From Malus domestica (lineage: Eukaryota; Streptophyta; Magnoliopsida; Rosales; Rosaceae): 64,000 nucleotides of DNA. Numbering within the stretch: position 1 is the stretch's first letter; each line of letters begins with the position of its first letter. The stretch spans positions 7,895,001 through 7,959,000 of the forward strand of contig NC_091673.1 of assembly GCF_042453785.1 (NCBI RefSeq), in the 5' to 3' direction. The notes under the pieces are model-generated. The model made no database searches and was not told the origin of the DNA. It saw only the letters and a program-made list of their open reading frames with translations. Position numbers and translations under genes: made by a program. Shown piece by piece: positions 1-64,000 of this stretch.

Positions 1-151
1 TCTCTTGTAATAACTCTCTCAATTAACAAAAATACAATAGTCGTGAAGTACTTTTCCTCTCTGAGTTTTCTGAGATTTTCCTTGGCTCTTTAACATTCCT
101 TCATTCTCTAAGATTCTTCATCAATGTCAAACTCTGTATTTCTAGTTAATA
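1..151 (+). repeat. 5' LTR (partial) of the copia element
   Basis: Matches 5441-5591 with two substitutions and is followed directly by the primer binding site. Its left part lies outside the window. Confidence 0.92.
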
Positions 152-3100
152 TGGTATCCAGAGCTGGCGGTCCTCCTGTGGTTCATAGTTTCTTGGGGCG
201 GTTTTCTCTGAGAGTTTGATCGAGGTTCTTGATCGGGGGTTTCTTGGTGCTTCTTGGTTTCTTGCGCATCTGGGTTTTTTGGATTTCTAGAGTTCTTTTT
301 GTGAAGCTTTGATTCTTTGTTTTGTGGCTTATGATATCAGTTGGGGCACGAAGCCAATTCAAGATTATGTAGCAGGCACGAAGCCATCTGGGTAATTTTC
401 TTGCAAGGTTTGTTGTTTAGTAGGCAATTTAACTGATAATTGTTGAATTGGCATTTTGTTTCTTTCAAGAAGTAGTTGTTTGTTTTCCTGATTTGTGATA
501 ATCATGGCATCTTCTGGAGTTAAAATTGAGGGTTTGCTTGGAATGTTGACAATCAAGTTAACTGATAAGAATTTCTCAAAATGGGTTTTTCAGTTTAAGT
601 CGGTGTTGAAAGGATATAAGTTGTTTGATCATTTTGATGGAACTGCAGTGTGTCCTCCTAAATTTGTGATTGATACGACTTCTGGGGTTACTAGTGTTCT
701 CACAGAAGCTTTTCTTGAATGGGAATCCATTGATTTAGCACTTTTGAGTTTACTGATTGCTACTTTATCTGATGAGTCTATTGAACATGTTTTGGGATGC
801 AAGACTGCACATGAGGCATGGTCTAATCTTCAGGATAGATATGCTTCAATCTCAAAGGCTAGGGTGAATACCTTAAAGACAGAATTTCAAACAATTCAAA
901 AGGGCGGTGATTCAATTGATCAGTATTTGTCTAAATGAGACACATTAAAGAACAATTGGTTGCAGCTGGTGAATTTGTTTCAGACAATGATTTTGTGGTG
1001 CCTGCTTTGTCTGGTTTACCGAGGGAGTATTCTACTATACGAACTGTAATTCTTACTCGAGATACTTCTATTTCTCTATGAGAATTCAAAGAGCAATTAA
1101 TGTGTGCAGAGAGAGAGGCTGATTCTATGGTTAACATTTTGACTCATAATTTTTCTGGGTTGTATATGCAAGGATCTTCTTCTCAGTCAAGTGATTCTCA
1201 GGGTTCTTCTAGTAACTCTAATAATGTTCCTTTCACCACTGGTGGTACTATTACTCGAGTACCAAATAATGCTCCACCTGTGAGTATGCCATTTATATCT
1301 CAGGGTTCTACTGCCATGCATACTCAGCCACCAGGTCATATTTTTCCACATGCTCCTTATTCTATTGATGGTTCTCTGTTTCCTCAAGTTCCATATTCTC
1401 CTACTTCATACATGATGCCTCCATCTTTGCCTCCTATATATCCTGATTTTCCCAATGTCTATGGTTTTATTGGCACTGGTAATCTTCCTAGGCCATTTCC
1501 TAATTCCAATAATGGTTCAAGATCTTTCTCTGGTTCCAAGCCTAATGAGGGTTATAGAGGTTCAAATTTTGGAAATGGAAGAGGACAATTTTCTGGTCCT
1601 AAACAAAGTGGAGGTACTTGGCAGTTTTGGTCAGGGAATACTGACACCAAACTTCATATTGTCCCAGAGTGTCAAATTTGTTCTAAACATGGTCACACAG
1701 CTCCTAATTGTTGGAAACGATCTACTAGTCCTAGTTCTATGGGACAGGTTGTGGCATGTCAAATATGTGGCAAGCGTGGTCATAGTGCTTTGGATTGTCA
1801 TCGTCGCAATAACTTTGCCTATCAAGGCACAGCTCCTGCTCCTTCCTTGACAGCTATTCAAGCTCAAGCTCCTTCTAATCTTCTACCTCAAGATTCCTGG
1901 ATAAAGGACACTGGTGCTTCGCACCATATAACTGCTGATTTGAACTCCCTGCAACAAGTCACATCTTATGCAAGCACTGATAAGATTACCATTGGAAATG
2001 GTGAAGGTTTGCAAATCAAAAATATTGGTTCTGCACGTTTACATACTTTACCTCAGTCTTTAATTCTCAGAACAGTTTTACATGTTCCCACTATTGCAGT
2101 TAGTCTACTGTCAGTTAAACAATTATGTAAGGATAATTTTTGTTGGTTTATATGTGATGATAATGATTTCTTTGTGCAGGACAAGGTAACCAAGGTTGTT
2201 CTATATCATGGAAGGACCAATGAGGGTGAGTTGTTTCGGATTCCAGTGAAGTTGTTATCAAAGTCTCCATCTCAAAAGTCAGTGGCTCTTCTTGGACAGA
2301 AAATAAAGTCTGAAGTATGGCATCAACGATGTGGTCATCCTAGCAATGAAGTGTTGTCTGTAATGTTGAAACAATCCAATATAGTTAGTTCTCCTGATAC
2401 TCATCAACATTTATGTTCTTGTTGTATTTCTGGCAAGATGTCTAGGTTGCCATTTCATGATAGAACAGAGTCTTGTAACTTTTCATTTCAAAAGGTGCAT
2501 ACTGATCTTTGGGGTCCTTCACCTACTACGTCTATAGAAGGTTACAAATACTATGTTAGTTTTGTTGATGAGTATACCAGATTTGTATGGATATTTCCGT
2601 TAATCAATAAATCTAAAGTGTTTGATGTCTTTCAGAAATTCTACAGTTTTGTTTTCACTCAGTTTAATATTGGAATTAAGTGTTTGCAAACTGATGGTAG
2701 TGGTGAGTATATAAGTAGAAGATTTGATGATTTTCTAAAACACAAGGGCATTGTACATATGATTTCGTGTCCATACACTCCTTAACAAAATGGTCTTGCT
2801 GAGAGAAAGCATCGACATATTGTGGAAACTGCTATTACCTTGATGACTACTGCTTAATTACCTCAGGATCTTTGGTATCATGCCTGTGCACATTCTGTTT
2901 TTTTTTATTAATAGAATGCCTTGCAAGGTTTTAGGCATGCAATCCCCATATCAAAGACTATATGGTGTTTCTCCTTAATTGCAAGGTCTTAAAGTCTTTG
3001 GTACTGCTGTCTATCCATATATTAGACCTTACACTGTAAATAAATTGCAACCAAGGGCTTCTTTATGTGTCTTTATGGGATATGCATTAGGCTATAAAGG

Positions 3101-5250
3101 AGTAATTTGTTTCCATCCAAAGTCTCGGAAATTTATCATTTCTCAGCATGTGATTCATGATGAAGATTTGTTTCCATATAAGTCTCAACATACATTACAG
3201 AATACATCTCAGGGGATTAGTTCTCAAGATTCCACATATGTATCTTCTCCAATACATTCTGCTATATTTTTGCCACAATCAGTTTCAATGCCCAATGATG
3301 TTTCATCTCTGGAATTTGTTGAGGGTCAAGGTAGTATCGATTTGTCTGGTTCTACTACGATGAATACTTCTCTGCAATCTTCTGGCACACTTAGTCATTC
3401 TTCTATTGTACCTGAATCTGAAACAACTCCCTCATCTTCCTCAACAACTTTGATGTTACATGTCCTTGATCCTGCACAACTGGAGGTAATTCTTCCATTT
3501 CCTTCATCTTCTAATTCTGGTACTACACATCACATTGTTTCCTCTCCTCCAAGAATGCAAACAAGGTTACAAACTGGTGCAATTTCAAGGAAGACATATG
3601 CTAATTACATAGCATCATTACCAGAATTGCAATCATTGCAGCTTGATTTCCAGGATTCTTGTTCTAGTGGTTTTTCATTTGTGGCTAGTGTTCGTGATAT
3701 CTCTGAGCCTAAATCTTTTAGGAGTGCTGCAACTAATGTTAATTGGCAAATTGCCATGCAAGAAGAATTTGATGCATTAAAGAGTCAAGGGACTTGGGTT
3801 TTGGTTCCTCCACCAACACATAGATCAATCATTGGTAGTAAGTGGGTCTATAAACTTAAAAAGAATCATGATGGTTCAATATCCAGATATAAGGCAAGGT
3901 TAGTGGCTTAAGGTTATACTCAAGAGTTGGGTTTGGATTATTTTGAAACCTTTAGTCCTGTTGTTAGGCACACTACAGTTCGATTGATAATTTCCATTGC
4001 TGCTCAAAACAAATGGGAATTAAGGCAACTTGACATTAAAAATGCATTCTTACATGGCGATTTAGAAGAAGAGGTTTACATGAAGCAACCTCAAGGTTTT
4101 GTGGATTCTACACATCCTGATTTTGTGTGCAAACTGGTTAAGTCTCTGTATGGTTTGAAACAGGCACCTAGGGCCTGGAATGCTAAGTTTATAGGATATC
4201 TTCCAGCTATAGGATTTACAGTGTCTCAATCTGATAACAGTCTGTTTTTCAAACATGATGGCACTGATGTTGTCGCCTTATTATTATATGTTGATGACAT
4301 TATCTTGACAGGATCTAATGCCACCAAAATTCAGGCTGTTATTCAAGAATTGGGAGATGTCTTTGATCTCAAAGACATGGGCAAATTGTCTTATTTTCTC
4401 GGGTTGCAGATTCAGTATAGCGATAATGGTGATATTTTCTTGAATCAATCTAAGTATGCCAAAGATTTGATTCATAAAGCTGGTATGGACAATTGCAAGC
4501 CTGCATCTACACCATGTAAGCCACACACTCAGCTCTTAGCATCTGAAGGTAATCTTTTAAGTGATCTCACTATGTATCGAAGTCTTATTGGTGCTTTACA
4601 GTATCTTACCTTTACTCGACCAGATATGTCTTATGCTGTAAACATGGCTTGCCAGTATATGAATCAACCTACTGATGTCCATTATGGTCTTGTGAAAAGA
4701 ATTATTTGCTATGTTCAAGGTACTGTAACTTGTGGTATTACTTATTCTGCATCTCTGGACAACTCTATTACGGCATTTTCTGATTTGGATTGGGCAGTTG
4801 ATCCTAATACTATAAGGTCTATTACTGGTTTTGTGGAGTATATGGGACACAATCCAATCTCGTGGCAATTAAAGAAACAGTCCTCAATTTCTAGGAGCTC
4901 CACAGAGGCAGAATATAAGGCATTGGCCCATTGTGCAGCTGATGTAGTATGGATTAGGTTGCTGCTCAAAGATCTTCATCAGTTTCTATCAATGCCACCA
5001 TTGTTACATTGTGATAATCTCTCTATGTTAGCCTTATGTTCTAATCCTGTGTTCCATACACGGATTAAACATTTGGATACCGATTTTCACTTTGTAAGAG
5101 AGAAAGTTCAGAAGAAAGACTTGCAAGTTCAATATGTTCCCACTAAAGAACAAACGGCTGATGTTCTTACCAAAGGTCTCCATGGGCCTACATTCTTCAA
5201 ACATTGCTGCAATCTCAGGATTGGTAACCCTACCTGAGATTGAGGGGGGA

Positions 5251-5591
5251 TGATGAGTATGGTTACATGGCAATATTACATATATTTGCCATGTCAGCAA
5301 ATCAGTTGGATTTGGTTGTAAGGTCAGTTGGATATAGTTGTAAGATTTAGTTAATTGGATAAGATTTGATAAGATTTAGTGAGATATGTTGAGGGGTAGC
5401 TTAGTCATTAAGAAAGTAGTGGTAGTCCTTTATATTGGATTCTCTTGTAATAACTCTCTCAATTAACAAAAATACAATAGTCGTGAAGTACTTTTCCTCT
5501 CTAAGTTTTCTGAGATTTTCCTTGGCTCTTTAACCTTCCTTCATTCTCTAAGATTCTTCATCAATGTCAAACTCTGTATTTCTAGTTAATA
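5251..5591 (+). repeat. 3' LTR of the copia element
   Basis: Starts with TGATGAG straight after the purine tract TGAGGGGGGA. Its last 150 bp repeat the first bases of the window. About 340 bp long. Confidence 0.9.
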
Positions 5592-6050
5592 GTTAGTCAG
5601 CCGGCTAGGCGGATTTAGGTAAATTTATTGTATATCTTGTAACTAAGTGCGTATTGACACTTACAAAAAATTATACTTGTATAAAATCCACGGATAAGAT
5701 AATAAAAAAATGATAAAATGCAAAAAGAGTATACAACAAGTCCAAAATTTAAAAACACATTAAGCATATATGTCATATAACCATAGTGAGGAGTATTGTA
5801 GGATGACACATGTACAACAAGTTCACAATTTTAAACCACTTAGACTCATATAGGATTTTTTATTTTATTTTTTAATTTCATTAAAATAAAATAAAAACCG
5901 CCTAGCCTGCCTAGGCGGCCGCCTATAGCCCATCCGATTTGCAAGAAAATGCCTCGGCTCACCACCGCCTAGGCCCTTTTTTAGAACATTGTATATAAGT
6001 AAACTTAACGGTTATTTAACGAAATATATCGAAACAAACCCAAGTGGAGT

Positions 6051-6262
6051 GAATATTGAGTTTCAGGAAATAAAGTGGTGATTTTGGAGTTTCAAGAGGC
6101 AAAATGGAATCGAAATCGAGTTCCAAAAAACAAAGTGACGACTTTTGAGTTTCAAGAGGGGCAAAGTGAGATCGAAATCGAGTTCCAGGGAGCAAAGTGA
6201 TGACTTTTGAGTTTCAGTTAGTAAAGTGAGATTAAATCGAATTCCAGAAAGCAAAACATAAG
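6051..6262. repeat. Minisatellite, about 3.3 copies of a ~62-bp unit
   Basis: The phrases 'gacttttgagtttcaagag', 'gcaaagtgagatcgaaatcg' and 'agttccagg.agcaaagtga' recur at about 62-bp spacing with small changes. An apparent minus-strand reading frame here is only the periodic unit. Confidence 0.8.
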
Positions 6263-6559
6263 TAAAACTAAAGCTTTTTGAAAGGTATCCTATTTTTCTT
6301 TGGTCAACTTTTCGGGTAATAATGTTAGGGAGATTAAATTTTGTAATCTAAATGACAAGAGAGTTAATGATTGTATTATTACTCAAGTGTTAATTAACGT
6401 ACTTATTTCTTATTGGTGACACATAATTTAGTTTCTAAATTTAGTCTACCTAACATTACTCTTATAAGATTTAAAATCTTATCCACCGAAATGGAGCTGT
6501 GGCTCTCTGTAGCTTCTCTAGAAATGCGACATTTGCCCACTTATTTATGCACGTTAACT

Positions 6560-6736
6560 ATGTTAACTTAGAGAAATGTTTTATTGTGACGAGAATACAA
6601 GTGCTACACCACTTGTTTTAATAAAAGTGGTGAGAATATTTTTTTTTTAAGTTATTAACTTTTTAGCACACATATCCCACAATTTGTTTAATGACACGGG
6701 ATGGTACACCGGTCATATTGAAAAATCTCTCATTTA
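6560..6736. mobile_element. MITE, family 1, copy 1
   Basis: About 175 bp with inverted ends (GAGAAATGTTTTATTGTGACG on the left; complement of GAGATTTTTCAATATGACC on the right). A second copy lies inverted at 47,785-47,945, sharing internal text such as 'aagttattaactttttag' and 'ggatatgt'. The class is not certain. Confidence 0.65.
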
Positions 6737-7519
6737 ACTACTTTGTTATCTCCCAAATTCGAAAAAAAAAATCAATAAATCAATCATCTCTAGCATTTGT
6801 CTAGCCAACTCCCCTTCTCGCTGACGCCGACGAAGCCGCAGAATTAGTATATGTCTTATGATTTCTTCTGGGATTTACAAGAGAAGACCTTATTGGCTGT
6901 TGATGTAAGTCAACCCGACGACATCTGAGATTTATCTCTGACCAATGTGACCATCGACGACCGGAGTCTTGAAGTATTCAGATCGGACGTTGGAGTTTAC
7001 TCCGGTTTGGGTTGGGTAGACCTATTTTTTTCAACTCAAACGCAATGCACAAAATTAAAAATTAAAATAAACTAGAAAACTATTATTTGCGCAGTACTCA
7101 AGCTTTGTGTGAAACTTGCATACATGACTAGAAATGATTTATTCTTTTGAATCAAGGTTCATGCTTTTTGCATTTTTTTTGTTTATTTTGTTTTTGAGTT
7201 TGATTGATTTGTTGTAAACCAGTAAATAATTGATTTTGTCCAATTTTTCTACTTACGTAGATTTTTTGTGTCCTTTGGTTTGTCTTGAATCTGGGATGGA
7301 ATACGCCGGCAGCCAAGTTGCTGCTCCAATTTACTTTCACCAGACGCTTTCGGGCCGTGGGGACGAAGCGCGATTTCCCTTACAAGGGCCCAATTATCTA
7401 CACCCCAACTCGCAGCAGTCGCATGGCTTTTTCCTTGGTTCTTTTTTCAAACTTAAGAGACAACAGAGGAGTTAATACGGTTAAGGTGTGCAGGTTGATG
7501 GCCAAGAGTCTCGTTGTTA

Positions 7520-7836
7520 AGGCTGGTTTGGTATTGCTGTGCTTTGAAAAAAAAGTTGTTGTAAGAATAAGCGGCTGTGCTGTGAGAAGGCTGTGAAAAA
7601 AATCAGCAAAGTGTTTAGTAAACTTTTTTGTAAAAGTGCTTTTGGAAAAAAAAAAAAAAAGCAGTCTGATAGTGAGTCTTTTCATTAAAAGAGCACTCTA
7701 GCTCCGTGTGCTTTGAAAAAAAGTCAGTTTTCCAAAGCTGCAAATAGCAGCTTCAACTTTTTCCTTTGATTTCAGCTTATTCTCACAGCAGCTTCCAAAA
7801 TAAGCCTTTTTTTTTTCATTTTACCAAACACCTAAA
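7520..7836. mobile_element. hAT-like MITE, foldback type
   Basis: About 315 bp. Left end GGCTGGTTTGGTATTGCTGT, right end TTTTACCAAACACC. The two halves pair through the text 'gctgtgctttgaaaaaaa' and 'cagcttattctcacagcagc'. Such GTTTGGTA-ended foldbacks are common in woody dicots. I see no convincing target duplication. Confidence 0.55.
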
Positions 7837-8158
7837 ACCCTCACAGCTTTTTTCATGGATATTTTTTTTTTAAGCATCTCACTTCCAAACCACACTTAGA
7901 GTGATCGCAGAAGCCAGAGTCTTTTTCCGTACAGAAGATTTGACAACCCCCAACCCTACCCCAATTAACGCACTGCACGTACATAAACAAAGCAGAAGGG
8001 ACCACGTGCCAAGATAAAAAATAAGCACAAGGGCTGCTGACATTTGATATGAGCATTGATTACAGCAACACGTTTCTCTCTACTAGCTGGCTCCCTCTCA
8101 AAATTTCAACTACAAAGAGAGAAGGTTGTAGATTCAAGTTGTGTGTGTCAACTCACAG

Positions 8159-9813
8159 ATGGATTTCTTGAGTTATTGCTTGATAATCCCATGTCTTCTC
8201 TCTCTCTTGTATTTCTCAGTTCAAGCTTTCAGATCCGATCCCAAAAGGCTTCTGCTTCCACCTGGACCAAAGCCATTTCCCATCATTGGCAATCTCTTGG
8301 AGCTCGGCAACAAACCCCATCTCTCTCTCACTAACCTTTCACAACGATACGGCCCCATTATTTCATTGCAACTTGGACAAGTAACCACGGTCGTAGTTTC
8401 TTCATCAACCGTGGCAAAGGAGGTCCTCCGAACCCACGACCAGTTCTTGTGCAACCGAACCGTCCCAGACGCAATCCAAGCTTGCGATCTCCGCCAGGAC
8501 AGCTTGCCCTGGATACCGGTGTCAGAGAAATGGAGAAACCTCCGTAAAATATGCAACAACCAATTGTTTGCAACAAAAGTCCTAGACGCCAACCAAGCCA
8601 ACCGTCACCTGAAAGTGCAGGAGCTCATCGCCGATGTCAATGAAAGCGTTGTGAAAGGTAAGGCGGTAGAAATTGGGAGGGCTGCTTTTAAGACAACGCT
8701 CAATCTGCTGTCGCGTACTGTTTTCTCGGTCGATTTAGCTGACCCGAGCAGTGAGATGGGCAGAGAGTTCAAGGAGATTGTGTGGGGTTTGATGGAAGAG
8801 GCAGGGAAGCCAAACTTGGGGGACTATTTTCCTCTGCTTAGGAAACTTGACCCCCAAGGCATTCGACGGCGCATGATCAAACATTTCGTTAAGATTGATT
8901 CGCTTTTTGATCGAATGATTACGCAAAGGTTAGAATTGAGAAAATCGAACTATTATGTCACAAGTAATGATATGTTGGATTCTCTCTTGGACATCAGTGA
9001 AGTGAGCAATGAGGATGTGGACAAGCTCTTGATTGAACATCTGCTTTTGGTCAGTTTTCTAATTTCTAACAACTCATATTCAATATTTTAGGGTGCCTTT
9101 GATAATCATTTCGGTTTTTCAATTATCATTTTGTTCATTGAAATATGCGATTGCATTACTTAATTATTGTATTGCTGCAATATGTGTGTATATAGGCTCT
9201 ATTTGTTGCGGGCACGGATACAACTTCAGCCACATTGGAATGGGCAATGGCTGAACTACTACGCAACCCGGAAAAACTGTTCAAAGCGCAAGAGGAACTA
9301 GAGCAAGTCATTGGCAAAGGAAAACCAGTTGAGGAATCGGACATTGCTCGACTCCCTTACTTACAAGCAATAATCAAAGAGACCTTCCGGTTGCACCCGG
9401 CTGTTCCATTACTACTCCCTCGAAAAGCCAAACAAGATGTGGAAATTTGCGGGTACATTGTCCCAAAGGGTGCACAAGTGCTGGTCAATGCATGGGCTAT
9501 AGGCAGAGACCCCTGCATTTGGGACAACCCAACCTCATTTGTACCGGAGAGGTTTTTCGGATTAGATGATCAAATCGATGTTTTAGGCAAGAATTTTGAG
9601 CTTATTCCGTTTGGTGGAGGGAGGAGAATATGTCCAGGCCTGCCATTGGCGATGCGGATGCTACACTTGATGTTGGGTTCACTTATTAACTCATTTGATT
9701 GGAAGCTTGAAGATGGAGTTATACCAGAGAACATGAACATGGAGGAGAAGTTTGGCCTCACCTTACAGATGGCTCATCCTCTAAGAGCTGTGCCGAAAAA
9801 AGTCCTAATTTGA
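8159..9813 (+). CDS. Cytochrome P450, CYP76 family (geraniol 8-hydroxylase-like)
   Basis: Two exons, 8159-9049 and 9196-9813, phase 0 intron of 146 bp, giving 502 residues, the usual length. The ATG at 8159 is chosen because MDFLSYC starts a typical P450 membrane anchor (residues 1-24); an ATG 18 bp upstream would only add MCVNSQ. Motifs in order: proline hinge PPGP (34-37), oxygen-binding helix AGTDTT (302-307), ExxR (E359-R362), PERF (414-417), and heme loop [10 protein letters not shown] with Cys443. The protein should sit on the ER membrane and oxidise small molecules with electrons from P450 reductase. CYP76 members often act on monoterpenols or diterpenes, but the substrate cannot be read from sequence. 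The exon/intron layout is that of the CYP71 clan. A broken paralogue lies 0.8 kb downstream. Confidence 0.95.
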
Positions 9814-10574
9814 TATGGTTAATAGTATGAACTTTTAATTTGTAATTTTATATTTATGTGGGTGTTTTTGTTGTTTGGATTAAAAGATACAGCAAGGCTT
9901 ATGTAAATTAACCCAAATATACCAAATATTGTAGCAAAGGGAGAACAAGGCCTCATTTTGCCAATGGAAGCTTTCTTTTCTTCTTCTTTTAGGTACGCTT
10001 TACTATTATAAATAGAAGGAGAAATTTGAACTTGAAATATCTTTAAATATCGAACAAAGTAATACCAATGATAGTATTTTGTTGTCGCGCACAATCTACT
10101 ATTTCATGATCTTACCAAACATGTAGAGGTTGATGTCTATTTAGTACGGGAGCGTGTTCAGAGGAAGGATTTGGTCCTCCACCATGTCTCTAGCACTGAC
10201 CAACTGGCTGACATGTCAACGAAGGGTTTGCTGGAGGGTAATGGATAACACTTGTGATGACACATCTACAACAAATAGGAAAGTAGTGGCAAACCTTAGA
10301 CGATTAGGAAAGCAATCTAATCATATTAGGAAAGGAACCTAATCCTTATCTCACCACTAAGTAATTTTTCCAACAATTGGTATACTGTCACTTTAACGTT
10401 CCGTACTAATGAAACAGCAGAGACAATGGGAGTGCATGTATATCATACCTGAATATAAGGAATACTAAACTTTTGTAGCCTCTCTCAAAGTTTCAAGTTT
10501 CAACTACAAAGGAAAAAGGTGTAAATTCAAGTTTTGTGTCAATTGGTGAGTCTGCACTTAGACACAGATCAGAG
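9814..10574. other. CYP76 3' UTR, copia scrap and pseudogene leader
   Basis: Probably CYP76 3' UTR to about 10,060. Then the copia scrap (10,085-10,345). From about 10,470 the text resembles the leader of the intact gene ('cctctctcaaagtttcaa', 'caactacaaagg'). Confidence 0.6.
10085..10345 (+). mobile_element. Ty1/copia scrap (RNase H end and start of 3' LTR)
   Basis: Reads like the last part of copia RNase H (KHVEVDVY, VRERVQRKDLVL, STDQLADMSTKGL), followed by a purine-rich tract and about 100 bp of LTR-like sequence. An old fragment, broken, lying between the P450 gene and its pseudogene. It is not part of the 0-5.6 kb element, whose RNase H differs in sequence. Confidence 0.8.
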
Positions 10575-11628
10575 ATGGATTTGTTGAGTTCTTGTATCTT
10601 AATCCCATGTCTTTACTTTCTCTTGTATTTATCGATTCAAGCTTTCATATCCAGTCCCAAAAGGCTTCTTCTTCCACCTCGGCCAAAGCCATTTCCCGTC
10701 ATTGGCAACCTCTTACAGCATGGCAATAAACCCCATCTCTCTCTCTCTCTAACCTTGCACAATGCTATGGCCCCGTCATTGACCTGCAACTCGGACAAAA
10801 AACCACGGCTGTAGTATCTTCATCAACTCAGAACCCAAGACAAATTCTTGCGCAACCAAACCATCCATGACGCAATCCAAGCATGCGACCTTCACCAGGA
10901 CAGCTTGCCCTGGACACTGTTCTCCGCGAAATGGAGAAACCTCCGCAAAATATGCAACAACCAATTGTTCGCCATGAAAATCCTTGATGCCGACCAAGCC
11001 ATTGGTCACCTAAAAGTGCAGGAGCTCATAGCCGACATCAATGAAAGCGTTGTGAAAGGTAAGGTGGTAGAAATTGAAAGGCCTGGTTTCAAAACCACGC
11101 TCAATTTGTTTTCGCATACTATTGTCTCGATCGATGTAGCTGAACCGAGGAGTGAGGTGGCTAGAGAGTTCAAGGACATGGTGTGGAGTATAATGGAAGA
11201 GACAGAGAAGCCAAACTTTGGGGACTATTTTCCTCTGCTTAGGATACTTAACCCCCAATCGTTTCCGCAAGATGGATCGGCTCTTTGATCAAATTATTAC
11301 ACAAAGGTGGGAATCGAGAAAATCGAATGATTATGTCACAAGTAATGATATGTTGGATTCTCTCTTGAACATCAGCGAAGTGAGCAATGAGGATATGGAC
11401 AGGCTACAAATTAAACATAAGCTTCTGGTTTGTTTGTTACCTTCTAACCATTCACTACTATACAGCATGTCTAATAACCATTTTAGTTTTGAATTTTGAC
11501 TGGTTCAGTACAATTTACGATCCCATTCATACATTTTTCACTTGTCAACTCATTTGATTGGAAGCTGGAAGATGGGGTTGTACCAGAGAGCATGAACATG
11601 GAGAAGTTTAGCCTCACCTTGCAGATAA
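10575..11628 (+). pseudogene. CYP76 P450 pseudogene (tandem copy of the 8.2-kb gene)
   Basis: Begins MDLLSSCILIPC like its neighbour and follows exon 1 to about 11,428. Several defects are visible: an expanded CT run near 10,740 shifts the frame; near 10,828 about 20 bases (the [10 protein letters not shown] part) are replaced by three; near 11,262 some 24 bases are lost; and the proline hinge reads PPRP instead of PPGP. After exon 1 almost all of exon 2 is missing, including the oxygen-binding helix, ExxR and the heme cysteine. Only about 85 bp matching the last coding part ([19 protein letters not shown]) remains at 11,545-11,628. It cannot make a P450. The similarity extends into the leader ('caactacaaag'), so the copy arose by DNA duplication, not retroposition. 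Confidence 0.93.
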
Positions 11629-12381
11629 TAAGTAGGAGTGATAAGTAGGAGTGATAAAAATCTATCAACATTATCGTAAAATGCTAACCAGAGTCACCTC
11701 AGCGGTATCATCATTTTCAGGTGATTCATTACACCTTGCCAGAAAGCTTGGAGGAGTATGTGCAGGTGGAAGATTCTTCAAAACCACTGTATTTTTTCAA
11801 AAGCTTCTTCCTATTAGATTTGTTAACAAAATGAATGGTAAAATTATGTAGGAGATTGGACGAGCTGAACGGGATGGGAGGTTGTCCAATTGCCATCTTT
11901 GTTATGATGAGACCACATATTTCAAACTGCGCAGTCTTGTGTTTAGGTAGTTAAATATGTAACATCTTCTGTTAATTCAATTTCTCTAAGGCTTGCATAG
12001 GTTTAGATATGGTTCACAGTTTCATGTATTGTGTTCTCACTCAACGGTGATGAGAAATCGCGTGGGAAAATTTGTTCATTGGTCAAAGAAACTGCACCTC
12101 GCAAGTTTGATATGAAAGAAGAGTTCATGCACTAAAATGATTTATTGATTGTATTTATTTTGGCAGGTGATGCTCACAGTTCTAACACGGTTGGAGTTGG
12201 GTGAAGTATATTTGCATTTACTTCCAGCGTTGAATGTAACGTGCACCTTGAATTTTCATAATGTAGGTAGCAAAAATGTTTTGAGGTTTCTAATTCCCCA
12301 AGATTTAACTTCGAATTAATGTCACAAAACTGACCTCTTGATGGTTGAATATGGCGGTACTTGCACGAATGCAGACATCCC
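11629..12381. other. Spacer, possible decayed exons, nothing recognised
   Basis: Short open stretches exist (for example 11,651-11,851) but match no family I know. The last bases are the left target site ATCCC (12,377-12,381) of the LTR element that follows. Confidence 0.4.
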
Positions 12382-12614
12382 TGTTAACTACATTGTAGTG
12401 TTTGGGAATTGAAAGGAAAATCAAGAACAACGGATGAAGAGAAGGATGAACACAGAGATATTAGAGAGAGAGAGTTTAGAGAGAGAAATAGGATTTGTAT
12501 TAACTAACACATATGAAGATTACACATACTGTTTATATAGAAATCCTAACTACTTTAACCAAATACTAACTACCTAACTATATTACTAACTGTATTACAT
12601 TTTTACCCTTAATA
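12382..12614 (-). repeat. LTR (3' LTR in element orientation)
   Basis: About 98% identical to 14933-15167. Bounded on the left by the target duplication ATCCC. Confidence 0.9.
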
Positions 12615-12799
12615 CTCCCCTTCAATCTCAACTGGGGAAACTCAGTTTGAGATTGGAAGCATTGAGACATGGTAGCACTGAAACTGTAGATTTAGGAAAA
12701 CCGCCATTGGATTGATACCCAAACATCTGTCCACATGTAGCACTTTGACTAGAGTCAACACTTTGGATTAGCCTGCTTGAATCAGAGCTCTCCTCCACA

Positions 12800-13302
12800 C
12801 TCCGCTCATTGAGGTCTAAAGCTGATGATGCTGCAGCACAGAAGGGTCATGAAAGCTCCTCTGAAGATGTGCAGAAGCTTTCAGATGCTTTAGAGTTTCA
12901 GGAAAATGAGATTATGCATGCCCAGGACAAGTTGCGGTCAACACGTGCAAAGTTGGCTGTTTTGGAAGGAAATATGGCAATGGCAATAATCGAAGCGCAA
13001 AAGATTGTGAAGGAGAAACAAAAGAGGATTAATGATGCTCGTAGGGCCTTACGACTTCTTCGTACTGCTTGCATAGTTTGGCCGAATCAGCCTCAGAAGT
13101 TCTCAAAGCTGGATCATATGATGGTTGGACGACCCAGAGAAAGATGGAGAAGTCGCATACAGGAATCTTCTCTTTGTGCCTTAAATTGTATCCGGGCAGA
13201 AACGAGATCAAGTTCATTGTCGATGGTAAATGGCGGATTGATCCCCGACGCCTAATTGTTCGCAACAACGGATACGAAAACAACGTCCTCATCATAACAT
13301 AA
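12800..13302 (+). pseudogene. PTST: Captured fragment of a PTST-type (starch-targeting, CBM48) gene
   Basis: The first part reads as a coiled coil (LSDALEFQENEIMHAQDKL, EKQKRINDARRALRLLRTA, then CIVWPN). Nearby follows a CBM48 carbohydrate-binding part (GSYDGWTT, GIFSLCLKLYPGRNEIKFI, DGKWRIDP, NGYENNVL) ending at a stop near 13,302. This is the layout of the C-terminal half of PTST2/PTST3 (FLO6-like) proteins, plastid proteins that help starch granule initiation. The copy lies inside the LTR element, antisense to it, and is broken. No intron-like break is visible between coiled coil and CBM48, which may mean capture from RNA. It is a passenger, not a working gene. Confidence 0.85.
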
Positions 13303-13489
13303 CACACACAAGTGTACCCCATGACCTCTTTGTAGCTGTTGACCAAAAACCTCTGTATGTCTGTCCAAATTTCTTCCACTGCCTTACAAATAAAGACACC
13401 TTGTATTCCTCTGCCTCTCTATCAAGAGTTTTACATAAGAACAACCTTCTATAAAGTAGTTGTAGCACACCCTCATGCCGGTATAACAA

Positions 13490-13865
13490 CTTCTTACGGG
13501 ATTACCTTTCGTGGGATTCACCGTCAACAATCTCATTCAACTTGGCTTCGGCCTTTAATATTTACAAAAACAGAAAATTAACAAACTATAGTGTGGCATC
13601 AGCCTTAACTATAGCACCACGGGATCGCCCTTTGTGGATTTTACCAAAAACAACTTCTTTGAACAATGGCATCGGCCTTCACAATTTCAACAACTTAAAA
13701 TCAACATTTATGTAGGATTACCCTTCGTGGGATTTACTTACTCAAAACACGGGATTACCCTTCGTGGGATTTACCGTTAACAACTTCTTCTACCCTTCGT
13801 GGGATTTACCTATTCACATCACGGAATTACCCTTCGTGGGATTTACCGTTTACAACTTCTTCAAA
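13490..13865. repeat. Degenerate tandem repeat inside the LTR element
   Basis: The phrase 'cgggattacccttcgtggga' followed by 'tttaccgttaacaacttctt' recurs at least five times in variant forms, with unit lengths of roughly 40-75 bp. 'catcggccttcac' also recurs here and again near 14,275. Confidence 0.8.
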
Positions 13866-14379
13866 CTTCATCGTATAATCGGACTTACTGTAGATTCATG
13901 CTAACAACTGAGTTGGTTAGACTCTGAAATTATAGGCTAAGATAAGGGAAACATACTGCACAAACTCCTCAATAAGCACCTTCACATGAAAATTTTGAGC
14001 TGGGCATTTCGACAGACACATGAATTGCGCATAGGTCTAATCTTTCTCTCATAGAAGAGAACAAAGTACAATCAAAGAATTCAATCACACAGTTCTTCAA
14101 GCAATTAAAATCCAACTTTCAATTCTTACAGACTTATCAAACATCTTGATTAACAATTTCAACTTCAAGATTAACAGTATTCAACACTGGAATCTTCAGA
14201 ACATCAATCCATTGGCATCGACCTTATCATTCAATTAACAAGAACTCATATTTCATCATCTTTCAACATATGACATCGGCCTTCACACTTAATCATGCAT
14301 AAAATCCCACAGTATATGTTTAAGACATTTTCACAAACAACATATACGCAGAAAAGGATTAAAGATATAGAAAACAACC

Positions 14380-14590
14380 TGAACCCCGAAATCGACAATC
14401 TTAGACCCATCAGAGTCAACCAAGATGTTTCCGGGCTTGATGTCGCTGTGGAAGCGTCTGTGGCCATGGAGATACGACATGGCATTTAGCGTCTCTCTCA
14501 GGACGACTGCAATGCTGGTACCCAAATCAAATCGCCAAGCGATTCTGCTTCCCGAGAGATCAAACTGATGAATACACCATCAATACAACA
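14380..14590 (-). pseudogene. Captured fragment of a STE20-type protein kinase gene
   Basis: On the minus strand, 14,386-14,525 reads [15 protein letters not shown], then [19 protein letters not shown] and DFGV, that is kinase subdomains VIB and VII with the catalytic-loop Asp and the DFG motif. Wording is closest to plant germinal-centre (BLUS1-like) kinases. After DFGVQ the sequence turns into intron-like text starting GTTGTTTTC, so this piece seems to keep an exon-intron edge and to come from genomic DNA. It is in sense orientation with the LTR element. The rest of the kinase is absent. Confidence 0.75.
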
Positions 14591-14932
14591 AGAAATTGAT
14601 TCAACCCAACAAGACCCTCAAGAAATTGGACCAACCCTTCAAGAAACAGAGCCACCTGGAACATGCTGGTGGCACCAAGGATCTCCACAAGAGCGCTCCT
14701 TGTCAGCCGATTCGCATCCACAAAAATAAAAAACTGAGTAAGAAATTGATTCTGCTTCCTTCACCGATTTGGAACCAAAGAGAAGAAGAAAACACCGAAG
14801 AACTTGACGGAAAATTCAAGAAAATTTGAAGAGAAAATCTAATGAAATAAAAACGATGAAAATGACGAAATCTAATGAAAAAAAAAACGGAACCACCAGA
14901 ATCATGGCATGAGCCTGGTGGCTCTGATACCA

Positions 14933-15167
14933 TGTTAACTACATTGTTGTGTTTGGGAATTGAAAGGAAAATCAAGAACAATGGATGAAGAGAAGGATGA
15001 ACACAGAGATATTAGAGAGAGAGAGAGTTTAGAGAGAGAAATAGGATTTGTATTAACTAACACAAATGAAGATTACACATACTGTTTATATAGAAATCCT
15101 AACTATTTTAACCAAATACTAACTACCTAACTATATTACTAACTGTATTACATTTTTACCCTTAATA
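14933..15167 (-). repeat. LTR (5' LTR in element orientation)
   Basis: Next to the primer-binding site. Bounded on the right by the target duplication ATCCC. Confidence 0.9.
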
Positions 15168-15172
15168 ATCCC

Positions 15173-16209
15173 CAGCTTTGCTTGCTGCAAATGATGTTGT
15201 TGTTGCTGCAATTCTGAAAAAGTGAGTCTAATCAGCGGTTTTGATTACACAAAGCAATTGAATACGAGATTACACCAAGAAACATGTTTCAAACCAACTC
15301 ATGCTTAATGAGTTTATTCATGCAGTAGGGATCGGATAAACAGAGTACAGAAGAAAAGGAGAACATTTTTTTTTTCTCCCACCAGCACAGAACTCACTGA
15401 TGACTTTTCGCCGAAAGAAACTCAGTTATGGCAGGTAAGCAGTAAGCTACTCATATCTTTCACTCCCTTCCGGTGGAAAGATTCTCGAGTAGAGACTTCG
15501 GTTCCATGTCACTCACATGCCCAAGACACACAAGAGAGACAGAGATTCTTCCGTGTAAACGGGACATATCTCCCTCTCTCCATCAGGCATAAAAATCCGA
15601 GAAACAGAGAGAGGGATATACCCAAGTTACACCAAAAAATTTGCGTTTTAGTAGGCAAAACAAATTTTTCAGAAGGATGTGATGTGAGCTCCGGGAGTAG
15701 GTTGTGTGTGGAGAAGGTGTTTGTTGTCATTGTCGATGACTTTCATGTACAAAAGTAGAGAAAGAAACGTAAACTATGCAGTCACATTGTTTCCCACTCC
15801 ACTACTAGTCCGACAACCATAGCAAACAAGAGGGACTTGAGCAACACCAGACAATAATCATCGGAAGTGTATATATTATAATTATTTGATGCTGTTCAAG
15901 TACCTCCCATTTACTATGGTTGTTGTTGGACTAGGAGTAGGAAACAAGGTGATTTCCGTTCTCTTGACCAAAATGAGCAGATCCAAGTGCACCGGAAATC
16001 TCTTCACTTTGTGGTTCGGCCATTTTGTTTTGTTTTGGGTTGCTATATATTGGTAGTACTAACCATTCAAATAGTTTGAACCCTAGCTAGTACTAACTAC
16101 TAACCCTTCAGAAAAGTGTGATTTCCTAAACCCTTCGAGGAAAAGTGTGATAGCTATACGGTTGTTACACTAAAACCTCTAATTCACTTACGTTCACACC
16201 CTAGATTAA
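15173..16209. other. Spacer with a long hairpin, no gene seen
   Basis: No protein gene supported. A 73-codon minus-strand reading frame at 15,509-15,730 has no recognisable feature. The hairpin at 15,785-15,950 is listed separately. Bases 16,205-16,209 (ATTAA) look like the left target duplication of the following LTR. Confidence 0.4.
15785..15950. ncRNA. Candidate miRNA-like hairpin (unconfirmed)
   Basis: The arm 15,785-15,855 (CATTGTTTCCCACTCC, ACTAGTCCGACA, ACCATAGCAAA, GGGACTTGAGCAACACC) pairs with the arm 15,885-15,950 (GATGCTGTTCAAGTACC, TTTACTATGGTTGTTGTTGG, ACTAGGAGTAGGAAACAAGG). The stem is about 65 bp with a few mismatches and two small bulges of 3-5 nt; the loop is about 30-35 nt and AT-rich. 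Size and shape fit a plant miRNA precursor, but I recognise no known mature miRNA in either arm, and a short foldback transposon is an equally good explanation. The strand is unknown. Confidence 0.4.
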
Positions 16210-17511
16210 TGTTGCGAAAATTAGATAACCAAAATTAACCTCATTAAGTCTTGAATTTTAGTGCTCGCAAGTATACGAATCAGATTATAGTATAGCTTTG
16301 AAGCACATATATCGTCCCACAGAGATCGAATTGATTCTAAAAATCTTACTAACTAAATTGAAACAAATTATAATGGAGAAGCTTTAACGGAAAATATATG
16401 ATATTTTGACTTAAAATGAAAATTAAACGAAGCTTAAAAATAAAATGCATGAAATAATAAATTTAAAAACATAAGAAAAATTGCACCTAGGGCATCCGAA
16501 TTCACCGTAACCAATTCTACTTAATTCCCTTAATATGTTATGCTCAAGTAGTTCCCCAATATTGATGATCGATTTTCCCTAAATTATTCAACGGCCATGG
16601 CATTTGATTACATCATAAGTATCCTTACATGTTAACCCTCTATGGCATCTAGATGAATTTAAACAAGTAAGAACCCATTAATCTCTACGGAAATCGTTGG
16701 AAAATCACAAAAACCCTAATTGCATGGCATCTACAAATAGGTGTTTATGGTATCAATTGCAAGAAGCTAAACCCAAGTTAAGTATGGCATCTAATCTAAC
16801 TTGCATCAAATCAACTTAACTAAAACTTAGATAGTGATCAAGCATCTAAATAAAAATCAAGCGCATTACGCAAAAGATACTCAACAAGGAAGAAAAACTT
16901 GATAACAACAATGCCACAAGGCAATTAAGTATTCATGATTAGGCTACATCATAGCCCTAGAAAAGAAGAAACAAACTAGAAAACTCTTCCCTTTTCCCTT
17001 TCTTGCCGCAGTCCCCCTTTGGAATATGAATTGTGTTTTTTTTTTGTGGCTTTCTAACTCTCCACAAGGAGAATTGATCTCCTTAATATTACCTCACGGC
17101 AAGAATTGGAAAAGTTGATAGAAAATGCCAAATAAATGACCACTAATCCTAGCTCTAATGGACTTTCAAGTCCTTATTAAAGAAAATGAAAATAAATGGA
17201 AATAATAAAAACAAATAATTATGTCTTCTTAAATCCATTGAATAGCACTTCCATGTCCATTTGATTTCCAAAATCGTTGCAGTCTCATTTTCTTGTTGTA
17301 ACACATATGTCTTGGTGCAGTTAATTAGCCTATTGCTCTACTGAAATTACTCTACACACCTAAAAAGCTTATTTTTCACTTCTTTGTTGCATAACTCCAA
17401 TATTGAATGCCTATAAATAAAAACAATATAAATTAATTTATTTAACCCATTCATATATATAAAATCCAAAGAAAGTATACGATGAAAATATATGAAAATA
17501 TGTACCCATCA
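16210..17511 (-). mobile_element. Probable solo LTR (large, Gypsy-like)
   Basis: Starts TGTTGCG and ends CCCATCA, with flanks ATTAA (16,205-16,209) and ATCAA (17,512-17,516), a 5-bp duplication with one change. The text near 16,250-16,320 ('gctcgcaagtatacgaatc', 'atatatcgtcccacagagat') resembles non-coding ends of plant Gypsy elements. No coding domains. The orientation is inferred from the TGATGGG end and is weak. Confidence 0.55.
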
Positions 17512-17516
17512 ATCAA

Positions 17517-18851
17517 GTCAATAGATCACGACTAACACAAACATTAAAACTAGGTACAATTTTGTTAACCATTAAATTTGAAAACAAACCGATAGTCGTG
17601 GTCAACTTTCTTTATTATTAAGGATGCAAAATCAAAAAGACGTTAATTACGCGAATGATTTGCTTGTGTAATGGTAAAAATGTTTGTTGTCATTGCTTAT
17701 GAGACATGTCACGAGCGTCTCCAAAGTAATATTTCATAAATGCTAATTATATTCAACTTTTTAAAACGAATAATTTACATGTTGTCAACGGCATCATGAT
17801 TAATAAATAGTGATCGAGTGTAACATTAGACTTCTTATGTGCAAGTTTTACAGATAATTCTCCAATATTAATGTTAGATTTTTTTTTTCTTTTGTGAAAT
17901 ATACAGTCTATAAAAATTGGTCAAATAGCATACCTGCACTCCTCAACCAATATAATAAAAAAAACATAGATAATTAAGCATTTAAGTCATATAAGAAACC
18001 AAAATTTAGAAAACACTGTAAATTATTGGAACGAGAGCAAGCCTAAGTGCAATAAAAATGTTGTCAATTGTGATTAAAATGTTACAAATCCGTGTAAACG
18101 ACCTACAAGAACCCGAATTTGTGAAACTTGTATTGTACAACTCAAACACTAATTCCTTCTTCATCCTTCTAAAGATTAAAAAACCTAGACGGGGACGGAT
18201 TTGGATCCTCTCCTAAGCAGGGATCCGAATCCTCCTGGCCCAATAACAATGACCGTTGAATTTTGATCAAACCGTTACAATTATTATAACTTTTAAAGAA
18301 ACCCTCTATTTGTAACCTTTGAATCAAAATCTAACGGTTCGTGTTATTGGGTCAAGAGGATTCGGACCACCTGTTCAAGAGAGGATCCAAATCCGAAGGG
18401 GAAGCCATTTCATGCCACCCTGGGATTTGGGTATATTCTACCAAAATGTTTCACAAACAAAGAGGCATATTCAGTTAAATATTAAATAATAAAAAAATAA
18501 AAGAAAGAGGCAAAGACCGTTGGTTACAAATCAACAAAAAATACGCCATTGCTTCTAGTCATTGCTGCTTCTAGTTGTAGAGCCTCTAGCCGGAAGAAGA
18601 AGAATCCACCTTCCACCTCTGAGACTCTGACCACCTTCCTTTGTTTTCAAACAAAACAGCGTAGAACGTTGTGGAATCGGTCAGTTCTCTGTCCTCCCCT
18701 AATTATCACGTCACGCTCGCATTCCCTCCCGCGAAAAAAAACAATCGAAGATTTCAGATTTTGCAGGTTTTTCAGAATTTGGGTTTTGATTTTACCTTTA
18801 GAATTTGCAATCGCGTTCGAAGAATTAGACAAAGAAAGCAATAAAAGCGCG
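17517..18851. other. Spacer and promoter/leader of the DUF212 gene
   Basis: AT-rich sequence without a gene. Contains a MITE at 18,192-18,400. The leader of the DUF212 gene probably starts near 18,550-18,650; an in-frame extension from 18,549 lacks features of that protein family. Confidence 0.5.
18192..18400. mobile_element. MITE with long inverted repeats
   Basis: The left half (GGATTTGGATCCTCTCC, CCGAATCCTCCTGGCCCAAT, ACCGTTGAATTTTGATC) is repeated inverted in the right half (GATTCAAAATCTAACGGT, ATTGGGTCAAGAGGATTCGG, GAGAGGATCCAAATCC). Arms of about 85 bp, short centre, about 210 bp in all. Confidence 0.8.
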
Positions 18852-20385
18852 ATGGTTGAGGCGGCGGCGGCATCATCGTCCTCAATCTTCACCAACTACC
18901 CTCTCCTCTCTGCTGTCGTAGCTTTCTCCATTGCCCAATCCATCAAGTTCTTCACCTCCTGGTACTTTTCTCTCTCCCTTTTCACCCATTTCTCCGAATT
19001 TGGATCCGACCCAATTCCTCAATTTTCGGTTTTTGCGTTGCTGCATGATCTTGTTCTTTATTGACCTTTTCAATCATTCAATTGTACCCAAAAAAAAATT
19101 TTTATATTAACATTTGGGTTTTACCCAGATCTTGATTCTTGCGTAGAAAAACGTAATCTTTAATCAAAAAACATGCTTGTATGGTAATTTGATTCCTGTA
19201 AAATATTGGCCACATTTTGATGTTACAATGGTAATTTGATTCCCGTGATATTGGTATATGGAAATGAGCCTCTGTGTATAAATTATTTATGGGAAGTTGT
19301 TCTTTCCTTTTGTGATTGTTGGTGTTATTATTTTATCCTAAGAGTTCTTAAACCTTGATAGATTTGCAGGTACAAGGAAAGAAGATGGGATTTCAAGCAA
19401 CTTCTTGGATCCGGTGGAATGCCTTCATCTCATTCGGCGACTGTTACTGCTATTGCTACAGCCATTGGGTTCCAAGAAGGCGTCGGCGGATCACTCTTTG
19501 CAATTGCATTGATCTTAGCATGTGTGGTAAGACCCTTCACTTCTTTCTGCAGCGTTTTGCAGATAGCATTTGGCCTTACTTCTTACAGCAATTTGTTTAC
19601 TTTTTAAAATGTGAAGTTGTCATTTGGGCTTACGTTGAACTGAATTTTATATCAATCCAGCTGAATATGTGTATCCACATATCTATATATTCACCGACTT
19701 AAAAGCATTTTAAAATGAATGATAAAGATTTGTTGTTGTCATGTTTTTGAGATTGTACAAGTCAATAGGAGATCTCTAATGTAGAAAATTTGGTGGCAGG
19801 TGATGTATGATGCAACCGGTGTAAGACTACAGGCTGGACGCCAAGCAGAGGTTTGATGTTTTTGATCTCCTGGATCTCTTTGAGCTCTTTCCCACCCTTT
19901 CCTTCGTTTTCTTGAGTTTCTGTATCAAAACACTCTGTCTAAGAATTAACTTCGTCGAAACTTTGATGTCTGAATGCCATGTTTTTTCATGTTGTCCTCA
20001 TAAAATTCAGCTTTATGAGTATCCTATTCAAATTTTGGTTGATTTGGTTATCATGCATTAACATTGGATATGAATATTCTTCAGGTTTTGAATCAAATTG
20101 TATATGAACTCCCTGCTGAACATCCTTTGGCTGAGAGCAGACCACTTCGTGAGCTTCTCGGCCACACCCCTCCTCAGGTCTCTATATTGCATTAGTTTGT
20201 GCTCTTAAAATTGTTTAATGGATGATGTATCTACGAGTATAGGATACCGAAAACTTTGATGAAAAGAAACCTTTTTTATGATGATCCTTGTTCCTGTTTG
20301 ACAGGTTGTTGCCGGCAGTTTGCTTGGAATTGTCACAGCTTGCATGGGCTATTTGATTACTATAACAATCGGTCATACGACATGA
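18852..20385 (+). CDS. DUF212 membrane protein (acid phosphatase/vanadium haloperoxidase-related)
   Basis: Five exons: 18852-18961, 19370-19526, 19800-19850, 20085-20177, 20305-20385. They join in frame to 163 residues. The ATG at 18852 gives the family's usual start MVEAAAAS. Visible: a hydrophobic segment after residue 15 (LLSAVVAFSIAQSIKFF), the conserved block GSGGMPSSHSATVTAIA, a second hydrophobic stretch (LFAIALILACV), the block YDATGVRLQAGRQAE, the block LRELLGHTPPQVVAG, and a last hydrophobic segment (LLGIVTACMGYLITI). This is the DUF212 family, distantly related to PAP2-type phosphatases. The enzymatic role of plant members is not established. Length and motifs match the family throughout, so the gene looks intact. 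Confidence 0.93.
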
Positions 20386-20847
20386 TCCTGGAGCGGTTTA
20401 CGTCCACATAGATAGTGATATTGTGGTATCATCTCTTAGTGCCACATCTAATATACATTTGGATTGCGAATTGCAGATCCATCTTCATACGCGGTATTTC
20501 CCCCAACGTTGAAGACATAGGCCTTCTTGTCTATAATTCAGTTACCATGTCTTCATTCTGTAAAAAAACAATTGTTTGCAAGATGTAATTTGATCGACTT
20601 AAAGTGTTTTTAGCGACGAAACGGTCTTGTTGAGACGATTAGTACCATGCTCGGTTGACTGAAGATGACCGTATTTTGCTTTGGTACTACCTCACGTAAA
20701 GGTCCATATTTGCCTTTGTAATCCAAGCAAGGCATAAAGTACAACTTTACTTTTACGATGCCAAAAGTTGCCACTCGTTCATACATTCAATTGCTTCGAA
20801 ACCAAAATCTCCTCAATTTTGAGAGCGGAGACTATCATGTGGTACTC

Positions 20848-21066
20848 GGTAATTATGCGCAACTCGTTTGGAAATGTTTTTAAAATGACTAAAATCGTTT
20901 TTGATGAAATCGTTTTTGGGTTCCAAAAGCACTTTGAGTGTTTTTTGCAAGAAGCACCTTAAGTGTTGTTTCATGATTCACTTGTATTTTTACCAAGGGT
21001 TGATTCTAAAAGCATTTTCATCAAAAGTACTTTTATTTTATATGCACTTCCAAACGAGTTACATGA
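20848..21066. mobile_element. MITE, foldback type
   Basis: Inverted ends CAACTCGTTTGGAAATG (left) and ACTTCCAAACGAGTTA (right). Inside are phrases such as 'ccaaaagcactttgagtg' and 'caaaagtacttttattt' that partly pair. About 220 bp. hAT-like by appearance. Confidence 0.7.
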
Positions 21067-21589
21067 TGTTTCTCTTCCTTAGTTCAGATTTTCCCTCCCG
21101 TGAAGAAAAAAGGTAAGCATGTTTGCACATCCCAAAGCGTTGGGAGGTAACCAATTCACTATCCAAGAAGAATTGAAAACAGTTCAACTAAGGAAGCAAT
21201 TGGAGTTAACTACGGGAAAGGATTTCTGCACACATGTTTTCACCTTATGGACACCATTCGTTCTTTTAGATATTAAATTCTTTCTTTATATAATAAAAGA
21301 ATCAAGGACCATCGTTAAGAGTGTCTGAATATAAATAAAAAATAAAAAAAGATGTACAAAAATCATTCCCCTCGACTTATAGAAGGATAATACTAGATTT
21401 TGAAGATATAAGATTAGAGATAAGATGGGGGAAGTTGAAGATTTGTCGGTCGATAATTGCTTGTCTAATTCAAGTGGAGCTTCTGATTGTCCCTTCACCA
21501 TTTTGATTGTATCATGTTGGAGTCTTTGTGAGTTGGCCCTCTTATTATCTTTTCGAAGCTCACTCCCTCCCTCCTTTACTTGTACGGTG

Positions 21590-21614
21590 CAGAGAGAGAG
21601 AGAGAGAGAGAGAG
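21590..21614. repeat. (GA)n microsatellite
   Basis: Uninterrupted AG dinucleotide run of about 12 units. Confidence 0.95.
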
Positions 21615-21719
21615 AACATAGCTTACTTGATTACAAAGTGACATACGTAAAAATACATTCTGTTGCAAAATGTCGAATGTTACGACAAACCTAATACGTT
21701 ACTCCTGCACATCAAGATC

Positions 21720-21805
21720 ACTTTTATTTCGATAACAAATGTCATGTGTCAAGTCAATTGGTTTTAGTATGTGGTTTTATTTCGATAACAAATGTCATGT
21801 GTCAG
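21720..21805. repeat. Short tandem duplication at the monooxygenase 3' end
   Basis: The 30-bp phrase beginning 'ttttatttcgataacaaatg' occurs at about 21,722 and again at about 21,776. The right copy contains the stop codon (21,795-21,797) of the minus-strand gene, so the duplication reaches its last codons. Confidence 0.85.
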
Positions 21806-24800
21806 TTTCTTGATCTTTAGTATGTTGTTTTATGCCGAGAGTAGCCGAGAATACCCTTCTCATTTCCGTTATAGGGTCACGGACAACCCCTGACTTCACA
21901 CGCCAAGCAACATGCTCATCCGGTCGAACTAAGATGGCTCCTTTGTCATTCATTTGGCAGATATCCCACCATGATGACGAATTTGGTGACTTTTTAACTT
22001 CCACGAGGTCAATGTAATTCTCCCAGGGTGCCAATGATGCCTTACTCTTTATTTCGACTCCCTTAACACTGCCGGCAGGCCACAACACGCACACCCTTGC
22101 AGAAACTTTGAATTCCTCGGCCACTTTGAATGCAGCATGAGCAAGATGGTAAGACGGCTCGGTTGGCGATATAATGAGGAGAAACTCGACCTTGTCTCCA
22201 GATATAAGGTCCAGTGTAGAAATAGTAACCTACAGAAGAATACACCGTCGAGGTGAATGAAAATTGGAAATACAATTAATCTTCTAGAAATCTGTTTTGA
22301 CACTGGCATAAAGAAGTAGTTGCTTTGCGTTATTACTTTTACTTGGGAACTAAAACATAAAGCTTCGTGGCTTATGGAGCCACAACCCGCCAACACAGAC
22401 CGAGATAATTTCACCACAAGTGAAAAAGAAAACAATTGGCAACAACAGCAAAAAGACATATATTATGTAAACATTTGAAAGAAAACAATAGCAACATACC
22501 TCACTTGAGGTATCTGACAATATCCTCACGTTCATGTGGGGGAGCCTTGCACCTGGAACCACAGAAGGAACATAGTCCCTCCGGCGACCAGTAGGTCCTT
22601 CTGGAGCACTCATTCCACCATCACTATCAGGGATAAGTGCACCTTCTAGATACCTAAATTGACAAACACAAAATGTGCTTGTTCAGTCAATGATGGGTTT
22701 ATAAAATTGGAAAAAGCATATTGATGAGTTTTCATCAAGTTTCAGATCCAATTCTACAAAGCAAAAAATTAGTTTTGCAATTCAAGTCTCAGAATTCAAA
22801 ATAATCTCGAGTCAAGCTCCAAGAATTTGAAATTAAAGCAGCTTGAATAATGTGATACCTAAAACCAAGATCCTCTGCTGGGAACTGGAGTTGGAGGCTC
22901 TTTCCTTCTTCAAATATGCGCCTTAGCTTAGCAAGCCTTGACGACCCAAGTGGGTTGTTTTCATTCAAAAAAGATTCCGATAGCTGGGCACGACCTATTG
23001 TGAAAATTCCATCCAAAATGGCCCTCTGTAATTCAGATGGTAAAATGGAACCAACCCCCTCATTTATGACGCGATGCACTGCAATTCAAGAAGGAAATTA
23101 GTAACGAAATGTCTCCAACAAACAAGGAAACTAATATGCAATAAAGTAATAATAGATTGGTTTACCTGAGTTTGCAACAGTTGGATCAAGACCAAGTGCA
23201 GCAGGAACAGCCATGGCTGCTTTGAAGTTCTCAATACTAAGTTCTGTATTGAAAACAGCAATCTGGAAAAAAATGCAAATTTTGATGATTAAGATCCATT
23301 CTAATTCACATTAAAGTTAAAGAATAGAAATGAAGGAGATAAAAGCCAATACCGGCCTACGTTCTGTTTCATAAGAATTAAGTATTGAAGTCGGTGCAGT
23401 ACCCTCTACTACCGAAGCTATTTTCCATGCAAGATTATGAGAGTCCTGAATTCCAGTATTCATTCCTGTATAAATCACATGAAAGGCCTAAACTCATTTG
23501 AATGATTAATTCCAGGCGAGTTTCCCTTATTCGCATAACAAAAATAAAAATACTAACCAAACCCTCCGGCAGGAGGGAATCGATGAGCAGCATCGCCAGC
23601 AAGTATTATTCGGTTGCCACAACTTAGAAACTTCTCCGCAACTTCAGCATGCATAACCCATGGTTTTATGTCAATCACATTTATGTCTCCTAGCTCTCGA
23701 CCAACCAACTTGAAGATTATTTGCTCACATATCTACAAAACTTTAAACCCTTTAAACTGAGCAATTACCCACAATGAAGAAAGATAATCTCATCATGGCC
23801 ACAAGAATATGCCCTTAAACTTAAGGGTCAGTCATGAGATCAAGTAGAACAATTTCCATTAAATTAGCTTATTTGCAAAGAAAATACCTGGCGACTGAAA
23901 TCTTCAAGGTTTTGCTGAGGTGGATAAAACGGAATCTGCCAGACGACGAGAGATAATGAGTGCAATTTCACATTTAGATCCCCAAACTTGTTTCCAAAAA
24001 CAATTTAACGCCTGCAATACCTGTAATACAAATTCCCCTTGCTCGAGATCATGAGCAACAAGGACCCCTATAGCTTCAGTATTGAAGATGAAAAAAAGCA
24101 TGCCAGGTCTCTCACAGAGTAAATACTTCCCAAGACCTTTGCTCAAGAAATGGACACTCACAAGCTTCTGTAAGTCCTTTTCACCTCTCATATCCACTCC
24201 AGCCAGCTTACGTACAGTACTTCCAGCTCCATCTGTACCAACAAGGATATTACATCTGATATTCCTTTCCATACGCTTCCCATCCTTGAGAAAAGATGCA
24301 GTCACAGAAACAAAATCATCACTCGCTTTGATGGAAACACACTCATGCCCCATTAATAGTTGCTTTTCCTGAAAGGTTCCATGGTTGAGGCCTTCCAACC
24401 CATCAGATGTACAGAACTTGAAGCTGAGATTTTCAAGCTGCTTAAGTAGTAAACTAATCAGTTTGTACTGTGAGAAGTGTGCAACAGAGACCGGGCTGAC
24501 GACTTGCTCAAAATCTGAGACAAAGTGAAATCAAAATGAAACTGCTAACGTACCAAATCCCAAAGTATATTTATAAATGTTTGAAAATTTTGCATACATG
24601 GGAATGGTCATTGTATGGAATATCTCAAATAATTAGAATTTCTTGTTGTCTAATCTCAAAATCCCATAAGTAAGACCTAAATGCTGTGTGCCAAGTAAGG
24701 AAAAAATGGAATAATAAAGAGTTCAAATGCACCTTGGGGTTGCATATGGTCAACCGACCCAAGAATTGAACCATAGAGCGAAGTGCAATATATGAACTTC

Positions 24801-25697
24801 CTCCATAAATCTACTGGTGGTTGAGACCTCTGGATCTCCTCCGCCAGGCCATCCAATTTGCGAAACACCTGCTAATACACAAGTTCAAATGAAGCTTGAA
24901 ATCCCTCAATAAAATGAAGCTTGAAATCCCTCAAATAACTCATAATTTAATTATATCTCCCAAACATGAAAACCAACCTCCATGGATCGATTGTTGATGA
25001 AGTGCGCCTGTGGATGATTCGAGAAAGTTTTGCTCTTCTCCACAACCGAACATTTGACCCCTGCAAAATGATACAATGCATGATTATGTCTCAAGTAAAC
25101 AAGACCTAGTACATTTCATCTGATAAAATTTCTTGCAAAAGAAGCGAAAAGTTATTTACTTCCAACAAGAAGTTTCACATTCTATGAAGCCCCATCTCAA
25201 ACATCATTCCAAGCACCTCCAGATAATCTCAAGCATGATGTCAAATTAAAAAGAGTAATAGCACAGCATTTGCACGAAAATTCGACAACTCGAACTTACT
25301 ACTCCCTTTACAGACAATTTGATTATAATTACTTTTTTTGAAAGAAAAATAATAAAGTACGTATCTTTGAAGGTGAAAATATTAAAAATTGCTAAGTAGA
25401 GCATTATAGAGTTTTCCTTCACCCATCCCACACTTTCTAGGCAACCAAACAAGGCCTAAGGACTGGAAAAACAATCGGTTAGGACAAGAACATACCTAGC
25501 TTTGTTAAAAGTATGGACAAAACGAGACCCACAGGTCCTGCACCGACAATCAGAACCGGAAGCACCGTATCGTCTCCATTGTTGAAAGAGTCCGATGATA
25601 AGGCTCTGCTATGCTTGTAGCCAAATGGGTATGCTTGTATTCTGGCATTGGCTTTGTGTAGGCCGCTAAAACTCCTGAACAACCGCGAAACTGCCAT
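21795..25697 (-). CDS. FAD-dependent monooxygenase (PheA/UbiH-type), probably organellar
   Basis: Eleven exons, high to low: 25697-25496, 25060-24978, 24868-24733, 24514-24021, 23935-23888, 23732-23558, 23465-23353, 23262-23166, 23078-22859, 22653-22500, 22229-21795. All joints are GT-AG and in frame, total 718 residues. The N-terminus (MAVSRLFRSFSG, rich in Ser/Arg, acid-poor) looks like a mitochondrial or plastid presequence. The dinucleotide motif VLIVGAGPVG is at 48-57, the DG motif VGTDGAGST around D235-G236, and the GD motif LAGDAAHRFPPAGGFGMNTG around G367-D368. The last ~180 residues form the C-terminal part common in phenol-hydroxylase-like members. From memory the plant orthologue is an essential gene in Arabidopsis (EMB2421, At1g24340); substrate unknown. 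Intact. Confidence 0.92.
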
Positions 25698-27148
25698 AAC
25701 CCAGAAGCTGAAACGACGTTCAGAGCATCGCCTTATATGAAGAACGGGAGCTTCAATTTGGAGACGAACTGCAACGGCTCAATGCGGCTGAGAAACGGCT
25801 TGGTGAGGTGAGGGTGTGGAGCGGCTGAAATACAGCTCCGATATGGCTTGGTGCATTCAGACGCTTATCGTGTTCCGAACTGGTTCGACCGTTTGGCATT
25901 CGCTTGTTTGCAGTTGCCGACGGTGGGAAGACGGCGGAAAGGTTTCAGACTTGTATGGAAGAAGATGACCTTGTATAAATAGATAACGGTGTCGTTTTAG
26001 TTTTAATATTTGCTAATTAGCGAATCTCCGCCTCTCCCAAATCAAGATTCTTCGAGTTTTCACGCTCCCGAATCCCTCCGCCGCCATATCCGTGCTTCAT
26101 AGATCGCCATTGAAGTGAGGAACAAGAAAGATCAAAGAGTGGAGGAGTAGTAGTAGTTGCTTTGGTGGTTGGCTTGGGCCTTGGTGGGTTGGAGAAGGTC
26201 GGTTTGAGGGACTGGACTGAATACTTTTGGGCTTAGGTTTGATTTTAAATATTTTGAGCTTGGGCCCAATACATGTGTAAACTGCTCATGTGTGTGGCTT
26301 TGGGTGTTCCTTAAATAATGTTTGGTGCACGGACATTAGAGAATTTTTAGCGTGCCGGAAACATGGTCTCGTGCACTAAGTGTTATAATATAAATGGTTG
26401 GATATTTGTATTATAATACTTGATGCACCAGGCTGTATTCTAGGCACACATCAAAATTAGCCCATGAACATCGAGAAAACGAGGCTATTTATGGATGAAT
26501 TTTGAGAAATTAGGAATCAAGGGGTCAAAGTTGTTGGATATTGCGTTGTTGTAATGCCAGGCTTATACGCATTTTGATTTCGTATGTGTTAGTAAACAAA
26601 ATAAAAAATTTAAGCTGTATCAGAGTCAAAATGTGTTAGCAAACGCCTAAGATGCTAAAGATGAGATTAAATTTGTTGCTCATATATTCATAAAGCGCAA
26701 AGGGAAATAAATTAAATGTAAATTCATTAGAATGTTATAACTTTTCGTCCGCGAAAATTTTCACTTTAGCATAATATTATTATGATTATTATTTCCATTG
26801 GAAAAAACTTTACCTGCAACAAAATGACGAGATAATTGTGCATACAAAATCACTCGTAACTAGAAAACAAGCGCATAATGGTGTTGCAAAAAATAACAAA
26901 TTAACAAAGTGTGGGGTGTGGAATTTAATAAGAATCTCACTTTATATGTTATCACTTATTAACAATGCAAATGGAAGCAAATGCATTTGCTAACATGACC
27001 CTCATGTGATGTGATTTATTGTCAAATTCCAAATCGCCACTGCTCACTTCCCACAGAGCAAGTTCATCCGTTACCCAAAGCCCAAAAAATCCCTTCCGTC
27101 GGTCCTTTTTGTGGAGGGCAATTGATGACAAGGCTGCCGTCAGCCTCA
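25698..27148. other. Promoter of the monooxygenase and spacer
   Basis: The first ~300 bp should contain the monooxygenase leader and promoter. No gene is supported in the rest. A small foldback lies at 26,350-26,450. Bases 26,950-27,148 belong to an older repeat that continues after 29,845, split by a later insertion. Confidence 0.5.
26350..26450. mobile_element. Very small foldback MITE
   Basis: GCGTGCC..TGGTCTCGTGCACTAAGTGTTATAATA on the left pairs with TATTATAATACTTGATGCACCAGG..GGCACAC on the right. About 100 bp in all, arms about 40 bp. Confidence 0.6.
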
Positions 27149-27689
27149 TGTCACAGCCCGTCCCGGGATTTTTCATTCCGAGGACGTGAAATTTCAAAAA
27201 TGACCTTAAACGAGATTAAGGTGTGTAAAGAGATGACATTTGTTTTATTTAAAGTTCCTAAACTATGGTTAATTTGTGTTAGGGACTAAAACTAGGTTGT
27301 AATGTTGTGTTTGGGTTAAGGTGGGATCCTCATACCTCAAAGCACTCCCTAAAACCCGTAACCTTTCCTTCTCTCTCTTCTTCTTCCATTTCAGATCTCT
27401 CTCTCTCTCACCCTCTCGAACACACGGCAACCACCAAGACCACCACAAAAAACACCCTAAACTTCCACCAACGACGGATTTAAGAGTGCCATCGTACTCC
27501 TGAAGACCATACGATCACGATGATACCCATTTCAAGTAAGTTTCACTTCGAAAACCCTAGTTTCTAAAGTTGCCGTGAATGTGTACTGTTCATGAGCTTT
27601 GAATTGGTTGTGTTTTAGGCCAAACCAAGCTCATAGTGAGCTTTAGGAAGTCCCAAGGATGCTCGGAGTGCTTCGTTGGAAGTTTTTGG

Positions 27690-28035
27690 ACGTAAGAACA
27701 CGGAGATCGACAAGTTCAAAGTTTGGCCGGAGCTTTCGAGGCATTTTCCGGCGAATCCCCGGCGAGTTAGGAGTCGAGGTAGGTATCAATCTCTTCGTCT
27801 CGTCAAGTACTACAACTTTCCTTTTTGTTTCACTCAATTTCGTTGAGTATTGAAGAAGTTATACTCATTTGAAAAATACCCAGTTTCCGGCGACCTCCGA
27901 GGCTTTCGAGGCAGTTTCCGGCCAAACCACGGCGAACTAGGTGTTGTGCAAGGTACCATTCTCTTTGTCTCTTCAAGGGCTACAACTCTCGTTTTTGAAT
28001 CACTTGATTTCGTTGAGAAATGACAAAGTTATGGC
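27690..28035. repeat. Internal duplication of about 165-175 bp within the solo LTR
   Basis: The order 'ttcgaggca.tttccggc', 'ggcga(g/a)(t/c)tagg', 'tctcttcgtctcgtcaag', 'ctacaact.tc.tttttg' and 'tttcgttgag' appears twice, at about 27,735-27,865 and 27,905-28,035, with many differences, so it is an old duplication. Confidence 0.7.
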
Positions 28036-28894
28036 AATTTGAAAAACTGCCCGAAAAACGGCCGCCGGAAAAACCAGTCTGGCGACCCAAGGAAGAAGAA
28101 GGTGCTACAGTAAAAAAAATAAATAAAAATAAAATTATTTTAAAAATATGTCGACGTCCGTGACGTCGAGTAGATCACCGTGGTATATTCATATACCCAA
28201 ATTGAGCACCGTATGAGAAAGTTATTAAGGATTGTTGGTTAGGTGTTCGAATAACGTTTTATAGTTTTCACATTTAGGTAAAAATGTGAATTGACGATCC
28301 GACCGTTGGATCGTTACCAAACTTTGATACGTTGTAATACGTAATATTCGAGGATTATTGGAACTTACGGATTGGGAATCCGAGTTACGGATCTTCCGGA
28401 ATTGGAATTGTAAGTCCATAATATAAAATGTTAACCGTCACTTAGTTTTGGAAATTGACGGAGATCCAACCGTTGGATGGTGATGAAATTTTAGGATGTT
28501 GTCCTAGAGATATATTGTGTACCTCTGGAAGTTATGGATTTAAAATCTGAGTGGCAGATCTTCCGGATCGAACTACGTAGTGACGTATTTTATATAAGTT
28601 ATATATTCTATCGATATGAATTCTGAGGTTGGATTTGATTACTATTCTAGGCGGCGATCGTCGTGACGCCTTGATGTGTGGTGCTAGGGAGTTGTTGGAC
28701 GAACTCCAGGTGAGTGGGCAGTTTTGTTTTCCGTATATATATATACTTGACGTTTCCCAGAAATTGAATTGAAATGAAAATATGTTTAAAATGAAATGCA
28801 TATGAGTTATGTGGAAAAACGGGAAGTGAAATACCATGCATAGAATTGATATGAAAAGTATATAGAAATGTGAGTTGAAATGCCATGCATGAAT

Positions 28895-29050
28895 TAATAT
28901 ATGATGCATATGTATGAATTGGTGCGGTGGACGCACAGGTAAGAATTGATTTATGATGCATATGTATGAATTGGTGCGGTGGACGCACAGGTAAGAATTG
29001 ATTTATGATGCATATGTATGAAATGGTGCGGTGGACGCACATGTGAGTAT
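28895..29050. repeat. Minisatellite, three copies of a 54-bp unit
   Basis: Copies of 'tatgatgcatatgtatgaat' + 'tggtgcggtggacgcacagg' + 'taagaattgatt' in near-perfect tandem. Antisense reading frames across it are artefacts. Confidence 0.92.
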
Positions 29051-29844
29051 TTATTTCTGTTATGATGATGTTGATGTATATTGAGCTCAAATCCTGCACC
29101 ATAGTTTAGTGCTTATAGTATTCACCGCATCGCACGCTCGCCTTGGATCCAAGTAGATGCTAGTCGTACAGTCCACGCGGAGTGGGTACGACAGGCCAGT
29201 CGCGAGAGTGTTAGTGAGATTCCGACTGGTGGGTGACCTTAGATTATGTGCACAGATGATTATGAGAAGCACTAGAGCGTAACTTATGTGCAGAAGGCCG
29301 TACAGGTCACGCGGAGTGACTCCGGCAGAGTGTGAGAATGATAGATTTTGAGCTCTAGGTTCAACCGTACAGGGCTATTAGAGGGCCTCCGGTTGATTAC
29401 TTTCTTGTACCTGATATGATTATTGTTGATGCATCCATACTTAACTGTTGAATTAGACATGGCATGGCATGATTGATAAAGAAAAATGTTGAGATAGTAA
29501 AAATGAAGTTTTGAGAATATATATGTATATTTATATTTTACATTTCTGGGAAAGTATACAGGTTTTACGGAGAGGGGTTACAATGCTTTGAGAAAAAATT
29601 GGATTTGAAAAGAATTGTTTTACTGACCCACTCAATTTTGGTTTTGCGCCCCTCCAGGTTAAAGAATAGCTGAGGTGTGGTGGCTACGAGGAATTCGACG
29701 GTGTTCTGACAGATTGGACAAAATTAGGACTCCCTTCGGGTGTATCAACTTATAAATTGTATCTTAAAGCTTCCGTACTGTGCAAATGGTTACGTCACTC
29801 TCACGTGACGGCCAGCATGCCCTCCTTCGGGACGGGGTGTGTCA

Positions 29845-30000
29845 CCTCAAGCTTGAGCAATTTGAGCCCAAGCTTGTGCTGACGGGCAAGGCTACCATCA
29901 ACCCCAAGTCTGAGCAATTTGAGCCAAGGCTTGCGTCGATGGGCAAGGCTGACATCAGCTACGTGTGTTTTTTTTTTTTTTTTTGGTCTGACGCATGTAA
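29845..30000. repeat. ~57-bp tandem repeat, interrupted by the solo LTR
   Basis: 'tgagcaatttgagcc' occurs at 29,854 and 29,910, each followed by 'gggcaaggct.ac.atca'. The left flank of the LTR ends 'acaaggctgccgtcagcctca', another unit end. The LTR thus landed inside an older array. Confidence 0.75.
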
Positions 30001-30339
30001 ATAACGCGCATATTAGGCAAATAGGCTAATAGCTTCAGTTAGCGTGAGCCTTGTTGCTGTAGATTCAAATTTTGTGCCAACTGCTGACTAATGTGGCGAG
30101 ATGAGGGTGGTTGGATTTCCAACAACCTAATGATCCGGGCCTTTGAGTTTTAATTGTAAATAATTTTGAAAAAGTTATTGTTGGGTCGCGTATCACATTT
30201 TGGGCCATCGTATTCAATAATTATAATATAAAAAAATCCAACGATCAAGCTTAATCTAATCATTAAAAATAAAAGAAAAAGGGAGAAAGATACAAAAAAC
30301 TAGGAAATTTTTTTTATTGTATAAATATTGAACTATCTT

Positions 30340-30750
30340 CTTCATTTGCCTTATGGTCTCTCAACTTTAATCAAATTAGAGTAATAGTCCCTCAATTAAA
30401 AATTCATTACTATTGGTCCCTCAACTCATCAAAATGTGTAGTTATGGTCCTTTTATTCAACTTCGTCACAATTTTGTCAAAATAAGTTATGTTGGAATGA
30501 CCATTGCTACAATTGGGGTCCCTCAACTCATCAAAACGTGTAGCTATGGTCATTTTCGTCAACTTTGTCAGAATTTTGTCAAAATGAGTTATGTTGGAAT
30601 GACCATTAATATAATTGGGTTAAAGTTAAGTGATCATTTCTCCAGTTGGATGAAAGTTGAGGGACCAATGGTAATGAATTTTTAGTTGAGGGACCATTGC
30701 TCCAATTGAGTTAAAATTAAAGGACCATTGCTATAATTTACTATTTTTAG
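30340..30750. mobile_element. MITE, family 2, copy 1
   Basis: Inverted arms of about 100 bp: left 'ggtctctcaactttaatcaa', 'attagagtaatagtccctca', 'attcattactattggtccct'; right the complement ('agggaccaatggtaatgaat', 'tgagggaccattgctccaat'). The centre has a ~110-bp direct repeat ('tcaactcatcaaaa.gtgtag'). A related copy is at 48,695-48,915. Confidence 0.75.
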
Positions 30751-30899
30751 TTAATTACGTTTGTTTGTAATGCTATATTTTGCTTTACTCTATATTTAAA
30801 ATTAAATTTCAGAGTTAAACATAAATTTTTATTTTCAGATAACCAACTTACAAAATACACATTTAAACACACTTACAAAGCATTAAAAACCATATATAT

Positions 30900-31240
30900 A
30901 GGCCCTTTATGCAAATGAATCCCCATTTTAAAAAAATACGGTTTAGGTGTAGGGTCTACTCTACATCGAACTTTAACGATCCTTTGTAAGTCTCGATTCA
31001 TAAATCATCCTTGCAAAAATTCAATTCAATTCAAAATTATTTGCCTATTCGTTAATGTTTTTGAACCCAATTAAATGTCTTAAATATTTCTGATTTAGTT
31101 AATATTTTGTAAAGATGATCTATGAGGTGCAACTTGAAAAATAGACGATTCGGATTGTTAAAGTTCGATGTGATGTGAACCCCACAACTAATCCTATTTT
31201 TATAAAAAAAAAATGGAGATCCCTTCTCTTAAAGGCTTTA
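30900..31240. mobile_element. MITE with ~85-bp inverted ends
   Basis: Left: 'ggccctttatgcaaatgaat', 'ccccattttaaaaaaatacg', 'acatcgaactttaacgatcc'. Right: 'ggattgttaaagttcgatgt', 'aaaaatggagatcccttct', 'taaaggc'. The ends pair with modest divergence. Confidence 0.75.
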
Positions 31241-31258
31241 TATATATATATATATTTA

Positions 31259-31378
31259 GAGAATTGTTATTAGCACTCCAAAAATCTCATTATACACTTC
31301 TCACAAGTGTATTTTTCTTTCCTAATATAGAAAGTTTGGAGTGTATAATGAGATTTTTAAAGTGCTAATAATAATTCC

Positions 31379-31380
<2 letters not shown>
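31259..31380. mobile_element. Small MITE, near-perfect foldback
   Basis: Left 'gaattgttattagcactcca' + 'aaaatctcattatacact'; right 'agtgtataatgagattttta' + 'aagtgctaataataattc'. About 40-bp arms, 122 bp in all. Confidence 0.85.

Positions 31381-31412
<32 letters not shown>
31380..31412. repeat. (TA)n(TG)n microsatellite
   Basis: TA units followed by about ten TG units. Confidence 0.95.
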
Positions 31413-31484
31413 TTTTGTAAATAGTAATCATTCTTGCTCTTATCCTTGCCAAACCGATGAACCTGCACAAAGCCAATCATTTTT

Positions 31485-31650
31485 TAAAGGGAACTTTAAT
31501 GAAAAGCTCATGGTACTGTTCACTTTAACGAAAAACCACATTTTTACACTAAAAAGTCAATCTTGATACTATTCATTTTACCCTTTATTTTGTCCTTATC
31601 ATTAAAACTCAAAGTTTTCAAATCATTTTCATTAGTTTTCATTTTTTTAA
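31485..31650. mobile_element. MITE, family 3, copy 1
   Basis: Starts GGGAACTTTAATGAAAAG, ends with the complement of GAAAACTAATGAAAATG, and shares most of its text with 48,185-48,350 ('ggtactgttcactttaacga', 'catttttacactaaaaagtc', 'cattaaaactcaaagttttc'). I associate this family with Rosaceae genomes (memory). Confidence 0.8.
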
Positions 31651-32169
31651 AAGGCAAATCACATGGTGTTGCCCTTGTCTTGCCTCGCCCTCCAACGGGT
31701 ACCCTTCAAAAGGCAATTTACTCACTTCCCAATGGCTAGTAATAGAAGTATCACTATCTTGGCATTCAGTACGGAAACGACATCGTCCATGACGTCCGCA
31801 TACAACCATTTATTATCCAATTGCAGCTATTTTGTGCCCACCCTGACCTTGCAGCAGAAAAAACTCTTGACCACATCCAACTGAAAACGCCCCGGTCTCC
31901 CACATTTTAATGCAATTCAAATCCCACTCCGACATTGCACCTGATGGGCACTGACACTCTCCTGCATCCTCACCGTCCACGTGTCATCAAACCAACACAT
32001 AATAACCACGTGACAATCGTTTATTAAAGAATCATTTTGATAACGTGACAATCGTTTATTAAACGAGTAATACATTTTTTTAACACGTGATAACTTTCTA
32101 TTGGACGGTATTGTCACTAAGAAATATTAGTTGTCTTAGAGAATCAATCCCTCTTTATCTACGTTAACT

Positions 32170-32410
32170 CTTTGTGATACGAGCATATCGCCATCTTGAT
32201 GTCTATGCGCATGATACAACATCACGTGAGATAAAATTTATACATACATTGAGTTGTTGATACGTGGTACTACAATGTAGATATACATGTATCCATTTGA
32301 TGTATATGCGCATGATATAATATCATTATATCATGCGAAATGAAATTTATACATACATTAAGTTGTTAATACGCAGTACTACAATCAATATAGATATACA
32401 TGTGTTATGA
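32170..32410. repeat. Tandem duplication, two units of ~115-125 bp
   Basis: 'tgatgt.tatgcgcatgat', 'aaatttatacatacatt.ag', 'ttgtt.atacg..gtactaca' and 'tagatatacatgt' occur in the same order twice, with about 85-90% identity by eye. Confidence 0.8.
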
Positions 32411-33703
32411 AAGTCCCTAATTTTTCAATGTACACAAAAAAACTATTACTGATTGTATTATTTCACTCAAATTTAAAATATTTAAAATATTAAGGAGATT
32501 CTTTGAATGGTGAGACTATTCATGAATTAGCATAATATTTAATAATATTAACACAAAAACACGAAAATTGATGTTAAACTATAAGCAGTCGTCTTTCTCT
32601 TGTACCCCCGAAATCAGACGGACACGAAATGAAATGATGATGGTGTTCTTAATAATATTTCTACCGTCAGCTAGTTACCGTTTAAAAGGCAACCGTATTT
32701 CAAAACCTTTCTAACTGTCTGGGGAGCAGAGAAGTTTCAATTTTTTCCTGTGGGCTTTTACTGTAACCCTGCCCAATATTCCTCTTGTGTGAGTAGTGAC
32801 GACGGTGAAGGTGAATTGTTAAATTTGTAACCTGGTAGTTGCCTCGGTAAATTACAGTCCACAAATTCCCAGAGAAATTCGTTTTCTAACGAGTCCATTT
32901 CTTACTGTTACCGCCATGCATTTCTTTTAAGTATTTTAATGGCGGAATGGATCTGAACTTTCATTTGTAAATTCTGCAGTCACAAAAATCCATGCCTAAA
33001 ATGTATATTATTCTCACAGTCATAGGAGTATAGGACAAAGGTTTCCTCTGCAAAACCCATCTGTCAATAGTTGTGCTGAGCCAGTTGCACCTAAATTCTC
33101 AGCTGGGACTTTTCACAAATAGGTTATCTGCCCTAAAAATTTGACCCTTCAGGTTAATTGGGGTTTAAAGTTTTAATCTTTAGAGGTTAGTTGGCATTTT
33201 TGGATAAATCCCAGATGGGCCCTTGGTCCCTTGCTGCAGTTTTGGAAGTTTCAGATATTTTTTTCTTCTGGGTTTTTGCTTCTCAGTGTAATTAATTTTG
33301 GTTTCATGTAGTTGTTTTTGTCTATTTGCATTGTAGCTACTTCTTAGTGGGTAGGAAGATTATTAGTAGGTGTCTGCATCTCATGTGCTCTAAGCATGTT
33401 ACTGAAAAAATCTGTGTATTTTTGTATGGTTATCTGTCAAGCTGCATAATTCCTAGTAGTTTTTGTTTTTCTGGGGTGAGATATTTGGACTGGTTTTTGC
33501 CTCCCAGATCTGTTTTAGTATTAAGTTAGACAAGTTAATTAAGAAAGATAGAATCTTTAATCTTATTGGTTTACTTAGAATCTGCTTTGTGCAATTGCAG
33601 ACTGCAAAATAGTAGTTTTTTTTTGCAACTTGGTTGAGTGGATACCGTGGGATGGTGTTCTAGTTTAGAGAGAGAGAGAGAGAGATTTGCAATTTTGAGG
33701 AAG

Positions 33704-36611
33704 ATGAGATCCATAGAGGATAAGGAGATTTCTGGAGGGACTGGTATAAATTTTGAGTTTCAGAAAGCAAATGGAGGTAGCAGGACACCCCATCACAGAA
33801 CAGCCTTGGGAAAACCAACACCTTCCAAATGGGATGATGCACAAAAATGGTTGGTGGGATTGTCCAGAGGAGCAGAAAAACACCAGTCCAAAACAAAACC
33901 CAGAAACTCAAATGCTGATGACTTGAGACTCATAGCTCCTGTACCACAGAAGGAGCAGGACTATTCAGATGGAGAAGAAGAACATCATCAACAAGAAGAA
34001 AATGGCTGTCCTAGGTCAGCTATGGCGAATCAGTACGATGTGGAGACGAAGAAAGTGGATTGTGATGATTCAGTGTGGAGAAGCAGCAACAAATCTATGG
34101 AGAACTCGACAGTGACTATGAGATCTATATGTTTGAGGGACATGGGGACAGAAATGACCCCTACTGCAAGCCAGGAACCTTCAAGAACTACCACCCCTAT
34201 TCGAGCAACAACTCCGGCCGCGCGCAGCCCTATATCTTCGGGGTCATCTACCCCGGTGAGGCCGTGCCAGCATGGGAGGCAGGGCGCTCATCAAGGGTAT
34301 CAAGTATCAACTGATGGGGGAAGAAGTGGTCATGATCAGACCAGTTCTTGTGGGAGAGGGAGCGGCACAGCGAAACGTTATGCAGAAGAATCAAATGCTT
34401 GCAAGAATTTGTCTGAGAATCCGAGTTCAGATCAAGGTACTAAACCGAGTCCCTTGGAAACAAGAGCAATGGCTTGGGATGAAGCAGAACGTGCCAAATA
34501 TATAGCAAGGTGAGTTGCTGATATTCTGTTTTGTTTTTGCTGGTTAGTTACAACCAGTTGCAATTAATTTGAGTATTTTCTGCTCAAAGTTGGGACTTAT
34601 TGGGGCAATTGTTTATTGGATTTGTAGGTATAAACGTGAAGAGGTGAGAATACAAGCCTGGGAAAACCATGAGAAGAGGAAAGCCGAGATGGAAATGCGA
34701 AAAATGGAGGTATATAACTCGTTCTTGAGTTCAGAGTTTCAGTTTCTTCTTGGAAAATTTTTGTTTGTTCTACTTGTTTAGATCCTAGATTGAAATTGTC
34801 TACATTACATGTTTGTTGGTACTTACTACTTGTTGCCGGAAAAGTTCAAGTTTCTCTCCTTAGTGCGGAAAGAACTAGCATTAGCTCAGTTTTCTTTTCA
34901 TGAAAAAGATAAATGCAGATCCAAATCACTGACATTGGTTTCACATTTGCTAAGTTATTTTCCATGATTACAACGAAAAACTACCCTTAGCGTGAACCCT
35001 TTTTCCCCATCCGCTTCGTTGGTGAATCAAATCACCAGTGTGATCAATTAGGGGTGGGCACGGGCCGGGCCGGGCCCAAATTTGAAGGGACCGGACCGGA
35101 CCCGCTTTAAAATGGAACGGGGCGGGGCGGGGCGGGTATTGAAATTTCTGAAGTTGGAACCGGACATAACCCGGCCTGTTTGAAACGGGCGGTTCGGGCC
35201 GGGTCCACGGGTCCAACGGAAGGGAACGACGTCGTTGTCTATCTTCCTCCGATGCGAAACCTAGATGCCCAGCGACAACCTTCACCGTCGCGCCGTTCAG
35301 CATCGTCACGTCTCCGGCGAACACCACTCGAATCTGTGACTGATGCATGTCGGTCTGAGTATATTACGAGTGTGCAAATACCACTCGGATCCATGACAAA
35401 GAGCTTTATTTGCACAGAACACTCGGATCCATGACAGATCCGAGAGAAATGAGGGACGTGTAGAGAGTGAGACTGTGAAAGAGTGAGAGAAAGGGGTGAG
35501 AGAGAAATGAGAGTATTGAATTCCAACGATGTTGGCGATGACGAAGCCGAGTATGAAGGTGTCCGAGGAAGAAGAGAGAGACTGCGAGTCTTGGTCCTGG
35601 GAAGAAAGAGCGGCAAAGTCATCTGCATCTCGGGAAGAAAGAGCGGCAAAGTCATCTGCGAAGCCAAGGGTGTCTATGTCCAACGGGAATACGAGAGAAA
35701 CGTGAATGTCGTGAGAAATCACCTCTTGCTGCAGAGCCTCGGCCAAGCCACGGAGCCCGAACTTGCTGGCGGAGTAGGCCGTGTAGCCGTAGATTCCGAC
35801 TTGGCCGGCCTGGGATGACATCAGCGCGATCGAGCTCCGGAATGAGAGTTGCAGAGATGGGGGGAGAAGAAACAGAGAAGAGGAATGAGGGAGAAGGGAG
35901 AAGGTTCGAGAGATTGGGTGTGTGTTCTCGAGAGTGAGAACCATCACGGGGAGGGACAAAAAGAAGTGGGCCTGGGACAGTAACAGTACCCAACACAGGG
36001 TATTTTTGCAAACGGGCCGGTCCGGGTACCCGTTTTTCTATACTTTTGGAACCGGCCCGAACCTAAAATTTCAAAGACCCGCCCCGCCCCGCCCCGTTTC
36101 TCTTTTTTAAAATTAGGACCCGCCCCGTACCCGCCCCGAACCGCTAATACCCGCCCCTACCCGCGGGTCCAGGACCCGTTTGCCCACCCCTATGATCAAT
36201 ATCTTCTTCAAGTACTACAGCATTAACGGAAAATTGCATCACTAACTTGAGAGCGTGCTCAATGGTTTTGATGAGCGCCATTATTCGGCTTTTCCACTTC
36301 CCGATAGTATTAATCATAGGCCATAAGAAACACACTCAACCATGTACCAATTCCTACTGAAATGCAGCTTTTCTGACTCGTTATTTTTGGTTTGGTACCA
36401 GGTGAAAGCGGAGAGAATGAAAACTCGGGGCCAAGAGAAGTTAACGAATAAACTCGCAGCAACCAGAAGAATAGCTGAAGAAAAGAGGGCAAATGCAGAG
36501 GCCAAACTCAATGAAAATGCTTTGAGGACTTCAGAAAAGGCAGATTACATAAGGAGGACTGGTCATTTGCCCTCTAATTTCTCTTTCAAGTTGCCTTCTC
36601 TTTGCTGGTAG
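33704..36611 (+). CDS. Remorin family protein with long N-terminal region
   Basis: Three exons: 33704-34509, 34628-34709, 36402-36611, joined in frame to 365 residues. The ATG at 33704 (MRSIEDKE) follows a GA-rich leader and is the first ATG of the open frame. The N-terminal ~265 residues are low-complexity, with the block GKPTPSKWDDAQKWLVGLS and Ser/Thr/Pro-rich stretches (TTPIRATTPAARSP). The C-terminal part is the remorin domain: ETRAMAWDEAERAKYIARY, then a predicted coiled coil (KREEVRIQAWENHEKRKAE, AATRRIAEEKRANAEAKLN), ending near the C-terminus. Remorins attach to the inner face of the plasma membrane and scaffold nanodomains in signalling and plant-microbe contact. The long N-terminus suggests group 5 or 6. 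Intron 2 (34710-36401) is swollen by a hAT element. No defect in the coding sequence. Confidence 0.92.
35049..36192. mobile_element. Non-autonomous hAT element with captured gene piece, in remorin intron 2
   Basis: Inverted termini TAGGGGTGGGCA.. and ..TGCCCACCCCTA, with very GC-rich subterminal parts (GGGCCGGGCC, GGGGCGGGGCGGGG). Flanked by the perfect 8-bp duplication TGATCAAT (35,041-35,048 and 36,193-36,200), the size made by hAT transposases. Length 1,144 bp. No transposase. The middle carries part of a TSC10-type reductase gene. Confidence 0.95.
35640..35845 (-). pseudogene. TSC10: Captured exon fragment of 3-ketodihydrosphingosine reductase (TSC10/KDSR)
   Basis: Minus-strand text SSIALMSSQAGQVGIYGY, TAYSASKFGLRGLAEALQQE and VISHDIHVSLVFPLDIDT matches the short-chain dehydrogenase core of plant TSC10, the ER enzyme making dihydrosphingosine from 3-ketodihydrosphingosine. 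The catalytic Tyr and Lys (YSASK) are present, but the nucleotide-binding N-terminus and membrane C-terminus are not. The frame stays open for 217 codons (35,306-35,959), including non-homologous sequence on both sides and a 30-bp tandem repeat (ADDFAALSS twice, near 35,600-35,660). A passenger of the hAT element, not a working enzyme. Confidence 0.85.
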
Positions 36612-38719
36612 CAGTATCTTATGGTGCACGCACCATTTCTCTTTCTTTTTTTCTTTACTGCCACTTGTTGAATATGTAATTTGAACCCTGTGGAATTTTA
36701 TCATATTTATTTATTTTTCCTAAAGTAAATTGGGACTCCCCAATTAACGGATATCATTTTTTTCTACAATAATTTTATATTTTGGTGTGCAACCTTCTGT
36801 TCCACAAAGCAAAAAATTAAATAATTTGTATGTCAATGGTGGGGGTGTCTGTGTGTTTGGTATGGAGGAAAAGCACGTATCAAATCAGTCTCAGTGCGAT
36901 TAATGACATGATTACTAATCCGTGCTAAATTTTTTTTTTAAGTGAAACAAAACATAGATGACGTAGTTTTGATTTGTGTCAGTTAAAAAAATATTGATTA
37001 AAGGTCTGTTTATTTCATTCGTCTTAAGCTAGTATAGGGGTCAAATGAAATTTCATAGAAGAGAATATATAAGTTATTGGGGTCAATAACCGCCAATGCC
37101 TTCAAGGCGATTGTGAAATGGTTGCAACAAATTTGTTTTATTATAAATAAAATATATTGATGAGAAAAAGATAATACAAGCAGCAAAGCAAAGAGCTGCT
37201 CTAAAAAAAGCAACAAAAGAGTTGTAGGCACAAGCATGGTTTAAAATATCCATAATATCCTGATATTTTTATCGAAATTTCTGTGTTTTTGAACTACTGA
37301 TATTTTTTTAGACTATCGATATTTCCGATATCATCGATATTTTAGACCTTGCTAAGTCACTCATGTATCTTACCATGCAATGTATAAAGTGTAAAATATT
37401 ATACTAATTCATTGTATATAAATGATTATGGTGTGTTTAAACTTCTTTCATTAATTACTACATATTTTCTATACTCACAATGTTTGTCAGCTTGCTATAT
37501 AATCAATTTAAATCAGTTATATCTATCATGCAATGCATTTCCTTCCAATTTTTTGTGATAAACTAATAGATAATTGACTAAATAAACATCATGCAAAGTT
37601 TCAATAAAAACTTCCTAAGTTTTTCTTACAATTTCCGTGGTTTTTATTCAATTTTTATCAATATCGATAATATCCCGATATTTCCATCAAAATTTCTGTG
37701 TTTTTGGACTACCGATATTTCCGATATCATCGATGTTTTATACCCACAAGAAAAACAGACATCAAAACCAAAAATGCTGCATCAAAGCAGCAGCAACAAG
37801 AACTATATATCCACAGGTATATTCCATTTCCATAAAATAGATGCATTAGCAGCGAAATGAGCAATTTTCAAAAAACTCAACCGAAATCTAATAGTGGACT
37901 TAATTGAGTTGAGAACAATCGCATCGTATTAACATGAGTTCTTGAATCTACGGTTATTCCACTTTTCCAAACATAATACACAATACTTCAAATACATATG
38001 TATTGTAGTGAAATCTTAAAATTTTGCCCCAAATAGAAAATCTTATGATAGGGCAAAATGTTTGATGATGAAGTCCATGATGCCCCCCACCCCACCCACC
38101 CCACACCCCCAGAAAAAAAATGGAAATTAAGTCAACCGATATTTTGCCAACTGAACAAATAAATAAAAAACAAAAAACAAAATAAAAGCAGGAAAATAAA
38201 GTTGGCGAAGCCAAAAGACCCATCCGACCTCAAAGCACCTGCGTACGCACTCCTTTCCCCTCCTCGGTCTTCCTTCGAGGGCTTTCCTTTCGCTTTACAG
38301 TCGGCGCTCGCCGTCTCTCTCCTTGAAACGGTATCAATCAATTCCTTTCAAACCCTAATTCCCCCAGTTATACCTATTCATCAATTTCTTTGCTTCCTAT
38401 TCTTTGCTTGTTCAATTTCTAGGGTTTCCTTTCGAAATCGAGTAATCTCCGTGGCTGCATAGCTCGAGAATTGAATAAGTAACTGGTATTGTTTTCTGCT
38501 CTATTGTTTGAATTTCGTATTGTTTTTGGATCCGAGTCCGTTCGGACTTAGGGCTGCGTATTCAATTTCTTCGAATTTTGTGAATTTTCAATTCAAATAT
38601 TGGGAACAAGTAGTTGGGCTAATTTTGTGGGGGTTTAGGGTTAGGGTTTTATAGCTGACTTGAATTGGGATAAGGGTTCCTTATTCCGTGGTGCTTTAGA
38701 GCTTTGGATATAGAGATTT
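36612..38719. other. Spacer and CDKG promoter/leader
   Basis: Up to about 36,720 is remorin 3' UTR. A repeat bounded by two related ~85-100-bp segments lies at 37,240-37,745. A C-run (ccccccaccccacccacccc) sits near 38,083-38,110. From about 38,230 the sequence is pyrimidine-rich leader of the kinase gene, and 38,330-38,719 may include a leader intron. No other gene is seen. Confidence 0.55.
37240..37745. repeat. Repeat element with direct terminal segments
   Basis: 'cgaaatttctgtgtttttg', 'actac.gatatt' and 'gatatttccgatatcatcga' occur near 37,270-37,345 and again near 37,685-37,735 in the same direction, separated by AT-rich sequence. The GATATC/ATCGAT-rich text is typical of an unclassified Rosaceae repeat (memory). 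Confidence 0.55.
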
Positions 38720-41700
38720 ATGGCTGCTGGAAGACATGGGGACCATCGCGAAAATGAGATCAGGGGTCGAGAGTCCAGTTTTGATTTTCCAAGGAGGGAT
38801 TTTGCTACGGCCAAAGAGGACAATGAAAGGATTAGGAACGGAAGTCCTGATGTTGAAATGGGTCAAGCTAGGGATTTGAGAGATAAAATTAGGGTTAGGC
38901 AGAAGGATATTAAGGAGGGGAATGCGGCTAATGGTGGGGATCGCTCCTCTTCGAGTAGGAATTATTCAAGCAATAGCAGTAGTCGGGTTGTGAGCCATGG
39001 GCCCAAGCCTTGTGGGTTTTCGGTTAGGGCATTGGATAGGGAACCTGGTGAATTGTCGAGTGAGAGTGGGTCTGACGATGCTATTGAGTCGGCAGCGCAG
39101 GTCAAAGAAAATACGGTTTCAAAAGTGGTGGAGAATGGAACTCAGTCTCCAAAAGAGAAGAAAAGGAAGTTTTCGCCAATTGTCTGGGATAGAGATGACA
39201 AAGGAGTGAGTAATCCATCAAAAAATAAGATCACCATGGCGGGTGCAGCAATTCCTCTACCTCCATCATTGTCTAGGGTACATCATCAGTCTCCTAATGT
39301 TATTTCAGATAGCAGTGTACAAGTATCTTCAGCTATAATTGATCAAGTCGAGAATTTACAATCTTCCTCACCAGTTAAGGCGCCAGTGGCGTCTGGGTAT
39401 GTTAGTAATGGTGTCTCTGAGTCTCCACTAGGGATATCTTCACCAAATCAGCAATCGGGTAATGATCATGAAGCAGAGCAGCTAGAAGATGAAGAATATG
39501 TTCCCACCCGAAATATATCATCTTCAAGATGGGCAGCAGGAAATATATCACCTGATGAAGGTGAAAGTTTAGAGAACCAGGAAATGCCTAAAAGGAGGAA
39601 GAAAACTCCTCTGGTAGGGTCAGTGGAAGATAGAGTACAGAATAATTCATTAAACTCAGAGTCGGGGGAGCTTAAGAGAGACGAGTCCGAACTAGCAAGA
39701 GCGCAGTCATCTGAATCTGATGAAACAGATGCCCGTATAAGATCTTCCAGTGGGGATGATTACCAGGATAATGATTCAGAGAGGGATGACTATATGGATA
39801 CTGACAAGGATCATGGTAATAATGGTTCTAGTGTTAGTCAGTCAGACACAGATTCAGATGATGATAATAACTCTCGCGAGACAGCAGAACCTGCAGCTCC
39901 TCCACAAAGAAGCGTGAACATGCTTCAGGGTTGTAGAAGTGTTGACGAGTTTGAGAGACTAAACAAGATCGATGAAGGCACTTATGGTGTTGTATATAGA
40001 GCTATGGATAAGAAAACTAAAGAAATTGTGGCCTTGAAGAAGGTAAAGATGGAGAAGGAAAGAGAAGGTTTCCCATTGACTTCTCTTAGGGAAATAAACA
40101 TTCTTCTTTCGCTTCATCACCCATCAATTGTTGATGTGAAGGAAGTGGTGGTGGGGAGTAACCTTGATAGTATTTTTATGGTGATGGAGTACATGGAACA
40201 TGATCTTAAAGCACTCATGGAGACAAAGAAGCAGCCATTCAGTCAGAGTGAAGTTAAATGCCTTATGCTTCAGTTATTGGCAGGTGTGAAATATCTTCAT
40301 GATAATTGGGTGCTTCATCGAGATTTGAAGACATCTAACTTGCTTATGAATAACCGGGGTGAGTTGAAAATATGCGACTTTGGGATGGCTCGTCAGTATG
40401 GGAGTCCTTTAAAACCGTATACTCATTTGGTGGTTACACTTTGGTACAGGTGAGCTGCAACTGCACATTGCTCTTTATTTTATTTTTAATTTCATCCTTT
40501 AGGTGTTTTATGCTTATCAGTTTAACCTATTAATTCATCTTTTATTTTTTTAATTGGTTGACGACTTCCACCTTGAATTTCAAGATTGACATATGGTTTC
40601 ACGGGTTTTCATTGTTATTGGATTCAGTTCTTTTTATTCTCAAGTAATTTGACTGTACAATTAGCTTTGTATTCTTGGTATCTCTCTTTGTATTTCAAGG
40701 TTGATGCCATCTCAGCATATGTTAGTCATGATGGGTATAATGTGATAAAGGCCATTGATATAGCTGGTCATGTTTTACACAATTGTCTTTCCTCTGATTT
40801 GTTTTATTTGTTATGTGTGGGTTATTGTTTGCTTTTGCCTGGTGTGCATGTGTATGTGTGTTTGTGTATGTTGTATGTAGAATCGTAGATGCATACTTTT
40901 GTGTACCCTCAAAAGTTTTAGTCATTAATGCTATTTCAATGCAGGGCACCGGAACTTCTGTTGGGAGCGAAAGAATATTCAACATCTATCGATATGTGGT
41001 CACTTGGTTGTATCATGGCTGAACTATTATCAAAGGAGCCACTTTTCAATGGGAAAACTGAATTCGATCAACTTGACAAGGTAATTAATTTTATTTGACG
41101 TGCTTGAAGTTTGATTACTTTCTTACTCATTCACATACCTGTGGATTTAGTTATTTAAGTTTATAATCACTGCGCTTCTCATAAAAATTTATAATCACTA
41201 CAGATTTTTAGAATCCTTGGCACACCAAATGAGACAATCTGGCCCGGATATTCCAAGCTTCCTGGAGTGAAGGTCAACTTTGTTAAGCACCCGTAAGTAT
41301 GAATATTTTTTTTAACTAATTCCCAAATTTTCATTATGACATCTTGATTTTCTTATTCTTGCCGCTGTTTTCCCAGGCTTCCAGCTTTGGGTGATTCTGA
41401 TCTGGCTATCTGGCCTCCGTTGGTGATGCTTTCAGTTCTAAGCTTTTCATTTATGCATTAACTTCTGACCTGTTTCTTTCAGGTATAATCTTTTGCGCAA
41501 GAAGTTCCCAGCTACGCCATTTACTGGATCTCCAGTACTTTCTGATGCTGGATTTAATTTGTTGAACAGGCTTCTAACTTATGATCCTGAAGAGGTAAGT
41601 CTGCTACCTAGACTTGCCTTATTTGGGTATGATTGGTATAGTTACTTATATATGTACTGTATTTTATACAGAGAATTACAGCTGGAGATGCTCTGAATCA

Positions 41701-41973
41701 TGAGTGGTTTCATGAAGTTCCTCTTCCTACAACGAAGGAGTTCATGCCTACCTTTCCTGCTCATCATGCTCAGGACAGGTATCTTGATCTATCTATTGCT
41801 ACAAACAAGTCCCACATGTGGTATTACTTGGGACTTGATTTCCTACATTTAACAAAATTCATGTTGTAAATAGGCGCACGCGGAGAGTTTTGAAAAGTCC
41901 AGATCCTTTGGAAGAGCAACGTAGAAAGGAGTTGCAGCAAGGGCAAATAGGAACTGGTGGAGTATTTGGCTAG
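38720..41973 (+). CDS. CDKG2: Cyclin-dependent kinase G2-like (CDK11/PITSLRE type)
   Basis: Six exons: 38720-40449, 40945-41080, 41204-41292, 41483-41594, 41672-41778, 41874-41973, in frame, 757 residues. Residues 1-410 form a disordered, Ser/Asp/Glu-rich region ([10 protein letters not shown] is a likely nuclear signal), encoded in one large exon together with most of the kinase N-lobe. The kinase domain starts at [18 protein letters not shown] (about 411), with VALKKVK, cyclin-binding helix [24 protein letters not shown] and activation segment [22 protein letters not shown] in place of PSTAIRE marks the CDKG/CDK11 group, which pairs with L-type cyclins and acts in pre-mRNA splicing, meiosis and flowering in Arabidopsis. 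The tail [20 protein letters not shown] is also typical. Intact. Confidence 0.95.
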
Positions 41974-44685
41974 TAGAAATTAATCAGTGATCAGTGGCCT
42001 AGGCTGAGGTGAGAGACATGCTTCAAACGGAAGTTGCAAACATTCTATGTCAGACGATCATTTGTGCTGTTTTTTAGCAGGCACTTCATGATTTGGTTGG
42101 AGAATGTATCTGTGACATTGCTTTCATGTCGAGGTTAACTTTGCCTTTCATCTTTGATCATCGTATAGGAATGCATCTGTGACATTACTTTGATTGCCTT
42201 TTCTTTAGAAAAGAGAATCAATTGCTGCTGAAACTCGTGTATGTAACATATTTTTGTTGGTACATTGTAAACAGCTCTCTTTTGCTTTTCAATATTACCA
42301 CTGCCGGTTATATTAGAACATATTTAATATTCACGTTGTGTTTGCAAGAGGCGGTTGGTGTGAAGTGGAGGGGCATTCTTTGCTTTTTCTTGATGAAGAG
42401 TTTGACAGTTACCGTATTATTTTATAAGGTAATATGTTAATCTCCGATATCTGTGGAATGTTCTGGGGGATGAAGATTTTAAGCCATAAGGGTATTATTT
42501 AATTTTAATATAGACAATATATTCGTTTAAAACATTTGTTGGATAGTGAACACACATCTTTTCTGTAGCTTCTTGGAAGTTGAAGCCCTCAAAATACGTA
42601 TAAAAAACAATGCTGTACATGACTGGTTACATGGTAATTTACCTTTCTAATATATGTGCACGAGAACTGTAACTGTATTCATTCTCTTTTTGCTTCTGTG
42701 CTGGGTAGGCATCAAGTTTTTCAGATATCAACTTTATTGCTTAGTGTAGTTCTTTTGTTTGCAAATTTTCAGTGAGTTCATACCAAATTGATTCTATTCT
42801 ATGGTTACCCTGTGTTGGTGTCATTCTTTATTAGTGTCATTTTTGGTATTTTGACCTCCATCAGTACCCGTGGACATGGAAAATGATTCACTTTGTCCAG
42901 TTATTCCCTTTTTTGCTTCTGATGGTGAAGAATCAACATTTCACTAGTTCTAGATTTATTTATGACGTATATCTGCGCATGTCACTGCAGTATCAAAGCA
43001 AGCAAATTGAGGAGGTTTCCTGCACTTCCAGGAATTTATAGAACTTCATTTAGTTGTTCCTATGGGCAAACTAGAGGTACCATGCAAACCCTTGGTTTGT
43101 TTAGATTTTGGTGTTATCTTCTTCGGATCTTAATGGTTTTTTCCGTGAATTATTTTGACAGCATTTTAGTGTATGCTTTTTTTTTTTGTTTGTTCCAGAA
43201 GTGTATTGAGAAATGCATTAGAAAGGAAAATGAAGAATAAAAATCAATTCTGGTTGCAATTCCTGGATGGTTCATATTCTAAATTTGACGATTTCAGGAG
43301 CATGTTGTGGCCCATTCAGTTTGCTTTTATGTTGTTCATATAATTGAATAAAATTCAATGCTGCTTAAAATCTGAATGCGTAGATACTGAAATGCTAGTT
43401 ATGATAGCGATATAAACATATTTGTCATCTAGCACTTTCTTTTGTATGTTTGTCTTGTTTCGTGCATTTTTTTGAGGACAAAAATGAGGATATGAATTCT
43501 GGTCCAAAATTATTCTATATAAAGAACTTTGAAAAGCCAATGCATGTATCCTTACGAATACTTAAGGCTTGGTTCATAAACACCATCTTGTTGAAAGCTG
43601 AAAGAGTTATAGGAGTCTTTTCTTTGGATATAAGTTAGTATGATGGTGTAATTCGTTTGAAAGTTTGAAACTCATGTTTAGAAAAAGTTAGGGTTAAGGT
43701 GGTCCGCTGATGTATAGGGATGACTAACTCGAAGCATATAGACTACGGTTTATATACATGGTTTAGAGGAAACTCTAGCTGATTTTCTAAATTTTGTAGT
43801 TTTGTATCAATAAATGGGTTTTCGGAATTTGAATCTCTTTAATGGATAAGAGGATACTCCTTGCTTGATATTCGGTTATTGTTGCTTATCTGTGTCGTAA
43901 TTCCATTATAGGCACAGCTGGAGTCGAATGGGTTGCTTGAAGATGGAATATAGTTGTCTGCTTCCCATAAACTTAACCAAATATCGTATGAGGAGAATCA
44001 GTAAGCCTAGGTGGAATGTAGACAAATACTTGCCATATGCTTTGCTGCAGGTGGTGACTGATGAGGCTCGAGAGGCAGATTAGGGCGGTAGAGTTATCGC
44101 ATGCAAATACAGGTAATTAGCTGATGAAGTTAATGCACAATCATAGCTAACGATCTGCCGTTGTGGGACTCGATTATGTCTGCATAGTCGAAAATGTTAG
44201 GTTGCATTTGCGCACCGAGTAGTCTGTAGTGTATTGATCTCACTGTTTGTCTCGATCCTTTCCATATATATATATATATATATATATGTTATATATTTTT
44301 TGAATACATCGATATTTTTTACATTAAAGGGGAGGGGGAATTCGGCTGAGCGGTTCATTCCAAAAATTTGATGTTTGGTTTAGGCATGCGACAATGAAAC
44401 CTGGGTAGTCAGGTGAAAATTGTTCTCCTATGTAGACTGTATACAAAAAGGAAGCGTGAATTTGGCATTTGAAGTATATAGTTTACAACATACAAGTTTC
44501 TTCCTATTTCTCTCCGGCCGCTGGACTTGTAGTCGGAAACAAGTCGTACACTTCAAAGTACCACATCGCGAAGAGATGGCGGTGCAAACCAGAACAAATC
44601 AACGATTCGGGGCGTGAACCCTTAACGTCTATTTTCGCAGGTCGGTTTCTCAACGCCAGTGTTGCCGGGAAAGAGTGGGAACGTA
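41974..44685. other. CDKG 3' UTR and spacer between convergent genes
   Basis: Probably CDKG 3' UTR to about 42,450. The rest is AT-rich with a (TA)n run at about 44,266-44,288. Short open frames (for example 42,962-43,240 and 43,450-43,638) show no family features. I see no gene or clear transposon here. Confidence 0.5.
44266..44288. repeat. (TA)n microsatellite
   Basis: About eleven uninterrupted TA units downstream of the CDKG gene. Confidence 0.95.
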
Positions 44686-46488
44686 TCAAGTCGAGGAGAA
44701 AACTAACGTCTTTCCAAGCACAAAGGTAATCAAAGACAGTTCGATGAAAAAGATCGTGTTGAGGAGGCCTCTGTCGACCGTCCATCCGAAAATTGTGATC
44801 CCTCCGATGTTGGTTTGCAAGTACAACACTGCATTGGAGAATAAAGACATGGATCATGATCCCACACTTCAACAACCAACACAAGTGAACTAAGAGAATA
44901 CAAAGAGATGTACTTCGGAAGCAATGGAAGCTGATACATACCAAAGGCTTGTCTCCTGTGATACGAAGACATGTACGAAGCCAGCTGTGTGTTTGTAGGC
45001 ATTTGAACATAATCCATCGACTCCAAATCACTGTCGGAGTAACTTATATGCAGCGAGTTTAATGAGTTGGCGGCCTCTGAGTTCACTGAGCCGTTTGAGC
45101 TTCTGTTGTGAGATGTATCGTTAGAACTGCATGTCATTAACGCATTCCATCTACTGGCAACTGTCGCTATGCCTTGCGCTCTATGGGAAATTCTGGTTGC
45201 AGTGTGCAGGGAAAGAATAATGCCGACAACTTGAACAATCGTGGAGACCTGAAAATTTGGGAGAAAAAATAGAAGGAATTATGATTTATGAGCCTGTAAG
45301 AGCGGGAAGGCACACAAATTTACGACACTGATTTCTCCACTGTATCCTGTGGTTTCAAATAGAGTCACAAACTGGCTAGCTGTGACAACTAAGAACTGCA
45401 GTAGGAGGAAGATCCGGAACCTGTGGCTTATTTTACAGAGATGGTAGCGCAGGCGGATATGCTCCTCCATAAACACCAGCATGTCAGATTCCCTCTCCAA
45501 GAGCCTTCCGAAATCGTCGAAGTGGATAACTTGCAAATTGCAGACCAAGTGAAACAAAATGCTGGCTGTTAAAGTGATCGTACTCGCATAAGCCCATGAC
45601 AGAACCAAAGCTAACAGTACGCCGACCGACATCCCCCACCCCCATGAATCCTGATGGACATATATCATCCGAACAACCTCACGTAGAGTCTTCAGAATAA
45701 AACATGGGAGCGCCCACCGAACGAGCAAGCAGAAAGAATCCTGTCAAGATATATGTCCCAAGAAAATTTGGTTACCACATTTTAACTTCATATGTGGAAA
45801 ATTCTAGTATACTATAAACACCTACATCTGTGGCCGTTGAATTATTGGCCGCACATCTAATGCTACATTCATTCAATGGATGCCATACACCGGAGCATAG
45901 CATAATTTTCGGGTGATATATACAATGCACATGTTCATAACACAATCAATTCATCAAGTAAACCATTTCAAATTATACCTTAATCTGCTTGATATAATCG
46001 TTTCGAAACCGAACCATGTGACCGCTATTGCGATCAACAGACAGGAACCGCCGAATGCCATACTTGCGAAGACTCTGAGAGATGCAGAGCACAGAGACCG
46101 CCGCCAGAACCGCTTGCGATCCCACGATAACTAGCTCGAACCCTTTAATCTGATACTTGTCACAGTCGGAGCAGTTGAACACCACAAGCGCAACCACCGG
46201 AAGAGCCACACCGATGAGAACCAGGGCCGTCCAGGACAGAGCAAGGCTCAACCAAGAAGATTGGTTGAAACCCAAGAGAGTGAGAAACGTTTCTAGCCAT
46301 TGGAGGGTTTGGTCCAATTGCGTGTCTTTATATTCTTCTTCTCCTCCCAGGTGGTGGTGGTTGTTGTGGTGGTTGCTGTGGTGGTTGTTGTGGTGGTAGT
46401 TATGGTGGTGGTGGTTATTGTTATCAGAATGGAGCAGAGGGGTAAGTTGGGAAGGTGGCTCCTCTGTTTTTATAAAAAGATCCGCCAT
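44686..46488 (-). CDS. DUF3537 membrane protein, copy A (gustatory-receptor-like family)
   Basis: Four exons, high to low: 46488-45979, 45740-45324, 45248-44942, 44828-44686, in frame, 458 residues. About seven hydrophobic segments are visible (ALSWTALVLIGVALPVVAL, VIVGSQAVLAAVSVLCI, GVLLALVLSWAYASTITL, FLLLQFLVVTASQFVTLF, STIVQVVGIILSLHTA, IFFIELSLITFVLG), with a long hydrophilic Ser/Asn-rich loop before the last. DUF3537 proteins are plant relatives of the animal odorant/gustatory receptor superfamily; the Arabidopsis member MRB1 affects organ size (memory). The N-terminus has a His/Asn-rich run (about residues 23-47) from an expanded ATG/GTG-type repeat, absent in copy B. Exon 2 ends at GTC|GTAAAT and lacks the NGGDFA residues kept in copy B. 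It is the first gene of duplicated block 1. Confidence 0.9.
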
Positions 46489-47784
46489 GGATGGATTAAG
46501 AGCTTAATTAGGGAGCTTAAAGCTGAGATTTTAGCGGGTTTAGAGATAAAACGGTGGCAACCCAGTTGAGATTTTGTTGCTTTAAGTAGGAAAGTAGGAA
46601 TCTTTTTGCAAATTAATTTACAGGCCCAGCCTGTCGTCGGGTTAAAGAATCAGATCAAAACCCAGGTTTTTTTTCTTTCTTTCTGAATCTTCTGATTTTC
46701 TTTACGCTTAAGAATATACTTAACCTGGAGGCCTGGAAATTGGAATTCTTTAAGGGGAAGACAAAACGATGATTGAGTGACATGTATTGGGAACAAAGGG
46801 GACAAAAAGTGACTCGCAACAAATGTCGGATCTGTAATCTTAGAAAATGCTTTTGTTGTTTCATATTTTAGAACACCAACTTTGTCGAATTCGAAGGCTT
46901 CTGTGTTCCCGCCAAATAAGAACATGTCCGGGCCAGTCATGGCCTCACCGGAAGAGCAATCATTGGCCGACATATGTGACAACTAAGCTAATTAAGCATG
47001 TCGGATTATGCGGTTTTGATTGGGGTTTAAGGTTAATTAATTGGTGGGGGATCGGTGATTGGAAAGAGGGTTAAGGGGGTGGAGACTGGAGTGGTTTGAT
47101 TCAAGTGGGCTGGAGCATTGTTGGTGGCAGATGATTCGATTGAGATGGTGATGATTTTGGTATAGTTAAATAGGGAAAGAGTTTTCGTGGAAGGATATGA
47201 TTCAATGCACTAATTTATGATGTCTGTTTTTGAGGTAGCGATATAGCGTGATAATTGAAGGAAATTAAACGATAACTTTAAAGAGTGGAAGTATTAAATT
47301 ATTAAAAAATTATGATTTTTAATCAAAATGGTCTCCATAACTCTTTATTTTGGTTTTTAAGAATTAATCAATAGAAGTAGTTCCTGAATTTGTCCATCGT
47401 CAATCATTTTGGTTATTTTCTAAAAAATCTTCGTTAAATTTAAGAAACCACCGGTGCAGAAGAGGGCTTGATTTGACAAAAATACCTCAATTTAATACCT
47501 ACATCAAGTATTAGCATTGCTAGCAATTCTAATTGAAAACATAATTCAAAATAACAAAATTTTAACAATAGAATTTAAGATGAAAAGCTCGTACGTCTCA
47601 TCAAAACAATAAGTTTGATTCTCAATATTGCTCTCTTAGCATCTCTAGCATAAAAAACATAATTTTCAAATATAACAAGAGAATTTGATGTAATGAAGTT
47701 CATAGGTCACATATTGACCAAAAAAAAAGTTCATAGGTCACATTGAAGCAATAAGTTTGATTTCTAATTTGCTCAGTGAAAAAT

Positions 47785-47945
47785 GAGATATTTTTCAATG
47801 TGATCGGTACACGGGGTAGTACACCACGTGTCATTATACAAATAGTGGGATATGTATACTAAAAAGTTAATAACTTAAAAAATAAAATTTCTCACTACTC
47901 CTATTAAAACACGTGATGTACCACTTGTGTTCTCGTGGAGCATTA
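47785..47945. mobile_element. MITE, family 1, copy 2 (inverted relative to copy 1)
   Basis: Begins GAGATATTTTTCAATGTGAT and contains 'cacgtgtcattatacaaata' and 'aaaagttaataacttaaaaa', the inverse of the sequence at 6,560-6,736. Confidence 0.7.
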
Positions 47946-48184
47946 AAACCCGCCAAAGAGAGCCTAGCCCATAATTTCCATAGTCGTAAGTTGAGACCGC
48001 TTTACACAAACAATACCGCAAAATATTATATGTATCACAGGTGCCTCACGATCTCAAGTTGAGAATAACGGAGATTGAGCCCAGAGCTTGAAGCTCAAAT
48101 TTAAAATGCTTAAATTTTCCTATTGTTACGTCAATTAAGATAATTTTCAATCCACTCAACTATATATTCCACATCAATTCTTTT

Positions 48185-48350
48185 ATGGGAATTTTAACGA
48201 AAAGTACCTGGTACTGTTCACTTTAACGAAAAACCACATTTTTACACTAAAAAGTCAATCCTGGTACTATTCATTTTGCTATTTATTTTGTCATTATCAT
48301 TAAAACTCAAAGTTTTCAAGTTTTTTTAATTAGTTTTCCTTTCTTTTTTA
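48185..48350. mobile_element. MITE, family 3, copy 2
   Basis: Same direction as 31,485-31,650; about 85-90% identical by eye over 160 bp, starting GGGAATTTTAACGAAAAG. Confidence 0.8.
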
Positions 48351-48694
48351 TTTGGTGGAAAATGACACACATTTGGTAACGAAACTAAGTTTAGTCTGTC
48401 ATATAGTTGATTTTATATGTCAACTAGCTCTTAATTTAACATTTTTTCATGTACTATATAAATTCTAATTTCCGATAAAGAAAGAATTGGTTTGACAATA
48501 TTGATGGACTTTTATATATTTGGTCTGGAGATCGATATGGACTTGTACATTTGGTGGTATATCAGGTCCTCATCTGTTTTGTTCTTAGAGCTCGTCTTTA
48601 GTCCCTAAACCCAACCCCATTTATATTTATAAACAAGAAGTCGTCACTTGGCACTGTACACAAAAGAAATTAACTAAAATAACTACATTTATAT

Positions 48695-48915
48695 ATAGAA
48701 AATTATAGCAACGGTTCCTTAAATTTAATCCAATTAGAGTAATGGTCCATTGATTCATCAAAACCTGTAGTTATAGTCATTTTCATTAACTTCATCAGAA
48801 TTCTGTCAAAATGAGTCATATTGAAATGATCATTGTTACAGTTGGGTCAAAGCTGAGGGATCATTACTCCAGTTGAGTTAAAATTGAGAGACTGTTACTA
48901 CAATATACTCATATG
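48695..48915. mobile_element. MITE, family 2, copy 2 (shorter)
   Basis: Left 'cggttccttaaatttaatcc' and right the complement of 'agtctctcaattttaactca', with the inner phrase 'tcatcaaaacctgtagttat'. It has one inner repeat where the 30.3-kb copy has two. Confidence 0.75.
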
Positions 48916-49034
48916 TATATAAGGGAAGCACACCAATTTGGGGAAGCTTTCAATATTCCTAAAATACTCCTACAAATTTTAACTGAACGGCAGACCTGAC
49001 ACCATTGACATATAAGCCCACGTTAATAACATGT

Positions 49035-49198
49035 CTAATTTTATGATTTTTTTTTGAACAAACGATATTAACTATATTAAGGGGTGAGATATTGGGCTAA
49101 GCCTCATAAGTGGGTTCAAAATCGCATTGACGAGAATCGAACCTAAAATCTTTTACTTACCAGTAAAGAGGAATACCACTACACTGTAATACTAAGTG
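49035..49198 (-). mobile_element. tRNA-derived SINE
   Basis: Read on the minus strand it starts near 'agtgtagtggtattcc' and has a box B 'ggttcgattctcg' about 40 bp later. It ends in an A-run ('ttgttcaaaaaaaaatc'). About 160 bp. The tRNA-like head is degenerate. Confidence 0.7.
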
Positions 49199-49407
49199 AT
49201 AATTGTGCGATTTAAAATGGAAACAATGAACAACATTCAATAAAAATATGGTCAAAATCGTAAAATAATACCATTCACAAGTTTTGGAAAAAAATATAAA
49301 AGAAAAAAGAATTAATGTGGAATTCTCTGTTCTCGACAATATATGCTCCCATCTCAATAATGATAATTTCCAATCACCAAAAAAACACCCACACTTGAAA
49401 TTTATTA

Positions 49408-49615
49408 GGGTAAATTATACATAACTACCTCAACTATTCGGTCATTAACAGTTTCATACCTCATATTTAAAAGTTTTAATGTCATATCTTATCTTCGAAT
49501 TTGTTGCAATGTGCTACCTCCGTTACATTGGCTGTCAATTGGTCAGTTATATGATGACGTGGCATACGCCACGTCCCACCATTTCCACATATGAACTTCC
49601 ACGTGGTCTGCCATG
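49408..49615. repeat. MULE left terminal inverted repeat
   Basis: About 200 bp, matching the complement of 54,900-55,105 with roughly 80% identity by eye. Confidence 0.9.
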
Positions 49616-50519
49616 TAGATTTCCTGCCAAATTAATTTTCATGTAAAAAAAAACTAGAATTTCTTTGTCAACATAATTATTTCCCGCCAAAAATCGTCCA
49701 CGTCAGCAAAAAAAATATTTTTTTTTTTTAAGGGGTCCAATTTTGGAAGATAATACAACCTAAAAAAACCAAACCAAATGGAAATTGTACATAAACACAT
49801 GATATAACCAAAAATGAACACAAAGTCCACTTGAAACAAAACATTTGCAAAGACCAAAAGATGAACTGTAACTCATATAGCATCATTGAGCCATCTAACA
49901 TTTACAAAGATATGCATTAGACATCCTTAAATATCCCAAAATGCACAGTGCACTGATCCAAAAAACATACTGAAATCCATCTATCAAAGCAGTGCAAAAC
50001 AATGCATTTTCAGGGATACAAATCAGTTCAAAAAACCAAAAGAAATTCAATGTTTGTGATGTCTAATTCTAGAACCCATGTACCATAATTTTAGTTCCTA
50101 CTGCACATAAAACATGAAGTGAAAACAGTAATTTGTTACAATTTCTGGCATCTTTAGGTCTTGGTTTGCCTTGTCTTTCTCTGCTTGGTGGCTCTCGGTG
50201 AATGAGCTTCAGGATTTGCAGATGAATCATCCCTTGATTGCGATGCCTAATTTCAATGTTCATTACAAAAAGGTTAAATGCAAAGTAAGGTTCTAAACTA
50301 AACTTGTTGTTGTAAACTTCAAAGAAGAGGATTAGGTTTTGTACCTTAGATTTCCTTGTTCTCTTTTTAGGTGCAGCTTCGGCTGATGATGATGCTCTCT
50401 CTTGGGCTGATGTGGATGCCTATAAGAAAGTATAAAATCATTCATTAAAGGATTAAAGGATTAAGGATTAAAGGATTAAAAGATTAAAGAAAGTACAAAA
50501 TGTTACTTGTTTGTCCCTT

Positions 50520-53380
50520 AGAGGAAAATGTCAATGATGGGTCTGTGAATTATGTCCTTCTTGCTTGCATATAGTACACTTCAAAGCACCTTGCCCTTTC
50601 TTTCCTAGCTTAAATGGCTTAGGAGGACCTTCAGGATTATTTGGTGGGTTGGTGGGAGTTTGTTCACCATCTTTCTCCAAATTAGCAGCTTCTTTGTTTC
50701 TTTTCTTCCTTGGTCTTCCAAGTTGCCTTGTATATAATGGAGGCAAGATTGGTGGGTTTTCAGTATCCTCCTACAATGACATACCATTCATTGGCATTAT
50801 TAAGTAACAATAAACTTCCAAGTACCGTGCCTTTGAATAGTATGCATCCACATAATTCTCAGGTTTTTCTCTCTTGAAATGGATGATAGATATTGCATGG
50901 TTGCAAGGTATTCCCGTCAAGTCATACTTCATACAAGAGCATGTCTTCTTAACCAAGTCCACCACATATTGTTCCTCACCTATAGCATCCACTTGAAATT
51001 TGGTCCCTCATGACCATTATGCAGTGCACCTGCCACTTAAAAGTTTGGCTTCCTCCAACTTCTTCCTAATCTTAGGGCAGAAATCTCCTACTTGCTTCAT
51101 CATTATACCTCACCTTATTTGAATTCTCTTCATCAACATAGGGTTTTGCCTTGGCACTAGTATGACTGCATTGAATGATTCACACAAATTATTGAGCAAC
51201 ATGTCACACTTTGGATAAGTTTCAAAGTGGGACTTGCTTCATTGAGTTGCAGGCTTTTTCACTAGCTGATTGTAGGCCTTCTCATTTAGCTTCTTAACCT
51301 CATCCATTGCCTTTTTGAAGTGTGGAACCATTGTTGTTTTGGCAACTGCCCATAGAGCATCTTTTAAAGTTTTCCCTTTGAACAAATTCTTACAGTTTGT
51401 GTACAAATGCCTCACACAGAATATGTGGTGGCATCTGGGGATGACCTTTTGAAATGCTAGAATTAGCCCATTTTGCTTGTCATTGATAAATGTCCACCCA
51501 TTTTGGTTTTCTATACCCACATCATCAGTTAACAGTTGTAAGAATGTCCACCCATTTTGGTTTTCTATACCCACATCATTAGCTAAAAGTTGTAAGAACC
51601 AAACCCAAGCTGCATTTTTTCCATTTCCACCACTTCATAAGCAATAACCCATGTCTCATCATTTGGATCATGCCAACAACACATAGCAACTGCCCTCTAT
51701 GTAAAACCTTTAAGTGGCACCCATATAAACCTATCAAAAGTCTACATCCTGCCTTAAAGCCTTCTTTGCATGCCCCCAACCAAACATATATCCTCTGAAA
51801 CCTTTCCCCATCCAACTTCAACTTCACAGTACTTCTAGGGTTAATCCTTCTTACTTCATCAGCAAAATCCCACAATTTTGTATATTGCTCTGCATGTTTC
51901 CCTTCAATAATCTTGAAAGCTTTATTTAATGCCCTATAAACCTTCATCTTTGTATACCCATGATTCCACTCGTATTCCACAGTTGATAAAAAAGATTTGA
52001 CAGGCCATATGGGATTGAGCTTTATCCGATCCAAGTACAAATCTGTGAGTAAAAAAACAGTCATGTTCTTATTTGCCCAAGTCCTCCCACAAGTGTGGTG
52101 ATTAAGGACTGTCTTGATTTGGATGCTGCTTGATCCATGCATCTTGCCAACAACACACATCCAAGGGCAGTCCTTTGCACCCTTGGCAGTAATCTTCAAC
52201 TTCTCATTCCTATATAAATGAATTTCCCCATATCCTTTCACTAAGGAATACATCATGACAGCTCTCTTGAATTGCACATTGTCTCTGAAAATAAGCCCTA
52301 GAGTAAGCTGTGGATTCTTCATTTCCATTTTCTCATTAAACTCTGGATAATGCTTTCTTTTTTGGCCTTCTTCCTCACCTTCAGAGTGTACACTTTCCAG
52401 ATCATCATAATTATAATCTGGTTCATGAACCAGATTCACATCCCCATCTCCAGCTTCTTCAACCTCTTATTGTCCTTCCCCTTCTTGTCTCTCCCCTTCT
52501 CTTTCATTTACTTACTCTTCTTCTCCTTCATTGCTTTCCTCAGTTTGCCTTTTTTTCCTTTTCTGAGATTGCCTTCCTGCTCTTTGCACCTCATTTTTTT
52601 GAATCACATCATACTTAGCAAAATTTGGGGTATCTTCATCACTCTCTACAAAGTCACTGTCTTCTTCAGGATCTTCTTCTTCACTTTCTTCTTGGTCTCC
52701 TTCAAAATCGATAGGTACATCAAAGAAGGTATCACCGTGTTCATCTTCACCTTCTTCACCAACTTGTAAACCTTGTTCATCAACTTGTACATCTTGTAAA
52801 CCTCCTTCTCGAGCAACTTGTACATCTTCTTCCTTAGCCACACTTGTACCAGCTACTCTTCTTGGTGAAAACCTTCATCCGAGCACATAACAGTCACCTC
52901 TTCTTCAATAGACACCCCTTTATTATCTGAGGGTCCTTCAATAGCTAGCAACCCTTTTTTTTCTTGGTTTACAAGTTATTGCCATAATATCCCCTTCCTC
53001 CTCACTTAATTCCTCAATAATCACTATGTTTGGACCGGTGCACTTCGTATACTCCATAAATTGTTGTTCCTTGGTAAAGGCTTCTTATGCAAACAATTCT
53101 TCAATGTACATGTTTAACACTCGAGCCTTTGGAACAAAGTTACACATCTTTTGTACATCGGCATCACTCTGAATGGGCTTCAAACCATTACTAAAGTCCA
53201 TGTTGGGAATCTTGTAGTAATAGTTCATGAACATCTCATTATATCCTATAGCTTCCACCATATCATTTATCACAGGGAGTGACATTAAATCCTTGTCGCA
53301 ATAATCTATATATGCAACTTTCCCCCCACAGTAGTATTCATGACCGAGCTCCCCACCATGGTGCAAACGAATCAAAAATA
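50520..53380 (-). pseudogene. MULE transposase (MuDR type), broken
   Basis: Pieces in order on the minus strand: an N-terminal PB1-like part (53,375-53,085: IRLHHGGELGHEYYCGGKV..YIDYCDKD); an acidic linker (52,841-52,512); the MuDR N-terminal DNA-binding part (52,439-51,900: GLIFRDNVQFKRAVMMYS, CPWMCVVGKMHGSSSIQIK, HTCGRTWANK); DDE-type core pieces (KAGCRLLIGLYGCHLKVL; FINDKQNGLILAFQKVIP; HHIFCVRHLYTNCK, to about 51,239); a SWIM zinc finger (CSCMKYDLTGIPCNHAIS, near 50,900); and a CCHC knuckle (CTICKQEGHNSQTHH, near 50,540). Stops and frame changes separate the pieces (for example near 52,470, 51,700 and 51,000-51,240), and a 58-bp tandem duplication interrupts the core near 51,490-51,600. 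It cannot encode active transposase as it stands. Confidence 0.9.
51480..51600. repeat. 58-bp tandem duplication in the MULE transposase
   Basis: 'aatgtccacccattttggtt' + 'ttctatacccacatcat' + 'agttgtaagaa' occurs twice in a row with few changes. Confidence 0.92.
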
Positions 53381-53489
53381 GTTTTGGATAACCTGAAATT
53401 CACAAAAAAAAAAAAAAAAAACAGTTAAAACCCTAAGACCACAACCCACCATAAATGTAGACAAAGCAAAGCACAATGCACATCACAGA

Positions 53490-53895
53490 GAAATGCCCTA
53501 AGCCTTAAAGCCAAACCCCTAACACCCAAGTCCTAAAGCCTAACCCCTAACCCCGAAGCCTTAAGGCCTAACCCCTAACCCCTAAGCCCTAAGGCCTAAC
53601 CCCAAAGCCCTAAGGCCTAACCTCTAACCCTTAAGGCCTAAGTCCTAACCCCCAAGCCCTAAGCCCTACCTAAGGCCTAACCCCAACCCCTAAGCCTTAA
53701 GGCCTAACCCCTAAGCCTTAAGGCCTAACCCCTAACCCTCAAGCCCTAAAGCTTAACCTCTAAGCCCTTAGGCCTAACCCGTAACCCCCAAGCCCTAAGG
53801 CCTAAGCCCTAAACCTCTATCCCTTAAGGCCTTACCCCTAACCCCTAAGCCCTAACCCCTAAGCTGTAAACCCTAAACCTTAAACCCTAAACACA
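53490..53895. repeat. Telomere-like degenerate minisatellite inside the MULE
   Basis: About 400 bp made of variants of CCCTAA, CCCCTAA and CCTTAAGGCCTAA (for example 'ccctaaggcctaacccctaa'). Plant telomeres are CCCTAAA repeats; here exact CCCTAAA is rare and a ~20-24-bp compound unit dominates. It lies upstream of the transposase coding start. Confidence 0.92.
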
Positions 53896-54899
53896 GAAAA
53901 CACTACATCTTCTTCACCAACAAAAAAACACCAAAATGACCTTAGTTAGTGCAGGCAACAAACCTTAGGACCACACCCACCCCAAATGTAAACAATTGCA
54001 ATTCAACAACCAACAACAAAGCAAAGCACAAAGCACATCACAGATAAAAGCACAAAAGGACCCAAAAGGACCCCATTATCCAACAAATCAGTTAGCATTT
54101 TGAATAAATTTGAAAACGACCCACCAATCTCCAACAAACAAAACACCTAAAGGACCTTCCATTATCCAACATTTGAATAAAAAAAACAAAAGAAAGCACC
54201 CAAATTTCAACTTTTGTTGAACAATTATACAAAGGACCCCCAGGACCACCACCACCCAAACTACCTTTTCCCCGAGGCCCCGACAAAAATACATGAAGCA
54301 CCCACCGGACCCCTGGACCACCAGCACCCAAACAATCTTTTTCTCGACAACAATAAACAAATGAGCCACATGACCCTCATTCTACAACATATCCATAAGC
54401 ATTTCGATTAAACAATCAATGAAACCCACAAATCACCAACAAAGATTTTCGAATAAACAAACCTAGAAAAAGGGGATGCAACAAAGCACAAAATGAACTG
54501 AAATTTGTACTTACAGTAGGTAGGCGTCGTTTGCTTGGGATCCTTGCGCACATTCCAGCCCATTTCAAATCCTTCGAAATACTATCAAATCTTTTGAAAA
54601 CCAGAAGAACTTATGGTTTTCAACAAAAACGAACAAAAGGAAGGTAGGCGACAACAACACGAACTAAGGGTTTTCGCTCAATGAACTATTGATCGCGATT
54701 TGGGGTGGGTGATATGAAATTAGGGTTAGGGTTCTTTGATTTGGGAACTGGAACGAAAGAAATGGAAGGGAATCGCACGGTTAGGGCTTTACGCTTCAAT
54801 TCGAATTGCATGATTCACGAGGGAAGTTTTTTTAAAAATTTTGATTTAAATTTTTTTTTTAATTTTAAATTTTTTATGATATACAAGTGTCATCCTTTT

Positions 54900-55105
54900 A
54901 GATGATCCACGTGTATCAGATGCCAACGTGGAAGTTCATATGTGGAGAGGGTGGGACCCAGCATAAAAGGAATTGACAGACAACGTAACGAAGGTAGAAC
55001 AATGCAACAAATTCGTAAACAAATGTATGACATTGAAACTTTTTAAAGATGATGTATGAAATTGTTAACGACCCAATAGTTGAGATAGTTTTTTGTAATT
55101 TATCC
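54900..55105. repeat. MULE right terminal inverted repeat
   Basis: Complement of the left end. Outer bases GGATAAATTAC against GGGTAAATTAT. Confidence 0.9.
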
Positions 55106-55503
55106 AATTTATTACGATCCCTTGGATTTGTCATTGAATAATCACTTAAGAAATAAAGAAATGACTAAAACAAACAACACATCTTTAAGTAGTATCTTTC
55201 TGTACGTGTGAATCACTTTTTTTTTGTTTTTTTGTTTTTTTGAGTGAGTACGTGCGAATCACTTAAAAAATAAGAAAACAAGGAAAATAACACATCATTA
55301 ATTAAAACGGTAGCACTCGTGATGAAAAAATGGCTCTTGCATGAGCGGATGCGGAAAGGCCGGTAAAAGATAAAACGTGACGCGTTATTGGACAATTTAC
55401 AAACGCAATTAACTACTTACTACTTAGTAATCCAAACCCAAGTTTAATACCTCCATTTCCAATTCAAATCCAGAAACCTCAACCTCAAACGACTGATACA
55501 AAA
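55106..55503. promoter_or_regulatory. Short upstream region of the 4CL-like gene
   Basis: Only 398 bp separate the MULE end from the start codon, including the 9-bp target duplication. No clear TATA box was identified. Any promoter elements further upstream have been displaced by 5.7 kb. Confidence 0.4.
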
Positions 55504-57868
55504 ATGGCCACTGAACAGAAGAGCAGCTGCGGCGACGGTGGCGGCAGCATCGATCCAAAGAGCGGGTTTTGCTCAAAGACCAAAACTTTCCACAGCCTCA
55601 GACCCAAATCCCAACTCCCTCTTCAAACCACGCCTCTTTCCCTCACCCACTACATCCTTTCCCGCCTCCACCAGTCCCCTCCCCCGCCTTCTACTCCCGC
55701 CCTAGTCCACGCCACCACCGGCCACCAAATTCTCTACCCCGAGTTCATTCTTCGCGTCCAAAACCTCGCCGCCTCGCTCCAATCTCAGCTCGGTCTCTCC
55801 CACGGCCAATGCGCTTTCGTTCTCTCCCCCAACTCCCTCAACCTCCCCATCCTCCACCTCTCTCTCCTCTACCTCGGGGTCATCGTCTCTCCTTCCAACC
55901 CCGCCAGCTCCAATCCCGAAATTTCCCGTCAAATCAGTCTCTGCAACCCCGCCGTCGCATTCGCCACCTCCGACACCGCTCACAAAATCCCCAACTCCCT
56001 CCGCCTCGGGACCGTCCTCCTCGACTCGTCCGAGTTCGAGTCCATGATGCTGAAGTGTCCGAGTTCGACCAAGTGGAGCCAAATTAGCGTGAGCCAATCG
56101 GACACAGCCACGATTCTCTACTCGTCGGGGACGACCGGGAGGGTCAAAGGCGTGGAGTTGACTCACAGGAACTGGATATCCAATTTGGCCAGCAGCGCGG
56201 CTCGAAACGCGTCGGCTCCACACGCTGTGTGTCTCTGTACGGCACCGTTTTTCCACGTGTACGGGATCGCGTACTGCCTGAGGGCTTTGGCGACGGGGGA
56301 CACGCTGGTGTGGATGGCGAGGTTCGATATGAAGGCGATGTTAGGATCCATCGAGCGGTTCGGAATCACCCACGTGGCCTGGGCCCCACCGGTGGCCGTG
56401 GCGTTGACGAAGTATGGGGATGGAAACGAGATGGGCGGCTACGATTTGAGTTCGCTGCAAGTGATCGCCTGCGGCGGCGCTCCGCTGGCTAAGAGCGTGA
56501 TCGAGAAACTGAGGGAACGGCTGCCCAACGTACAAGTCTCTCAGGTAAGGTTAGAGTGTGTGTGTTGTCAGTGACTGATGTGTATGTTTTCGATGAGCTT
56601 AAGGATTTAACGACGACGTTTAATGTTTTTAGCCATCTGGCGGGCTGTGCAGGCATACGGGATGACGGAGACGACGGCCCGAGTGTTTGCCGCGGTGGGT
56701 CCGGAAGAAACTGGGGTTGAAGGAGCCAATGGAAAGCTGATGTCAGATCTTGAGGCCAAGATTGTGGATCCTGAGAGTGGCACTGCGCTGCCTCCTTTGA
56801 TGCATGGGGAACTTTGGGTCAGAGGACCCAACATTATGAAAGGTAACGTTGATATTCACGCATGTATTTTATTTGGACACGACGTTCATTCTGAATCACC
56901 CGACGGGAAAACGTCGTAGCCTTTTACCTTGCTTTGCAAGGAGTTTGTTTATTACGATTCGAACTTGTGACATTTCGCTCACAAAGGAGCAACCTCTCCG
57001 TTGCGCCAAGGCTTACCCTCATTAGCTTATGCGGAAATCTTATCAAAATAAATGTTGAAAGAGACAATTGACGGTGAATTACAAATAGAATGGGGAGTTG
57101 GATAATAGAGTACTAGTTCATGCTTTGATTGGTGGTGGTGGTGGTGCTCATAAGTGCAGGTTACGTTGGTGATGAAGCAGCAACTGCCGCAATTTTGGAC
57201 TCGGAAGGATGGTTAAAAACCGGAGACATTTGCTACATTGACAACCAAGGTTTTCTATTTTTCGTCGATCGGCTCAAGGAATTGATCAAGTACAAAGGCT
57301 ACCAGGTTTGCCACCTCTGCACCTCACCCTTTAACCAAACACTTTCGTTTTCTTCTTCGCTTCAATGGGATTGCTTATGTTTGCATCAGGTTGCCCCGGC
57401 AGAGTTGGAGGATCTGCTTCACTCCCACCCAGATATTGTCGATGCAGCTGTGATTCCGTAAGTAACTTACTCCGTCGTTTGAAAGTGATTGAGTTCAAGC
57501 TTCACGTGTCAACATCTCATCGAGTTTGTGTTTGGGTGGGTGGAAAATGATTGACAGGTACCCAGATGAGGAAGCAGGTCAAGTTCCGATGGCGTTTGTG
57601 GTGAGGTGCCTTGGAAGTGCCATTGATGAATCACAGATCAAGGATTTTATTGCCAAACAGGTAAACCTCAGACTATTTTCATCATCTAACTACCATAAAA
57701 ACGAAGTTTTACAGTTTTACCAATTTTAGTTTTACCCTACTGCATCAACTGTAGGTTGCGCCATATAAGAAGATACGACGCGTAACATTCACCATGGCAA
57801 TACCAAAGAATGCACAGGGTAAAGTGTTGAGGAAGGAATTAATCAAACTTGCACCGTCCAGGTTATAA
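55504..57868 (+). CDS. 4-coumarate--CoA ligase-like enzyme, peroxisomal type (ANL family)
   Basis: Six exons: 55504-56544, 56653-56842, 57160-57305, 57390-57457, 57558-57660, 57755-57868, in frame, 553 residues. Adenylate-forming motifs: P-loop [14 protein letters not shown] from residue 204, AYGMTETT at the start of exon 2, GWLKTGD and [13 protein letters not shown] in exon 3, and [13 protein letters not shown] with the catalytic Lys in exon 6. The C-terminus SRL is a type 1 peroxisomal signal. The 4CL-like clade with such tails includes OPCL1, which activates jasmonate precursors, and fatty acyl or cinnamoyl ligases. The sequence alone does not fix the substrate. Exon 1 is notably GC-rich. 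Intron 2 holds a SINE. This is the intact copy; a second copy at 61.5 kb is ruined. Confidence 0.93.
56885..57035 (-). mobile_element. Au-type tRNA-derived SINE in intron 2 of the 4CL-like gene
   Basis: On the minus strand: box A text 'cttggcgcaacggagaggt', box B 'caagttcgaatcgt', then 'ctccttgcaaagcaagg' + 'taaaaggct', matching the plan of the Au SINE of flowering plants (remembered consensus). About 150 bp, antisense to the host gene. Confidence 0.75.
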
Positions 57869-58139
57869 ATTCCACTTTCTTTCTTCTGGTGTTGGTTTAG
57901 ATTTCAAGCTCTCAAATGTAAATACGATTAATCGCTTTGGCAACAAGCAAAGATTGTTCATTACGCCAAAGTATGTGCGATGTTTTTCAAATTATTACAG
58001 ATTTTTCGTTACTTGTTCAATAAACAAACCAAGATTGCACAAATGTTGTTTATCGATTAAGACACTAATGAGCTCATGCGTACGAGCTTTTCAGATGGTG
58101 AAACAAAAGAGAACATACCAAAGCATTGATTCGTATTCG

Positions 58140-58755
58140 GCTAAACTCTACAGTCATCAAATATAAATGCTGCTGGAGACTGCAATGCCAAGTTAGCCGG
58201 GGGGCTGACGACGGCTGCAGCAACCGTATGGAGGAATGCCAGCTCCGCTTCTATTTTTAAGACGGCTATCGTTGTTTCTTAGGTCAATGGTCTTCCGTAT
58301 CTTCTTTACTCTAGCAGAGAATCTGTTGAAGGACTTCCAAATTTCACTATGCATGAGGGGAGGGAGTTGAGAGAGTATCTTGAACAGCCATAACCCTTAT
58401 TCATGATCTCACTCCATCACTCTTGGAGCTCAATCTCGGATGCTACAGAATTACTCAGAGTAGTAGTGTTCCGCGTATGATTCTACCCATCTTTTATAGC
58501 GACCATCCACAGCGTATGGATGGTCCTCAATTACACTAGGAATCAAAGGAACTTCCACAGCCATGCCTCTGAAAATGTTAATACAAGTGTCAAATAACTA
58601 GTCAATTAATTCTGGAAATAATGACACAGCTGCACTGACTATGCACCGTTAAAACCTTACCTTTGTATAAGATCAGCTCGTAATGCCTCGAGAGTTGACC
58701 TACATGGCGTACTTATCCGGACCCAAAGAAGCCTAAACTATCCCCCCTCCACATA
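58140..58755 (-). pseudogene. Lipoxygenase fragment (C-terminal part only), block 1
   Basis: Matches the intact lipoxygenase region 62,498-63,480 in pieces: the C-terminal tail ('ggaatgccagctccgcttct', 'aagacggctatc'), the middle ('atctcactccatcactcttg', 'gagctcaatctcgga'), the text before the last intron ('cacagccatgcctctg') and part of the previous exon ('agatcagctcgtaatgcctc'). Internal stretches are lost, including the part holding the SGQH iron ligand. Similarity stops abruptly at about 58,750, where sequence like the DUF3537 3' flank begins. It is a truncated relic made by the block duplication and then decayed. Confidence 0.9.
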
Positions 58756-58765
58756 CTCTTGTACA
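58745..58765. other. Tandem duplication junction
   Basis: To the left, sequence matches LOX exon text near 63,480 ('cccctccacat' against 'ccccctccattt'). To the right, it matches the 3' flank of DUF3537-A near 44,545 ('gtacacttca', 'ggtgcaa.ccag'). Confidence 0.75.
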
Positions 58766-58826
58766 CTTCACAAAACCAAGCAAACGGTCGAAGCGATGAA
58801 GGTGCAAGCCAGGATGGATCAATGCA

Positions 58827-61191
58827 TCAAGCAGCCGAAAAAACTATTGTCTGTCCAAGAACAAAGGTAATCAAAGACAGTTCGATGAAAAATATCGTGG
58901 TGAGGAGGCCTCTATCAACCATCCATCCGAAAATTGTTATGCCCCCATGATTGGTTTGCAAGTATAACACTGCATTGCAGAAAGGGATAGAGTATGAGCC
59001 ACAATCAACAACCAGTCAAACTGAACCATGGAAATGAACAAACGAAAACCATAAATGTCGACCAAAGCGCCTTCTTTTCAAACACAAAAATGGTAAACAG
59101 AATGCTTGAAATTTAAGGTTTGATACAAACGGGAAGAACTGAAACAGCATAAGCTGATGCATACCAAAAGCTTGTCTCTTGTGGTATGAAGCCATATGTG
59201 AAGCCAGCTGGGAATTTGTAGGCACATGAACATAATCCGCCGACTCCAAATCACTCTCAGAGTAACTTGAATGCAGTGAGCTCAATCTGTTGGCAGCCTC
59301 AAAGTTCACCAAACTGTCTGAACTTCTGTTATGCGGTGAATCATTAGAACTGCATGTCATTAACGCATGCCATCTACTGGCAACTGTCGCTATACCTTGG
59401 GCTCTACCAGAAATTTTAGTAGCTGCGTGCAAGGAAAGAATAATGCCGACAACCTGAACAATTGTGGAGACCTGAAAATTTGATGGAAAAGGAGGAAGGA
59501 AATTTAATGCATTAAATTTAGTCTGCAATCAATGATGATTAGAGAGTTTTCAGAGAGGTCCAGTGTTAAATGGGGGAATCCATTATGGTTTTGAATCGAA
59601 TCCTATAAGAGTGAGAAGTTAATCAACGGAGAATTAGATTCACAAAAATCATTGAACTTACTGCAAAATCGCCGCCATTTATGACAGTGATTTTTCCACT
59701 GTATATTGTGATCTCAAATAGAGTCACAAACTGGCTCGTGGTGACGATTATAAACTGCAGAAGAAGGAAGATCCGGAACCTGTGGCTTATTTTATGAAGA
59801 TGATACCGCAGACGAATATGCTCCTCCATAAATAGCAACACATTAGAATCCCTTTCCAAGAGCCTTCCATAATCATCGAAGTGGATAACTTGCAAGTTGC
59901 AGATCAAGTGAAATAAAATGCTGGCTGTTAGAGTGATTGTACTCACATAAGCCCATGACAGAACCAAAGCTAGTAATACAGCAAATGACAGCCACCATGA
60001 CTGATGGACATATATCATGCGGATGACCTCACGCAGAGTCTTCAAAAGGAAACACGGCAGCGCCCACCAAATGAGCAGGCGTAAAGAACCCTGTTAAGAT
60101 ATGATACCCAAGGAAAGTTCTAAGCACAATAAGCACTGGAAACTTCAGGCCAAAATTGTCTATACAAGTTAAAATAAACAGATAACACGGTTAAGTCTTC
60201 CCGATATTTGCTGGCTGCAGCTAGTGTGTGCTATGCCTATCAATATTGGTAAACAAATGCAAAGATGGAAGATTTCGATTATGTTTTCACCTGCAGGTCT
60301 GAAGTGGAAACAAAACATGCTGAATTTGGTAAGCACTTTATGTGCATACCATCTAATCCTACTGGTTAGTAGACAGACGCATGACAGATTTGAATAGATA
60401 ATATTTATAATCACGAATTTAAAATCAGACCAAAGGGGACACCTTTAACTCGCATTCAAGACATAAATTTGGATTAACTCGTTCACACAACTACTAGGAT
60501 TTTCTAGTATGCATCAGTCAATAGTAAGTTAGTAACGCCGGGATCTTTGGCTGTTTGGATTCTTGGCCGCACATCTAACCTTTCTTTCATCGATGCATGC
60601 CATACACCGGAGAATTTTCGCAACTATGAAAATCCTCATATCATCAAATTTGAAATCGATATATGATAAACCTAATATTTAAGTTCTTCCAATATTTAAG
60701 GTCTTCGCAAGTAAAACCATTTCAAACTATAATCATACCTTAATCTGCCTGATGTAATCGTTTCGAAACCGAACCATACGGCCACTATAGCGATCGACAA
60801 AGAGGAACCTCCGAATGCCATACTTGCGAAGACAATGAGAGATGCAGAGCAAAGAGACCGCCGCCAGAACCGCCTGCGAGCCCACGATAACGAGCTCGAA
60901 CCCTTTTACCTGATACTTCTCGCAGTCCGAGCAGTTGAACATCTCGAGCACGACCACCGGAAGCACCACACCGAGAAAAGCCAGAGCAGTCCAGGACAGC
61001 GCAAGGCTGAACCAAGAGGATTGATCGAAGCCCAATAGAGTGAGAAACGTTTCTAGCCGTTGGAGGGTTTGGTCCAATTGGGTGTCTTTGTATTCTCCTT
61101 CTGGTGCTTGGTGGCGGTTGTTGTGATTTGAATCGAGAAGAAGGGTAAGCTGGGAAGGTGGCTCATCTGTTTTTATATGAGGGTCCGCCAT
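58827..61191 (-). CDS. DUF3537 membrane protein, copy B (gustatory-receptor-like family)
   Basis: Four exons, high to low: 61191-60739, 60090-59662, 59471-59165, 58969-58827, in frame, 443 residues. The start is MADPHIKTDEPPSQL, matching copy A; an in-frame ATG 72 bp upstream would add residues with no match in A. Exons 3 and 4 have exactly the lengths of copy A (307 and 143 bp). The same hydrophobic segments are present. Exon 2 ends at ..GGDFA|GTAAGT, a strong donor, 21 bp beyond the place matching copy A's donor, which here reads GTCATAAAT. The His/Asn run of copy A is missing. It is probably a plasma or inner membrane protein of unknown ligand, and the first gene of block 2. Confidence 0.9.
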
Positions 61192-61539
61192 GGATGGGTT
61201 AGGGAGCTTAAAGCTGAGATTTTGATGGGTGTGGACTTTGGAGCTAAAATGGTGACTACCCAATCGAGATTAAGGTGGTAAAAGTAGGAAAGTTGGAAGC
61301 TTTTTTGGATTAGGAACTTAGTTACTGAGAATCTGATCAAACCCAGGACATCAATCTTAAGTCACTTTTATTCTTATTTGGTAAATTTTTGTTCAGGAAG
61401 CATCTGCTAATCGACCAGAAAAGCCGGTAATATTTTATTTTTAAATATAGCAAACGTGAACAAAAAGAAATTGTTTGGTGCAGCTTTGAATCGTAAACTC
61501 GTTAATGAGTTCCAGCCGTTGGATCATTATAGGTAGTTG

Positions 61540-62225
61540 TCGTTTTCTGGGGGTTGTGTAATGGATGACGGAGACAACGGGCCCCAGTATTTGCTGACAG
61601 TGGGCCCCAGTATTTGCTACGGTTGGCCTGGAGGAAACCCAAGTGGAAGGATCTACTGGAAAGCTGATGTCATATGTTGGCGAAAATGTACGAAATCAAC
61701 TGTGAGAGTGGCATTCGGTTGCCATTTTAAGACACGGTGTTGCAGATGTCGGTTAAGTAAGTTCATCAGATTCAATGCCACAAACGTTCGTTAAGTCAAT
61801 TGATTAAGTCAATTGATCAGGAAGAGACATTTATTTTCGATTTCACTTGATGAGGAATGAGCAAATGCCACAATACAAATAGACTCGGTAGGATGGTTAC
61901 AATGAAGGTTTTCTGCTTTCGTTGATCGGAAAAGGATTTGATCTAGTACAAAGGCTACCAGGTTTGTCTGCTTTACACCCTTTTTAAATGGGAGATTCGT
62001 ACGTATCATATCGGTGTATATATTGTGTTATACTGATGAGAATATATCACCGGTTACACTCAAGTTTCTGCCCTACTTAAATACGACTTCTGTTTTTGCT
62101 TTGCATCAACTGTAAGTGCACCGTATATTGAAAATACGACGTGTATCATTGATTGACGCAATTATCAAAGAATGCACAAGGTTAAGTGTTAAGGAAGGAC
62201 TTATTGCATTATCCAAGTTATAAAT
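61540..62225 (+). pseudogene. 4CL-like pseudogene (block 2)
   Basis: Pieces match the 55.5-kb gene from exon 2 onward: 61,560-61,700 (genomic text of ATGGATGACGGAGACAACGG against ATGACGGAGACGACGG, then 'ggaaagctgatgtca'), 61,855-61,965 (exon 3: 'gagcaaatgccacaat', 'ggatggtt', 'gtacaaaggctaccagg') and 62,110-62,225 (exon 6: 'aaagaatgcacaagg', 'gtgttaaggaagga'). All of exon 1 with the ATP-binding loop, and exons 4-5, are gone. A short internal duplication ('gggccccagtatttgct' twice near 61,580-61,617) is also visible. It cannot code for a ligase. Confidence 0.9.
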
Positions 62226-62497
62226 TCCAGTTTCTTTCTTCTAGCATTAGTTTAGAATTCATGTACATACAATTACTTGAGCACCAAGCAAAGATTGCTC
62301 ATTATTCTAAAGTATGTGCGATGTTTTCACATACACAATACTACACTGATCACAGATCAGTCACTAGTTTAATAACAAGCTAAAATTGCATAAACACTGT
62401 ATATCGATTGAGATACTAATCGATCGCTTGAGCATACGGGCTTCGGACAGAGTGAAACAAAAGAGAACATACCAAAGCATTGATCCGAGTACAGCTA

Positions 62498-64000
62498 TCA
62501 GATAGAGATGCTGTTGGGGATTCCGCGGCCAGTAACTCCAGGGCCTGAGGTGGGAAGCAGCAATTCGTATGGCGGAATGCCAGCTCCACTTCTGTTTTTA
62601 AGACGGCTATCTTTGTTTCGTAGGTTAATGGTATGTTCTATCTCCTTCAGTCTATCAGAGAATCTATTGAACATCTTCATAACTTCATTATCGTTGATCC
62701 AATGGGATTCCAGAGGGTTCACCTGACCCAAGTACTCTTCATCAGGAGAGTGAGTTGAGAGTGTATCTTGTACGGCCATTATCTTGGTGGCTTGAAGCTT
62801 CGTTGCCAAGGAAGAAAGGAAAGTTTGCTGCGGGTTAGAAATAAACATTTCGTAATCAGGGTCGTCTTCTTGCGGAATGAGTTTTCTCATAATGGCCGGG
62901 CGGTTTGGTACATAACCACCAAAAGGGTACTGGCCAAAGTTGATGGCTGCGTGTTGACCTGAAGCGACCCAAATTATCGTTGTTAGTACACCGGATAAGT
63001 CCTCTTTGGTATTGAGTTTAGGCCACCAGGGCTCGTTTCGCTTGTCTTCGTGTCCCTTATTCTTGATCTCACTCCACCACTCTTGGAGCTCAATGTCAGA
63101 TGTGACAGAATTTGGCTCAGAGTAGTAGTGTTCCACATAGGATTCTACCCATTCTTTTATAGCAGACCATACGAGGAGACCATCTGCAGCGTAAGGATAG
63201 TCCTCAATTACAAGTTTCACGCCACAAGGAGCCGAAGGATCTTCCACAGCCATGCCTCTGGAAAATGTTCACACAATTGTCAAATAATAACTCCGTTAAT
63301 TTGGGAAATAATACACGGCATACTGCCTCTATTCACTTGTTCAAACATTACCTTCGAAGAAGATCAGCTGGTAATGCCTCCATGTCAAACCTCCACATAT
63401 CCTTGTATGCTGCAGAGCTTACATCCATGGCGTACTTTCCAGGACTAAAAGAAGCCTCAATTATTCCCCCTCCATTTATTAAGCTTTGTCGTGCAAGTGC
63501 GTTAATTTCCAAAGTGTAGCGCATGTGTGGGTGGAGTAGCTTGTAAATCGGGTGCATTGAGCTAAGCTGTCTATGAGTCGCAATTATATAAGGTTCAACG
63601 GAAGCATGAGTCCTCAACCTAATAATTACCAAACAAATTAGAAGTGTTGACAGCATAGTCTAAAATAGTTGTTAATTGATAAAACTCTGACAATGTAAAC
63701 CATCCAGATTGAAATGAATTCAGTTTTACCAGTGATTGACTAGTTGATGGATGCCGGCATCGTTTGAGCAAACATGAGCTTTGGCTAGCTTCCAAATCCA
63801 ATGTGTAGTAGCATGATGCCCATGAGTATAAACACGTTTATTTTGCGGGGATAAAGCCGTTGGTGGAAGTGAAAGCTCAATAGCTATAGGCCTCACAATA
63901 CCAGCAGGGGTATAGAAGAACACCGTCCTAGAGGCATAAGCTTTTCTCCCAGGCAAGGCGTTCATCCTCTCAATAAATGGCATATACGTGTCATGGTGAT
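62498..64000 (-). CDS. 13-lipoxygenase (LOX2-like), C-terminal part; gene continues past window
   Basis: Three exons visible, high to low: 64000-63730 (enters from outside), 63618-63352, 63257-62498, in frame. The catalytic core shows the iron ligands HQLVNHW (two His five apart), H and N of [10 protein letters not shown], and the C-terminal Ile of PNSISI. Also [39 protein letters not shown] and [13 protein letters not shown]. These enzymes add O2 to linolenic or linoleic acid; the family with this wording is mostly plastidial 13-LOX, feeding jasmonate and green-leaf volatiles. The plastid presequence, PLAT domain and first exons lie beyond 64,000. This is the intact copy of block 2, nearest neighbour of the 4CL-like pseudogene. 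Confidence 0.93.

Follow-up and report, generated by a model that had tools for sequence, protein, structure and literature searches.

The stretch of Malus domestica DNA analysed here (hereafter the window, 64,000 nucleotides) corresponds to C13:7,895,001-7,959,000. Its right-hand part holds DUF3537 genes, a 4CL-like acyl-CoA ligase and a lipoxygenase (LOX), together with remnants of the latter two and a transposable element:

44540-44685, no strand: left edge of the duplicated unit, in the 3' flank of DUF3537-A; the junction sequence aligns to 44,539-44,602
44686-46488, minus strand: DUF3537-A, four coding exons, open in the exon model (Pfam PF12056, 5e-49; four-copy alignment)
49399-55114, no strand: Mutator-like element in block 1, with terminal inverted repeats (TIRs) at about 49,408-49,604 and 54,926-55,105 and the 9-bp target-site duplication AATTTATTA
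55504-57868, plus strand: 4CL-like acyl-CoA ligase, retained in block 1 and modelled with six coding exons (Pfam AMP-binding, 4.1e-54)
58150-58751 (lower end approximate), minus strand: LOX-A scrap, 5'-truncated at the junction, holding the final exon and intron of LOX plus a portion of the exon before them, and carrying indels
58745-58790, no strand: duplication junction, LOX exon 8 plus DUF3537 3' flank, also present on C16 at about 7,843,178
58827-61191, minus strand: DUF3537-B, four coding exons, open in the exon model
61540-62250, plus strand: 4CL-B remnant, parts of exons 2 and 3 and of the last exon
62498-64000, minus strand: LOX-B, intact lipoxygenase, C-terminal exons within the window (Pfam Lipoxygenase, 4.2e-112)

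Self-BLAST of the window showed that DUF3537 (minus), 4CL-like (plus) and LOX (minus) are present twice and colinearly, at 44.54-58.75 kb (block 1) and 58.75-63.5 kb (block 2). The first-pass annotation had read the same order and strands twice (44.7/55.5/58.2 kb and 58.8/61.5/62.5 kb), which agrees with a colinear chain of ten matches pairing 44,685-58,751 with 58,826-63,474 at 73-83% identity:

Match 1, plus-plus: 44685-44878/58826-59014, 83%
Match 2, plus-plus: 44928-45278/59151-59501, 83%
Match 3, plus-plus: 45318-45769/59677-60119, 82%, E 5e-125
Match 4, plus-plus: 45826-45895/60543-60612, 82%
Match 5, plus-plus: 45955-46607/60708-61305, 76%, E 9e-147 (best)
Match 6, plus-plus: 56676-56752/61603-61679, 77%
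Match 7, plus-plus: 57241-57323/61899-61979, 81%
Match 8, plus-plus: 57741-58350/62102-62691, 73%, E 2e-91
Match 9, plus-plus: 58394-58689/63054-63380, 78%
Match 10, plus-plus: 58691-58751/63414-63474, 80%

The alignment of block 1 with block 2 is unbroken across the last 4CL exon, the intergenic spacer and the 3' end of LOX, and the 3' flanks previously described as alignable (57,870-58,140 and 62,226-62,497) both fall inside match 8. The two blocks kept different members, as had been claimed: the ligase is retained in block 1 and reduced in block 2 to a remnant at about 61.54-62.25 kb, and the complete 3' half of LOX is found only in block 2, block 1 having just the last exon, the last intron and a partial preceding exon. 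Block 1 is at present 14.2 kb long, or about 8.5 kb without its later transposon. A duplication of DUF3537 alone, with LOX and ligase fragments landing nearby independently, would fit a BLAST chain that is broken into ten pieces. However, order and strand are preserved throughout the chain, the alignment runs uninterrupted from the last 4CL exon through the spacer to the 3' end of LOX, and the two ends predicted for a single unit meet at the junction; such separate events are highly improbable.

LOX homology in the block 1 scrap stops at 58,751, equivalent to 63,474 in LOX-B, and sequence like the 3' flank of DUF3537-A begins within about 10 bp of this point, some 10 bp at the junction being assigned to neither side. 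The earlier claim that the first LOX copy is C-terminal only and ends at about 58,750, where the flank-like sequence begins, was thereby refined to 58,751 with a resolution of about 10 bp. The C13 junction aligned to 44,539-44,602 with a local score of 54.5 (shuffle maximum 43; 0 of 500 mononucleotide shuffles reached the score), and the left parental breakpoint lies at about 44,540, with an uncertainty of about 10 bp, 146 bp beyond the stop codon of DUF3537-A. The junction on C16 scored 57.0 against the C13 DUF3537-A flank (shuffle maximum 50); the C16 flank beside its own DUF3537-A copy (DUF-A') fits the junctions less well (scores reached by 2/500 and 11/500 shuffles). No continuation of LOX past the junction was found, the LOX sequence upstream of the breakpoint being unmatched there (319/500 and 448/500 shuffles reached the score). 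The locus thus combines head-to-tail colinear copies on one chromosome with a junction that unites the right end and the left end of the unit and recurs on C16, as in a tandem segmental duplication. The 5'-truncated LOX, the whole LOX and the LOX/DUF-flank junction were all found, in line with the proposal of the first-pass annotation that one tandem duplication accounts for every piece.

How the ends were joined is a separate matter. Unequal crossing-over between repeats is a common route to tandem duplication, and it would have produced the same duplication here had the unit carried repeats at its ends; when the breakpoints were compared in inverted orientation, one comparison out of four rose slightly above the shuffles (8/200). 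However, the parental breakpoints in LOX exon 8 and the DUF3537 flank showed no direct-orientation homology in any of the four comparisons (57 to 147 of 200 shuffles reached the score), although end repeats could have eroded since. Because the parental ends lack such homology, end joining or template switching appears likelier for the joining step, and unequal crossing-over seems unlikely.

The whole-genome search and a reading of the C16 sequence located the same arrangement on a second chromosome:

C16 7,815,401 and 7,844,149, matching strands: DUF3537 matches (whole-genome search)
C16 7,819,816 and 7,831,017, matching strands: 4CL-like genes (whole-genome search)
C16 about 7,833,540-7,833,700 and 7,843,062-7,843,178: LOX scrap in two pieces (C16 sequence read)
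C16 7,847,466, matching strand: LOX match (whole-genome search)

The order on C16 is DUF-A', 4CL, 4CL, LOX scrap in two pieces, DUF-B', 4CL remnant and LOX-B'. The LOX/DUF-flank junction is the same, with its breakpoint in the same LOX exon, and the homoeolog here takes the place of the synteny comparison with related genomes that the first-pass annotation had proposed. The whole-genome LOX matches include pairs on C9/C17, C3/C11, C5/C10 and C13/C16, all of them homoeologous apple pairs according to PMC8558331. The ligase-LOX neighbourhood is also present on C16, with the second DUF3537 gene between the two. The block 1 ligase is twofold on C16 (7,819,700-7,822,483 and 7,830,950-7,833,423), and the Ks of 0.13 between the two copies makes them younger than the whole-genome duplication. 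A false duplication introduced by genome assembly is scarcely credible: we found no evidence in its favour, the copies differ by 17-27%, and the arrangement is repeated on another chromosome.

The four DUF3537 copies allowed the tandem event to be ordered relative to the whole-genome duplication that gave C13 and C16. Among 100 two-two sites in their coding alignment, 90 grouped the copies by block, 3 by chromosome and 7 crosswise; the corresponding counts for 30 such sites in the spacer were 24, 3 and 3. With 200 bootstraps, B13 and B16 separated from the A copies at 100 in the spacer, and in DUF3537 (all positions, C14 outgroup) the B clade received 100 and the A clade 76. In the third-position DUF3537 tree, A16 fell outside at 59%, the C14 outgroup being too distant and the root weak. 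C13 and C16 share block order, with copies that group by block, as in homoeologous blocks, under a weak rooting.

Divergence gave the same order. The synonymous divergence of the DUF3537 pair, which the first-pass annotation had put forward as a check, was estimated by NG86 at 0.40-0.49 between tandem copies, against 0.21-0.28 in four of five homoeolog comparisons (DUF B13-B16, 0.21; LOX-B pair, 0.22; C13 ligase against the two C16 ligases, 0.27-0.28). The fifth, DUF A13-A16, had a Ks of 0.37 (bootstrap 0.29-0.45), which overlaps that of A16-B13 (0.40, bootstrap 0.32-0.50); by the A13-A16 pair alone, the gap between the tandem and the whole-genome duplication is small. The first-pass annotation had named strongly differing divergences of the gene pairs as a refutation; within the genome, the two blocks diverge to a similar extent in their unconstrained parts, where K2P in the spacer (0.29-0.34) stands beside the DUF3537 Ks. 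The lower K2P of the last LOX exon (0.20-0.21) is what constraint on the intact LOX copy would lead one to expect.

The closeness of these two Ks values, together with the failure of A13 and A16 to group in the third-position tree, is what might be expected if C13 and C16 had undergone independent tandem duplications after the whole-genome duplication, or if the arrangement had been copied from one chromosome to the other. However, only 3 of the 100 DUF coding sites and 3 of the 30 spacer sites group by chromosome, and C13 and C16 share their breakpoint, down to the LOX exon that it cuts, leaving this explanation very little probability. Because the junction recurs on C16 and the copies cluster by block rather than by chromosome, we place the tandem duplication before the whole-genome duplication; these sequences make the tandem duplication the oldest event, the whole-genome duplication the next and a C16-only ligase duplication the latest. 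In PMC5400374, the apple duplication is quoted as 30-45 Ma, and the case is made for two duplications in close succession around the time when Maleae arose, with the Gillenieae split at ~54 Ma. Gillenia trifoliata, of the sister lineage, lacks the Maleae duplication, and its Chr04 is collinear with apple Chr13/16 according to PMC8558331.

The copies have since met different fates. In the aligned last exon, the LOX-A scrap differs from both intact copies by 22, 19 and 19 changes at the three codon positions (of 142, 136 and 138 sites), whereas the differences within the intact LOX pair (B13-B16) are mainly at third positions (3/2/19). The scrap is thus truncated, disrupted and changed equally across codon positions, as a pseudogene would be. 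Lacking the 5' half of the gene, it was non-functional from the outset and has decayed neutrally. The intact LOX-B extends past the window end to ~66,618 in the exon model, and its closest solved chains are 8qdr and 8qdq (E 7e-96). It should be noted that the C16 scrap piece at 7,843,062-7,843,178 is 91-92% identical to intact LOX over 114 bp, and the C13 scrap only 76-79%; gene conversion of the C16 scrap was considered, and a stretch of 114 bp does not suffice to separate it from chance similarity.

The ligase remnant of block 2 gave no match to exon 1 on either C13 or C16 when the block 2 sequences were compared. On C13 and C16 alike, the beginning of its exon 2 is short of a few bases present in all three ligase genes, which is consistent with decay that began before the chromosomes split; judging from this shared loss, decay of the remnant had probably begun by then. 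The retained ligase has a predicted C-terminus of SRL in the exon model, which we take to be a peroxisomal-type signal. This SRL-ending ligase and LOX adjoin tail to tail, an arrangement reminiscent of two oxylipin synthesis steps.

The DUF3537 reading frames are open in all four copies (C13 and C16, exon models), and the A pair had dN/Ks of 0.057/0.368, the B pair of 0.040/0.206. In the four-copy alignment, a small deletion in C13 DUF3537-A has removed the exon-2 donor that the other three copies retain. An in-frame cryptic donor at ~45,324 could take its place and would drop seven residues. Near the N-terminus of DUF3537-A lies a histidine/asparagine-rich stretch (~46,344-46,425) that is shorter in the three remaining copies than in this one on C13.

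The distance from the last homologous DUF3537 flank to the ligase in block 1 is 8.7 kb on C13 versus 2.7 kb on C16, and 5.7 kb of the C13 spacer is a later Mutator-like insertion. This 5.7-kb element has TIRs of about 200 bp at 76% identity, a perfect 9-bp target-site duplication and transposase pieces, the features expected of a Mutator-like element. Its Pfam matches were SWIM (2.6e-7, above the cut-off), MULE (1.2e-5, 26.1 bits against a cut-off of 27.6) and MuDR (0.001, 19.1 against a cut-off of 25, thus below it), and two of the five pieces scanned matched no Pfam family. Self-BLAST also revealed internal repeats at 53,496-53,890. Other repeats were seen nearby. A 266-bp direct repeat (98.5%) lies between the LOX scrap pieces on C16 (7,835,085-7,835,350 and 7,840,168-7,840,433) and possibly marks the ends of a young element. 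In the window, 8153-9076 and 10569-11454 form a direct repeat of ~0.9 kb at 80% identity, and the pairs 12379-12620/14930-15173 (97%) and 1-151/5441-5591 (99%) are young and may be the ends of recent elements.

Outside C13 and C16, the best matches lie in an older paralogous region on C14, with DUF3537 at C14:24,873,206 (55%) and the ligase at C14:24,800,333 (49%), ~72 kb apart; a ligase match on C6 comes close to the latter (49%). The DUF3537 and 4CL-like matches on C14, at distances of ~41-73 kb, have the same relative orientation as at C13, and no LOX match on C14 was among the at least 37 LOX matches listed in the whole-genome search. The C14 pair suggests a possibly old linkage of DUF3537 and ligase, though it falls short of proof of the ancestral arrangement.

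Taken together, the locus almost certainly records a single tandem duplication that preceded the whole-genome duplication and was followed by unequal decay of the two blocks. The duplicated unit ran from ~146 bp 3' of the DUF3537 stop codon, across the 4CL-like ligase and into LOX exon 8. The proximal LOX copy, severed from its 5' half, decayed neutrally; the distal ligase copy is now missing exon 1 and portions of further exons, and both DUF3537 copies were kept under purifying selection. The whole-genome duplication giving C13 and C16 came after the tandem event, with decay of the ligase remnant probably already begun. Weighing somewhat against this reading are the overlap of the A13-A16 and A16-B13 Ks values, the weak rooting, the poorer fit of the C16 flank beside DUF-A', the unusual closeness of one C16 scrap piece to intact LOX, the unassigned bases at the junction and the one inverted breakpoint signal. 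Later changes include, on C13, the Mutator-like insertion in block 1 and the loss of the splice donor in DUF3537-A and, on C16, the splitting of the LOX scrap in two pieces, presumably by an insertion, and the second ligase duplication. Beyond the first-pass annotation, the event is older than the whole-genome duplication, the block 1 spacer is mostly Mutator-like, and the ligase was re-duplicated on C16 only.

A functional reading would see the GRL-like DUF3537 membrane protein, the probably peroxisomal acyl-CoA ligase and LOX as a small lipid-signal (oxylipin) group, in which selection kept one kind of ligase, one LOX and two DUF3537 genes per homoeolog, the latter diverged in use; we regard this as quite doubtful. 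For annotators, the 4CL match at 61.5-62.2 kb and the LOX match at 58.15-58.75 kb represent no working genes. More broadly, the locus is a worked example in which one junction, resolved to ~10 bp and present on two homoeologs, places a tandem duplication in time relative to a whole-genome one and reveals which copy was dead from the start and which fell into decay afterwards. Among the titles and abstract openings found on LOX tandem copies in Malus, apple LOX families, Rosaceae LOX synteny and a jasmonate cluster with a 4CL-like gene, none concerned the locus itself.

Plant DUF3537 (PF12056) proteins are proposed relatives of insect chemoreceptors in PMC7746228; the likeness to the present genes is the Pfam match. 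The Maleae whole-genome duplication, as represented by the apple Chr13/Chr16 homoeologs in PMC8558331, is matched by the shared C13/C16 block order and by the Ks values of four of the five homoeolog comparisons, with the difference that the tandem event here is older. The kind of event is ordinary, a known mechanism that is well documented at the present locus. As in other partial-gene tandem (segmental) duplications followed by fractionation, the copies are colinear, an edge within a gene left a truncated copy, and different members were lost later. There is no difference in kind from such cases; here the junction is found on both homoeologs, and the event can hence be ordered relative to the whole-genome duplication.
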